Assembly (NCBI GenBank): GCA_964030785.1
Contig: OZ034970.1
Coordinates: forward strand, 33,644,443-33,708,442
Origin: Siderastrea siderea
Taxonomy: Eukaryota > Cnidaria > Anthozoa > Scleractinia > Rhizangiidae
Length of the DNA stretch: 64,000 nt
Direction: 5' to 3'
In this document: positions 1 to 64,000 of the stretch, piece by piece
Layout of the letters: each line of letters starts with the position of its first letter
Position numbering within the stretch: the first letter of the stretch is position 1
Notes under the pieces: generated by a model
Told to the model about the DNA's origin: nothing
The model's input: only the letters and a program-made list of their open reading frames with translations
Database searches by the model: none
Translations under genes and position numbers: made by a program

Positions 1-3000
1 AACTGCTGCGTGCCTGGCAATGTTTACGCGCTTGTCCCCAAACGCCTGCCTGTTGTTTTGCAAGCTATTATCATCAGCACTCTTCAAAAGCTCGTTTACA
101 ACTAAGGCAAGTGTCCTAGACAAAACGTTCTGTTGCCACTAATCTTCGAAATATCTGATTTACCTATGCAAATTAAATACGTGATGTGGCGCGCACTGAG
201 GTGAACTGGAGTGTAAATTTAGCAACTGAAATTGGACACTGCTATATGCTCCCTCTATGCGAAGAGAAATATTCATGGCTTGCTCTGAATCAAGAATTTA
301 ATTAAATTGCGCTTTTGTAATATTACTTTCGAGGCCTGAATGCGCAATTTACGTGTTCGTTCGATGGTTTACCGGCAAAAGTGAACGAAGCAACACAATA
401 CACTCAACAACACGACAGACATCGCGACCAGATGGCTCGAACATAAGCATTAAAAAACGGAGTTGTGACAAATTTGTATCCATAATTTTTATCATTATCA
501 AATTAATACCAAGCGAGATAAATTTTTCGAGTTTTAAAACTCTCACAAAACGTGGCACGTTGCGCAATTGGAAAACATACTGCCACAGCTTAGCTTGTTT
601 GGCATCCACCTCGGGTTTCATTTTTACGATAAACAGAGCAAAAGTGTAATGTAATCAGTTTTTGCTTTGGTTTTGACCGATGTGTTTTCGTATGCGATGG
701 TGAGAGCACGTCTGTACAGAATCACTGATCACTGTAACTAAAAAATTGTTTGTCACTCTGGATGTCGAACATTTCAGCATTCAGTCAAGAAAATGACACT
801 TTGGCGAAAACTTCCATCCAAAAAGCTGACATCTGCTAATTAGATGCTCATAGTTATCTCCTAGCGCACGACGTAATCATTAGCCACATGAAAATAATTT
901 TAAAACCATTACACTCCCAGTACTTTACATGGAAACAGATGAAAAATACTCCGGTCAAGAAACTAAGTTTGCCGACAAGCAAGGAACGTAAATTATTTAA
1001 CTTGGGTGGCTTGAGATTAAACAGAGCATTTTTGAAACAACAGAATCAAAACCGCAAATCGCATTCCTTTCTCGAAAAAGTTTCCGCCAAAATAACTTAT
1101 CTGTACTACATTGCGGGCCATTGTTATTCAAGCTGATATTTTTTCAAAGATCAAAATCTAAGAGGCTTGTTTTCTGTTGTTTTTTGTTGGACATGTTGTT
1201 TTGTTTAAACGCATAAATGAAAGACAGCGAATGAGAAAGTTCGACAGGGTGATAACTGCTCAACTAGTAAACCACGAAAAGGTGATGTCTGTGACAAGCG
1301 AGGCTTGAAAACTGCGCAAGTTTTGACACGTTATAATCACACAGTCTGATATGATCTGTTTGAGTTGTCTGGTCACGCATGGCCAAAGGACATCCATCTT
1401 GGCCGCCACAAATTTTCTGTGGATTTCATTTCTTTCAATTCATTCTTTTTGGTATATAAAATGTCTAATTGTCCTTCAAATATAGTTTAATGCTGCGCTT
1501 TGAGGAAACAATGGTTCGAACTTGAAATTTCTGACAGAGGTTGAACAAATTAGAAATAAAAGCGGTTTCCAAACCCAATAACTGTGTTCTTTCGACCCCT
1601 TCGTTTGGGCCCAAAGCCAAGGTCTATTATAAAAAGCAGACAAGTCTAATGTAAGTTAATATACATTGGTAAATGTTTCCTTTAGAGCTGATAGAAAATC
1701 GCTCACCACTAAACGTCTGAAAACGATTGGTGACAACACGACATCCACACTCGACTGCTCCTGAAAAGACTGTTTGAAGTTCGTACATCATGCATGAAAT
1801 TACGATGACTCTCCAATATTCACAATAAAATCTGTCATTACAAGCAATGGCCCAAGTGTCACTATTGTCAGGTTGCTGTTTATTTCTTTCGCTTACGCTT
1901 TTCTTTGCCGCCGTGTGGGGGAAAACACTGTTGTTTGTGTTATCGGATTAAAAAACCTTTGCCCCTTTAATAGACGTTTTTAGATTTCGGTATCGGTGAA
2001 GACCGTAAACGACATAACAGCCTTGATTTGTCTCAAAATATTAGAAACAATACTTCAATTTCACAACAAAGGCATGACAACTATGTCGTGTCCATTAAAC
2101 GCTTTACAACACTCTCGGCGGTTAGCGAACGGTTCAAGTATTTCAAGATGAGCTACATGGCATCGATCAGACACATTTCAAAGTCTGGACGTGCGAATGT
2201 AGCTTTCTTTGGAGTGCAGATACTTCGAATTATAGCCTGCGCGTGGATTTAGAAGACTCTGGAGCTCAGTTATGAAACGACAGTAGGTCAGTCACTAGTG
2301 ATGCATTTTTTCTTGCAAGATGACGTGGAGAATATCTTGATAAATTGGGTGGAATATGTTTTGCTGGAGCATCAACATGCCTGTCTGGATGAATGCATTT
2401 CTCTATTCACTAGACAAAAAAAATCCGTGGTGTTCGGAAGATGTAAACAGATGACTAAAAACTGGAAGAACAACAACTGACAGGCAATACCAAAAGCTTT
2501 TCTTCAATGCTGGTGTGGTTGATAATCAAATTATTATGGCAGCATTGATTTGTTTGATTTCAATATGGCTGTACAGGAATAAAATCATTTCGAGGACAAG
2601 GCGCAGCGAGTATTTATTAACTGCAACTTGGACCTGGCAATATATTTTACACTTCGCTAGCTACAGTGCATCATTAAATGTATTGCCTTTGTTCAAACGG
2701 CGAAGAAGTGTGTTTTTGCATTTAATACGTCTGCTTTGTCCGCTTGCTTGGCTTGTTTGTACACCAACATCAAACATGTTCTAAGGTTGCAAATCATTTT
2801 ACAGTGTTAATTCACAAACGGTCTTAGTCGCACTTCAGGCGAATTCGTCTTAAACGTTTTCTTGTTGATTGTTTGAAAGGTTGGTTTTTACACCGCGTTG
2901 TGTTCATGTGAATTCTTATGACCTAAATGGAAGCCGCAGTAATTTATCCACATATTTTCCACGTTGGGGTGACGACTTTGACACTGCCTAGCATATTAGC

Positions 3001-6000
3001 GGTGATAAAATATGAGGGCTGTAAAACTCTCGTTACGACAAAATGCACCAATAAAACTCTCCTCACCTTCACTCCATCACTTGTTCGCTTTTCAAATAAT
3101 CAGTTGAGGCTTTCGTTACGTTTATGTGCCTGCGTTTTGATCTTTAACGTCTGCAGTTCGTTTCAAATCGACCTTTAGATACTTCAAACGGCTACCGTAG
3201 TGAGCGACATATGATTTCAATATTCCAACGACAGTGGTTCGGTTTAGAATTACACAATCAGGTCTTTCCGTGCTATAGTTCAACCGCGAAAGAGATTTTT
3301 TCAAACGCCTAAAAATAAACCACTTGTATCTTTAAAAAATGCAACTCAAACCCGTCGAAAATCGTAAGCCCTCTGGATTAGAAGAGGCTTTTGAACTGCA
3401 ACTCATGCGTTAATCAGGCGAGGTTAGGCCACTCTGCACATGGATTGTAAGGGATGTGTTGCTTTCATAATATTTGCGCCATCGTTTCGCTGTATGTGAA
3501 CCGAACGAAGCCTGCTTCTAAATCAAGCTCCTTTTTGTCACTCTTAATTCCATTTCGCTTGACTTTAAGAGCCACCTTGGATTCTTGTACAATACTCGAG
3601 ACTGTACAATACTGGGCTAAGGGCCCAGTACGGTAAGGAGCAGGCCGTGAAGCCCACGCCGCGATCCGAGAGCTTGAAAAGTATCTCCCATAAGTAGGCC
3701 CATCCGCTTGTGGACATGATTCAGTCAACAGGGATTTACCTCAAAATGGAAAATCCTGGCGGGAAATGAAAATTTCCGCACCTATTTCAGAAGAGTGTTT
3801 CAAAAAGGTTTAGATGCATGTTTGTCGTGGTGATGAAAAGACGACTTATGCTCGTGCAGTCTTTACTTGACATCTGCCCTCCATATTGGATTTTGGAACG
3901 AAGACATGTTCAACTTGATCTTTACACACAAATCCTATTTGCTCGGGAATACCCGAAGAAAGACAACCAAACAAAGATTGGCTCTCCAAAGGGGAATTTG
4001 CAAAATCATGCAAAGCTTTACAGATAAACTGCGGTTGAAATGTTTAAAGTCTTTTATAGAGTGGTTGTTTTCGATGTGTAACTCTAGTTTTTAAAACAAG
4101 GCTTCATTCAAATTTTGCTAGTATTAAACAAACTGTGCAAATAAATTGATGTACCGATGAAGTTTTTATATTTGTGATATATTCTCTTGAAATCACTTCA
4201 TCATTCATCGTGTTATCCCTTTCTCTGGCTCGTCATTCTCCATTTCAATCAGCTGGTCTTGAAATTTTGACAACTACACTCGGCGCTAAACCGCTCAGTG
4301 CTGCTAATAGCTTTGCTCTGTCTCTTCTAATTATCCCAGTGAGAACAGGCGGAAAACCTAAGGTTAACTTGAGTTTATTTTGAAAAGCTTTGGACTTGTC
4401 AATCTACTGTCCGGGAACGTTTAGCACCAGACGATAATTACCATCCGCAGGTCGGGGTGCATCCAACACCATCAAAACACATAAGCCGTCCGCGAACCGG
4501 ATGACACTCTTTACAAAAACATGCTTTAATGGAACAAACTTTTAATACCATTAATGGGTTTGCTTTTCGATCAGCAATACAAAGCTGCTAAACAGCTTAT
4601 GGAAGCGTCTATGAGAAGTGGATCTAACAAATTGCAACCGTGACGAGTGCCAGTACGCAGTCCCTCTTCGTTTGGAACTTAATACTGAGCCATTGACCGA
4701 ATACACTCAGAATTTATGCCAAAATGTATTGCTGGGCCTTAGTTTTGTGCTTTTTTATTGTTTCGATTACTGATGTTTTATCGTGGCCGGTGCCAGATTG
4801 TATTAAGCCATTTATTTAAAAACAAAGTGGACGGCGCAAATGTCCGTGTAAATTTGGGACAACCAAACAAAAATCTTCCCGCCCAGAAATTGAAGAACAC
4901 ATGGATTCAGGGATGCCTAATCCTTTGACTCAGTATATTTGCAAAATCAAGATATTTTTAGCTTCCAACTTTACCGTTACCTGCAGAAAATTGCAGCGTT
5001 TCTTTTTATAAATTAATTTTCTTCCTATTCTGTTAAACCTGATAAAATAAGTTGTAGATGCTACTTCGAGAACCCCCTTTGAATAATTACTTTTGTCGGC
5101 TGTTTAATCTATGTGGGTAGATGTCTGTCAACAAAACACGGTTCTGAAAATGCTATCAGGGATGAAAAACGCAACATAAAATTAGTTTTAAATGCAGGTC
5201 TTTCTAATCTCCAAATTGAAAGGTTTTCTGGAACGCGTTCTGTTATGTCTTAGAGATGAAACCTGGACGACTAAAAAATTCTCTCGTCTTCCCAGCTTCT
5301 GCACACGAACGAGCAGGTGGCCACACTGAAATTTGTGCTTTTTCTTTTCTTTACAACAAGACACAATCCCTTCCTTCCTGTAGTAATCGTTCTTCAAAGT
5401 GTTTTTAGTCCACATTCTAAAGCCAATATCACCATAAATTGCACATTGGAAGACGAAAAACTTCATTATAAATCTTACTGAGGGGAACAAAAAAGTGGTC
5501 GCTGGCATCGCCTTTGACCAGCTCATTGCTGTTTGCCCAAGTGCATTCCCTCCAGCTCGTTTTCTGGCCGTTTTAAGATGTCGTGTGCTATAGAAAATAG
5601 CTTGAAATAAGTAAATAAAAAACACGCGGTCCTTTTCAAGCGTCTAAGTTCACTTTACAAGTGTAGTTTTATTCTTTTATTCGACTGTCGATGCCGCCAT
5701 GACTATTAATATGCCGTGTGTCGGTTGTGTTGACTTAAATTTGAAAAGGCCTTGAGTTATAAGCTGTGACATTTCTTCAGAGTACCGATCAATTGGCACA
5801 TTTACCGCACAATCAGCAGGCCGAATAGCGAGCCGAGCGAGGATTTATATAAATGAACGACCATCGCGAAAAGCATTCGATCGGATTTTTTTGTGCCGGA
5901 GAGAAGCAAAGGGAAACATAAAAGACATCGAAGAATAAATGACGCCGATGGTGTTTACAGACGGAAAAAAAAGAAAAACACTTACTAAAAAGATCACGCT

Positions 6001-9000
6001 TATAGAAAATGGTATGAACGTACTTCGTTTCCTAAAGTAAATGCTACTGGCTCTTCGGAAATCTCACGAATTTGCGACGGAGTAGCTTTCGTTGCCTTAA
6101 TTTCATTGTAGTTGGTTCGGTGGCAAGATGCCTTCTGATGAAGTTGAAGACTTCAAAGCACCAATGTGGACTAATTATTTTGAAGTACGGATCTACTTTA
6201 TTCCTTCACAGTAGGCGCGAAATGGGTTGGCGCCGAATATTTCCTTTACTTTAAGTGTTTAAGGATAAGCATCCAAACGTTGTATATTTCGAGAGGTTGG
6301 TTATTTGATAGCGATGGAAAGCGAACGAGCTGTCCAAAGTGTCCACATCTGTCTGTCAGAACACGGGCTCGAGGAAAGCGGATGAAAGGCGACCGAAAAC
6401 AAACTCAAACATACCAAAAGCACCAAGCAAATGTGGAAAATATAACATCGCTTTTACAATGATTGCAATTTATTGTATTCAGTACTCCTGCACCTACAAT
6501 AAGCTTGGAACCTGGCATCCATCTCACTGGCATCCATACAGTTCACACGAACTTACTCGCGTCTTTTAAAGTATAGTTGAGATATTTCTCCGCAATCAAG
6601 ATGGGTACAGTTGGGTCAAGGTTTTTTTTTTGTGGAGCGATGGCTACCGAAGGACGTAGCTGTACGCCTTAAAATCACAAGAGCAACACCGAAGTGACGA
6701 AGGAGCAACCATAAAATCAGGTAAATAAGAATACCTTCTGGACCATAATGGGTTGTTTGGTCTAGGCACTGTCAGTAACTCTAGCTAACACTCGTTCTCA
6801 TGTATGAATTTTAGCTGTACCTTCATTACAGTGCCTCGAGCGGCGTTCGCTGACATGATGAGCGTGGCTCTAGTGCTAGTCAATCTAACATTAATCATTT
6901 TTGAATGCTTTGTCAGTTCAGTGTTTATTAGTTTTCGCTTTGTGTGCTGTAAACCTGTATGGTCTTAAGTCAATTTTTGTTTTACTTTGTTGGTTTGCTT
7001 GAGGTAATCCGGCGGATATAGCGGCTCAAACTTGCTAATTTTTCCACCATTTGCCTTCTTTACACAAGGCGAAGCTGTGCCATGCATCATGGAAATATTT
7101 CTCGTCCAATTCCTTACCTTAGACAACATCAAGTGATACTTCGAGAATTGTACTTCAAAACTGTATGCTCAAGTGTGTAATGGACCCGCCGAGTGAAAAA
7201 CGGTAAACCAGTATTATCAGACACCGAAATATTAAAATGTTTTCCATCTTAATCTTACGAGTTTACTCGGTTTTTCATACTGATATAATACGAAAGAGAC
7301 AACGACAACTATAGTACGGAACGTTTTGCGAAGGTAATTGCCTTTCACGTTGTGAAAACGTTTCATTTTATCCAAATATCGTGTAAACAATTTTTGCTTG
7401 ACCGAGGTGGATGCCATCTTAGCGAGATCTAAAACTCACCCCCTTGTCGTCGAACTGAACTGGAGACGCTGTTAGACTTTGCAATGCTTGAAGATCAGGA
7501 AAGGGATGTACCGACATTTTGCTATCTCCTTGTGTATTCCAATTTCCCAAGGTTTTTCTCGTGAGCTGTAATATTTGAAGTCTTTCGGGCGAGTGCCGCT
7601 CCGCAGCAACGCTCCGAGGTAAATTGTCGTGACTCAAGAGGCGATTGGGTGACTCGAATGAAGGCCCTGCTGGGTCCTGTCGAATCCCCGTTCAGAGCCC
7701 AATTGAACTTTTGTAAAGGAGCTGAATCTCGAGAGACATTTATAGCTCATTGCGGCTTTCCATTTTTACCCTGAATATGAGCTGATGAAGCATGTTCCTG
7801 TCGATGTGTTTTGGTTTCGAAGCTGTTTAAGGAGCAATTTTCACCCAACTGTAATATCAAAACAGAGACAATGTGCTTTCGTAGATTTTTTTAAGTTTCC
7901 TGTTTCTTCCACTCTTTCAAGCTATGTCATGTTTCGTTAAAAACGGGTCAACAACCGAGATCAAATGCCTCAGTTGTTGCCAAGTTTCTTTTCGTAAACA
8001 CTTTCTGGTGAAAGCTCTTCATACGAACTTAAAAACCGCAAATGGTACTAAGAGTCCATGAACAAATCATGAGCAAAGAATTCGAGTGCTTCCTGCTAAT
8101 GACCTTAAAGTCTTATTTTTGTTGGGGCTTTGAATAATGTTTCTGAATTCCTAAAATTATTTTACAAGAACTGTTGGGAAATATCATGCGTGAGACGTCT
8201 AGTCATGCAATTTTAGGTTAATAAATCGAGCCTTCCCACGCCGAGCTATCATGAAATTGTAACTTTGTTGTACTGCAAGTGAAAGTTTCATAAAGGAACT
8301 TCATTGTGGGGAATTGGAATAGGTTAGACTGGAACGTAAATGAATTCCTGAAGAGATAGGCAATTCTGTTCTTAAATAAGTGTTCCTGCCCAAAATGCCC
8401 AAGAAAGAAAGGAAGGAAACTCAAAGTGAGTAATACAGATAAATTGGCATTTTATTGTCTCGTCACCGCCGCCCAGTTTTGAATCTCTAATAAAGGAACA
8501 CCGAACACTCATGATGAGTTTTCCCCTTTTTTATTTCGTAGCAAAACGGAGTTTACAACTTCATGAAGAGAAAACAAAACTTACGTAAAAGAAAACCGAA
8601 ACACATCGGTACCTTGGCGTTTGGAAAAATTACTCGGGTTGCTTGTCATAATTTTGGAACTTGAACTGCTTCGCGTGTGAATCATAACACCCTTCCACCT
8701 CCTAGAATTAAAGGATGAGTCATGTGATGATTCTCTCGAGTTTTGGGTGAAACCCTAACGTATAAACATTCGAATAAAAGTTAGTGAGCATTGTTACTTC
8801 CAGCAGTGCTTTTTGTTTCAATTTTCTCAAAGAGAAAGTGTAAAAAATTGTAGAAAATCAGCTCTGGACTTTGCCACCTCTCACAAGGTACACCGCGTTA
8901 ATCCACGTCAACAGAAAGAGAGCATTTCGAGGTATCCTGTGGTGCAAGGCTTAACTTTATAAACTCGTTAAACAGCTATGCTAGTACCAGTTGCTTCAAG

Positions 9001-10640
9001 TAATGTAGAGTACATTTAACCAGTACAACTATTATCATTTTATTATCCTTTACTGGTTGTGTGTGTGTTGGTTAATTATGAAGTACTTTACTTCGTTTGC
9101 TTTGGGTTTAACTGAAATCCGATTTCAAAATGACTGATAGTTTGGCATCGTTTTCTGAGAATTTATCTGCGTCACAGCTCGTAAGTCATATCAAGCCATT
9201 ATACCTTTCAAAATATTAACAAAGTGTCTTTTACGAGCGAGTCTGATTCAACTACTTTCCTTCTCAAAACCTGAATTAGACCATCGGAGGTTGGACACCT
9301 CATATTCGCCAGTCCTGAAATTCAAGTGCACATGTAAAAGCGGGACTCGAGTTTGACGCCAATGACGCGACAAAAACACTTTTAGAGCTTACGCACGAGT
9401 GTATTGCGCTGCTGTAAAAAGTCTAGATCGTGTTTCTAGTTGAAACCACAAAAAACAAAACGAAGATGTGTATTTAGCTGGTCACCACGTGTATATGAAC
9501 AACACCTCTGATTGATATCTCTTTTCACGGGCCGAATTTCATCCACGCGCTGCTGTTTCACATAGAACTTTTTGGCGCCAGAATGGTTCCTGTTTTCAGA
9601 AGTGTCCATTTCTTTTCCTCGGTGCTTAACTACAGAGAGAGTTTTTTCAGACTGTTCAGTTCTCAAGTAACAACCAATACAAACGTTATTTATTCTAGGA
9701 AGAATACCTCCCTTTGTTTCCTTACACTTTGCATTAAACATAGAATCACGAAAAATTTAAGAAGTCATTGCCTGTAGTCTCAGTTTACAAAGTAGCTTAC
9801 TATCTTTTTCTTTTACTGTACGTGCCTTAGTTGGTTTCAACTTGGATTTTATGTAAAAAAATCCTACGTAGAGTCAACATTCAAACGCCTAAAGCTATTG
9901 AGCTGTACATTGCTGAAGTACTGTTCGTTCGGTGTTGGTCACGTCTTCCCAATTGAGATTTAAGAAAAAAATTTTTCAACCAGTCTTTGCTTTGGCACTT
10001 CGACCTTAGGAAGGAACGTATTGTGTGGCAAATATCGAGAACAAGACTGTAGAAGATATCACATCCCTCGTCTCCACCAATACCAGTGAGTTGGGCATTC
10101 ATTCATCCACACAATCTGCTTTCCTTTGACTAAAACGACTCACGGAAATTTCAACTCATATTCACATTTAAAAAATTTTAGAGAAGTACGCAAAGATTTT
10201 GATGACTTACAAGGCTGAGAAAAATTGTGGTCAAAGACTCCGCTTTTTGCCATAGAGTAGAACGTAAATACACTTGTCAGAGTACTACGTGTAGTGTCAT
10301 TTTGTGAAGGCGGGACTCTGAGTTGAGTTTATTTTTTCTACATAAGATAACATTTCACAAAAAAATAAAGAAACCACTTCTTCTCTTATCAGGAGATAAC
10401 TAAAGGCTTTTCGTTTAAAGAAACAAAATAAAATGCCAATTATGGTTTGTGGATGGCGTTCGCTCCAACTTCGCTAGACATTCTCTTGTGATGAAATTGC
10501 TTGATTTGCCTACTAGGACCAAGCGAGTTATTTAGGGTTCTTAGAAGAATAAATTTGCAACAATAGCCAGAATACTCGAGCAAATAGATCCAAGTCAGTA
10601 AACGAGAAGGAAAACTGTTCGTAGCTCTGTTTGTGAATCT
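1..10640. other. gene-poor region with no supported gene
   Basis: I see no convincing gene, RNA gene or transposon here. Open frames are short, overlap on both strands and match no family I recognise. The longest is a 145-codon minus-strand frame at 5188-5625, rich in Lys, Phe and Arg and without a recognisable domain. The only splice-like feature that stands out is at 7440 (listed separately). Sequence is AT-rich with short homopolymers and no clear tandem arrays. Confidence 0.5.
7441..7680 (-). CDS. candidate exon of an unknown gene
   Basis: A minus-strand open frame of about 80 codons ends exactly at a consensus splice donor (GGG|GTGAGT on the minus strand, around 7440). The frame reads as polar, Pro/Ser/Leu-rich sequence containing 'ERLQILQLTRKTLGNWN' and no domain I recognise. 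It has no ATG at its start, so it would be an internal exon. A weak acceptor (CGACAG|GACC) lies near its upstream end. No partner exon was identified, so this may be chance. Confidence 0.2.
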
Positions 10641-10649
10641 GATACTTAA

Positions 10650-11000
10650 AATCTAAGGCTTGTTGAACCATTCCCACTCAAAAACAGTCTTGAAGTTTGT
10701 CTATTTAGAAGGATGGGAAATGGAATCACACTAGTCTTCATAGTCCTCACTCTTCTTCTTAATGTTTAGAGGATTAGAAAAGGCTTCCACAGTGGAGGAA
10801 TCGTGGTGTTTGATTTCGCCATTTTTCCACTCGACTCATACTAAAACACTGTACAAAGTTTCCGGACTATTTTGAAGGATGAAAAAAATGAAATCACAGT
10901 GTTCTCTACTACCACCTTCATTCGCTTGCCAGTTCGTTTTGCTTAGAGAACTTGACAAGCTCCAAAACATACGAATATTGGTGCTCAGTTTCGCTATTTT
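10650..11000. repeat. degenerate direct duplication, about 165 bp apart
   Basis: The stretch around 10693 ('AAGTTTGTCTATTTAGAAGG' and on) recurs in degenerate form at about 10855. A second landmark, 'TTTCGCCATTTTT', recurs as 'TTTCGCTATTTTT' about 170 bp later. This looks like an old tandem duplication, and no protein frame is preserved. Confidence 0.4.
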
Positions 11001-11589
11001 TAACCGGTTAATTTTAGCAATATAAAGCTAAGAAAGAGTTGTTCAAGACAAGGACTATGTGAACTTCGGTTACACTCCAAATGTTTTTTTTTTCTTTTTA
11101 CATCTGTTGGCTGAGCGAGTAGACATGGCAGAGATGAGGTTTATTGAGTTTCCTTTGTTGGCATCAAAGAAATTTAAAAACTTTATGGGTGAGTCGGTAA
11201 AGAAATATCCGTCTACGGACTTGTTCAAAGAGGAGTGCAAACTCTCCGCCTACAAATCTGGAGCGCTCTTCCGCTTTTCAAAGATATGAGCTATTTTTAT
11301 TTCTGCGGCTAACTTGATTTTCTTGTTAGGAGGAGCAGTTTCCATTTTCTTGTCGCGCTGTCGCATAAACGAGATATGATCAAGAAATCCGTTTCCACAC
11401 ATCAAAACACCTTTGAATATTAGCTATTTTGACTAGCCATGTTCAATATCTCCGATAAAACAGTCTCGCCTCGAAGTATCTATGATTAATTTAGCTTTAA
11501 ACCATTATGCTCTTGAAGATGCCACAGTACAAATTAACAAATCTTCCCAGCTTTCCGTTCAGAAAAGATCGAAAAATAAGGAAAGTGCT

Positions 11590-12240
11590 GCCCCAAAGTT
11601 CTTATTTGAATAATTCATCCACTGACTCAAAAGTTAGAATCACCTTGTTACAACAAATAAACTGAGTATTACATGAAAGTATTTCTTACTATATTTCATT
11701 TAAATAATCACACTTGAGTATTTTACTCTCAAACTCAAAAGTTAGAACCATCTTTCACAGTATAATAAAGAGCACCACATGAAAGTAATGCTCAATAGCC
11801 TTCGTTTGAATGGTCCGTTCGATTTGGGATGACATCCTCAAACAAGCCCCTTGTACAGCATAATAAAGAACACCACAGGAAAATACTGAACAATAACTTT
11901 CATAGTTGGAATAGTCGCACTTATAGATTCATCGACTTCGAATCTGGCCACAGACTCACCGTATTTTACACACGGTCACACGTCAGGATTTCATCTACAG
12001 ACTCAAAAGTTGATCGTCTTATTACACAGCATAATAAACGGCACATCAGGAACGTACTGCCCAATAGCCATTTGAATGATCACACTGAAACATTTCACCC
12101 ACCGACTCAAACCTTGCAATCACGTTGTAAACCGGATTAATTGAGCATCACAGTAAAGTACGGCTCGCTGTGTTTTATTTGAATGGTCACTGACACTCAA
12201 CCATTTTGCCCAAACTAAGAGTCACATTGCGTGGCGAAAG
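11590..12240 (-). repeat. satellite family (about 106 bp), degenerate array, minus orientation
   Basis: Several diverged copies carry the family landmarks in reverse orientation: 'GACTCAAAAGTTAGAA', 'CAGCATAATAAA', 'CACCACAGGAAA' and 'GAATGGTCAC'. They are the same unit as the well-preserved array at 26.8-27.5 kb. Short open frames over this block come from the repeat and are not genes. Confidence 0.75.
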
Positions 12241-13230
12241 GTGTGACACAAGAATAGAAATTGTGCTATTCTTAGAGATTGGTTTGCTATTTAAAAGGAC
12301 GGGTTCATCTTCATTATTTGCAATGAAGATTAGAACGTAAGTTAAAGATACGTTTAAGTTAGTTTTTCATAGAGGGTTTCGCCAAAGCGTAGAATTTAGA
12401 AATACCATAAGATTCGTTTGTTTTCCTAGAAACAACGTAAGATTGGTTTCTTTTAGGAGGACAGGTTCGTCTTAATTTTTTCAAATAGAGATTGGAACAA
12501 ATGCAAAAATAAAACAGTTTTGCGTAGAGGTGTTCACCAGAAGGAACGTTCAGTGCTATAAGAGTTCACTTGAAGGGATCAGTATGTCACTGAAGTACTA
12601 TGTCAACATGGCGTTAGAAATTTCTCTTCTTTGCTTAGGAAGAAGAGTATCTTCTTTTTAAGACGACTTCTGAGCCGACACGGTTATCCATAATCCACGT
12701 TGATTTTCGTTCTAAAATTTAATCATTCTAGATAGGTACTGACAAAATGTTTACGAAGTCTAGAAAACCAAGCTCTATGTCAGCATGGAGTTGAGGATTT
12801 TTCTTGGCTCAGCAACAGTGCTGTTTGCTCCTCAGCAAACTTCTTGGCGAATACGTTCATACCTAGCCCAAGAAAAAGTTACCTTGACTTTCATTCCAAA
12901 ATGTAAAGGTTCTTGATGGATGAAAATTTTTTACTGATGTCGACAACAAATTTATACCAAATGACAGCAAAGGCGTATTAGTTTACAGACTGTAAAATTC
13001 ACGGTTTTCAGAACGAAGATAACATTTTGTTTTATCTTTCAGGCTGCCGCTTTCGCAATCACTGTATGAAGACGTGAACCCTACTTCACACTTTGGTGGG
13101 TGAAGAAGCAATCCGTTGCCTAGGAGAAAGAGTCTAAAAACAGAGGACTGAACTTGACTGACTATCTCATCGGAACCCAGCTCTGTCAGCCCGTGGTTAA
13201 GGTCTTGGCAGATTAAGTAATAAAGTTTGG
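12240..13230. repeat. two old tandem duplications, periods about 160 and 176 bp
   Basis: The block at about 12280 (AGATTGGTTTGCTATTT, then a GGACGGGTTCATCTTC-like stretch) recurs at about 12441. Separately, 'GTCAACATGGCGTTAGAAAT' at about 12603 recurs as 'GTCAGCATGGAGTTGAGGAT' at about 12779, followed by further matching sequence, and a weak third trace starts near 13190. The copies are well diverged. I see no coding potential. Confidence 0.5.
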
Positions 13231-15055
13231 AAATTATAACTTGCGTGTTTTTCTTTATTTGTTAATATATATTTTTTTTTTTGCAAGGTTCTACACTTAC
13301 AAATGTGTTAGAGTGAGCAGAAAGGATCTTCGTAACTCTTGCTATGAAAAGCTTCGTTTTAAATGCACTTAGCAGAGGAACGCCCTGTCAATGATCATAG
13401 TCAATTATTGTAAATTTGCAAAGAATAAAAACAACGACTTGAAATCAACCGAATGTGAAGTGAGCGATGTATACACACTTCAGTAGTCTCGACTATTGAT
13501 TCTAGGATAAATACTACACCTATCGATTCTCGGATAAATGCATGATATCTACAAAACCAGCCATTTCCTTCGAAAGAATTTTTCTCTCAAAAGTGACCCT
13601 CGCGCTGCAAATACTGACATGTAACCAGTCAACTTATCGGCTGAAGAAGACTTACAGAAAGCAGTCGAAACATTGCGATCTACAACTCAAGTAACTATAG
13701 TAAAACAAGTTATGACAGACTCTACTTATATTTTTAATTATCTACAACGAAGAACAACAACCTTTGCTCATTTTCGCTCGTACGTATTCAGGGTCAAAGC
13801 AATCAAAGCGTTAGGAAACATTTGTATACGCGATTCTACTAGAAACAAATTGCCGACCGAAACCTGGAAAACAAAGTAGTTAAAAACGCTAGAAAAACAC
13901 GAATGAAAATCTTGGGAGGAGATACTGTGAGCATGGTTACAATTGGGCAACGCGGGAATGGATTATTTGATAATCAAAACGTGAAATTGTTAGGCCGAGA
14001 GAAATCCAGCATTACGGTCACATTTTATGTGGAAACTCTTGGTTTAAGTGGTCATAGAAATAATCATTACTGATCTCTGTTTTGTCGTTTTACTTATGAG
14101 CATCGAAGATTTAAGCACAGTGGAGAGGTTAAATAAGTCACCAAAAATGGCGTTTTCTTTGTCGTCATTTCAGTGTCTAAAAAGTTAAACTTTGTTGCTT
14201 CAACAACTATAAGTGAACTGCACGAAAAGGCAATTTCATTAAACCTTAGGTGTGCTGGCTTGCAACTAGGACGCCCCGATCATCTCAAAAGCTCAAGGAA
14301 AAGAGAAAACTTTTTGAGAAAGCAGGGATTCGAGACACAGCCCCAGGTAAATTACCGAACAACAGTACCCAAGCGAAACGGATTTCTGTTGGAGAAGCCC
14401 AGAACCTCGAGATGGCGGGTCTTCGAGAAAGTGGAATAGTACTGACTCTGTGATTGATAAAAAAAAAAATGCCCGCGCGTTTAATGACAGCTAGTAGGTC
14501 GCTCAAAATGTAGAGCAACGGATTTGTAGCAACAAAACTTGCGCTTACCGTTACGATACTGCTATAAAAAAGCAGGTGGATTTCTTACGACAAGAGATGT
14601 GTAAATAATTTCCAGGAGTGGAAGTCATATAACTTCACTTCGCAATGTCAATACATTGTATTGTCAAACACAGAAATTTATATGTGACAAAATAATGAAA
14701 TATCTATGTATTGTCTTGTTCCTTGTAACACCAAATTGGCAGAACTAAGTTCAAAAACAAATGTGTGGTAATCGTCACGGTGAATGAAAAGAAATCAGTA
14801 TTTGAGAATTGGGCTAAAGCGCTGAGGTCTTTCGGATTATAAACTTGAAAATTACCCGAACAATTTTCGTGTTGTAGTATTAAAGGGCTTTTATAGCACT
14901 TTACGCTGTAAAATAGACTTACTGAATGTGCTTATGTATTTTATCGAGAAGGGCGTCGACAGTTTTCTCACATTAATTATGAAGCAGGAGACCTAAAAAC
15001 CTGACACTCAACTGTTGATCAGTTGGAGTCATTTGAATGAAGAGTGTAATCCCCG
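13231..15055. other. non-coding stretch around one candidate exon
   Basis: Apart from the candidate terminal exon at 14250-14453 I see only AT-rich sequence with no recognisable genes or repeats. Confidence 0.4.
14250..14453 (+). CDS. candidate 3' terminal exon, unknown gene
   Basis: The frame opens after an acceptor-like CTTAG| at 14249 and runs 67 codons to a TGA at 14451-14453. The product is basic and polar, with a Lys/Glu helix-like stretch ('QKLKEKRKLFEKAG') and an Asn/Gln-rich tail ending in '..RESGIVLTL'. Codon use looks coding. An alternative reading splices out at CAG|GTAAAT near 14345. I found no upstream exon and recognise no family, so the call rests on composition and splice context only. 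Confidence 0.3.
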   Translation: MCWLATRTPRSSQKLKEKRKLFEKAGIRDTAPGKLPNNSTQAKRISVGEAQNLEMAGLRESGIVLTL

Positions 15056-15059
15056 GTTT

Positions 15060-15320
15060 TGAGAGTTAAAACTCCTGTTTTAAACAACTGCAGTCAGAAA
15101 CCGGAACGCGGCAACACGACCGTCGAAATTAGTAACACGAAATGCCTTTTGAAAGGGGCGAAAACAATGAACGATCCAGAAAACTTTGTCTTGAGAGTAA
15201 AGCTTGTATTTTAAATAAACTGCAGCTATAAAAACAAACCCTGACAGCACAACCATCGAAATTCGAGTGACAGAAAATGGGTTTTCAAATCGGCTACAAC
15301 AATTAACGATTCAAAGTCTC
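15060..15320. repeat. 132 bp tandem duplication, two copies
   Basis: A unit beginning TGAGAGTTAAAACTCCTGTT at 15060 is repeated with divergence from 15192. Shared landmarks include AACTGCAG, a 'CGACCGTCGAAATT' versus 'CAACCATCGAAATT' pair, and a terminal 'AACGATCCAGAAAA' versus 'AACGATTCAAAGT' pair. It has no coding role that I can see. Confidence 0.55.
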
Positions 15321-15324
15321 AACT

Positions 15325-16085
15325 GGCGCACTTGAAGAAGCTCCGCCTTACACTTTGTTATGTCTACAGCACATCTGCTACAAACCGCAACAGATCTTGT
15401 TTGTAGTCTTTTAAGTTTTATTGTCTCTAGCGCGGTAGACGAAACACACGATTCGTAAGATGAAATAAAATGCTGATGAATTCACGTACAAGGGTACAGG
15501 CAACGACTAAAAATCTTTTCTCCCCTGGTATTGAATACTTTGAATACATCCAAATTAGCAAGTTTTCCTTGTCAAGTTTCTTGGCAAATCTATTTGCTTG
15601 CGCGTTTGGGGTGAACAAGGTTTCTTTGACGAGTTATCCTTGCCAGTGTAAACAATTTGAACAAGCTTCCTTGACACGTTTTCCTTGGTACTGTATTGGA
15701 CTGTATTGCAGTCACATTGTTTTTCGACAAGTGGTTTGTGACGGAAGAACTTGTCGAAATTTTTCCATACAGAGAAGATCACAAAAACTCATCAAGGAAA
15801 ACCTCCTTCTTGAGCAACGCCTGATTACTCAGGCCACAACCAGCCTCCCAAAAGTGTCAAGAACAAATTGAACAAAAAAAATTCTAACTTTGGAAACCGA
15901 ATGTTGGATGGGTTTCGTTTCGGAGTAGTATCATCTATCAGAAACAGAATCAGCCAGGAGTAATTTTGACCTTTTCTATTTCAAGGTGAGAGAGGACCAC
16001 ATGTCATAGATTTTGCTCGAAACAATCCAATATCGATACACCAATATTATTCCCATTATTAAAAAGCATTGATTTCCCCTTTCTC
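15325..16085. other. no supported gene
   Basis: Opposed short frames overlap around 15430-15870. None has a recognisable domain or splice context. A short motif of the type 'TTTTCCTTG' recurs irregularly between 15560 and 15700. Confidence 0.35.
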
Positions 16086-16089
16086 TTTG

Positions 16090-16850
16090 AGTCACCAATC
16101 TCTAATCTTTTGAGTCACCTTTCATGTTACTGGTTCTAACTTTTGAGTCTCTGGATGCAATCATAAGGTGCGAGCATTGAAAAGCGGAGAAAGCTATTGA
16201 GCGGTACTTTCGTGTGGTACTTTTAATTATGCTGTACAAGGTGATTCCAACTTTTGAGTTTGTGGATGAAATACTGGAGTGTGACCATTCAAATGAAAGC
16301 TGCTGAGCAGTACTTTCCTTTAGTGCTGTTTATTATGCTGTACAAGGTGGTTCTGACTTTTGAGTCTGTGGATGATATCCTAAAGTGTGACCATTCAAAT
16401 GAAAGCTACTGAGCAGTACTTTCCTGTAGTGCTGTTAATTTACGTTTATTATGCTGTACGAGGTGGTTCTAACTTTTGAGTCTGTGGATGAAATACTATA
16501 GTGTGAACATTCAAATAAAAGCTACTGAGCAGTAATTTCCTGCGGTACTGTTTATTATGCTGTACAAGGTGGTTCTAACCTTTGAGTCTGTGGATGAAAT
16601 ACTAAAGTGCGACCATTCAAATGAAAGCTACCGAGCAGTACTTTCTCGTGGTCTCTCTATCATGCTGTACAGCGCGGTTCTAACCTTTGTGTCTGTGGAT
16701 GAAAAAGTAAAATGAGACCACTTAAATGAAAGCTATCGCACATTACTTTCTTGTGACGCTATTGATTATGGTATACAAAGTGCTTCTAATTTTATAGTCC
16801 ATTGATGAAACCCCGAAGTGTGTGTGTGTGTCGTTTTAAATAAGAGCTGT
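16090..16850 (+). repeat. satellite family (about 106 bp), array of about seven copies
   Basis: Successive units share 'ATTCAAATGAAAGCTACTGA', 'GCAGTACTTTCCT', 'TATTATGCTGTACAAGGTGG', 'TTCTAACTTTTGAGTCTGTG' and 'GATGAAATACT'. Copies are diverged towards both edges, which suggests that decay proceeds from the array margins. Confidence 0.85.
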
Positions 16851-18265
16851 TGAAAAATTGGGTGCTGTCCATTACTCCAATTTAGAACAAGTGGAAATTA
16901 ATGAACTGAAATATCTAACATTTAGTGAATCGTGGCCCTCTCTCACCTTGATGCAAAAGAGCAAGGTTATACCCCACTGATACTGATACTGTTTAATCAG
17001 AATCTAGTGGTTTAATGTACGTTTTAGTGACTACGATTGTAGTTTTTGTTAAATTTATGCTTTGTATCTATAACAACTAAAGGGTTTATCAGATAACACT
17101 GCAAGGAATATTCAGATGAAAAGGCTACAAGGGGGTAGTCAAGACTTGTGGTCGTCACCTCTGTGAAACACACTCTGTTCCCTCAAGCTAACTTTTAACA
17201 GTAAACGAGAGAAAGCATTCCCCCAATCATCCTTGCCCACCAAATTACCAATATAACCTACTAAGAAAAACACAGCTTTCACCATTCGTAGCTTCATGCA
17301 GACTTAGAAACTTCTCTTGTTTAGATATCACGTGGGACTATTACTTCGCTTTAGAGTGGTTGTCTCAGCAACATTCGTCTTTCTCTTACCCAAGAAAGAG
17401 GCTTTTAAAAATGCGTCGACATTAATACTGAGCTATAGAGCTAAAGCACACTTACTAAGAGTAAGTCCTCGCACCTCACGGGCGAAAAAGAGATGATGTC
17501 CATGAAAATACGGATGCAGACAGAACTGATTCAACTCTGTCTTCGATGATACAGGCATCAATGATGTGGATATCGGATCGGTTATAAACTTTAATGAGAT
17601 TATTCAACCGATACAGGGTGGTTAAGCTTGTATCTGGGCGTGGTTTGCCAGTTAGTTTCAATCGCTTGTTCTATTTTTAGATTTTCAATTCATTCATGTT
17701 TTAGTCCTCTCGAAGTTTATTTAAAGTCTCTTCAGGGGTGAGTAACAAATAAATTTCTAAACGTTGCTATCTCTTATAATAATAACTACGTTACGGAACG
17801 CGCTTCGCAAGATGAAAATGCGATGGTTCATTAACAAAAAATTGCAACAACAGAAGACAAAGGCGAACAAAAGTAATAAAAAACACGTCACTGGTTGCAC
17901 TGACCTCATAGAAATCAGAGTAAAATTGAATAAAAGAAGAACTTCCCCTCTGACAATGGTTGCGTGATTATGCCAAAAGAAAGAAACATGAATTCATCAA
18001 AGCATTCTACGAGCATTGTTTGTACGCTTGGGGTTTGACGGGCTGTCTAGACCTAGGGACGGGTATTAATGACACGTACAAGCACCGCACGTGCATTGTC
18101 AGCATGGTGCAAAAAGAGGCACCTCAAGTAACATGCATGCGTAAGAGTGAGGCATCATGAAACAGCCACAAGACTACGTCTCTAGCGCTGTAGGTTATGC
18201 TTTCGAACAGTACTCGCCAAGAAAGTTTTGAAATTATGACGCCGGAGTGTTGGCACCAAAGTAAC
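16851..18265. other. no supported gene
   Basis: A minus-strand 61-codon frame at 17476-17661 and two plus-strand frames at 17764-18160 are open, but they lack an identifiable domain and lack strong splice signals. Nothing else is visible. Confidence 0.35.
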
Positions 18266-18500
18266 TGAAGATTACGGTTATCGTTGCCCAATCAAAAGCA
18301 GCAATGCACCTGGAAAGTTGTCGCGAAAATACTCGAACAGCTTGCGATTGATATTGTCCAACAGGAAGTTGCAAAGTAATTCGAACATTGCGACAAAAGC
18401 TTCTGAGAAATTCTTTGTCTCTTACTGTCCAATCAGTTGTCACGAAAGTTCTTGATAGAGTTTCGATCGCTATCGTCCAATCATAACTTGCAGGAGTCAA
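18265..18500. repeat. degenerate minisatellite containing CCAAT motifs
   Basis: Units of roughly 50-72 bp each contain a 'GTTGTCRCGAAA' style start and a 'TATYGTCCAAYMA' end (near 18287, 18357, 18428 and 18477). Three of the four units keep CCAATCA, a CCAAT-box core. Whether that is regulatory or incidental is unknown. Confidence 0.4.
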
Positions 18501-20525
18501 AGTTGATTAGCAGCATTCCTACCAAAATATGCAGCTTAGTCAATGCTAAATGCCGGGATCCCGACTTAAAAGTTCCCAACTTTTCATCTACTTTCGTTAG
18601 GGTCAGCTTGCCGTTTATATTTCATAAAAATCTCCCCCCCCCCCCCCCCCCTTTGTGTTACGTCATGTTGCGTAGTGACATTACTTACCATCGTCAAAAG
18701 CGCAGGCTCACGGAATTCTGAGCTAACCAGTTTCAAAACACAGCTGTAAACTATGTGGTCTGTTGAAAATTCATTGATACGAACTTGGTCCATGGAAGGA
18801 AACCAAACGAAAAATCCGTGTCATACCCCGCTCCTCTCCTCCTCTCTCAACCCATTTAAAACTCCTGCTCTTCGTTGATTATTCCTAGGCCTAGTGACGA
18901 CCTCGTAAACTAATCGTTAATTTAATATACAGCCAAAAAAGGGTCTTGATCGTTTTAAAACGTCATTGTTGGTGTTGGACAGTGATAAAAACCGTTACTG
19001 ACTACAGGTGGATTATAAGCTTGGTTGGAAAGGTCAATATTTACCTCAGAACAAACACCTCCTCTTCCAGCTCTGTGTGACTGATTCATCTCAATGTATA
19101 CACGTGCCTCTTTCACACCGGGTCACATAAACGAGACAATAGACATTAATTATTTGGTAACACCGGCTATTCAACTTACTGCTGTTCCATTTTTCTTGGG
19201 AGATTCCTTTGAGGTTAGCCGTTGCTGAACAAGCTCTTCGCATCGCTGAACAAGATCCTTGTCCACCCAATCACTGCCCTTTGGCAGCGAGCAAGGGCGG
19301 TCCTTGAAATAGTGGAAGATTTCCTTGGGGCAGGGTGTGGGGGCGTTAAGGTACATGGCGTGACAACCCGAGGAACCACTTATTTACCTGCAGGCAAAAA
19401 AAACATGATAACAAATATCACAAGGGACCTCGAAGAAACTTACCTGTGTGAAACAGATAGTGAACTGATGCTGTGAACTTTACATAGTGAGCAAAGAAAC
19501 ATTCAAAATCACAAACAAAACAAACAAACAAGCAAATAGGCGATCTTATGAATTTAAAATGGCAAACAAACATCTTGGATATCTGAAACTTGAAATACAT
19601 TAAACGTTAAGTCTCGCAAACGAAATTAAACTAGTTAAGTTCTCCGTCTATATTAAACAAAAAAGAAATCATTAAAAGGTTTCTAAAAAGCTCGTTCTTT
19701 GGTGCTCTTACGAAATAAAGGGTAATTCGTGCCAAGTAAAATCTTGTCACGGTTCTCTCTTTTAATTCTCTTGGCGCATTTGCAAGAGTATGAAACAGTC
19801 CGGTTTCTTGTACCACTTTTTCCAGGCTGTTGTGTGTTTGAAGATAATGTTATACCGTTTCACTCAGCATGGGCACCCAACGAGAAAATTTAAGCAAAAT
19901 ACTTGAGATGCTATTTTCAGCTTTCTTAGATTCTTTCAGGACTTTTTGAAAGGTTAGCTAGGCAAGCCAATACAAGTTGATCTGTTCGGTCTCTTCAGCT
20001 TAAAATTTAAGTCGCAGAAATTTGGGGGAAAGGCAATCTTATCCCCAAATATCTGAGCTGCTGTTGGCTTCTTCAGCTGACCCTATTTTGCACTCTCAAT
20101 GACATATTTGTTCCTCCGAAAACAATAGAAAGTGAACAGTCCCTCGTTCCGAAAGTCTGAGGTGACGTTTCGCTAAAGAAACTTCCAGTTTTTCATCGAA
20201 ATTAACTGACCCGAATATCTCAGGCAATGTTTGCCTTGCGAACAGATATTCAGCCGAAACAAAACATTGGGTGCCCCCTGACTAAAGCGAAAAGCTTACC
20301 TTTCAATTCCTCACAACTATATTACTGTCTAAAGCAGGGCACACAAGACCAATATCGAGACCACCTGTTCCTAATGGATCCATTACGATGCGGTTACGGG
20401 AATTCAATAAATTACACATGTATCCTCTTTGTCTTTCGATCTTACTCAGTTCTCCAAAGAAGCGAGTTTCCAGAAACGGTAAAAGAATTGCAAATTTCAT
20501 TTTTTTGAATATGGCGACGAAGACA
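18501..20525. other. intergenic sequence with one exon candidate
   Basis: It contains a C-homopolymer of about 20 bases near 18633 and the exon candidate at 19180-19387. Otherwise nothing is recognisable. Confidence 0.35.
19180..19387 (-). CDS. candidate exon with good splice sites, unknown protein
   Basis: On the minus strand a polypyrimidine tract (T8GCCTGCAG) gives a strong acceptor at 19388 and GCA|GTAAGT gives a strong donor at 19180. From an ATG at 19356 the frame is open for 59 codons and ends in phase 0. The product has 'CPKEIFHYFKDRPCSLPK', then a charged helical stretch 'DLVQRCEELVQQRL'. A TAA directly after the acceptor means either that the ATG is the true start or that the second AG, 9 bases further on, is used. 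Composition and signals look genuinely coding. I do not recognise the family and no neighbouring exon was found. Confidence 0.4.
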
Positions 20526-20529
20526 AAAA

Positions 20530-20835
20530 GTGCAGCACCACATCAAAGTACCACTCAACAGCTTTCATTTGAAAAGTCACATTTAAGGATTTCGTTGACA
20601 GATTCAAAAGGTAGAACCAACTTGTACAGCATAATAAATAGTGCCCTAGGAGAGTACGGCTCAATAGCTTTCATTTGAATGGTGACACTTAAGGATTTCG
20701 CTGACAGACTCAAAAGTTAGATCCACCTTGTACAGCATAATAAACATAATCAAAAGAAAGAAGGACTCAATCGCTTGTAACTAAATGGTCACACTTTAGG
20801 ATTTCATCCAAAGACTCAACAGTCACGACCACAAT
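20530..20835 (-). repeat. satellite family (about 106 bp), three copies, minus orientation
   Basis: Clear family landmarks in reverse orientation: 'GTACAGCATAATAAA' at two places, 'CTTTCATTTGAA' and 'GGATTTCGCTGACAGACTC'. The third copy fades out near 20835. Confidence 0.8.
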
Positions 20836-21169
20836 CAGGGTAATGGGCTCCTACTACATTGTAGTACTTTCTTCATCTTTGTTATCCTCCCCAGCTCATC
20901 CACCCACGATCACCAGAAACTGCCTTGTGAGTAACAGTAAGCAGGTACTGGAAATCAATTATTTTTGGCACTTTTGTTTGAGGAAAATAACAAGTTACCT
21001 TGATTATACGAAAAGCACCAAAAGTCAGCTGATTTAGTAAAACTGTATTGGAGAAGTGCAGGAATCTGCTAGGAAATGAAGTTGGCGAGGATGTAAAAGG
21101 ATTTTCAACGGAAACTTGTCTCAATCATTCCAGCTGGTAAACAAGGCCAGAAAAACGTGACCTGATTTC

Positions 21170-21470
21170 TCGGTTCTTTAGTTAAAATGGAAAGTGCGTT
21201 TGCCCAAATCGGGTTTGTATCACGGAATTTTATTTTCTGATTTGGGACACAACGCTGCACAACTTATTGTGATTTGGCCAATTGTGATTTGGGACATTGG
21301 GCGACAAAACTGAGGTGTGATACAAAGTCCCGGTTTCCAAGTTCGGCTGGAAGTATGTTTGTCCAAATCATGGACCTCCTTTCAATGATTTGGAACATAA
21401 GGCTATAAAACTGACCTAAAATATCCCAGTTGAGTTTAGCTGAAAAGCGAGTTTGTCTATCTCGTATTGG
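21170..21470. repeat. degenerate tandem repeat, roughly 100-150 bp unit
   Basis: Related blocks contain 'GTTTGCCCAAATCGGG' / 'GTTTGTCCAAATCATGG' / 'GTTTGTCTATCTCG' and 'GATTTGGGACA' / 'GATTTGGAACAT', each preceded by a similar Tyr-codon-free leader. No frame is conserved. Confidence 0.45.
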
Positions 21471-22695
21471 ACTAGTAAATTACTTCACCTGCAACTCTCT
21501 TATACCGTTCACATTTCTGAAGACAGGTAATTGAAGAACTTCCACCCGAATGCGCTCTCTCTTATAGACTGCGAGCAAAGTCGTATTTTCCTCAGATCCT
21601 GCGTGCGAGCGGAAATGTACAAGCTATGAAAATCAACAGCAAAAATCAGGAGGAATTGTACTGGGAGAGGGAGGAAAAAGCGCGAAAAAAAAAATTCAAG
21701 AAAGAGGCTGCTCGTACAACCCTTTATGTCCTTACAGATCCAAAAGAAGACATTTGTCAAATTTTTAAAAATTCGTGCAAGCTATGTAATTAAATCAGAA
21801 CCTGTATTATTTCCAATGTTCCCTGAGACGAACGCTGAGTTCCTCTTTCCCTCAAAGGCATGTTTCAGAGCACGACAATAATACAGATCATTCAAGCTCT
21901 ATTATCTATACCTTGTCCATTGTTCTCGACCATAGATTCTGCTCTGAGTTGCTAACCTATTTCAACTTCTCGCTGAAGTTCGACTGCCTGAACAAAGGGA
22001 GACGTGATACTGAATAGATCACTTTTTCAAAAGGTTTATTTTCGACTCGGACAGTAAAACCATCGATACTGCTGTTGAACGTTAAACTCAATAAAAGACT
22101 ATGGGGTGGTAGAATTGCTCATCCTCTGGTTCTCAATTACCGAAGCAAATTTCTCAGAAAGTAAGTAAGAAAAACAGCCCCATTCTCAAAACATAAATTC
22201 TCGGTACTGATATCATACTTTCCTTTTAATGATGATTTTAAGAATTTCAATTTCAATTGCACTATCGTGAATACTGGAAAACGATTCTAAGCGCTTTAAA
22301 ATCCTTCATCACAATGACAAGGCTTACATGAAGGAAATTCCCTTCTTTTTCGGTTCGTCATCTGCCTGCCTGACATTGTATCAATATTGTAAATTGTGAA
22401 GGACTATCGATGGATGTTAACACCTTTGAGGCAGTTGCTTGTAACTTCCTTTACAGCGAGATCGTTTGGTTACAGTGAATGCAATGCGTGCACGAGTGAT
22501 AGCAGGTCGGTATATTTTTAAAACCTAAAAATCGTTAAGCGGCCCTAACTGAAAAATGGAACAGAAAAGTCTCGCGACAGACACATTGAAATATATTTGA
22601 AGATTTTTTGCCAGATTGTAGAAAGGAAAATACGAGAGAAAGAAGAATTTACAGATTGAAATATTTTAGGTATAATTGACAACTGAAGTAAAACT
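21471..22695. other. no supported gene
   Basis: AT-rich sequence. A minus-strand 83-codon frame at 21509-21760 is Phe-rich and probably chance. Confidence 0.35.
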
Positions 22696-22699
22696 TGTC

Positions 22700-23430
22700 G
22701 CATTTCACAACTTTCGGAGAATTTGAGTGAAAGATGATGACACTTTGGATCGGTTTATCAATTTTTCTGATTCATCTAACATCTCTGAAAGAACTGAGAA
22801 CGTCGTGAGCTTGTGTCCTTGAAAAGTCCTTGAAATGCTGTGTTATTGACCAGTCTAGCGCAAAATCAACCTGCGATGGAACGCACTTACATTTCGCAGG
22901 TAAGCGGCATTTGCATGCAGTGACACTGAACGAATAACAGGTTGAGCATATCAAAATAGAACAGAGCATAAAAATGACACTCTTACAACCAGTCGCCACA
23001 AATTCTACCAAACAACTTCTTCATTTTTTCTTTAAGCCGTTCACCCCCAGCAAGAAGTAAACTTCAATCAGTTTTGAAATATGGTTTCAATTTTTCACAA
23101 CTTCTGGCGAATTTGAATGAAAGATCTTGACATTGATTCAGTTCAGGGTATCAACCTTTAGATTATTCAGTTAACTTCTCTAGAGAAATTCCTCTCCTTG
23201 AATAGAATATCTAAAAAACTGTGTGTTATATACACCTGTCTTTTTCAAACCAACCCACACTTAAGCTTCACAAGTAACTATTTTTGAATACAATGGCATA
23301 CACAGTACCAAATATCGGGTTGAACGTTTTAACATAGAACAGAGCTCTAGCACTAATGGCCACAAATGTTACACTGAGAGTCTTCGGGCATTTTCGTTTA
23401 AATCCAGCCCCTCTCAGAAGCACGCCTTGA
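22700..23430. repeat. 390 bp tandem duplication, two diverged copies
   Basis: 'CACAACTTTCGGAGAATTTG' at 22706 recurs as 'CACAACTTCTGGCGAATTTG' at 23096. Further matches in the same order include 'AACAGGTTGAGCATATCAAA' against 'ATCGGGTTGAACGTTTTAAC', and 'GGCCACAAATGTTAC' against 'CGCCACAAATTCTAC'. It abuts the satellite array that starts at about 23455. Confidence 0.55.
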
Positions 23431-23454
23431 GTGAGTTAACTTTGTTCTACGTTT

Positions 23455-23740
23455 TGAGTCTGAGGATGAAATCTCAAAGTGTGGCTATTCGTACGAAAGC
23501 CGTCGAGCAGTATTTTCCTGCTGTTTATTTCGCCGTTCAAGGTGGTTCTAGCTTTTGAGTCTGCGGATCAAATCCTTAAGTGTAATTACTGAAATAATAG
23601 CTACTGAGCAGTACATTCCTGTCTTGCTGTTTGCTATGCTGTACAAGGTGGTTCTAACTTTTGAGTCTGTGGATGAAATCCTTAAATGTGACCATTCAAA
23701 TCAAGCACCCGGGCAGTACTTTCCTATGGTTTTCGTCATT
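23455..23740 (+). repeat. satellite family (about 106 bp), about 2.5 copies
   Basis: Copies show 'GTTCTAACTTTTGAGTCTGT', 'GATGAAATCCTTAAATGTGA' and 'GAGCAGTACATTCCTG'. A 63-codon frame across the block is repeat-derived. Confidence 0.85.
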
Positions 23741-25379
23741 TTTTGATATTTTACCAAATGATTTTTATATACATTTTCCATATTTAAAAGTTAGTTAAAA
23801 TCAACAAATATCGTCTTCAATCATTCAAATCATTAAGACTTATTTGGATCCTGTGAATACACTCCTCCTTGCATCACGGCTGTTTGACTTGTTCCTCATT
23901 TTTCCAGGTTATATATTCAAAGACGTGACATAACTAAGTTGCTTTTCAGGATAAGATGGAAAAGAAAATGGAAAAAGCAAACGAACAAACCTTGTCTGCT
24001 TTGTATAGCACTGTCGTGGAAGATTTATTTGCCCCGATACCGATCAGTTTTGCTGAGAACTTCTTGTCACAACGCATTACCCGCGCGAAGACTAAAGTTA
24101 TGTCCGACACGACACCAAAGAACACGCGATGATTGCAAACAATTGGCTGAATAAATAAAACTTCGACTTCCGCTGTCTATCTATTAAGCTGTGGAGTGGG
24201 CAGAGATGGTGTTCTTACTAGAGAGGACTACATGTACGTTCACACAGTTTGGAAACAATGTGTTCGGATTATTTAAAACTGATCGCACTGAAAACATGAC
24301 CTGTTTTAAACAGATAGTTTCTTCACGGAGACAAAACTTAGTTCTACTGCGAGAGCATAATGATTTATTTACTTTTGTCATGTTTATTTATGATACTGTG
24401 AATTATTTCGTGCGCGTCTGAATGCTGCACGAATATGAGCGGAAAAATATAATTACTGAAATGCAAGTGAACTGAACATCGCCAAGAAAATGAAATTTAA
24501 TTTTTTGAACATCTTTAGGCCTTCTACGTTCCATAGCACTTATAAGGAATGAAGCATTGAAGACCACAGTTTATGGAAATTCTAAAACTTCCGCTTTCTG
24601 TAGCAATTCCTGTTTACTTTCAGAAAGGATTTTTTTCAAATCGTTTTGTCTAACTTAATTTAAGAATTCGTTAAGAAAAAAGGGTCTTTTTGTTTCAAAA
24701 GAAACTTTAAATATTACAATTGTCTCACGCACGCAACGCGGATGTAAACCTATAATTCTTGCAAAACTATTTCAGGCTACACAAATGGCATAAATTAAAT
24801 TAAGTGTAAAAGCGGACAGGAATAATAATTGCAAAAGACGTTTTCCCTCGCTCCAAAAATTGCCCCATTGAATTTTGAAATTAAGAAATGCAAAGCTTAT
24901 GACAGTTTCAATTGCACTAGATTACTTATCTAAGAAAACTGCGACTTCCAAGATTATATAGAATATCTCTTTAGTTATTCTTAAGTGACGTCATTCTTTA
25001 TATCATCTCTCCCTGATATGTTACGGCTCAGTACTAAGCAATTTATCACTTCCGTGATCGCAATGTAAAACCAGTTGAAAGTGTCAGCGAAACCTTATAA
25101 GAACATGACAGAATAATTGACAGGAATATTTTTATCGGTGGAGGCACGTGCGCTACGAATACTAAGTGTTAAGAAACTGAATCGTTCTCCAACTTTAAAA
25201 CTTGTTAGTCCAAAACAGAAGCAGATATAATTCAGTAAATAATTCACTTGTAAAACATAGCTTTGCCCTGCTCGATATTGATAAGTTATTATTAAGTATA
25301 GGCAAGATTCAAAACGAAATGAAAGCGATTAGCAAGGCAAACACAGGCGCAAGGATAAGGAAAGCGCTTTTGAGTCTTC
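23741..25379. other. no supported gene
   Basis: Only short open frames on both strands. No repeats or splice-linked coding blocks were recognised. Confidence 0.35.
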
Positions 25380-25816
25380 TAAGGGCCGATTTAGACGGTA
25401 CGATTTTAGCCTGCGTCGCAGGCGCTTGTATGGGGCGCGCGGTGTTGGGGAACACGGGATCGATGGCACGAGAAGCTCGGGCGAGGGCAACGGGAACGCG
25501 CGAGCTCCTCACGCCTCCGATCGCGGGCTAATACGATATTTGCTTACGACTTTCGTATGTGACTTTTGTAGCTCGCTGCTCGCGTCAAGCAAAGATCGTA
25601 AACAACTCGTCATTCTACCATTTTGATGGTGGCTGCGACTGCCGTAGAGTTTTAAGACATGTTTCAAAATCCTACGACATTTTTCGTGTTGTGTGCAACT
25701 GTTGTGAGGATGTTGTACGCCTGACTTATACGACATGATACGTGTTGCAGACATGACGAGAGCAAGTCGCATACAACAGTTGTAAACAGAAACCGTACCG
25801 TCTAAATTGGCCCTAA
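25380..25816. mobile_element. PIF/Harbinger-type MITE with TAA target duplication
   Basis: Terminal inverted repeats begin GGGCCGATTTAGACGGTACG on the left (25383) and GGGCCAATTTAGACGGTACG as the reverse complement of the right end (25813), so 19 of 20 bases match. The element is 431 bp and is flanked by TAA at 25380-25382 and 25814-25816. A three-base TWA duplication with a GGG-type terminus is the signature of PIF/Harbinger. The interior is GC-rich and non-coding. Short open frames inside are incidental. Confidence 0.8.
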
Positions 25817-25865
25817 TGAAAACGTTAGCAGGATCAGTGAAAAAACACAGTAACACTTATTGTTC

Positions 25866-26120
25866 GTAGAGCGGTTTTCAACTGAAGTCGCAAAACCAAA
25901 ACCATAGTAAATTAACTGACCAATCACAACAGACGTAAACAACACAATGAACCAATCAGAACTCGAAGACAATACATGCAACTAGCGTCAAGCGCATAAA
26001 GCAAGTCACAGTTGCTATTGGTTTTTCTTCTGATTGGATAAGAAAGTGGCGGGAGATTTTTTTAACCAATCACAGAGCATAGTAAAGAAAAACCAAAGCG
26101 AACGCAACTTCCTTTCGACA
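25866..26120. repeat. CCAAT-rich dispersed repeat, MITE-like, partly decayed
   Basis: The left end reads GAGCGGTTTTCAACTGAAGT and the right end TTTCGACACTCAATCCACTG, which looks like a decayed inverted end. The inside has several CCAATCA / TGATTGGTT pairs in opposite orientations (about 25919, 25954, 26016, 26031, 26066). I recognise this style of repeat from cnidarian genomes, but that is memory and not a search. Confidence 0.45.
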
Positions 26121-26480
26121 CTCAATCCACTGTACGGAAAAAGATGGCGGCTGTACATTTTACCACAATACCTTGCGAACCTAACACTGCCAATTTGCAC
26201 ATAAAAAGCCATATTTTTTGCATTAACGTGCCCCCGTGCCTGCAACATTCTGTATGCTAAGTTTGATGTTTTTAGAACTTTTCTTTGCCTTTTTATGGGC
26301 GTTTTCAGGATTCTTGTTCGCTAAGAACTATGGGAAAATGTACCAGTCGCCATCTTTTTCGGTACGGGTGGATCGAAAACTGTTTTATCTGATTTTCACT
26401 AATAATCACCGCGACATAGTTTATGCGTCGGCACAAGGAAACTTTTCATCCTTCCGCTTGCGTCGATTTCTTAATTGCTG

Positions 26481-26702
26481 TTACCCCTTTAAGCCCTGAA
26501 ATAAAAATGCGTTTTCTCCTTACTGTTCTCAGTACATTTCTTATGGAACTAGTAAGGAGAATTTGTCTAAATATGAAGACACCTTATCCTTGGTGACCAC
26601 TTTCTTTATTCTCATCACTTGAATGTTTGAACAAGTAGTGATAATGTAAAGAGAAATTCCATTTTCGTCACTGTTAGGGCTTAAAGGGTTATTTTTTCGC
26701 TT
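26481..26702. mobile_element. MITE, CCCTTTAAGCCC family, copy 1
   Basis: Its ends are inverted: left CCCTTTAAGCCCT and right AGGGCTTAAAGGG, with TTA-type flanks. The interior contains 'TTCTTATGGAACTAGTAAGG' and 'TTATCCTTGGTGACCAC'. A second copy of about 90% similarity lies at 27811-28023. Confidence 0.75.
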
Positions 26703-26824
26703 ATGTTTGTGGTCTTGGTAAACACAAAACTGGACTATTCCCCTTGGACGCACTTTCCAGCAAATATACTCGCGAAGAAAAAGGAAGAAAAGAGATGCTT
26801 TTGCACGATGAATAAAAAGCCAGT

Positions 26825-27520
26825 GAAATAGTCCAACTTTTGAGTGTGTGGATAAAATCCTGAAGGGTGAACCTTCATTCAAATGAAAGATGTTATATTG
26901 AGCAGTACTTTCCTGTGGTACTATTTACTATGCTGTACAAGATGGTTCCAACCGGTTTGAGACTGTGGATGAAATACTAGCGTGTAACCATTCAAATAAA
27001 AGCTACTGAGCAGTACTTTCCTGTGGTACTGTTTATTATGCTGTACAGGGTGGTTCTAGCTTTTGAGTCTGTGGATGAAATCCTAAAGTGTGACCATTCA
27101 AATAAAAGCTACTGAGCAGTACTTTCCTGTGGTGCTGTTTATTATGCTGTACAGGGTGGTTCTAGCTTTTGAGTCTGTGGATGAAATCCTAAAGTGTGAC
27201 CATTCAAATAAAAGCTACTGAGCAGTACTTTCCTGTGGTGCTGTTTATTATGCTGTACAGGGTGGTTCTAACTTTTGAGTCTGTGGATGAAATCCTAAAG
27301 TGTGACCATTCAAATGAAAGCTACTGAGCAGTACGTTCCTGTGGTACAGTTTAGTATGGTGTACAAGATGGTTCCAAGGTTTGAGTCTGTGGATGAAGTA
27401 CTAGAGTGTAACCATTCAAATAAAAGCTACTGAGCAGTACTTTCCTGTGGTACTGTTTAGTATGGTGTACAAGGTGGTTCTGGCCTGCTACTCTGTTGAT
27501 GAAATCCTCACGTGTGATCG
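26825..27520 (+). repeat. satellite array, best-preserved 106 bp tandem units
   Basis: The marker 'GAGCAGTACTTTCCTGTGG' begins at about 27008, 27114 and 27220. A related copy at 27326 reads GAGCAGTACGTTCC. The spacing is exactly 106 bp each time. Central copies are nearly identical, and outer copies diverge. This is the reference array for the dispersed family across the window. The unit is not a multiple of three, so no protein is encoded through it. Confidence 0.92.
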
Positions 27521-27810
27521 TTCAAATGTGAGCCAAAGTGGCAAAGTGATGCAAAGTGGTTTAGGAATCCAGGGCTCCAGTTTAAAAAGTGCAGGTCTCC
27601 AGGGCCCCAAAACGGAAGAATTGGGGCTCTAGAGATCAATCGCTTCATTCCAGGGCTCCATTTCGCCGACATCACCAGTTTTGTCCGGGCAAAGATATCG
27701 GGGCTCCAGGGCTCCAAAGAGCCCACATCCCCACATCCTCCCTCCCCCCACTCCACCCTTTTTTCATCTATTTGGCGCGACTTCTCTACTCGTAGGATAT
27801 GAACTGAGAG
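27521..27810. repeat. local 'GGGCTCCAG' short-repeat block
   Basis: The words GGGCTCCAG / CAGGGCTCC / CCAGGGC recur about seven times between 27568 and 27715 in unusually GC-rich sequence between the satellite and the next MITE. No gene is evident. Confidence 0.4.
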
Positions 27811-28023
27811 TTTAACCCTTTAAGCCCCGATATAAAAAATGCATATTCTCCTTACTGTTCTCCATACATTTCTTATGGAACTAGTAAGGAGAATTTGTCT
27901 AAATATCAAGACATCTTATCCTTGGTGATCACTTTCTTTGTTCTCATGACTTGAATGTTTGAACAAGTTTTGATAATGTAAAGAGAAATTTCATTTTCGT
28001 CACCGTTAGGGCTTAAAGGGATA
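27811..28023. mobile_element. MITE, CCCTTTAAGCCC family, copy 2
   Basis: Same ends as the copy at 26481: TTAACCCTTTAAGCCCC on the left and GGGCTTAAAGGGATAA on the right. The internal sequence is nearly the same, with 'GTAAGGAGAATTTGTCTAAA' shared exactly. The two copies are in the same orientation on either side of the end of the satellite array. Confidence 0.78.
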
Positions 28024-29176
28024 ATAAGGAGCCAATCATAAGGCTTGCTTGCTCGTATCCAGGTGCTGTCTAGATCACAACACGAGATAGTTCCCTATAC
28101 GAGAGTGGTCGCTCGGAGAGATTGAACTGTAGTTCAAACTTGCAGGTTTTTGCGGACGTTCAAGCATCCACGTGTTAAAATGCAAATCAGGTAGTACAAA
28201 TCATTACAAACTTAAGAACAGTACTGTTTGTTTCAGTATGCCGTGTTAGCGTAAATTTTAGGTTTCGCTCATTATTTTCATGACCTTTGGCGCTCTTAGA
28301 AAAAGCCAATATCCTCTTTAACGAGCCTCCTTGCGCAACTTGCAAATCCTCAGGTGGCTGAGTTGCCAACGTTTAAGCACCAATATCATTTTAGACACGA
28401 AAGCTTCACTCAAAACAAAATGAAAATGAAATATTTTAGTTCTGTGTATAACGTCAGCCTTCAGCTCAGATCTTATCTTTGCTCGTTATTTCTCATTTTC
28501 CGTTTTCACTTGTTCCTTCATTCAGTTGCAGGACCGAAAGATAATTTTCTATAATAAAGATAATTTTCCATGCACATTGCCAATGCGTCTTAAATAATAG
28601 TTCCAAAAATCTGGTCACAGTATGTCAAAGCAGTAGTTTGCGATTTTATCTATATATTCTAGCAACCAGCCTACCCGAACCAACATTCCCTGTAAGACAC
28701 AAAAAAGCTAATCTCTTTGCACTAACCGTAAGATAGCGAAACTTACAGCCGACTTCATCGCTACTCTTAGTAGAATCATGGCACGCGAATCATGTTCGAA
28801 AAAAACCGGAACTGCACACAACAGTGACATCAGAGATAACATGACTTGATCTTGTAAAGAGATAATAACTATTTAAACGTTATTCAGTGTGGACAGTTGG
28901 GTGTCCGCCTCTCTTTCATCCGAAAGCGTTATGCTTGCAAGCACTAGATAAATACAATATGCCACATTTTACTTTCAAAATACCATTTCAAAAGATATTT
29001 ACTTAATCCTTTTGAGCGAATCCCCACTTCTTTGTTTTAATCCCCTCTACCAAACAAACGCCTTGCAGGATTTGCAAATTCAAATGGCGCTCTATACAGG
29101 CACTTAACTTCACCTAGCTCGCATGGAGGGAAAAGAAAGAAATAAGCTTTGTTTACGACACAACAACAATACTCGT
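28024..29176. other. no supported gene
   Basis: Nothing recognisable beyond short frames (28187-28369 minus, 28354-28554 plus). Confidence 0.35.
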
Positions 29177-29806
29177 CTAAGCCAAATTTCTCCCTACATC
29201 GCTAAAAGTTAATCTGATTTTCAAAATCTCAGGGCTTAAAATCGCTAACTTTACATGAAATAAATAAATGTTCACAGCTAACACAAATGTTTCTAAATTT
29301 ACAAAAAATGACACTGCAGAATTACCTTGCGCTCCTTTGCTTTTAAAATCCCGTTGCGCCAGCCAAGCGCTGTTGAAAACGTTCCAATGTTTATAAGCTG
29401 AGATGTCCAAGTAGAGAGTTTTCGACAAAACGTCTCCGCCCTCTGGCATTAATTTAATGTTATTTACATAACAAACTTTGTCTATTGTCTCACGTGCAAA
29501 TGGCTCGATCGCGTGCAGGGGGACAAAGGTGGAAGCAGTAATTATCACGCTATACCATTTAAACCTTAATGCATAATTCAAACTCTTATAGCCTTTAAAT
29601 GAAAGCACATAACAGTCACAAACGCAGAGGCAAAATCCGGTTATTAAACCCAACAAACAGGGCTTTTTTTTTAATTTCGCAGTTTGAACACTTTCAGAGC
29701 CAAGGACACTCGTGCTTAAAACTAGAAAAAAAATAGTCGCAAAATACTGAAAAACAAACATTGTTACAGAGAGGTAATGTTTGTTAGCTTTCACTTGAAT
29801 GGTCAC
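29177..29806 (-). CDS. hypothetical ORF with signal-peptide-like N-terminus
   Basis: This is the longest open frame in the left half (209 codons). An internal Met at about residue 16 starts a classical signal-peptide pattern, 'MFVFQYFATIFFLVLSTSV', with a plausible cleavage site near LGSES. The rest has Cys-rich and hydrophobic patches and no domain I recognise. A donor-like AAG|GTAATT lies near 29325, so only the part before it may be coding. The first codons overlap the flanking satellite array, which argues for the internal Met. Secreted or membrane protein, or chance; undecided. Confidence 0.25.
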   Translation of the reverse strand: MTIQVKANKHYLSVTMFVFQYFATIFFLVLSTSVLGSESVQTAKLKKKPCLLGLITGFCLCVCDCYVLSFKGYKSLNYALRFKWYSVIITASTFVPLHAIEPFARETIDKVCYVNNIKLMPEGGDVLSKTLYLDISAYKHWNVFNSAWLAQRDFKSKGAQGNSAVSFFVNLETFVLAVNIYLFHVKLAILSPEILKIRLTFSDVGRNLA

Positions 29807-30135
29807 ACAAAGATTTCATCCACAAACTCAAAATTTAGAACCACCTTGTACAGCATAATGAACAGCACCACAGGAAAGTACTGCTCAGTAGCTTTCATTT
29901 GAATGGTCACACAAAGATTTCATCCACAGACTCAAATGTTAGAACCACCTTGTACAGCATAATGAACAGCACCACAAGAAAGTACTGTTCAGTAGCTTTT
30001 ACTTGAATGTGACACTTTCGGATTTCATCCGCAGACTCAAAAGGTAAAACCACCTTCTACGGCTCAGTAGCTTTTATTTGCACGGTCACACTTTAGGATT
30101 TCATGTCATCCACAGACTCAAAAGTTAGAACCAAG
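29785..30135 (-). repeat. satellite family, three to four copies, 104 bp period, minus orientation
   Basis: 'GAATGGTCACACAAAGATTT' occurs at about 29798 and 29901, followed by 'TAGAACCACCTTGTACAGCA' and 'CACCACAGGAAAGTACTG'. The period is 104 bp here rather than 106. Confidence 0.85.
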
Positions 30136-33125
30136 AAAAAAAGGGTTTGCCTCGCAACAGTGGCAGTTTATTTTGTTATCCATCTGCATAATAAGACTTT
30201 TTAAAAAATGGCGAAAGAAGAAAGCCTTCTTTTGCACGTAGACATTTTAAAACTGTCTTTTCGCAAAAGGAAGAACGTAAATAATTTAAGAGTGCATTCA
30301 GTGGAACAGGTATTTAAGTAGTAGGTTCACGGAATCTTAAAGAGCGAAAAAAGTAAATATTTCTGTTAAGGGGCAAGTGTTTATCGGAGAACAAAAAAGG
30401 CGATCTACTTTTGTCGAAAAAAAGAAATAAATCGTTGTTTCAAGTTTTAGCATAACCGTGCACCCACGATTTCAAGAAAAGAAATAAACGCATAGCTTTA
30501 ATCGTGTTAAAAATACTCGATTTACAAGTGCCGTGAAGTGAAGAACATGTGCTGTTTTGTACACCTCTGTATTGGCCCTCCATGCATCTAAGCTCGTAAA
30601 CAATGAAATATCGTTACTTTCCACGAGGCACGGCTGCACGCGAACTAAGAATAATTGACGTTTTCAATGGTTTTAATGGGTTTATCTGCGCTGAATGGAA
30701 AGCATACATGAAAAGAATACAAGAAAAGAAAAGAATTTAACTGAACCGCATATATGAATAAAACTGGTTCAGATATTTATACGTAACACCCAAGTGATGG
30801 AAAAGTTTCCAAACTGCAAAATATTAACATGCGCGGAAAAAAAAATGAAAATTAGCGAACGTGGCGCATGGATTTATTTCGAGAGCCGAATAAAAAAATT
30901 GAAGTGCAACTGATATTTTGTCAGCGTTTTCGAGCTATTTATCTTATACATTCAGCGCAACACGATGTATAACGAACGAGCCTTATGTGGAACTGACAGT
31001 ACAGTCAGTATTTCTGAAGACGAAACCGACTGGGATTATAAGGGACATTACTTCGAATTTCCATTTCTTCACAGGGCGAACAATTTCATTGGTCTCAAGC
31101 CAAAATTAATTGAAAATTCAGTTAAAATTCAGTTTAAAGGAATACCTTACCCCAAAATCCTACAAGAGAACTGTGTTTGCGTTTTAAACCGATTTTATCA
31201 ACTCGTTAAAACATTAACCTAACGTTTGAGATCGAAGGTTGAGAATGTTAACTTACTTCGTAAGGCTAAAACTCGGACTGCGAACATTTTGTGGAAGGTC
31301 TATATGAAATTCGCTAAATTCGAGTACTGTTTTTCGCGAACATCTCGGATATATAGGATAATTTTTAGGCACCATTTATAGGTCACTTTTTCAACGGAGT
31401 TTTTTATCGGAATACCTAAAACTTTCGTACAGCAAACGCAATACTATGATTTTTGGCCTCTACATATCATGTCACCGTGCATGGCTCAATGGCTTCGTAC
31501 TCCTAGCAGACATTGTAAAGATTCTCTCAGACTAAACAGTAACAAATCTTTTGTATCGCTGACAGCTTTAAAACGATTATGACTTCAGGCTTAAGCTACT
31601 GACAAACACCCCTAGACGTCGAATTTGATTTACTATTGTCGCTTTTCTGAATTTCCACTGACAACTTTTCAATTCGGGTATGTTTATGTTAGTCCTAATT
31701 ATCGTTTGACAAGTTTCTATCTTTCTAACAGCTGGTATTCGCGAGATAAAATTAATTTGTAATCTAGTATAAGCCTCTAATCCATACGAACCTTGGTGCG
31801 GAGTCCACAATCCAGATTTTTTCGTAGAAATTCAAAACCCGCGGGAACTTCTACGTATAGCGACTCTCTCTTAAGACTTAAACCAGCAACAAAAGGCATC
31901 AAATGCAAAACATAGCAGACCTTTTAATGAAAAATGCGCGGCTCATCGCAGGGGGGCTAATTACAGTTACCAAGGCGGATTCATTTACTTGTCATGTTTG
32001 CTATAAAATAGGGAATTATCGAATTGCAAAAATTGGAATTTTCAAAAAAAGGCACTGAAAAGAAAATAGAGATCCAGGGAAATTCAGCGGAAATGCCCAA
32101 AACTGTACGTAGTCCTTCCAGTTCAGCTGTTAAAAAAAGCGGTTGTATGATTGGAGAGTAATTCATTGTTACCTGCTGTATGAAATAAGCGTCGGTTGTT
32201 AGGGAAGAACTGCTTTCTGAGCACTAAGGCAATGTCAGTCTTCGTGGAAACCGTCTTAAACTACAGCGCCTCTGGGAAAGACACTTTCCAAGCAGGAACT
32301 TGACAAACAAGATTACGTAATTTTTTTTATAATTTGACGAACCTGAAAGAGTTCAGCGAAAAAAGGAGAAAAAGAAAAGAAACAAGAAGAAAAAAAAAGT
32401 GAACTTTTTAACAGATTTCGCGTACTAAAATAACGGAATTTTCTTTAGTGTAGGACAAACTCGTAAAGGAAAATGATTTCAATTGTTTAAAATTGCATAC
32501 TCTCTATCACTTTCTTCAAGGTCTGAACAGAACAACAAAATTCTTTTAAAACTGCTTCGTTGCTAACATATCAACTAACTGAATATTCAATTGACGGTCT
32601 CAAAAGCGTGCACTCGGTCATGGGTTTCGGGTAGAGCTTTTTTTTCGTCCCGTGATAAATTTCGAGATGTGCCGGGTGAAGTCCAAACCAACTTGCTTGT
32701 AATCTGTGTCATTTTAAAAACACAAACAGCTCTAGAATCCACTGACCCACCTAGTTTAATTAAATCTTTAAAGAGAATTACACTTTATTTCTACAAGTTA
32801 CAGGAATAAATGCAAATTTATGCCTGATTTAAAATACCACTAAATGATAAAATTGGTTCAAAATAAGTATCATTAGACTTCTCCCACCTAAAGTCAACAT
32901 AATTTTGTACCATAATTTACCATTCACAAATTCAAAAACTTTATTTAAAACTACAAGATGGCAACTGGTCACCCAAAACAACATAAATCTAAACCAGCTG
33001 GGTCACTCAACTGTCTAGTTACGTGACCAAAAATATCATTTTAATAGTTATTATTGTCAAAAAGTGGACATTGGACTATTGCTTTACAATAAGAACAATT
33101 TCGTCATGTCATGTATATAACGTGT
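30136..33125. other. no supported gene
   Basis: A plus-strand frame at 30965-31222 begins with ATG and has an acidic stretch ('ISEDETDWDYKGHYFEF') that looks coding, but I see no family match and no clear exon borders. Everything else is AT-rich non-coding sequence. Confidence 0.3.
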
Positions 33126-33129
33126 TGTT

Positions 33130-33195
33130 ATTAATTTAGGTCTGTAAACGAATCCTAAAGTGTGATTGTTTATTGAAAGCAGCTGAATATTTTCC
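33130..33195 (+). repeat. isolated satellite fragment
   Basis: A single decayed piece of the 106 bp family: 'GAATCCTAAAGTGTGA' followed by 'TTGAAAGCAGCTGA' and 'TATTTTCCTA'. Confidence 0.55.
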
Positions 33196-34310
33196 TAAGT
33201 AGAAATTTTTATTGCTTTTTCAAGTACAGGCGGACCTTCGAGGGTAAGGAAAACGTTTACGACTTTAAGCATATACAGCGACACGTTATAACACATACGT
33301 GAAAGAATCGCGTGGAATGTTTAATGGTACCTAGCGTCACGTGAGAGTATTGAGAGCATCACGTGCAACACTAAAAGCGGTTGGGACAAAAGAACGAACG
33401 TGCCACTTCCATCCATACTCCTTTTGTTTGGCTTCCAAGTATTTCTTTTGAGTTTTGTTACAGCTTGTTTAGCTCAATGCAATTCTTTTTCATTTCTGTC
33501 CAGTTTTGATTATCCCTGCTCCAATTTGGCCTCCAAGTACAATATAACCTGGTCAATATAGAAACCGCAAAAGTGTCCGTAGTTTAAGTGAGCTCTTGGG
33601 AATAAACCTCACGGAGAGATGATTTATCAATACTAGGACCAAAGCATACAAGCTACATCAAAGCAACAGAACAAACTTTAGTGTCTCTAACTCGTGTTCT
33701 CTTTGGGAGATCACATGTATACTTTACAACACACTGAAGAACCATCATGATCTATCAAAGTAACTGAAATTAATAGTCAAATGTTTTGCACTAAAGTGTA
33801 AATGTTCTTTTGTTTGAAATGTGCATAGCACGACGTACTCTATTTTAAATAGAATGTACCCTTGCTTTGCGTTCACATTTTTAGTTTGCAGTTCAGCCAG
33901 CATTGGACAACATACCACAAGTGTACAGATCTTTAGTGACCGTGTTAAAAAGCGAAGTTAACTTTTTACTGGAGCGTGTCATTCGGCCTTCGGGTGAGAG
34001 AAAAGTGTCCTTTGTCCATATTAACCAGTGTCTGTATTAAGCGGGCTAATGTAGGCGTATATATGAGCATTCCGTGAGGACAAAAACTGACCATAAAAAG
34101 CGGGTACCGTAAACTGGGGTTCCTTCCATTGTTTTTGTTTTGTGTTGTTCTACAGTCTGTTTACTTCACTGATGCACTCCGTTTTAACCTTTCAAATTCG
34201 CGTTAACCTTTTCGAGTTTTAACCATCCGTGTTCTCTTTACGCTTTCTAGATTTTTTGTCTTTTTTTTTTTGTTTTGTTTTTTTTTTCCAATTTTAAACC
34301 ATTATTGAGC
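33196..34310. other. no supported gene
   Basis: Non-coding. It ends in a T-rich tract (34255-34290) upstream of an ATG at 34313 that opens only a short frame. Confidence 0.35.
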
Positions 34311-34359
34311 TACAATGGAAGGAGCCGGTGAACTTCTAAGTTATGGTTACGAAGGTCTG

Positions 34360-34935
34360 TCAGGGATGCGTTATGTCGGCACCTCTCCTATACAAAACCA
34401 CTGACTTACTCCTGCCGCACACAACTGAGGGTAGGCTGAAGACCTTGATTTTGCGTGCACAACCAGAAACAGGACAAGAAATCAAACATGAACGCCTCTG
34501 CCCAGAACACGAGATTGAAAATAACCATAAAGAAAACGAAGTTATGACTTCAGGTGGCCTTACCAGCTCCAGGTTAGAAGAACAAGATCTCTGGGCAGCG
34601 TACGTACTATAAATGGCGGCAGCAACGACATCCCAAGTAGACTCAGTGAGGCGAGGTACGCATTTTGGGACCTGATATTGTCTGGCGTTCCGCACAGCAC
34701 AGTAAAAAGACCAAACTAAGGATATAACAAGGCTGCGAGTTACTGACACTTCTCTATGGGTCTGATCGAGTGCTGGCGTATGATCGAATATCTCACGAGG
34801 AAGCTGTTCTCCTTTCCATGTCGCATGCCTCAGGAAAATACGATACTGTCTCTCTGGCCAATGATTATCTCCAACCCAAGCTTTTCTTGGCACATTCCAC
34901 TGAAAGCTAAGCGGACTATCGTTGAAAAGAGGCAC
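34360..34935 (-). CDS. hypothetical ORF, 191 codons, unrecognised
   Basis: A long minus-strand frame whose first half looks coding ('WVGDNHWPERQYRIFLRHA', then charged and aromatic sequence) and whose second half is Ser/Cys-rich and less convincing. The first codon is not ATG; acceptor-like CAG sites sit just upstream (near 34941-34947), so it would be an internal or last exon. A plus-strand frame of 89 codons at 34343-34612 overlaps it. Only one, or neither, can be real. Confidence 0.25.
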   Translation of the reverse strand: MPLFNDSPLSFQWNVPRKAWVGDNHWPERQYRIFLRHATWKGEQLPREIFDHTPALDQTHREVSVTRSLVISLVWSFYCAVRNARQYQVPKCVPRLTESTWDVVAAAIYSTYAAQRSCSSNLELVRPPEVITSFSLWLFSISCSGQRRSCLISCPVSGCARKIKVFSLPSVVCGRSKSVVLYRRGADITHP

Positions 34936-34939
34936 TGGA

Positions 34940-36345
34940 ACTGAATTGTGGTAAGAATGGAAGGGAAATCATGCCAAAGATTGCAATTTATTGGACGCCT
35001 GAAGGGAAAATAAAGCGCAGAGATCAGTTAAGGGTGAGCTAAGGATCCTCTGACGAGCATTTCAGCGACTTCAATAATAGAAGTCTCCAGAGACAAACGT
35101 GTTTCTAGAGAAAGGCTTTACTCTAAGGTGAATCACTTTCTTAAAGTTTTTATTCTAAGGATCAATCTCAAGATTTTTCTTCTCTTTTCCAGAGCCCTCG
35201 CTCCTTGTAGTTCCCTCTTCCTCGAGAATAAGCGTGACAGATAATACTCTAACGCATGCGCACAGGATTTGAAAGGACGTACTCGCACTCGCAGTCCTAT
35301 CTGAAGAATACTACCCTCTAGTAGTATTCTATAGCAGCTTTTCCTCCCCTTCAATCACCCTCCCAAAAAACACGATATACGCTGTTTGGATCATTGAGTT
35401 TTGGATCATTAAACATGTTAAATTGGTTGTTTTCTATCATAAAAGTTCCACAACCCTCACATTTTCTTTTCCTTCTTTTGTTTTTTTTTAAGGTTTTTGA
35501 GGTTGTTTGTTTGTTTGTTTGTTTGTTGTTTGCTTGTTTGTATCTTTTGTGTATGTGTGTGTGTGGGGGGGGGGGGGGGGGGTATGCGAGAGAAGCTTCT
35601 ACCCGATAAACCGATAAAACCCGTAAATGCGTGGTGGTAAAGGGCTGCAATAGCGAGACGGTCATGCGGAAAATTAGTGCGATTTACTTTTGAGAAGTTT
35701 CCAAATTTGGAAGCTAGTTACGAAAACAATCCTAGCTAAACAAAAGAAAGAAGCTGCCCGTCTGACATCCCAGCCGGAAAAGCTTAGCTTATTTTATAAT
35801 ATTATGCGCGACCTATAATTGGACACAGTAGATGCATTATGCTAGCGATTATAATTAATTGTTACAATTTCGACTGCTAATCAGCTGTCACTGCAGCGAT
35901 AAATTTTAGTCATTCAGAAAAAAGACAGCGTGACAACGAAGCGCTGTTAAAATCCAATTGTCTGGCCGTCTCGAGGAAAACAGTTTAAATGGGAGCGAGG
36001 CGCTCCGAACCGCCAGAAAAATACGCTTGTTGGCGGCGCTACACTTTGTAGATCTGGGTCTAGGATCCTTTATCAAGATCTTGTGAGTTGTGGAAAGTTA
36101 TCTGAGCGCCTGAGCGCTTAATTGAGACAGTTGGCGTTGAAAGCCTTTCGATAATAGCCTCGAGCAAAATCGACAAGAGAATAAATTTAGCAAGACGAAG
36201 CATCTTCAAAACATCAGACAATACGCTCATTTGAACCACCAACTACGAATACCTGCATCTAGGAAGTCAACATCGAGACTGCGTTTTGAAAGAGATATCT
36301 AGGCGCTTGTTACCTCTTGAGAAAATAACGGACTTGAATATTAGC
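34940..36345. other. upstream region of the CXorf65-like gene, with simple repeats
   Basis: It contains a (GTTT)n run at about 35506-35530 and a G-homopolymer of about 20 at 35563-35582 following GTGTGT. The 350 bases before the ATG at 36346 hold the promoter and 5' UTR of the downstream gene by position. I see no clear TATA box. Confidence 0.4.
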
Positions 36346-39300
36346 ATGTTTATAACGATTTATTACGGCGATCAGAAGTCGCTTTTGTTCAATCCAAGTT
36401 GCTCGGTGATCAATCTACTAAATTCGATCAAGGAAAGATGTGGTTATGGGGACACGGACCGAGTGCTGGATCTGACCGACGAAACAGGTATGTATCGGCT
36501 GATAAACAGCATTCAACTGTACTGCACAGCAGACGAGCGCATAAGGGATGGTCAACGATTTCACTCCAATCAGGAAGTATTTCGGTTAAGTTTCTTGAAG
36601 GCTCAGTCTCATCCCAAAATACACTAAAATTCGACTACCACTTGGGAAATTGGAAAAATGAAGAGCACCACAGCAATATTTTGCTGGAACAACTTTCATT
36701 TTAGAGGTCAAACTGAATAAAACATTACTCCTTACACTACTTTGACGTTAGAAATGAAAGGTTAACGAGGTACTGAGATCGACTCGATTTTCAACCATCC
36801 TTTTATGGCTTTTTTAAGTCCACTTTCATTCCTTATGCTACTGAAAATTATTAAACGACACGATTTCAAACACACAGGTTCTCGGTCTTTTGAGGCCTTA
36901 ACTGTTTGATATAAGTAGGCAACTGAATGAACCGGGCACTATAAGGAAGTCTGTTGACAAATTCTTCGCTGATTCCTGGCATGTATACAACAAATCCCGC
37001 GGATATTATGACTGACCGAATTCCTTCGAATAAACCGACGCATCAACCACCATTTCTAGGCACAAATGCTGAAAACAGAGTTTAATTAATTTGGGTCTAG
37101 ACGGCGGTATAAATTTTTAACGCCGATCCTAACTTCGGCGCCAACAACTAGCGCCAAACAAATTCGCAAAAATCGCAACAAATGGACACAATAATCACAC
37201 AAACCATTTCCCTTTCAAAGACAAGTGCATTGCTTTTTTTTGTTTTTTGGGTCTTGGGCTGACTTACTACGACCAGTAGCCAATTTCTGGGTGCTTGAAT
37301 TCAATTCGATGCGACTGAATGCATTTTACAAGCACAAAACTGATGATGTGGTAGAGTTTTATCCAGTCAAGTGAAAACAAAAAAAGAAACAAATAAACAA
37401 AGAACATAAATAAATTTTTAATGTATATGTCCATTTATAACACGTCAATGTGGATGTACATACATGCACTACGAAGACAATTATTTTGTAGACACCACAC
37501 AGCGACCATTCAACGCTGATGCGAGTTTTCCATTGCTGTTAGACGTATGTTAATTAGACTTCCCAAGTACAAAACTCAAAACATGCACAATAGCAATCCG
37601 AGCTCATTTAGCATAATAGTGAAAGACAGTCGTAGAGAAACTACTGTCTTTAAATGAAATTAAAAGCTCAGCGTTCAGCTTTTATTTGAACTGACATAGT
37701 AACAAATTTCACACATAGCTATTAAACAAAACATTCAATAGGGTTATAAACAGCACCACAGGAATTAAGTACTTTTCAATAGCTTTAATTTGGATGAAAC
37801 GCTTAAGGATTTTGCTGACAAACACAAAGGCAAAAGCAAATTGAGGTTCGACTTCCCCTTCTTCATCACCAAGGCTCTTGACTGCGCATGATGTAACGCA
37901 TCGTTTGGTGCTTTTAAAGGCTCGTTTAAGTGATAACGTACTATTTATTTACTTACTCGAAAAAAAAAATGAAATATCAGGCGGCTCACTAAATACTGCC
38001 CCTTTTAATTACCGAATTTCAGCTCTAATCCACTGTATTCTGTTGTAATTAAAAGGGATATTCCACGTCTGACATGAACAAACTATTGTAGCTGTCAGAA
38101 TATCACTACAGCTTATGAGTAATTATCGCAGATAAAGATCGAGCGGAATATCATTTCGGATCCATTAGCTTCGTTTCACTTCAATTCCTTTCTTTTGTTT
38201 CCTTCACTTGAAAAAGCGATCCACTTTTGTTCGCTAAGCTCACGGTGAACGTCTTTTGTCCACTTATCCTGTTGCAATTAAACGGAGTATTTCACATGTC
38301 TGACGTGAACAAACTATTGTAGCTGTCAGAAGTCAATACCCTGGATTACTACAGCTTATGGGCAATTATCGCAGATCAAGATCGATGGCCTCGATCGATG
38401 ATCCATTAGCCTCGTTTCAGTTCAATTTCATTTTTTTTTTGCTTCCTTCACTTAAATAAGCTAGCCACTTTTGTTCGCTAAGCTTACAGACGTCTTTTGT
38501 CACCGAATACAGGGGAAATAAACGTTCTCCAATCAGCAGTGTTTTAGTCTATTTCCTGCTGGTAATACGCTAGAACAAAGACAAAAAAGACAGGCATTGA
38601 AGGAGTAAAAATCCGGGATCAACGTAACTAATGGCCAATTAATTTTTGGAGTGTGTTCGATAACGAAAACAAACAAAACCATTCATTCCTTGTACTGATC
38701 AGACTAACATCAGTTGTAGTATTGGACGCTGGTTTTCATAGACGCGACAAAATTGAGATCAGATAGTCTTTTATTGATATCTTCGTTAACAGGTTAACAG
38801 GTATACTACAGAGCTAATATTTACGCAAACTGTTTCCTGCCATCTATTTAGTACTCCATCGAGCCGATCTTACGAAAAGAATATTTTAAGGGTTGTCAGT
38901 TCAACAGTTATTCCATGAAACTGAGTTGTACTTGAATTCACAGCCAACAAGGGGCGCTATGAGTGGTAGCCAAACTTGAACTCTTGAAGGACTCGACTCT
39001 TTGGAAACATACCCTTGCTGTCAGAGGAAATGAAATAATAAAGAAATGGAAAAGGGGGCGCGCGCTTGTATAACCTGAAACAAACACGAGAGGGACTTCT
39101 TTTTCTTTAGAAATTATTGTACATAATTCAGTATAACTTACAGTAATAACAGAAAAAAAAAGAAAAGAAGGAAAGAACGAGGCACAATGGGAAGGTCGCA
39201 GACGAAGTCCTCTGCCAGGGAGAATCCGGAAGTTTACGTGACCCCGAGCCGAGTGTTTGCATCAGGTTATGGGAGCTTTAAGCGAGCGTATGCATTCATA

Positions 39301-40001
39301 AGTTCGTTCGTTCGTTTATTTATTCATGTCTATAAATTAAACTTACACATTTTGGTCAAACCCGATCGAAAACGGCGCGACGCACCTAAGATTTATAACG
39401 CAAAATAAACAGTACCACACAAACGTACGTCTCAACAAAAACCTTTCATTTGAATGCCAAACCCTAGGAGTTTACAAGACTCAAAGGTGGAACATTAACC
39501 ACCTCGTTCATCAAAACTAACAGTTCCACAGGAAAGTACTGCTCAGTACTATAGTCAGTAGCCGACAACTGAGTCGACAAACTTCGGGAATTTATCCACA
39601 TTCTCAGACGTTACGCTCACACAAGATCTCTTGAATGCCATTACTAGACGAGAAAGTTAACTGAAAGCTTTTGTCCATTACTACCAGGTCTGGTCTTGGA
39701 ACTTTCAAGCCACAAAAACGAGTACGCGACCAAGTACCTTGCCTCCAAAGGTTTTTACGTTCTGGTTGAAAAACGGACCATCCTCTCGCCTTCGAACGAT
39801 CCTAACGACACGGCGCCCTCTCAGGAAGTCCAATATGTACCCCTGCTACACAGCCCCAATGATACATTTAAAGGGTACAATGCTCGGGTGGCCGAAAGAA
39901 GACCCAAACAGGAGCAGTCATCAAGTAGAAATACGACCAGCAGAGCGGGAAAGAGGGCCGGAAGATTTAAAACAAGAAAGAGTTTTGTGGAATCTGCTTA
40001 G
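36346..40001 (+). CDS. CXorf65/C22orf15-family protein, two exons
   Basis: Exon 1 is 36346-36487 (ATG to ACAG|GTATGT) and exon 2 is 39688-40001 (ACCAG|GTCTGG to TAG). Exon 1 is 142 bases (47 codons plus one), and exon 2 continues the split Gly codon in frame, giving 151 residues, close to small family members. The N-terminus, 'MFITIYYGDQKSLLFNPSCS', has the family pattern: a short beta strand, then a conserved Asn/Cys and a helix, then 'LDLTDETG' at about 40-47. Exon 2 supplies 'EYATKYLASKGFYVLVEK', matching the family's YAS..L..R..YVL segment. The tail is basic, Ser/Arg-rich and disordered. The function of the family is not established. The start is the first ATG in the frame. The exon 2 flanks are satellite debris. 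Confidence 0.8.
37690..37815 (-). repeat. satellite fragment inside the CXorf65-like intron
   Basis: Decayed minus-orientation copy: 'AACAGCACCACAGGAATTAA', 'AATAGCTTTAATTTGGATG' and 'AAGGATTTTGCTGACA'. Confidence 0.6.
38038..38505. repeat. 231 bp tandem duplication inside the CXorf65-like intron
   Basis: 'GAACAAACTATTGTAGCTGT' occurs at about 38076 and again 231 bp later. The copies share a full order of landmarks: GCAATTATCGCAGAT / GTAATTATCGCAGAT, CATTAGC.TCGTTTCA and 'CCACTTTTGTTCGCTAAGCT'. Similarity is high enough (roughly 85-90% by eye) that this is younger than the other tandem duplications in the window. Confidence 0.7.
39405..39560 (-). repeat. satellite fragment just 5' of exon 2
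   Basis: Landmarks 'AAAATAAACAGTACCACA', 'TTTCATTTGAATG' and 'CCACAGGAAAGTACTGCTCA' identify decayed copies of the 106 bp family, ending about 130 bp before the exon 2 acceptor. Confidence 0.65.
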
Positions 40002-40124
40002 GCTGTTGAACCTTATCTTCAACTCGAAAATTGTACTTGATAGAATCAGGACAAGTTTTGGAATAACCCGCGACGTTTACATTGCACACAGCAAAACACA
40101 AAGTGATCGTGTAGTAGGATAAAA

Positions 40125-40595
40125 TGTCAGGATTTCATATACAGACTCGCTACCTCGTCAGTACAGCATAACAAATAGTACCAAAGGAAAATACTGTTTA
40201 ATAGCCTGAGAAAACAGCCGACGTTTCACGAGGTCGCCACTTGAGCCCTCTCAAAACGACGTCTGAGTAACGAGCACAGAAATTCCATACTGATGACGTG
40301 CACTACCCAGATCTTGGTAGTGCTTCTGATTGGTTGAAAGAAAATTCCTTCGCGACACAACCAATCAGAAGCACTACCAAGATCTGGGTAGTGCACGTCA
40401 TCAGAATGGAATTTTTGCGCTTGTTACTCAGACGTCGTTTTGCGAGGACTCAAGTGGCGACCTCGTGAAACGTCGGCTGTTTTCTCAGGTTACTGTTTAA
40501 CAGCTTTCACTTGTTATGATTTCATCCATAGACTCAAACGAGGAACATCTTGTACAACATCATACACAGCACCACAGTAACACATTGGTCAGTAG
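40125..40595 (-). repeat. satellite copies split by a foldback MITE
   Basis: The family landmarks run up to 40204 ('CAGCATAACAAATAGTACC', 'AAAATACTGTTTAATAG') and resume at 40490 ('TACTGTTTAACAGCTTTCAC', 'GATTTCATCCATAGACTCAA', 'CACCACAGTAACA'). The MITE described separately is inserted between them. Confidence 0.75.
40205..40489. mobile_element. foldback MITE, near-perfect palindrome of 285 bp
   Basis: The left end starts CCTGAGAAAACAGCCGACGT and the right end closes with its reverse complement. The arms extend almost to the centre through 'GACGTGCACTACCCAGATCT' and 'CAATCAGAAGCACTACC'. The flanks carry a near-duplicate 'TACTGTTTAATAG' / 'TACTGTTTAACAG' of the satellite, which I read as the target site duplication plus point divergence. 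No coding capacity. I recall very similar palindromes from coral genomes. Confidence 0.88.
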
Positions 40596-41139
40596 AACAA
40601 ATTTTTTCCTTTGTCGGATCAAAGAAAAAATTTAGGGAGGTAATGCAGCAAAAATAATCATAGCTTAAAAATGAGAGTTTATAATATTAATAAAAAAGAA
40701 CACAAAAGAAACACTAGAAGTCTGTAAAGAAAAGGTATGGTTTGTAACCTGAAAGCGAAACTTGATGAGCTTACAACTCTAATGAATGTATTCTCAAAAC
40801 GAGAAAATAGAACAAGAGTTCCAGTTTATTCAGGTGTCTCTTCTACCAGGTGTCTCTTCTACTGACTCTGCATGTGCCAACGTTTTCGTGTTTCTAAAGG
40901 CGAAACACCTGTCTTCTCTGAAAGAAGTCCGCCATTTAAACGTCAGGCAGTCACGCAACGTTCTACCCCGACAAAGGTGAAGCTGAAGACAGACCAAGTA
41001 CGATACAACACATTGCAGAACTTGAAATCTTTAAAGTGTTTTAACAGACACTCTACAATCAATTAAGAAGACCGAAGAAGCTATATGAAACACTCAGTAT
41101 CATCAAAGTAAACCAAAGTATTTTCCATTAAGCGGACGG
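40596..41139. other. no supported gene
   Basis: A short direct duplication 'CAGGTGTCTCTTCTAC' occurs near 40831 and 40849. Two overlapping plus-strand frames (40786-41066) have no recognisable domain. Confidence 0.35.
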
Positions 41140-41375
41140 CTAAGTGGACATGCGACAGTGTAGTGGTCATCACGTAGGATTGGGTGATCGGGAAAGTCGG
41201 TGGTTCGAGCCTTGGTTCCTTGCACTGTAGGGTGTTGTTTCCTTCGACAATAAACGCAGGGTTAACGCTAAGCGTTAACCCTGCGATGGACTAGCATCTT
41301 ATCCAGAGGGGGGGGATGCTCCTTGTCGCTTCACGCTACAGAACCGGGATTAAGCGCCAGTCTTGATGGCTCATT
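41140..41375 (+). mobile_element. tRNA-derived SINE, plus orientation
   Basis: The head has pol III promoter-like boxes: A-box-like 'TAGTGGTCATCACGTAGGA' and B-box-like 'GGTTCGAGCCT' (near 41204). The body contains the 'CTGCGATGGACTAGCATC' motif, which also appears in opposite orientation at 63.8 kb, so both belong to related SINE families. At 41260-41285 the element carries a perfect palindrome (GGGTTAACGCT-A-AGCGTTAACCC). Confidence 0.75.
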
Positions 41376-42944
41376 TAATCCACTGAATTACACACAAAAC
41401 TTAACCTTTTTCACTCGAAGATAACAACAACAAGCTTAATTACCAAATAGAAAAAGGAAAAAAAGTTAAACTTTACAATATAATATATTAATACAAAAAG
41501 AGGTAATGTTTACTCAGGATAACTATAAAGCTAATCGAGCTGAGTAAAACTACAGGACCACTACAATATCGCAAAAGACCACTACTATCGCAGAAGACCA
41601 CTACAATATCGCAAAAAAGAAGCTCGTCAAAAGGATGGTTTCTTTTGCCAAGTACAGGGTGATCCAAAGCGACCACCCCGTGCCTAGCAAAAGCATTCAA
41701 TAACATTACATCACATAGAGTCCCCTTACCTCAGGAAATTATTGATAGCAACAGCAACTCTACCTGAACAGACATAGAGAAAGGTGAAGGCTTTCTAGCA
41801 AGATATCAGAGCCAGCTGTAGCAAAGAGCAGAGGAGCAATTAAGGGGAAAGTGGGAATAAACTAGTCAGGGAAAACCGACATTATCAAAGGGGGCTTTTT
41901 CACCTCTTCAAAAGCAAGAAAATTAACGGAAATGGGCTAAATGAGAATAAAAGTTAGTTGTTTCTAGGGAAGAGTCACAACATATATGCTGTGTTAACTG
42001 TACATGTAGGTAAAGATGAGTCAATGTTATGCCCAAAAACTGTTTGGATTTTTTTTCGTTTTGGTACCAATGACTTGGACGTCATGACACGTCATAATTG
42101 ACATGTCATAAGCCCAATCTGTTAAGCTAATGACGTGCTACAAACGTACCAAGTTTCATCACAAGAGTGTTAATACTTTTCGAGATCTATAGGCCCCAGG
42201 TTCAGAGACTCAAAAAAAGCCCAGGCGAAATAGGGTTAAGCCTTGGTCACATGGACTTAACAACATCCAACATTTTTAAAGTAAACTTTGCTGCACTAAT
42301 GTTTCATGGCAATCAAACTCTGTTCAACACCATTCGGCATCATTCAATGTCCTTCAGATTCATTTAACATCATTCTACGTTGCGCCCAAACGCGTTTAAC
42401 TTGCAGAATGTTGAATAGTGTTGAATGGAAGTATTGACTCCGTTTTGCCGGAACCTTAAAAAAAAACGAAAATATCCGCGTTTTGTGCCTTGTAACTCAG
42501 CAACAAGTGAGTACGGTAACTTCAGATGGAATTAAGAAAAAAAACTGTCTTGCTCTAAAATAGATTTTAAAAAAAAACAGACGCGATATACAGATTATGC
42601 ATTATGTATTACACGTACTTTACATTTAAATATTTGGGATGGTTGTATCTACAAATTTGAAAAAAAATACACAGAATATTTAGAAGCTGTAAACATAAGA
42701 CTCCGTTACGTACGTTACGTTACGTCTGTAATATTAAAAGCTTAAACTGTTTCGTCACAGGATTTTCTGTTCACTACTTCGTACATACTTCCTCCTCCTT
42801 CTGTTTTTAAGAGAAGATAGACTTGAGATGGAAACAGAAAAGAGGCGTGCTAGGAGATAAGCTTCCACTTCTGTCTGAAGATGGTGTGACCATGTAAAAG
42901 AAAGACATTTGGAATAGGAGGAGGAGGAGGAGGAGGAAGAGGAG
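41376..42944. other. non-coding left flank of the composite element
   Basis: No gene. A degenerate cluster of TTCAAC / ATTCAAT words lies at 42318-42425, and a (GGA)n tract at 42918-42946 abuts the first recognisable base of element copy 1. A short ACGT-rich run (TACGTACGTTACGTTACG) is at about 42705. Confidence 0.4.
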
Positions 42945-43225
42945 GAGTTCCCCTTTTTTGAAGCCTTAAAATAACACTAAGTACTGCGAAAATCTTTCTA
43001 AAACTATATCTCTTGGTAGTCTTATACAGGAAAAAGCTAAAAAGTACATTCTCAGATCTTTTGCTAAGAACTACAAATAAATCTGGACGATTTTCAGCAA
43101 CAGCGTTCCTCGTAAGGGGAACGGCCATGGAAAGGCACGCTTGTTCCTATACTGTAGCCTTAAATTTATATCAGCAAACAAGGGTTTACCCAGAGCGATT
43201 TTGTTTAATGATATCTACGTGAGTT
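42945..43225 (+). repeat. block B, left leader of element copy 1
   Basis: It aligns to 51253-51545 in copy 2: 'AAGCCTTAAAATAACAC', 'GCGTTCCTCGTAAGGGGAAC', 'AAAGGCACGCTTGTTCCTAT', 'TTATATCAGCA' and 'CAGAGCGATTTTGTT'. Similarity is about 75-80% by eye, clearly lower than that of block A. Confidence 0.75.
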
Positions 43226-43309
43226 TGTCTCCGGCATATCCGTTGTATCCGTTGAGTTTATACAATCGATGTTGGATTGCAAAAATTGTATTAAAGCAAA
43301 GGTTGATCA

Positions 43310-43636
43310 CGATCTTTGGTGGTTCACCGTTAAATCCGTAGGATCCATCTTTTCCGTGTGGATCTAAATGGAAAAGAAATGCATTAAGCATTGACTGCTA
43401 GTGAAATTCACACACGGTAAAACTCTTAAAAAGAGTACCGGAGATTACGGATTTCCCGGAGACATGAATGTTTAATAAGACAACTTGCAATCCTGACTGA
43501 CTGCTAACTGAAAAAGACTCTTAAAAGAGTAGCGGAAAATACGGATTTCACGGAGATATGAATGTTTAATATTATTCAATGTTAATTTAATACAATACTT
43601 CTCTTTTTTACTGAAAGTATCTTTATACTATTATTA

Positions 43637-43733
<97 letters not shown>

Positions 43734-45745
43734 TCGTTTTCAAAAACATTGCTACTTGAAAAATATATTTAACAATTATTCTACGAGGGCGCGCTGGATA
43801 TCGAATGATAGATAACCAACGAGGCGCGTAGCGCCGAGTTGGTTATAATCATTTGATATCCAGTAAGCCCGAGTAGAATAATTGTTTTATTAAAAACTTA
43901 ACCACTATTTTAAAAAAATCAAGAAAGAACGGGAAAACTGAGAAAAGAAATAAAAAGGGAACAAGAATCGATCACATGACTGAACGAAAAAGGCGCCAAA
44001 ACCTTGCGAAGTATTGCAGCGTTTCATTGCAAAGCTGAATGAATCAATGAAAACTACTCGAAAGTGAACAAAGTGGCACAAGTTTTGGAAAAAAATCTTC
44101 TAACTTTTGGCTCTAAAATATGGTACATGTTTGATTTTTCCTGAAACATTGTTGTAATCATCGTTCAAAGCGGATTGAAGCTGTACAATTTCACCATATT
44201 AGCTGCCGGAGTTGAAACTGAACAAGTTTGTAATCTGTTCGCACAACGGAGCCATCATGTGCGTGTTTGATCGAACTGAAGACAGAACAAATTTGATCTT
44301 GAAGAGGTAATTTCTATGCATCTCAGAAGCAAGATTACTGTAGCGAGGAACATTAGAATTCACCATCATAGTTTGTTAAACGTAAAGCGCAAAATGCAGT
44401 TGTTCTCGGTTTAGAGGTTGCGGACGGAATGGTAAAAACAACATTCAAACAACTGGAAAAGCGATTCAACTCCGTTTACATGGCATCCGATTTCCATCTG
44501 AGCATTTGGATCTGTTGGAACACAGAGCTACAACGAGTGCAGGTAAACCAGTGTCAATTTTGCGTGTTAAGCCGAAAAAAATCTATTCCTTCCTTCCTTC
44601 TTGGTAGTTTGCAGCTGTATTTTTTAGTACTTGTTTAGACTGCTTCATGACCTTTGCATCGACTTGCCATGAATGTGTGATAGTTTTTATTAAATGCTCC
44701 TTCCCCATTTCACTGTGTTTTATTTTATGTCTTGTCTTGATATTTTGAAGTGGAAAGCCTTCCTGATAAAACCTACCGTTTGTTCAATTTCAATGATCGA
44801 CGTGACGATCGATGAAAGAAATTAAGTTTAATTGTAAACACAACGCTTGAATTTCTGTTTCTGCACAGTTTCTTCAAACAATTTTGACTTATGTTAGACG
44901 ACGCTGTTGGTGATGCTTGTTGATGACGCTGTTGGAATTTCTGCTTAATTTAAATTCGCTGCCAAGTGATTTTTTTCTCGTCCACTTTTCTCGCCGGGTC
45001 GCTCGCGAGGAAAAACCTTTCAGCTCACTTTGTTGTTGAGTGTTCATTGACCACATTTGGCCGCAGCAGGTATATGAGCTGATAGCCTAGCTCCGTTCAG
45101 CCAATCAAAATGCTAGAAATCCAATATACGTAGTCCAGTTTTTAATAAATACATATATACATCTTTTGTCTTCACAACGCGAAAACAAAAGAATAAATAT
45201 GAAAACAAAAGGTAAATATATATGTATATATATTTTTCAAGTTGCAATGTTTTTGAAAACGGGTGTATATATATATATATATATATATATAATTGTATTA
45301 AGATACTGACAGTAAAAAAGAGAAGTATTATATCAAATTAATTTTGAATAATATTAAATATTCATATTTCTGGGAAATCCGTGAAATCCGTATTTTCCGC
45401 TACTCTTTTAAGAGTCTTTTTCAGTTAGCAGTCAGTCAGGACTGCAAGTTATCTTATTAAACATTCATGTCTCCGGGAAATCCGTGAAATCCGTATTTTC
45501 CGCTACTCTTTTAAGAGTCTTTTTCAGTTAGCAGTCAGTGAGAACTGCAAGTTGTCTTATTAAACATTCATGTCTCCGGGAAATCCGTGAAATCCGTCTT
45601 TTCCGCTACTCTTTTTAAGAGTTTTACTGTCTATGAATTTCACCAGCAGTCAATGCTTAATGCATTTCTTTTCCATTTCAAAGAACTTTTCACCACACAC
45701 GAAAAAGATGGATTTTACGGATTTTGTGGAGCCATGGAGCTTCGA
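43310..45745. mobile_element. nested inverted-repeat structure with an inner transposon
   Basis: The left arm (43310-43640) reappears inverted at 45300-45745, including 'CAGTCAATGCTTAATGCATT', 'TTTTCAGTTAGCAGTCAGT' and 'AATCCGTGAAATCCGTATTT'. The right arm holds three direct units of 103 bp (GGGAAATCC at 45372, 45475 and 45578). The left arm holds two. Between the arms is a second element (43730-45266) with about 37 bp terminal inverted repeats ('CACTCGTTTTCAAAAACATT' on the left), bounded by long TA runs (43640-43729 and 45267-45292). Inside that, 43780-43890 is another palindrome around 'GATATC.AATGAT'. No transposase frame is visible. Confidence 0.65.
43640..43729. repeat. (TA)n microsatellite
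   Basis: A near-perfect TA run of about 90 bases forms the left border of the inner transposon. A shorter run at 45264-45292 borders it on the right. Confidence 0.95.
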
Positions 45746-46515
45746 GTTCATACATTTTCATACACTTTTTGTTTTCGTCTTAGACAATTGTTTTTTAAAG
45801 ATTTCCCAGAGACATGAAGCTTCGGTTGAGTTTAAGTTCCACCTTGAGCATTACAGAAACTTCTTTTAAAAAAGGTCCGTTGTGAAAAGGCATGAGAAAG
45901 ACAATCATTTCTTGCATTTCATTACCAAGTTTGCTCCTAAATGGTGACACTAAATGCATCACATCTTTTCGGTCGTTCCTTTGAACCATTGTTTGAGAAA
46001 AGGCACCGGCTGCTACCTGGATTGAATGACAGTTTTGATTGCATTGTTTGAGCGTCCGAGAAAACAAGTCAGGGAACAAGTCTAATGATCCTATCGTTAT
46101 TGTATTTCACCAAAAAGGGTAGGTTTTTTGCTTCGATTTTTCCTGGGGAGCACTATCATAATGAAGCGATTGCATTTTTGGCGTTGAACTTGCCCTCTAA
46201 ATTACATCAGAGCGTCCTTATTGTCCTGCGCTAACAACAGCGACTCATGCTTTAAAGAAACGTGCAAAAAAGAGGAACGCCCTTTATAACGCTCATTTCA
46301 TAGTTACATCATCTCCGACACGTCCTCGTCAACAAATTTGACTTCAAAACATGACAAACAAACTAATGAATCATCTTTCACAGTTATTCATCAGCACGCC
46401 GAAAACATAGCCAACAAAAGCCTAAACTTTCAAATTTATTCGTCAAAATTTCACAGCGCTGATCCACCATATAAACACCGCACCCATGCCACAACATTTG
46501 TGCTACGAAAGAAGA
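45746..46515. other. leader between nested insertion and Rep gene, copy 1
   Basis: A 60 bp stretch at about 45888-45950 ('CATGAGAAAGACAATCATTT', then 'TTTGCTCCTAAATGGTGA') resembles 53045-53105 in copy 2 and may be leader or a small conserved frame. Otherwise nothing is recognised. Confidence 0.4.
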
Positions 46516-48102
46516 ATGCAGCGAACAAGACAACCATGTCGACAGCTCAACAGTCAGGGTATAAAGAGTACGGCCTTGGGCTACCTTACGCCAGTTATAA
46601 GCGGAAGCTGTAGCATTATCAGCGCTAAATGTGTTTGCAAAGTCAAAGATAAGGCCTTGCCAAAGGCGTGGGCAACTGTTTGCGGAAAACGAGATTTGTG
46701 CGACCGTGCAATATCAGGTTAGTATTTGTTGCAATACGCCGATTTCAGATGAGATTTCAAAGAACGTTTTAGTGCAAAAGTTCGACGCATTTTATCTTTC
46801 TAATACTGCAGGTATCCACAACGTAGCATTTTTCTTTAGCACCATAGCAAGCCAAGAGAAAAAAGTGGAAGTATCAACGAGAACACAGACGAGGAGAACA
46901 GTTCTGGCGATGAAATTCCAAGCTCTATTTCCCAACAATGGCTTGAAGGAAACTTAACGAACGTAAACAAATCACTCTGCCCTGCCATCGCATACTGCAT
47001 GGCGTTGACTGCAGTAAACGGTGCGCCCGCCAACCCAATTTCTGTACACAAAACCCTGTTGACTTCAGAACTGGAAGTCACAGCAACACAGGTAATTAAA
47101 TTATTTTCTTACTTTTCGATAACCCAAGCATTCCCTTAGCCGTGAACATATTAGTCAAAATTGAGAACTAAAAAAATGAAGAATCAGAGTAAGGAAAAGC
47201 CAAAGCCAAAGAGGTTTTGTCCAAAACGGTTTGCTCGAAACTCGGGAATCAAAAACAAACAGGCAATTATTGACCCTCTCTTGATTCATCTAATTCTTTG
47301 CTAGCATTTAAGATGTTTTCTCTTCTCAGTTGCTTTGAAAGAAAACCTAACAACGAAGACTGTACTTTTTTCTTGTGACGCTGCTATTATCAACTTGAAT
47401 TTTGTGACTGGGAACGATGAACTCAGTTTTCAATTGTTTCTGTTATTTTCTGATTGAAAATGTGCTTGTCCCACGGAAAAGTCATGTCAAAGGTTTACAT
47501 GTCCAAACTGAATTTCTACCTGTCCCGGACAATCGGACACGGGTTTTGGTGCACACTGATTACTGTTAATAATAGTAATGATGATAATAATCAACGATAC
47601 AAGCGGTCAGTCAGTAAAGAAAAAGGAAACATAGAACCGTGTTTGGTAAAATGCTTCAATTTGATATCCTTCAGGTACAGTTTCAAGAGGGAAAAGAATC
47701 CCCAGCCACAGCAGAACTCTACAAAGTGTTGAAAGACCACAAAAATCCTTTCATGCAAGACCTCGTTAGCTCGTCCTTCAAACACTGTTACCAAAACGAA
47801 GCGAGGAAGGTGGTCGGCCATGATGGCTTATGCACCCACCGCAAAGCGAGAACGGCACTGACGACGACGAAGAAGACGAACAGGAGATGTACATCACGCA
47901 AAGACCCAAAACGCCTTCCTACATGCCTTCCTACGACACTTCATTCGACTTTCCGTGTCCACCGTCGCCCTTCTCGTTGGCCAGAACCGCGAGAAAAAGA
48001 CCTCGCCTTGCCGAAAGCCAGTCGTCCATTGGACAGCAGAAGAAAATAACCAGTTTTTCCTGTCGCAGCAACGCCCTCGAAATTAGTATTTTGTTCAAGT
48101 GA
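46516..48102 (+). pseudogene. Rep-like gene of copy 1, helicase domain deleted
   Basis: Three exons are inferred by comparison with copy 2: 46516-46717 (TCAG|GTTAGT), 46812-47091 (TGCAG| to ACAG|GTAATT) and 47675 onwards (TTCAG|GTACAG). The N-terminal Cys-containing region ('PCRQLNS', 'AKCVCKV', 'RDLCDRAISG') and the 'LYKVLKDHKNPFMQDLV' region match copy 2 at roughly 60% identity. Exon 2 has a one-base frame change near the A-run at 46858. At about 47815 the match breaks off and jumps to an acidic C-terminal tail (47830-48102) that ends with nuclear-signal-like 'RKRPR' and PIP-box-like 'QKKITSFS'. The whole SF3 ATPase is absent, so it is not a working helicase. Confidence 0.7.
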
Positions 48103-48522
48103 CTATTTTCAGTCAGTGTTATTCGATGTAATTTGTTAACTGAAAGCGTAGAAGACACAAACAGTAGGAAAAAAAACATGTGTGAATATTAAGTTGTTTC
48201 TTTGACATTGTGCGAGATGAAATCAAATGTATTTCTCAGTTGAAATGATGAATGTCATTTATGTTTTCTCAGAATGGTTTAGACAGTCCACAAGAATGAA
48301 CCAGTGGAATTTGTCAGTTGCGATTTATTTTGTTATCTCGTCGATTGAAAGTTAGCGTATCGATTAAGTAATGCATGTAAGGAAAGGAAAGGAAAACGTC
48401 AACCTTGATTAAAAGAAAGTCACTTTTCGAGTGCAACTTTGCTCACTTTACTTCAACTATCTCTTACACGATAAAGGGTGCGTCGGGTCGGTCCCATATT
48501 TTATTAGACGAGTTTTGGCACA
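48103..48522. other. convergent 3' intergenic region of copy 1
   Basis: It lies between the two converging genes of the element. AT-rich, with no frame and no repeats. Confidence 0.5.
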
Positions 48523-50181
48523 TTAGTTTGTTCCAGCCCTTTTCTTGAGAGAGTCCGCCGTTCTTCCGTCTTGGAATTTGAGATCGGGATCCCTCAGAAT
48601 TGCCGTCCACTGCCCAAACCCGTGCCGATCGATTCCCTTCTTCAGAAAATCGTCCTCGTCTGCCGTGAATTTCAACACCCGACGATAATTTCTTTGAACT
48701 CGCAATTGGTTTGTGGGCGGGGAATCCTTTTCTTTAGGGGGCGCGCTCTTTGTGTCTGCTGTTTCGACTGGAGCTGCAAGACTTGAAGTTGAGCCGCTAA
48801 ACCTCGTTTGCACTTCCCTATCCACCTCCGAGCCTTTCGTGCCTTGTAGCTTTTGTAGACACTAGTGAGCTTTGACAGCAACTTCGCGCGATCTTTGCTT
48901 TTGATAGTGAACTTTTGCAACGGCAGAACTGTCTTTTTGGTCTTCGGACAAAATTTGTTGCTCCTTGCTTGTGAGCAGATTGAGGCTTTGCGTCTCGACT
49001 ATTTGACGATAGCGCGTCTGATGAACTAGTTTACTCATGACGTCGCCCAATTTGCTGTGCTGGCCTCCATTTCTCGTGACCAGAACGAACTCGCACTGGG
49101 GTTTTAGCAATGGCGTTACGAAATTTATGTAGCTATCGAGCACCTGCATGCTTGCATCGGTCAGAATTAAGGAGTCAAATCCATATTTGCTAGCAGTCTT
49201 GAACTTTTTCTGGTCGATGAATCCCCCGTTCTCCTTAGCTGCTCTGACCATGTCCACTGTCAAATACCGATAAGACATAGGCCGAGATCCCTTCACCTTG
49301 ATGAACAAATACACTGCGACAAATTTCGTGGCAAATGTTAAGTCCGAAGGATTAACTTGACCTGGAATAGCTTTGCACGTCTTCACAGTGTTCTCGTAAC
49401 GAGGCAAATGAAATGTCACCACTTCTAACAGTTCTTCCATGGTTACCCAGTGCCCCCTAGCATCCAAACTTTCAATGTCTAGATCTTGTGTCCACTGCAG
49501 TCTCATCATCTTTGCCACCGTCTTGCGCACTCGTTTAAGGTACAACTCCGATGAGGACAAATTTCGAAGAACTGTGTCTGATGCACCGTTTATTTTTTTG
49601 AAGTCGATTAATTCGGAGATCGCATCAATGTAGCCCAATCGGCCACCGTGTCCGAGTTTGCATTCATCTTGCAAGTAGTCGATAAACTTGAACAACAGAC
49701 TATGAGAACACAGGCTAAAGTCCAGCACTTCAAAACTCAATTCCTCTTCATCTTCGCAGCAAAATTTGAGAAATTTAAAGCATCTCTTGGCTATCTGCTG
49801 AGCTGCACGATCTTTCTTGCAACCCCCACCACTTCCAGTCAACCATTTCGTGAATAAGTCGCCAATTTGGCTTGAAACTGAAAACGAAGGCATTACCCTG
49901 GCAGTTTGTTTTGTGATTTCACCCGATGTATCATCATCGGCAAGTTCTTTGGTACTTGAAACGTCGGGTTTTTCGTCAAAGAAAAAGAACCATTTGTGCT
50001 TGGTGTGCACATGTTTCCTGCAGCCACGTTGACTTTTAAATCCATCGTGATCACACGTTTCTATTGGACAGTGATACAAGCTATCTGTTTCTTCTTTTTC
50101 CAAGTGAAGCCGTTTTGGTTTTGGTGATGAGCCATCAATTTTCGACCAGTCAACCTTACCCTTTCTGTTCATGACGGACAT
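48523..50181 (-). CDS. zinc-finger / tyrosine recombinase / Myb protein with internal TAG
   Basis: The ATG at 50181 opens 439 codons to a TAG at 48864-48862. The same frame then continues 112 further codons to a TAA at 48523. The N-terminus has a C2H2 finger (C38, C43, H57, H62). A core-binding-like helical region spans about 100-230 and the catalytic domain about 250-430, with box I Arg in 'GSRPMSYRYLTVD' (300/305), Lys in 'KKFKT', HxxR as 'HQTR' (387-390) and the nucleophile Tyr426 in 'KVHYQKQ'. After the TAG comes a Myb/SANT repeat ('FTADEDDFLKKGIDRHGFG', then 'GQWTAIL'). By family knowledge it should cut and rejoin DNA at short inverted-arm sites such as the one at 51212-51249. The TAG separates the recombinase from its Myb domain. 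The rest is intact and uninterrupted by introns. Confidence 0.85.
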
Positions 50182-50207
50182 CTGAGTGATTCACACAATT
50201 TGTTCCA

Positions 50208-51226
50208 CTTACATAAATAGTGAAGAAAACACAAAGGCGACAAAAAAACAATGGCTGTATTGTGCAAGTTTAAACTTGCCCCAACCTGCCCCAACTTGCC
50301 CCTGCTTGCTCAGGCATGTGTCTGCTTGCCACTGTTCATTATTCTTAAGTAAGCTTACAAATTCAATGTAAGAAATGGCGTTGTTGCAATTATGTTCAAC
50401 CTTTCCCGGACAAGTCTATAAGCGCCTCGAAAAGTCTTTTACAATCCGCTACTGACTCTGCTTCGTGATGTTTGAAACATAAAACACTACACCAAATGTT
50501 TTTGCCAATTAAAAAGCGATAAAATCATAGATGGCAAGAAAAGAAGAATGTTTCTGTTGAACAAGATGTACAAAGGAACTGTCATTTCTAAATAGGAACC
50601 ATTTTACATAAATAGGAACTAATGGTTAGGAACAAACTGTTCCACGTGCCAATAAAAAGGAACATTTCGTTCAAAACGGAAACTGTTAATGGGAACAATT
50701 GTTCCTCAAGTGAATAAAAAGGAACCAATTTTTCAAAGCAGGAACAATGTTAGAAAGGAACAAACGTTCCTTTACAAAAAAAAGGAACGTAATTAATTGG
50801 GAACCAAAGTTCCTCGTGTCAGCATAAAGGAACAGCCACTCTACAAGGGAACGCACTAATAGGAACAATTGTTCCTCAAGCGATTAAAAAGGACCAAAAT
50901 GAGAAAAGAGGAACAATACCATTGGGAACACCTGTTCCTAGGCCACTCATTTAGGAACAAAAAGTTCCTTTCAATGTTAAAAATTCGGAACAAAAGGTTC
51001 TTTTTAGCTCTAAATGAACACTTTGTTCCTATTTTTAACAGCAATTTGTTCCTTTTGGGAACAGTGCTCAAAAATAAAAGTAAGTTTAAAAGCCACTTAA
51101 AGGGTGAATAAAATATGCCAAAGCATCTTATGACTCTCTATATTGAACAGATACAACAGCCAAAATTTGATTGATAAAATCATGCTAGAACATGTTCAAA
51201 TTTGGGAGTAAAAATTTTGGGAAACG
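50208..51226 (+). repeat. block A of copy 1, GGAAC/GTTCC dyad array
   Basis: It is nearly identical to 57296-58414. It begins about 27 bases upstream of the recombinase start with a C-rich minisatellite (CCCCAACTTG units, 50276-50335), then a unique 200 bp, then about 500 bp (50570-51065) holding some 30 GGAAC or GTTCC pentamers. At least seven form close dyads such as GGAACAATTGTTCC, GGAACAAACGTTCC and GGAACACCTGTTCC (pentamers 4-5 bases apart). Position and symmetry suggest a protein-binding or replication-control array. It must also contain the promoter for the recombinase gene. Confidence 0.8.
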
Positions 51227-51249
51227 TAGAAGATCGTTTCCCAAAATTT
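51212..51249. other. loxP-like recombination site at the tandem junction
   Basis: The left arm AAATTTTGGGAAACG (51212-51226) and right arm CGTTTCCCAAAATTT (51235-51249) are perfect inverted repeats of 15 bp around the asymmetric 8 bp spacer TAGAAGAT. This is the architecture of a tyrosine recombinase crossover site. The left arm ends copy 1 and the right arm begins copy 2. The half-site plus TAGAAG recurs at the right end of copy 2 (58401-58420). Confidence 0.85.
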
Positions 51250-51252
51250 AAG

Positions 51253-51545
51253 TTCCCTTTTTGTAAGCCTTAAAATAATACCAACTACCGCGAAAATCTC
51301 TCCATAACTGTGTTTCCCTGTAGTTTTATGTAGGGCTATGCCCGAAAATACGTTTTCCTGTTTTTTTTTTTTGGGCCAAAAACTACAACTCAGACAAGAT
51401 GTTTTTGCTTAAAAGCGTTCCTCTTAAGAGGAACTGCTATGAAAAGGCACACTTGTTCCTATAACAGTATTAAGAGATATTGGCCGTACATTTATATCAG
51501 CAGAACTTGGGTTAATCCAGAGCGATCTTGTTCCATGATACACAA
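51253..51545 (+). repeat. block B, left leader of element copy 2
   Basis: Counterpart of 42945-43225. Shared words include 'AAGCCTTAAAATAATACC', 'GCGTTCCTCTTAAGAGGAAC' and 'AAAGGCACACTTGTTCCTAT'. A short hairpin (CATCATCTCTGG / CCAGAGATGATG-like) follows at about 51553-51580. Confidence 0.75.
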
Positions 51546-51732
51546 GTGTTTGCCATCATCTCTGGACAGAGATGATGACACACATTACGTTAAGTGTGCT
51601 TTTGGTTTCCGCTGAGTTTGCTCGCTGAATTTAAGAGCATTAATTTCATAGATGTCCTCGAAACTCTGAGAATGAAGAAAGAGGTCCAAAACAGTCCTCT
51701 CTTGATTAAAAGTTCACTTCTTGAAAGGAAAC

Positions 51733-52118
51733 TCTCAGAACACCGCCAAATCCGTAAAATCCGCCGCATTTTAGACAAAAAAAACCAAAATCACCCCGTC
51801 AACTTCCACTTCAAACTGGAAGTACAAAGGCCAGCAAGAAATCTGTGGTTAGGGCGGATTTCACGGATTTTACGGAAACTTTAAACTGTAAACATCTTTG
51901 AAGAGAATATATGAATATATTACATACATGTGATACTTGCAGTTAAAAAAGGAAGTATTAAATCATGTATGTTCTAAATATCCGTGAAATCCGTAAAATC
52001 CGCCGCATTTTAGGAAAAAAACAAAATCACCCTGTCAACTTCCACTTCAAACTGGAAGTACAAAGGCCAGCAAGAAATCTGTGGTTAGGGCGGATTTCAC
52101 GGATTTTGCGTAAATGTT
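51733..52118. repeat. paired palindromes built on TCCGTGAAATCCG
   Basis: Two near-identical units of about 135 bp (51746-51880 and 51981-52114). Each opens with 'ATCCGTAAAATCCGCCGCAT' and closes with its approximate inverse 'GGCGGATTTCACGGATTTT', so each can fold into a hairpin. The stem interior includes the inverted pair 'AACTTCCACTTCAAACTGGA' region. Related words (AAATCCGTGAAATCCGTATT) occur in copy 1 at 43450-43560 and 45370-45600, always on the left side of the Rep gene. Confidence 0.7.
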
Positions 52119-52135
52119 TTATACAAATATGACTT

Positions 52136-52342
52136 AACCCTTTCACTCCCATTACCAGTTCTCATTCTCCTAACCGATAACCATACATTTCTTTGTTGGC
52201 CGTTCCTGAGAATTTGGTGTTAAATCAACACCGTATTCCCTAATTGATTATCTTCTTAATTCTCATTATTTGTCTCCTTGACAGTGTATTAAAATGATGA
52301 GGAGAATTTAAATGCTGGTCACTCCTAGGAGTGAATGGGTTG
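52136..52342. mobile_element. MITE with AACCC(T/A)TTCACTCC ends
   Basis: Left AACCCTTTCACTCC and right GGAGTGAATGGGTT match as inverted repeats in 13 of 14 bases over about 205 bp. The interior has a partial inverted pair (CTCATTCTCCTAA / GATGAGGAGAATT). It is absent from copy 1, so it was inserted after the copies diverged. Confidence 0.65.
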
Positions 52343-52861
52343 ATACTGCTCTTTTACAGTGTAGATGTCTTATATTGTTCATCGGAAGACAGTTAAAGTA
52401 AAAAAAAAAAGAGAGAGAGTGAGAAGTATAAATAACATTTATCTAACACTTGCATGTACAAATTCTGCTGGTGAACTAGCACGTTGTCAGAGAGTGGAAC
52501 TTCTTGCTGTCCAAAAAAAACTGTAGATAGGGCAGATTTCATGGTATTTGCGGACAAAAGAACCTCCACCCAGCGATTTAGATTCATGAACAAATTTTCA
52601 TTGTCAACTTTTTATGAAATATGACATGATTAACAAATGACCCTGACGGTACCAGATGATTATTACCCCTTTTTGTCATGAAAAAGTGCAAATAACAAAT
52701 CTCGCACCAAGTACTCGAGACATTTGTTTCTTGATTTTGCGATGCTTAGTAAAGTCCGTAACAAATGTGAAATAAACATGGAATTGAGCTTGGGCTGCTT
52801 CAATAGTCTTCGACTGCTAATTGCTACCTATTATCACGGAAAATAATGGAACCAATGTTTC

Positions 52862-53110
52862 ATGGAGTCTAACGAACAACATCGACACCTGTTGCTTCGA
52901 TCGTTTGTTTTGCGTTATGTGATGTACATCAAAGCTATGAAAAACAAGCTCGAACTTGACCTTGGATACTTCAAACGTTTTTCGTCAGTAATAAGGCTTC
53001 TTGGTTGCGGCAAGATAACAAAACCGGGAAATAATTGCACTAAACATGAGAAGGATATGTCATTTTTCATCAAAGTCCTTTCAAACTTTGCTAGGAAATC
53101 TCTGGGGTAA
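52862..53110 (+). CDS. possible small ORF upstream of the Rep gene
   Basis: An 82-codon ATG frame. Its last third ('KHEKDMSFFIKVL', then 'FARKSLG' and TAA) has a weak counterpart in copy 1 at about 45885-45948 in the same direction, also ending in a stop. This could be a small element-encoded peptide or just conserved leader DNA. No domain is recognised. A minus-strand frame of 127 codons overlaps it (52915-53298) and is no better supported. Confidence 0.25.
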   Translation: MESNEQHRHLLLRSFVLRYVMYIKAMKNKLELDLGYFKRFSSVIRLLGCGKITKPGNNCTKHEKDMSFFIKVLSNFARKSLG

Positions 53111-53268
53111 CAGCAAGACTGTAGCGTGTTAAAGCAGGTTACAACTTTGGACCTCAAATGAAACACTTCGATCAGTTTCCTTTGATTTTCAAATTTATTC
53201 CTCTTGATTATCACAAGTAGATTTGCGTATAAAATTTGTGCCTGTTCTGAGAAGAAATCATTCCCAAC

Positions 53269-56200
53269 ATGAACAAGACGAGGTATCCTTGTCGGCAATT
53301 GAACAGTAACGCCATAAAGAGTGGAGCTTTATTCTTTGTGAGCCCTATCATCGTTGGAAAGTGTAGTATTGTCAAAGCGCAATGTATATGTGAAATCGAC
53401 GAAGGAGGCCTACAGAAAGCTTGGTATAACGTCTGTAAAACCAGAGACATTTGTGATAAGGCAATTTGTGGTAAGAATTTGCTTCTCAATTTCCTGTCTT
53501 GCCTTTCAATTCTTGAAGAAGGTCTTGTTGCTTAAGAATGATCGTTTTGTTTCCCACAGGAGTAGGAAACGTAGCATTTTTCTTTGGAGCTATAAGTGCC
53601 CAAAGCCCTCAAAAAAGACGAGGAAAAAAGGGAGCAACCACAGAGGAATACAGAAGTGATGAAAGCAATGATGAAGCATTGACATCCAGTCAAGTAGCAA
53701 GCACAGCAAGTCAAAATTGGATTTCTAACCATCCGACAATCATCAATGAGAAATTATGCCCTTGCATCAATTACTGGATAGCTTTAATTACGCCAAATGG
53801 TGCAGCGGCAAACCCCATCGTAATTCACCGTGCGCTCTTGGAATGCGGCGTGGAGACTGTGGCATAACTGGTATGTGAATGTTCATTTTAACATCGTTTC
53901 TCCAAAGTATTGTGTATTCGGATAAATAGCATATTTGAAACGTAGGCCTTGTTTTCTGTCCGTTTTAATAGCTTATTGCAGAATACCATTCGAACACCAC
54001 CTTAACAACAACCACGGTGAGAAAATCATGCGAAAACAGAACTCCATGATATCGAAATGAGTTGTGTTAAAGTTGGACCATTCAGAGTCACTATTCAATA
54101 TTTCGAGACATTTCCAAACAGAAAACACAACACACTTAAGACGGATTCCGCTCAACGTTCGAGCAATAAGTGCAAAAAATATTTACCAAAAAACTACTCA
54201 TAGCACGGTAACATTTTAAATGCTATTTGAAACATCTCACTCTAGTTCACTTGCCCAAGTGACCCCGCGATGAAATTCTCAAGCATTCTCAAGAAAATTA
54301 ATTTCAAATCTCGTAAAAGTATGCTAAAAACGGGCGCCATTTTGTTTTGAACTGACATGAAGCGTCTTTTTAATTGAAATATGGATAACTTCAAATCCAA
54401 TTTTCTCTCCCGGGGTCAGCTTGGGAGCAAAAGTAACGATAAATTCTTCTTATCTGTGCTCAAAATGTGACAGTGCTGCAAGTATTTTTTTGGTAACTTA
54501 ATTTTTGCACTTACTGCTCGAACGTTGAGCGGAAATCGTCTTAATCTTCTAACAGTGCCACAAAACCAAATTAATGGATTTGCTGCTATTCTATTGTCAG
54601 GTACCCTGCTATGAAGGCAAGGAGTCGGCTGCCATGAAAGAACTGTTCAAGGTTTTAAAAGATCACAAAAACCCTATGATTCAGGAATTAGTAAACTCTT
54701 CGTATGAACACTGCTTCCAAACTGAAATGGATAGTCTGCTAGGCGAAGGAGACTTGATGGACTCGCAAGATTGTGGAACAGAGAAAGTGACCAGAGTGTG
54801 GCTCACAAATTTGAATTTCGGCTCTATGTTGAAGTTGTCCGTCAATAAGCTTCAAGACGCGAAGTTAGACATCGATCTGTTTGGTTTTGAAGAGAACAAC
54901 GCACAAAGTGCAGACGAAGAAGCAAGACTGTCGCATAAATTGACTGTGCTCGTCAACGACGTAGGATTGGCAATGAAGAAAATGGAGTATGCTCTCTTTC
55001 GCGGAAAAATCTACAAGAAAGTTCCCATGGCCATGTACACTTACGCTTACAAGTGCGAAATCCGAGTTTTCATAGAGAGCCTTGCAGCGAACGAGTTCTT
55101 TAAGGCAAGACTACTAAAGGACATGAGAAAGATAATTGACATACTCTCTGACCCAGACTGCGAGGTGGTACATCCAATTTCCAGCGACTACAATCTCATC
55201 GAGGTTAACGGCGGACACTGCTGGTCCATTAAGAGAAAGGCGCTTTGTAAAGAACCCAATTCCAGACGAGAAGATAGGCATCATCTCTCCGAGAGGTTTC
55301 ACAACGTACGAGCCAGGTAAAGAGCCTGACCCCAAATACTTCAAAGAAATTTTAGAAAACAGCCTCTCAGAAGTGGAAATTGGTGAATTTTGCGAGGATT
55401 TCCTAAAGCTTCTCAACTTCAACAAAAAATGCCACAAGGACAAAGTTCAATGTCTCACTGGTGATGCAAATAGCGGCAAAACCAGCCTATTCCATCCCAT
55501 CCTCGGGCCTGTATACCGCACAAACATTGCAACAGTCACCAAGCAAAGGGTATTCAACAAGGCCATGATCTCGAAATCCACTGAAGTGATCTTCATTGAC
55601 GAGGCTTCGACGTCCACAATGAACTTCGACTACTGGAAAATCTTAACCCAGGGGGGATATACTGCATGCGATGTGAAGTATCAAACAGCAAAGTCGTTCA
55701 TCAACCGCTGCCCCATGTTGTTAACGGCACGAAACAAATTGGAGTTCAAGCCTAAAGACCAGCCCGCGATGGATCGTAGGCTTCGAAACTACAACTTCAC
55801 GAGTCTCCCGGCTCCCAAGAAAAGAGTCTCGACATGGCTACGGACACCCGATGGAGTACATTGTGTGGGCGCCCGCACAAGCCAGGAGGTGCACGGCATC
55901 GGCTACTGAGGACGAGCTAAGTGACGAGGATAGCGTGGAGGATGGTGTATTGGGAGCAACAGAAAAGAAAGAGCTTCGTGCGTTGAGCTTGGACAAAGTG
56001 CTAGATGAGTGTGATCGCCCAACTATCGGAATTGGTGCGCAGGGTGCAACGGAAAACACTCAGGATGATTCGGACGCAAGTCAGGACGACCAGACCGTCA
56101 GTGCTTTGAGGAGAGTTGTGGAGCAGTGCGCTCAGGAGTCACTCCGCCACCGCCAAGTTTCCGCCATGTTGCATGCGCGACTCAGCGAGCGAGAGATACG

Positions 56201-56993
56201 GAGGCAGGCAGAGGAGATGGTGTACCGACAAAGGCAGGAAAATCTCGTGTCGAAGGGCGTCACAAGCGAACATGTGGCCTTGCTTCCGAGGGATGCATCT
56301 GAACCCATGCCTACGCAAATTGAAGACGACTTGGCCGCCTTCAAGCAGCAGACCCTTGGAGAAGAGTTGAAGACAAGGTGAGAAAGAGCACTTGCCGCGT
56401 TTCAAACACCCTGGTTAGTAGAAACCGAGCGGGAACTTCACAAGCTCACCAGGACACTAGAGCGGTCAGCCCTGAATCAGGAGAGAAGGGCGTCCATGGA
56501 GGCCTACCGCGAATTGTTGCAAGATAAGCTGAGACAATTTCATCAGAATTATGGTATGACCGGTTGCCAGTTTGCCTTGGAGCAGAGGAAGCGATCGTGC
56601 GTTGCTCTGGGCCTCCTGAAGAAAGAACAAAGGCATGTCGTCACCAGCCTCTTCCATGTCCTGCCGACCGAGGACGAGTTCGGCGAATCTTCCCGATCGG
56701 AAGATCACGGAGATGACAGCACCACCTACGAAGAATCCGTGGATTACATACCTTCAGCTACTGACAAACCAGCAGTCCCCTCAGTGCAAGGTGCCACCTC
56801 GGAGAACGAGAATAGCAGTGACGGAGACATCTTCATAACGCCATTGCCAAGCCTGCAAACACCCAGTACAGCTCCTCCCGGTTGTTCAAAGTTTGCCCAG
56901 AAGAGACGAAGGCCCGCGTTCCCTGACGGAAAGGGAGCGAAGAAACCGTGCAAAAATAGCATCTTGAAGTACTTTTGCTCTAGTCAAAAGTAG
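53269..56993 (+). pseudogene. Rep-like protein with SF3 helicase, three exons, several lesions
   Basis: Exons: 53269-53470 (TGTG|GTAAGA), 53560-53870 (CCACAG| to CTG|GTATGT) and 54601-56993 (GTCAG|GTACCC to TAG). Phases agree with copy 1. The N-terminal part is Cys-containing and unrecognised. Exon 3 has the SF3 ATPase: Walker A 'GDANSGKTS' (about 55460), Walker B 'VIFIDEAS' (about 55587), motif C-like 'MLLTARNK' (about 55714) and an Arg-finger-like 'MDRRLR' (about 55770). By motif spacing it resembles parvovirus- and papillomavirus-type replicative helicases. A long acidic tail ends in a Lys/Arg-rich signal and PIP-like 'NSILKYF'. Lesions: TAA at 53865, frame changes near 55235 and 55840, and in-frame TGA at 56379. 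Expected role: origin melting and unwinding for element replication. Confidence 0.75.
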
Positions 56994-57295
56994 CCTAAAC
57001 AAAGAAATGACACTTAACGCTATGAAGGCTTTTGCCCATTGATTCATTGTGAAGACTCGACAGTATGATAGTATTCTGTGTGAAACACTAATGGCTTCTA
57101 GATCAGTTTCGTTCATGTATTAGTAGTAGTGGTAGTATCTTGAAATTAACAAGATCCTCATTAATCTCAAGTGGTTCTCAAGTTAAATCATTGTCCCTTT
57201 TGTGCGCATGTCAATCGCAGCCCAGCCCTTTTTTTTTAAAAGAGGCTTCTGTTCTTCTCCGAGTCAACAATAAAAAAAATCCACTTTTCATGTTG
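56994..57295. other. 3' region of the Rep gene and recombinase deletion point
   Basis: Non-coding and AT-rich, with a short TAGTAGTAGTGGTAGTA run (57121). Block A homology starts directly after it at about 57296, so the missing recombinase gene was removed with its downstream breakpoint inside this interval. Confidence 0.5.
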
Positions 57296-58414
57296 TCATA
57301 AATAGTGAACAAAGCACATAGGCGACAAAAAACAATGGCTGCATTGTGCAAGTTCAAACTTGCCCCAACCTGCACCAACTTGCCCCTGGTTGCCCCAACT
57401 TGCCGAAACCTACCCCAACTTGCCCGTGTTTGCTCAGGCATACCTCTGCTTGCCCAGTGTTCATTATTCTTAAATACATTTACAAATTCAATGTAAGAAA
57501 TGGCGTTGTTGCGATTATGTTCAACCTTTCCCGGACAAGTCTATAAGCGCCTCGAAAAGTCTTTTACAATCCGCTACTGACTCTGCTTCGTGATGTTTGA
57601 AACATAAAACACTACACCAAATGTTTTGCCAATTAAAAAGCGATAAAATCATAGATGGCAAGAAAAGAAGAATGTTTCCGTTGAACAATATGTACGAAGG
57701 AACTGTCATTTCTAAATAGGAACCATTTTACATAAATCGGAACTAATGGTTAGGAGCAAACTGTTCCACGTGCCAATAAAAAGGAACATTCCATTCAAAA
57801 CGGAACCATAAATGGGAACAATTGTTCCTCAAGTGAATAAAAAGGAACCAATTTTTAAAGCAGGAATAATGTTAGAAAGGAACAAACGTTCCCTTACAAA
57901 AAAAGGAACGTAATTAATTGGGAACCAAAGTTCCTCATGTCCGCATAAAGGAACAGCCACTCTAAAAGGGAACGCATTAATAGGAACAATTGTTCCTCAA
58001 GCGATTAAAAAGGACCAAAATGATAAAAGAGGAACAATACCATTGGGAACACTTGTTCCTAAGCCGTTCATTTAGGAACAAAAAGTTCCTTTCAATGTTA
58101 AAAATTCGGAACAAAAGGTTCTTTTTAGCTCTAAATGAACACTTTGTTCCTATTTTTTTGCAACAATTTGTTCCTAAAATGCTAAAAGGACCACCCCAAA
58201 GAGGAACAATCATCCCTTAATGGGAACGTTCCCAAAGCAAAAATGGGAACAGTGCACAAAAATAAAAGTAAATTAAAAAGCCCCTTAAAGAATGAAGAAA
58301 ACATGCCAAAGCATCTTATGACTCTCTATGCTGAATACATACAACAGCCAAAATTTGATGGATAAAATCATGCTAGAACATGTTCAAATGTCGAAGTGAA
58401 AATTTTGGGAAACG
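57296..58414 (+). repeat. block A of copy 2, GGAAC/GTTCC dyad array
   Basis: Near-identical to 50208-51226 over most of its length, including long exact runs such as 57508-57620 against 50388-50500. It differs by extra CCCCAACTTG units (57359-57440) and an extra 60 bp with further GGAAC/GTTCC words near 58185-58250 ('GGGAACGTTCCC' is a perfect 12-mer palindrome). It ends in the half-site AATTTTGGGAAACG. Confidence 0.85.
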
Positions 58415-58420
58415 TAGAAG

Positions 58421-59432
58421 ACGACGGCGATAGTTTGTATCGAAAATTAAAACAAATACACGGATTAAAAGCGCTCCATGAATGCACCATAAACAGTGCA
58501 GTAAACGGGATCACCGTTTGAAAAGCGCAAATAGGTGGGTCGTCCCAGCCCCACAGAAAAATGGTGCAAAACATAAAAACAAAATGTGGAACCACACATA
58601 AAATAAATGCCACTGCTATGGCCACTGACAATCGGATAATCTGCATGTGGTGTTGATGGCCGCAGGATGAAGCACTTTCGGAAATCTCTCCCTTTTCTTC
58701 CGTTTGATTGCTCCTTCGCTTTAAAAAACAATGATATGGCTCCATAGACAATGATGAGCGACGATGGCAAGAAACGTTGCCGTGATGTATCTCTTTGCGG
58801 TTTCGTCGTGGTTAAATGCGGGCCCCAGTCGTACTCACAATAACACTCATTCCCGTCAGTGAACAGTCTCAAAGTGTAAAAATAAGGAGCATGAACAGCA
58901 GTGGCCATAGTCCAGGCGCAACCAATGCAGATTAAGCGCACTTTGGGTGTGATGCATCTAAACTTCAGTGGAAAGGGAACAGCCATGAATCTGTCGAATG
59001 ATATCAACAGAAGGCTTTCGACAGAGACAAGCACAGAAACGTCAGGGAGGAAGAAGCACAGTTTACATAAGATGTTTCCAAACATCAAAGGGCTGTGAAC
59101 GATGAAAGCATCCGACCCTCGAAAACTTTAATCGGCATGATGTTCAACGGTGTGAAAAGATCGGACACGGCCATGTTGACAACGAAGGCTGAATCTACTG
59201 ACATGCGGACGTGCTTGTTCTTCCAAACGACCAGAATGACGAGGACATTTCCAACTAAAGAAACCAAGAGAATGACCAGATAGGCCAGGGATTTGAGTAC
59301 GATTGCCGCAGTGGAGTCTGCTGTGAAACAGTCTCGGTCGGTACTGTTCAGAAGTTCATTAGTGATTAGTGACCTGTTAGTTGGAAAAACGGAGCTGCCG
59401 TTTTCAAACATCAGTGTAAAATGGGGTGACAT
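58421..59432 (-). pseudogene. class A (rhodopsin-like) GPCR, frameshifted and interrupted by the element
   Basis: Seven transmembrane segments are readable in three frames. ATG-side piece 59432-59086: N-glycosylation-like Asn sites, TM1 with the GN motif ('SLVGNVLVILVVW') and TM2 ('NMAVSDLF'). Piece 59088-58745: Cys of TM3 ('KLCFF'), a DRF in place of DRY ('LISFDRFMAVP'), TM4, an ECL2 Cys and TM5 ('FLPSSLIIVYGAISLF'). Piece 58751-58421: TM6 ('CVVPHFVF' with the conserved Pro) and TM7 with NPCICF in place of NPxxY. Single-base frame changes lie near 59095 and in a T-run near 58735. The frame then crosses the element border and stops at 58370. The ligand is unknown; peptide/orphan-type cnidarian receptor is the best description. 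Confidence 0.8.
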
Positions 59433-59655
59433 GCCTGAACAACTCCTACGCTCGTGTCTTTGCCGTTCTCATAACTTTGCTCTCACGCGTGTATCTTTTA
59501 AGGACCCTCCTAAGTTATATGATATTTACTGAGTGTGGTCCTTAAAGCATTTCGTTAAGTAATGTTTGCTTTCAATTAAAAGCCATTTGTTCAGAAAAAT
59601 ATGTTTCAAATTGGGCTTTTATGGTTGGAATTGAGTGACAAGGGGTAAGGCTCAG
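59433..59655. other. 5' flank of the GPCR
   Basis: Short intergenic stretch between the receptor start and the retroelement remnant. No clear promoter motif. Confidence 0.4.
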
Positions 59656-60570
59656 CTATTTTCTCTGCGTTTTTGTTGGAGGGCTTTTCTTTCTGTCGTC
59701 AAAACTCACTTCTGAAAACGTATTTTGTATAAAGCTCTCTGGGTATCCTCTTTTTTGAAGATGTTTTTCGGAGTTTTTGATCTTCTGTTTAAAACGTCCT
59801 GGTAAAGTTTGTTGTCCTGACAGTCTTAAAGTCCCTCCTTTAATGAAACCTCTTTTGACACCGGTTGGTTGGCATGAGGAAATGTTTGTATATTGAAATG
59901 TTTCAGTGGGTTTAAAATGCGTGCGTACATCAACTACTGATTCTTTTTTTATTTCTCGCCTTTGCAAGCGTTAGTATTCAAGAACGTCGTTTCTGTTTCA
60001 GATATGTCAGCCGTAAATTTGAGTGTAGTGTGGGTATATGTGCTTGTCCAATGAAGTTAGTTATTTCCTCCTCTCTGCTAACGTTCCAGAGTGAAAAACG
60101 TCATCTATGAATCGTGTCTAAATGAGCGGCTTCATCACGCTTTGGCTAAGGATATGTTTCAACTTTCACCATGGAAATGTTAGCAAATTCAACCGCCATT
60201 TTAGTACCCATGGTGGTGCCGTGTGTCTGTAGATAGTTTTTCCCATTAAATTGGAAGGAAGTTTCCTGTAGGAAAAGCCTCAGCGCTCGTTCTAGTGGTA
60301 GCGTAGGGGCGGGAATTTTATTTTATAAGAAATAGACGTATGCTCTGCAAGCGGTCTGGTATCCCCTTCTTGTGGTATATTTGTATATAGCCTCGTTACG
60401 TCCATTGAGACAAGTAATACTTTTTTTCTGGTACCTTTGTTTGTTCTTTCAATGACGTTAATGAAAGCGGTTGTATCTTTTAGGTGCGACTTCTGTTGTT
60501 GTGTAACAGGCTGAAGTAGTTTGTCAACAAAAGCTGATAGTTGCTCTGTTGTACCTCCACATCATGATAT
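59656..60570 (-). pseudogene. Penelope-like reverse transcriptase remnant
   Basis: Read on the minus strand in order: 'QLSAFVDKLLQP' (about 60540), 'VSMDVTRLYTNIPQEG' (about 60400), 'FQFNGKNYLQTHGTTMGTK' (about 60220), the catalytic 'RFIDDVF' (about 60110), then 'HFKPTETFQYTNISSCQP' and 'GVKRGFIKGGTLRL' and 'KRGYPESFI' (59967-59656). This order and wording is typical of Penelope-like elements. Stops and frame changes separate the pieces, no GIY-YIG endonuclease is visible downstream, and both ends are missing. Confidence 0.7.
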
Positions 60571-62260
60571 ATAAGCTTTATTTAAATATACTATGAATAC
60601 TGTGAATTTTGAAGACAGAAAGCTAGCACTCCCACAAAAACGCAGAGAAAATAAACGAACATTGCCTTTTGCAACGCAATAACCACAATCAGTGCCCAAT
60701 TTAAACAGATTATCATGAAGAAATGACATTTGATTAAAAAACAACCATTACGTGACGATACTTAATCTATAAGGAAGCGCCACTAATATTATACAAGAAA
60801 GGGCAGTCCTTAAAAGATATACTCTTGAGATTCGGCTAAAGCACGAGCGTGGGAGTCGTGCAGGCCTGTCACGCCCATTTTGCATCATTGTATTGTTTTG
60901 TATTGTTTTAGAATCAGTTTTCGATACTAGTTCCCAATAATGTAGCGCCTTCAGCCATATACCAACGCCATTTTGCTGAGTGATGGGCGTTTCTGCTGGA
61001 AATTTTGCCCTGAAAGATATGTTAAAATTTTAAGTGTCTGATATCTGTTTACTTAATACCAATTTAGCATAATGGCTTGATGTTCTTTACTTTTCCGATT
61101 TGTACCATAGAATGTCTTATACAGTTTCAAAGTCTCAAGTTTCGTTGTTAAGTACTGTCATGACTATCTTTACTTCTCCGTTTTTTTTTTTAACGGTGTT
61201 TGAATTAATCGTTTCAGTAAACTTTTTTTCATATTTTGGCACAACAATGGTTTTACCAGACAACTCAAAATTGAATTAATATAACTTGCAGTTTGAACTT
61301 CCAACCTGCAGTCTCTCTCCCTGGTAATCAATAATTACACGCAACAACGTCAGCAGTGAAGTTTGCGCCAAGGATCGCTCACTCGTATGAAAGTGCCAAA
61401 TATTCCGCAAAACCAAAGACGTCGGCTATGATGGCAAAAGAGACAAAACTGCAAAATAGATTTCTTTCATAGTTTTGCTAGAATAATGTAACAAGTTACC
61501 AATGTCAACAAAAACATGCCGGCTCACCGACATTTTTAAAGCGTGTGTGAAACACCGATTTTCTTGATTAAAAAAGTCATTGTAAATCGACAAGCCCTAA
61601 ATGGTTATTAGTTGAAAACATTAAAAATGTTGTTATTTGAGACCCACTTTTTCGGTCAAATTTCATTGAGTAAACGATTTGAACAGGTGTCATCCTTTCA
61701 ATTAAGCTCAGCCTTTGGGTGAGAATTTGCGAACGCCGTACAGCTAAAATGCTAGAGAATTGAAATTTAGAAAAAAAAAGTGAAGAAATCAAAGTTCCAC
61801 AGCACATTTTATTCATATTTTCATAAAACGTAGAAAATCGAAAAAAGAAGTAATCTATCGTACGAGAAACTAGGGTCGATGAGGATTAAAGATAATTAAA
61901 TCCTTAAACTGATAACACAATGCCCACCTAGAGCGCGCTCAATGCATGGCGTGAGCTGACATTGCCACACGTTGCAAACATTTTATATTATTGCACTTGA
62001 AAACCAGAATACTATAGAAATTTTTTTTGAATTTTCGAGTGAAAATGCAACGAAGTTTACGCTACTCCCTTTGCTAGGATAAGTGACCATCGACTGCTAC
62101 TCATCACACTAAACAGACAGAACCAACTATGATGTGAGAGACCAGTGCACGCATTTACCAACGACATCAAGGGGGGAGATGATGTGTCAACGTCAAGAAA
62201 GCTTCCAGTCATGACAAAGGATGTGCAACTCAAAGAGGCAATTTGATAATGACAACAACG
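60571..62260. other. no supported gene
   Basis: AT-rich with short frames only (for example 61577-61816 minus). Nothing recognised. Confidence 0.4.
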
Positions 62261-62261
62261 C

Positions 62262-62286
62262 TTACGTTTTGTTTTGTTTTGTTTTG

Positions 62287-62325
<39 letters not shown>

Positions 62326-62326
62326 G
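62262..62326. repeat. (GTTTT)n followed by (ATTT)n microsatellites
   Basis: A short run of TTTTG units (62265-62288) is followed by about nine TTTA units (62289-62325). Confidence 0.95.
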
Positions 62327-63724
62327 TGTTTAAGACGATTGTACACAGGCATTTTTCCTTAAATCCTTGGAGATGAACCTGCTCTCCAATTGCAAACAAA
62401 AGCGGCGCGAGCACTTGTGACCATAGCACCATCAGTGGAATTTCCAGTTTTTTAACCCACGTTTGTCCGGCAAAATATGCGCGATGGCTGTGTAAGGACT
62501 GTGTGAGAAACTCTCCTATCTACTTGAGCTATAACCAAGATCCTCTTGATACCTCTTTCTCCACCAAATACCTCTTTCTCCACCAAATATGTGACGTCGA
62601 GTGTAATAACGTTATTATAACTGACCCAGTCTACTGTAGCTTGTAAGAAAATCCGGTCACTCGGCTTTTGGTGTATAAAAAGCAGTTATTTCACCAATCA
62701 AATTGTTTTTGCTGATGTACTCGAGTTTAGTAACGTTATCAAAAGTGAACATATGAAAAACCATATAGTTGCGTGCACAAATGCGATGGTCCTCCATGTA
62801 TAGAATGTAGTAAAGTTGTCGTTATCTTTGCGAATTTGCCGACTTTGTTTGACTTTCCCATCGCTCTCTTTACGTCAGAATAGGAACTGGTTACTGCCGT
62901 ACTCCAGCTTCTTTACTCCCCTGTAACAGGTCCATTTTCATGGTGGGGTTTCAATGTATTGCTCCGAATGTTATCAGCATATGACATGTATACACCACAT
63001 CCACAATTTAATGTCGAGTGGTGGGAAGACGTGAGATCCTCGCGCGAAGGTCACGCTCTCGCACTCATCTCGCGAGCCCCACGCGTCAAAATGTGTTGTT
63101 AGGATAATCAACGGGTTCAACTGACTAACCTGGTGGTATCCAGTCCCCTGATTCGCGCTCTCGGTTAAGGCGTTTTCAGAAGGGAGTCCAAAGTAATGAT
63201 GTCCGTAGGAAAGTCACCTTTCAGGATTATCCCACGCTCTCTGTTGCAATCCAGTTCATCTATGAAGCCAAACCAGTAAATAACCATGCCTGGACCAAAC
63301 CTGGAAAATAAACAATCAAATAAATAAATAAGGCAAATGCTAAATTATGGCAGGGAAAACCATTAACAGCCGATTATTCAAACGAATTTTAGACAGGGTA
63401 CAACGAAACCGGGCCTTAACTCGGAATTAAATTGGGCAAAACGAGTAGTTGTTGGCGTTAAATACGGAATAGTTGTAGTTAGGAGATGACATCGTTGAAG
63501 AAAAGTTAATGTTTGTCATTGACTTATATTTTTTTGATAATACCATCAAAAACGTATGAGTCAGTGACAAACGTTGTTGGCGTTCTTTACCATAAATAAC
63601 AATTAAAGGCGTGTAATGTAGATTAAACAGCTAAATAGCAACTTAGACAGACTTCATTACGACTGAGAAGTAAGACTTGTGACGTTAATAAGATCATATG
63701 AACAGTAAGGTAAAGTCGCACACG
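62327..63724. other. no supported gene
   Basis: A 19 bp direct duplication 'CCTCTTTCTCCACCAAATA' lies at 62552 and 62571. Otherwise nothing is recognised. Confidence 0.4.
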
Positions 63725-64000
63725 AGCCGAGGTGGCCCCCACGAGCCGGAGCTTATCCCGGTTTCTGTAGCATAAAGCAACTGAGAGTATTGCTACTCCC
63801 CCCTGGATGGGATGCTAGTCCATCGCAGGGTTATCCCCCAGCAGTATGTTGCCGGTACCCATTTATACACCTGAGTGGAGAGAGGCAATGTGGGGTAAAG
63901 GTCCTTGTGTAAGGAAACAACACAACGGCAGGGACTAGGCGTCGAACCACCGACCTTCAGATCTGAAGTCCGATGCGCTAGCCTCGTTTAAGTAAGCGAT
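63725..64000 (-). mobile_element. tRNA-derived SINE, minus orientation, cut by the window edge
   Basis: On the minus strand the head shows an A-box-like 'GGCTAGCGCATCGGACT' and the B box 'GGTTCGACGCC' (near 63942). It is followed by 'TTGTGTTGTTTCCTTACAC' and the shared SINE body motif 'CTGCGATGGACTAGCATC' in plus-of-element sense. Related to the copy at 41140. Confidence 0.75.

Follow-up and report, generated by a model that had tools for sequence, protein, structure and literature searches.

A probable joined attachment site of a Crypton-like DNA transposon family in Siderastrea siderea

A 38-bp sequence at the boundary of two tandem elements is probably the joined, attP-like attachment site of a high-copy, Crypton-like, circle-forming DNA transposon family. 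It occupies positions 51212–51249 of the window, by which we mean the whole 64,000-nucleotide stretch analysed here, and consists of two perfect 15-bp arms around an asymmetric 8-bp spacer, TAGAAGAT, placed where copy 1 meets copy 2. The sequence and coordinates of arms and spacer are exactly as claimed in the initial annotation. The features of the window are as follows, with the extents of the two copies taken from their end repeats.

42946–51226, plus strand: copy 1, left arm missing
46528–47079, plus strand: what is left in copy 1 of the N-terminal part of the helicase gene (29% identity by tblastn, E 1e-10)
48508–50208, minus strand: decayed recombinase gene of copy 1 (tblastn, blastp, ORFs)
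50629–50968, plus strand: seven iteron dyads of copy 1, GGAAC-N4/5-GTTCC
51212–51226, plus strand: right-end arm of copy 1, AAATTTTGGGAAACG; the same arm is found at right edges genome-wide
51227–51234, plus strand: asymmetric 8-bp spacer TAGAAGAT, the putative crossover zone, with GA at spacer positions 6–7
51235–51249, plus strand: left-end arm of copy 2, CGTTTCCCAAAATTT
51235–58414, plus strand: copy 2, both arms present
53556–56678, plus strand: SF3-like helicase gene of copy 2, broken frames (tblastn pieces 53556–53858, 54637–55450 and 55445–56678)
57815–58089, plus strand: six iteron dyads of copy 2, GGAAC-N4/5-GTTCC
58400–58414, plus strand: right-end arm of copy 2, the third arm in the window, followed by TAGAAGAC
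58415–58421, plus strand: outer right edge, which retains spacer positions 1–7 (TAGAAGA); the host sequence starts at 58422

Comparison of the two copies revealed right ends common to both (50212–51233 and 57297–58421), which align in three blocks at 90–94%, and a weaker match between the left ends (42946–43213 and 51251–51540) in three short blocks at 83–87%. The interiors of the two copies differ: copy 2 carries an SF3-like helicase gene and lacks the recombinase. Copy 1 retains the recombinase side together with a helicase remnant and copy 2 retains the helicase side, and to judge from these sequences both look like internal-deletion derivatives. The octamers flanking copy 2, TAGAAGAT on one side and TAGAAGAC on the other, are alike at 7/8 positions. 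Copy 1 lacks the fourth half-site that would be expected at its left end; there, a GGA/GAA microsatellite (~42917–42947) runs directly into copy 1 sequence at ~42946.

The source genome (831 Mb, 402 contigs) was searched with a joined-site pattern of two 12-bp arm cores around any 8 bp, allowing up to two mismatches in the 24 fixed positions. Joined sites were found at 81 places, with none for the reversed-pattern control, which supports the earlier proposal of a joined, attP-like site. A chance palindrome was rejected on the same counts; perfectly matched inverted arms of 15 bp separated by 8 bp are not to be expected by chance in 64 kb, the estimate being about 64,000 x 4^-15. Among the 50 listed of the 81 joined sites, all are oriented head to tail and the spacers fall into eight related types, namely TATAAGAT (21 sites), TATAGGAT (14), TAGAAGAT (7) and five rarer types (8 together).

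Joined sites recur with regular spacing on contigs C2 (four sites, 5671–5672 bp apart), C10 (three sites, 5416–5419 bp apart) and C11 (seven sites, 8992–9323 bp apart). Successive pairs of C2 units are 99.93% and 99.2% identical and two C10 units are 99.93% identical; near-identity of this kind may reflect later unequal exchange or multimeric circles. The C2 array also includes units with different left ends. The loci fetched gave 27 distinct joined sequences in 13 right-end/left-end combinations, one of which is the same site read backwards, leaving 26 distinct sequences and 12 combinations drawn from four right-end and nine left-end classes, some of which differ merely by a small shift. Conservation of the arms among these sequences is built into the search, and the informative part is that unlike flanks are joined at the same base. 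The right end of the C11 unit carries the arm core despite giving no blastn match to the right end of the C10 unit. As a separate observation, six joined sites and an outer right edge lie within 105 kb at G000:C9:5943600-6048803, with differing spacers and spacings, and may together make up one extended array of mixed composition.

Elements end in inverted arms of 12–15 bp, and their outer edges, which carry one arm each, are marked by half-sites. The half-site pattern that requires a non-C base after the spacer occurs at 158 places (control, 11), and half-sites lie at element edges beside element sequence, as had been predicted; in the window, the left half-site of copy 1 is missing. The half-site pattern with C and then a non-G base gave 14 places and none in the control; at least three of these are joined sites with a degenerate left arm (L172–L174). 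Edges were typed on 100 of the 158 half-site places, two rows of which represent one joined site with a 9-bp spacer. The remaining 98 comprise 20 that start with ATC, which are left edges read inwards, and 78 others assigned as right edges; chance may account for a few of the latter. ATC would be expected about 1.5 times in 98 at random, and because left edges are recognised by ATC, the constant GAT in the left class holds by definition. Right edges have T at spacer position 1 in 75 of the 78 listed, G at position 6 in 75 and A at position 7 in all 78, whereas left edges are variable at positions 1–5.

Both edges were read for 10 insertions, and in all 10 the two edge 8-mers differ. The right edge keeps TA[GT]AAGA in nine of these insertions and reads TTGGAGA in the tenth, while positions 1–5 of the left edge continue the host repeat as far as GA. 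GA stands at both ends in 10/10 insertions, and AAGA on both sides in 4/10. Since the edge 8-mers never agree, there is no 8-bp target duplication and crossover is placed inside the spacer: the switch between host and element sequence falls within the 8-bp spacer, at GA. Two right-edge spacers resemble the host repeat around them, AAGAAGAA within an AAG repeat and TGAGAGAG within an AG repeat. Some joined spacers, among them TGAAAGAT and TGGAAGAT, have the appearance of host repeats that were captured. By analogy with Tn916, a mismatch-tolerant recombinase would leave such host-like spacers behind.

Left edges were read 21 times, from 19 of the 20 listed left-type places, one of them twice (L117, L158), and from one place found with the C-then-non-G pattern. 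They adjoin a simple-repeat run of at least 12 in 20 of the 21 reads and of at least 8 in all 21, compared with 0.42% and 2.1%, respectively, of 5000 random 40-mers from the window. GAAA and GGAA units predominate, and GAGAA, GACA, GATA, GTC, CTT and AAT were each seen once; left-edge targets are nearly always simple repeats, mostly purine-rich. Right edges were read 40 times (34 of the 78 right-type places, the window's own included, and six from the C-then-non-G pattern), although three of these reads are really degenerate joined sites. Runs of at least 12 were found in 12/40 right-edge reads and runs of at least 8 in 16/40, so microsatellites are much rarer there. This difference between the two edges points to a tendency of the elements to lie close to the repeat's 3' end.

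A single ORF of the 5.67-kb C2 unit exceeds 150 aa, and it is recombinase-like (570 aa, minus strand). Its N-terminus has a C2H2-like pattern, read from the sequence, for which no profile match was obtained, and its C-terminus has a Myb domain (PF00249, E 2e-5) that is matched in 30/30 relatives and is closest among PDB sequences to TRF2 (E 7.5e-4, with the alignment as query). R301, H396-x-x-R399, H426 and Y435 (P0001 numbering) are invariant in 30 relatives. The distance from R to HxxR is 95 residues, compared with 96 in XerD and lambda Int and 94 in FimB, and the distance from HxxR to Tyr is 39, compared with 34–35 in the reference recombinases; the same simple motif scan did not place the first Arg in Cre or HP1. 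Profile, Pfam and PDB sequence searches gave no match to a known tyrosine recombinase family, hhalign against five recombinases with shallow alignments gave 0.2% probability at the wrong place, and PHROGs gave a single match at E 0.18. We assign the protein as a putative tyrosine recombinase from these motifs and their spacing.

The interval 48523–50181 of the window had been read as the recombinase gene. It does carry tyrosine-recombinase motifs on the element, but represents two frames of one decayed gene (48862–50181 and 48523–48861), in which a gap of 8 residues lies ahead of HxxR, Asp replaces the third-motif His and the Myb end has moved to a different frame. As this copy is decayed, it cannot be assumed to be the element's own enzyme, which was the role originally suggested for it; related open frames occur elsewhere. 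A Pfam match of this copy to PPV_E1_DBD (E 0.038) is below threshold. The frame is open in the C10 recombinase copy that was read, where Trp replaces the first catalytic Arg. The three tandem units at G000:C10:40024549-40037093 have equal recombinase scores, and the array may have expanded with no functional enzyme of its own.

Among the best 76 of 705 recombinase candidates scored in the genome, a sample biased to good copies, 37 have no internal stops. A site lies 1004–1157 bp from the ORF, on its N-terminal side, in at least 48 of these best 76 copies (25 joined sites and 23 half-sites); on contigs with a complete half-site list, 12/50 recombinase copies have no listed site. The protein collection yielded 938 and 809 relatives at E 0.001, among ~8000 scored candidates each, and the named relatives of element proteins come from Oculina, Porites, Nematostella, Montipora and Actinostola. 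The 15-bp arm also matched 64 viral-contig stretches, which were set aside as probable chance matches because a scan of that collection with two recombinase peptide patterns (167 stretches) gave no relative.

The second gene found on these elements encodes a helicase-like protein. In the window, an ORF at 55136–55909 matches DUF5906 (E 3.8e-6; 28.0 bits, just above the cut-off of 27.6), which we take to be an SF3-type domain. Thirteen helicase relatives gave matches to DUF5906 (5), Parvo_NS1 (5) and PPV_E1_C (3), all near or below the cut-offs of these families, and to the GTPase family MMR_HSR1 (6); comparison with PDB sequences gave no clear match. The protein can thus be labelled, weakly, as a P-loop, SF3-like helicase. 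A convergent helicase copy lies 307–968 bp away in 20 of the best 76 recombinase copies and the others have no helicase within 6 kb, with 97 of 105 helicase rows used for this count; many elements carry the recombinase gene only.

The 9.3-kb C11 unit contains two helicase-gene ORFs (465 and 424 aa), a 140-aa cyclin-box ORF (Cyclin_N, E 2.3e-10) and a 605-aa recombinase. Apart from these and one antisense frame, the unit has no further ORF of at least 120 aa, and no capsid gene was recognised in it. The cyclin ORF gave 72 matches in all, and 37 of these reach at least 88% identity across 127/140 or more residues. About 30 matches at 68% identity or less, many with 136-aa open frames, may represent another element family or host genes.

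Pentamers of the sequence GGAAC/GTTCC number 28–44 in the last 1000 bp of each of five units, compared with means of 1.6–2.7 and maxima of 5–7 in shuffle controls. They are arranged as 6–14 GGAAC-N4/5-GTTCC dyads per unit, starting ~170 bp from the right arm, and all 13 dyads of the window (gap 3–6) fall in the two arrays. The C11 unit has the same iteron array even though its right end did not align. These dyads are candidates for arm-type sites of the recombinase or for a helicase-dependent origin.

Excision and insertion by the recombinase through a predicted circle would be the most economical account of these data. A mechanism is proposed where an element-borne tyrosine recombinase, composed of a zinc-finger-like start, a recombinase core and a Myb end, binds the two arms and cuts the element out as a circle that carries the joined site. 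The circle would then insert at one of two kinds of target, a short GA-containing core within a microsatellite or a resident element's edge, and insertion at resident edges would build tandem arrays, unlike elements included. If the GGAAC dyads are an origin for the SF3-like helicase, the circle may also replicate before reinsertion. A broader interpretation, which we put forward tentatively as possible rather than probable, is that these are mobile replicons of anthozoans that combine traits of a transposon with those of a plasmid or capsid-less virus: helicase-replicated circles with GGAAC-dyad origins, some of them cyclin-aided, whose zinc-finger/Myb tyrosine recombinase inserts them into purine microsatellites and stacks unlike elements head to tail into long arrays at a shared attachment site.

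Short perfect inverted ends separated by an 8-bp gap could also belong to an ordinary terminal-inverted-repeat (TIR) transposon moved by a DDE transposase, in which case the spacer would be the target-site duplication of adjacent insertions, and the 7/8 agreement of TAGAAGAT with TAGAAGAC around copy 2 fits that idea. A TIR transposon with a fixed 8-bp target-site duplication was nevertheless rejected, given that the edge 8-mers are unlike in 10/10 insertions. With the 50 listed joined-site spacers confined to eight related types, and with a recombinase-like protein as the sole product over 150 aa of the C2 unit, an explanation of this kind is very improbable.

The arms and spacer could instead form the origin hairpin of a rolling-circle replicon, nicked by a replication protein in the 8-nt loop, so that the tandem arrays would be concatemers. 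Edges that fall inside the loop, tandem units with 99.93% identity in both C2 and C10 and a P-loop helicase that weakly matches Parvo_NS1 and papillomavirus E1 are consistent with such an origin, which we consider unlikely since no nicking-enzyme family was matched among the element proteins scanned, many elements have only the recombinase gene and unlike elements are joined at the same base. This last observation also bears on passive tandem duplication by unequal homologous exchange, where the junction is simply copied along and no recombinase acts there now. Duplication would account for the near-identical units of C2 (99.93% and 99.2%) and C10 (99.93%) and agrees with the Trp at the first catalytic Arg of the open C10 copy, but explains later amplification only: single insertions show the same two edges, and the meeting of unlike ends at the same base, in 12 combinations among 26 distinct joined sequences, led us to reject it as the sole cause. 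As an account of the site itself, we regard it as very improbable.

Recombinase-mediated movement of a circle invites comparison with known site-specific systems. Cre-loxP, Flp-FRT and XerCD-dif use inverted arms around an asymmetric 6–8-bp spacer and require matched spacers. The site described here resembles theirs in its inverted arms (~11–15 bp in those systems) and asymmetric spacer. It falls short of a strict loxP analogue, since its spacer varies among sites and agrees with host targets at just 2–4 positions, surely only at GA. Tn916-type integrative elements of bacteria form a circle with a joined site, have mismatched coupling sequences and show low target specificity. The present sites are closer to Cryptons or to Tn916 coupling sequences than to strict loxP; unlike in Tn916, spacer resolution here is mostly one-sided, which is unusual for the textbook tyrosine-recombinase mechanism. 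Polinton-like viruses with tyrosine recombinases also combine a helicase with such an enzyme, in contrast to which no capsid gene was recognised in the C11 unit.

In their apparent mode of movement the elements are comparable to a Crypton or an integrative element, and among transposons the closest group is that of the Cryptons. As described by Kojima and Jurka (2011; PMC3212892), the animal Cryptons (CryptonA and CryptonI) are tyrosine-recombinase DNA transposons that are present in cnidarians and have short direct repeats at their ends and a proposed circular intermediate; they are reported there without terminal repeats and without a C-terminal domain. Crypton ends are expected to carry direct repeats of 4–6 bp. 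The elements studied here are likewise DNA transposons with a tyrosine recombinase (by motif only) and a proposed circle, and have no reverse transcriptase (C2 and C11 units); any direct repeats at their ends would be short, GA in all 10 insertions read and AAGA in four of them. They differ from animal Cryptons by inverted arms at both ends, the Myb end, iterons, an often present helicase and microsatellite targets. Because they possess terminal inverted repeats and a C-terminal domain, membership of the Cryptons is not established.

Endogenous nimaviruses of crustaceans, according to PMC10871703, encode a tyrosine recombinase with a C2H2 zinc-binding domain and insert into the telomere repeat. 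The C2H2 domain and simple-repeat insertion constitute a likeness by description only, and nimavirus genomes, on the same source, span hundreds of kb, contain many viral genes and use a different repeat. The site and element are not described in the available portions of PMC3212892, PMC3537659, PMC11071296, PMC10871703 and PMC8905726. No description was found in the literature searched, mostly non-subscription sources with Repbase Reports perhaps outside them, and an earlier naming is possible.

Animal tyrosine-recombinase transposons have been described without terminal repeats (PMC3212892), and their insertion has therefore been hard to test so far. Here, one genome provides the joined site, both half-sites, the crossover position and the type of target, with related proteins in several anthozoans. 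To our knowledge, animal elements of the recombinase type are rarely seen with so clear a site. The data suggest site-specific accretion as a route to tandem arrays of unlike mobile elements and offer a candidate recombinase with natural microsatellite targets.

In the window, the elements are flanked by the GGA/GAA repeat on the left and by a GPCR coding region on the right. The element pair seems to be inserted in the serine-rich tail of a rhodopsin-type GPCR gene (58368–59468 and 42755–42976, both minus strand), which matches 7tm_1 (E 1.9e-12 for 58465–59088) and is itself split over two frames. The GPCR frame ahead of the insertion ends in ...YKLSPSSS and the frame past copy 1 opens with a serine run. 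Three other inverted repeats of the window, 40202–40492 (135-nt arms, 95% complementary), 43366–43784 with 45212–45678, and 59418–59709 with 60602–60881, look like other, unrelated short transposons.
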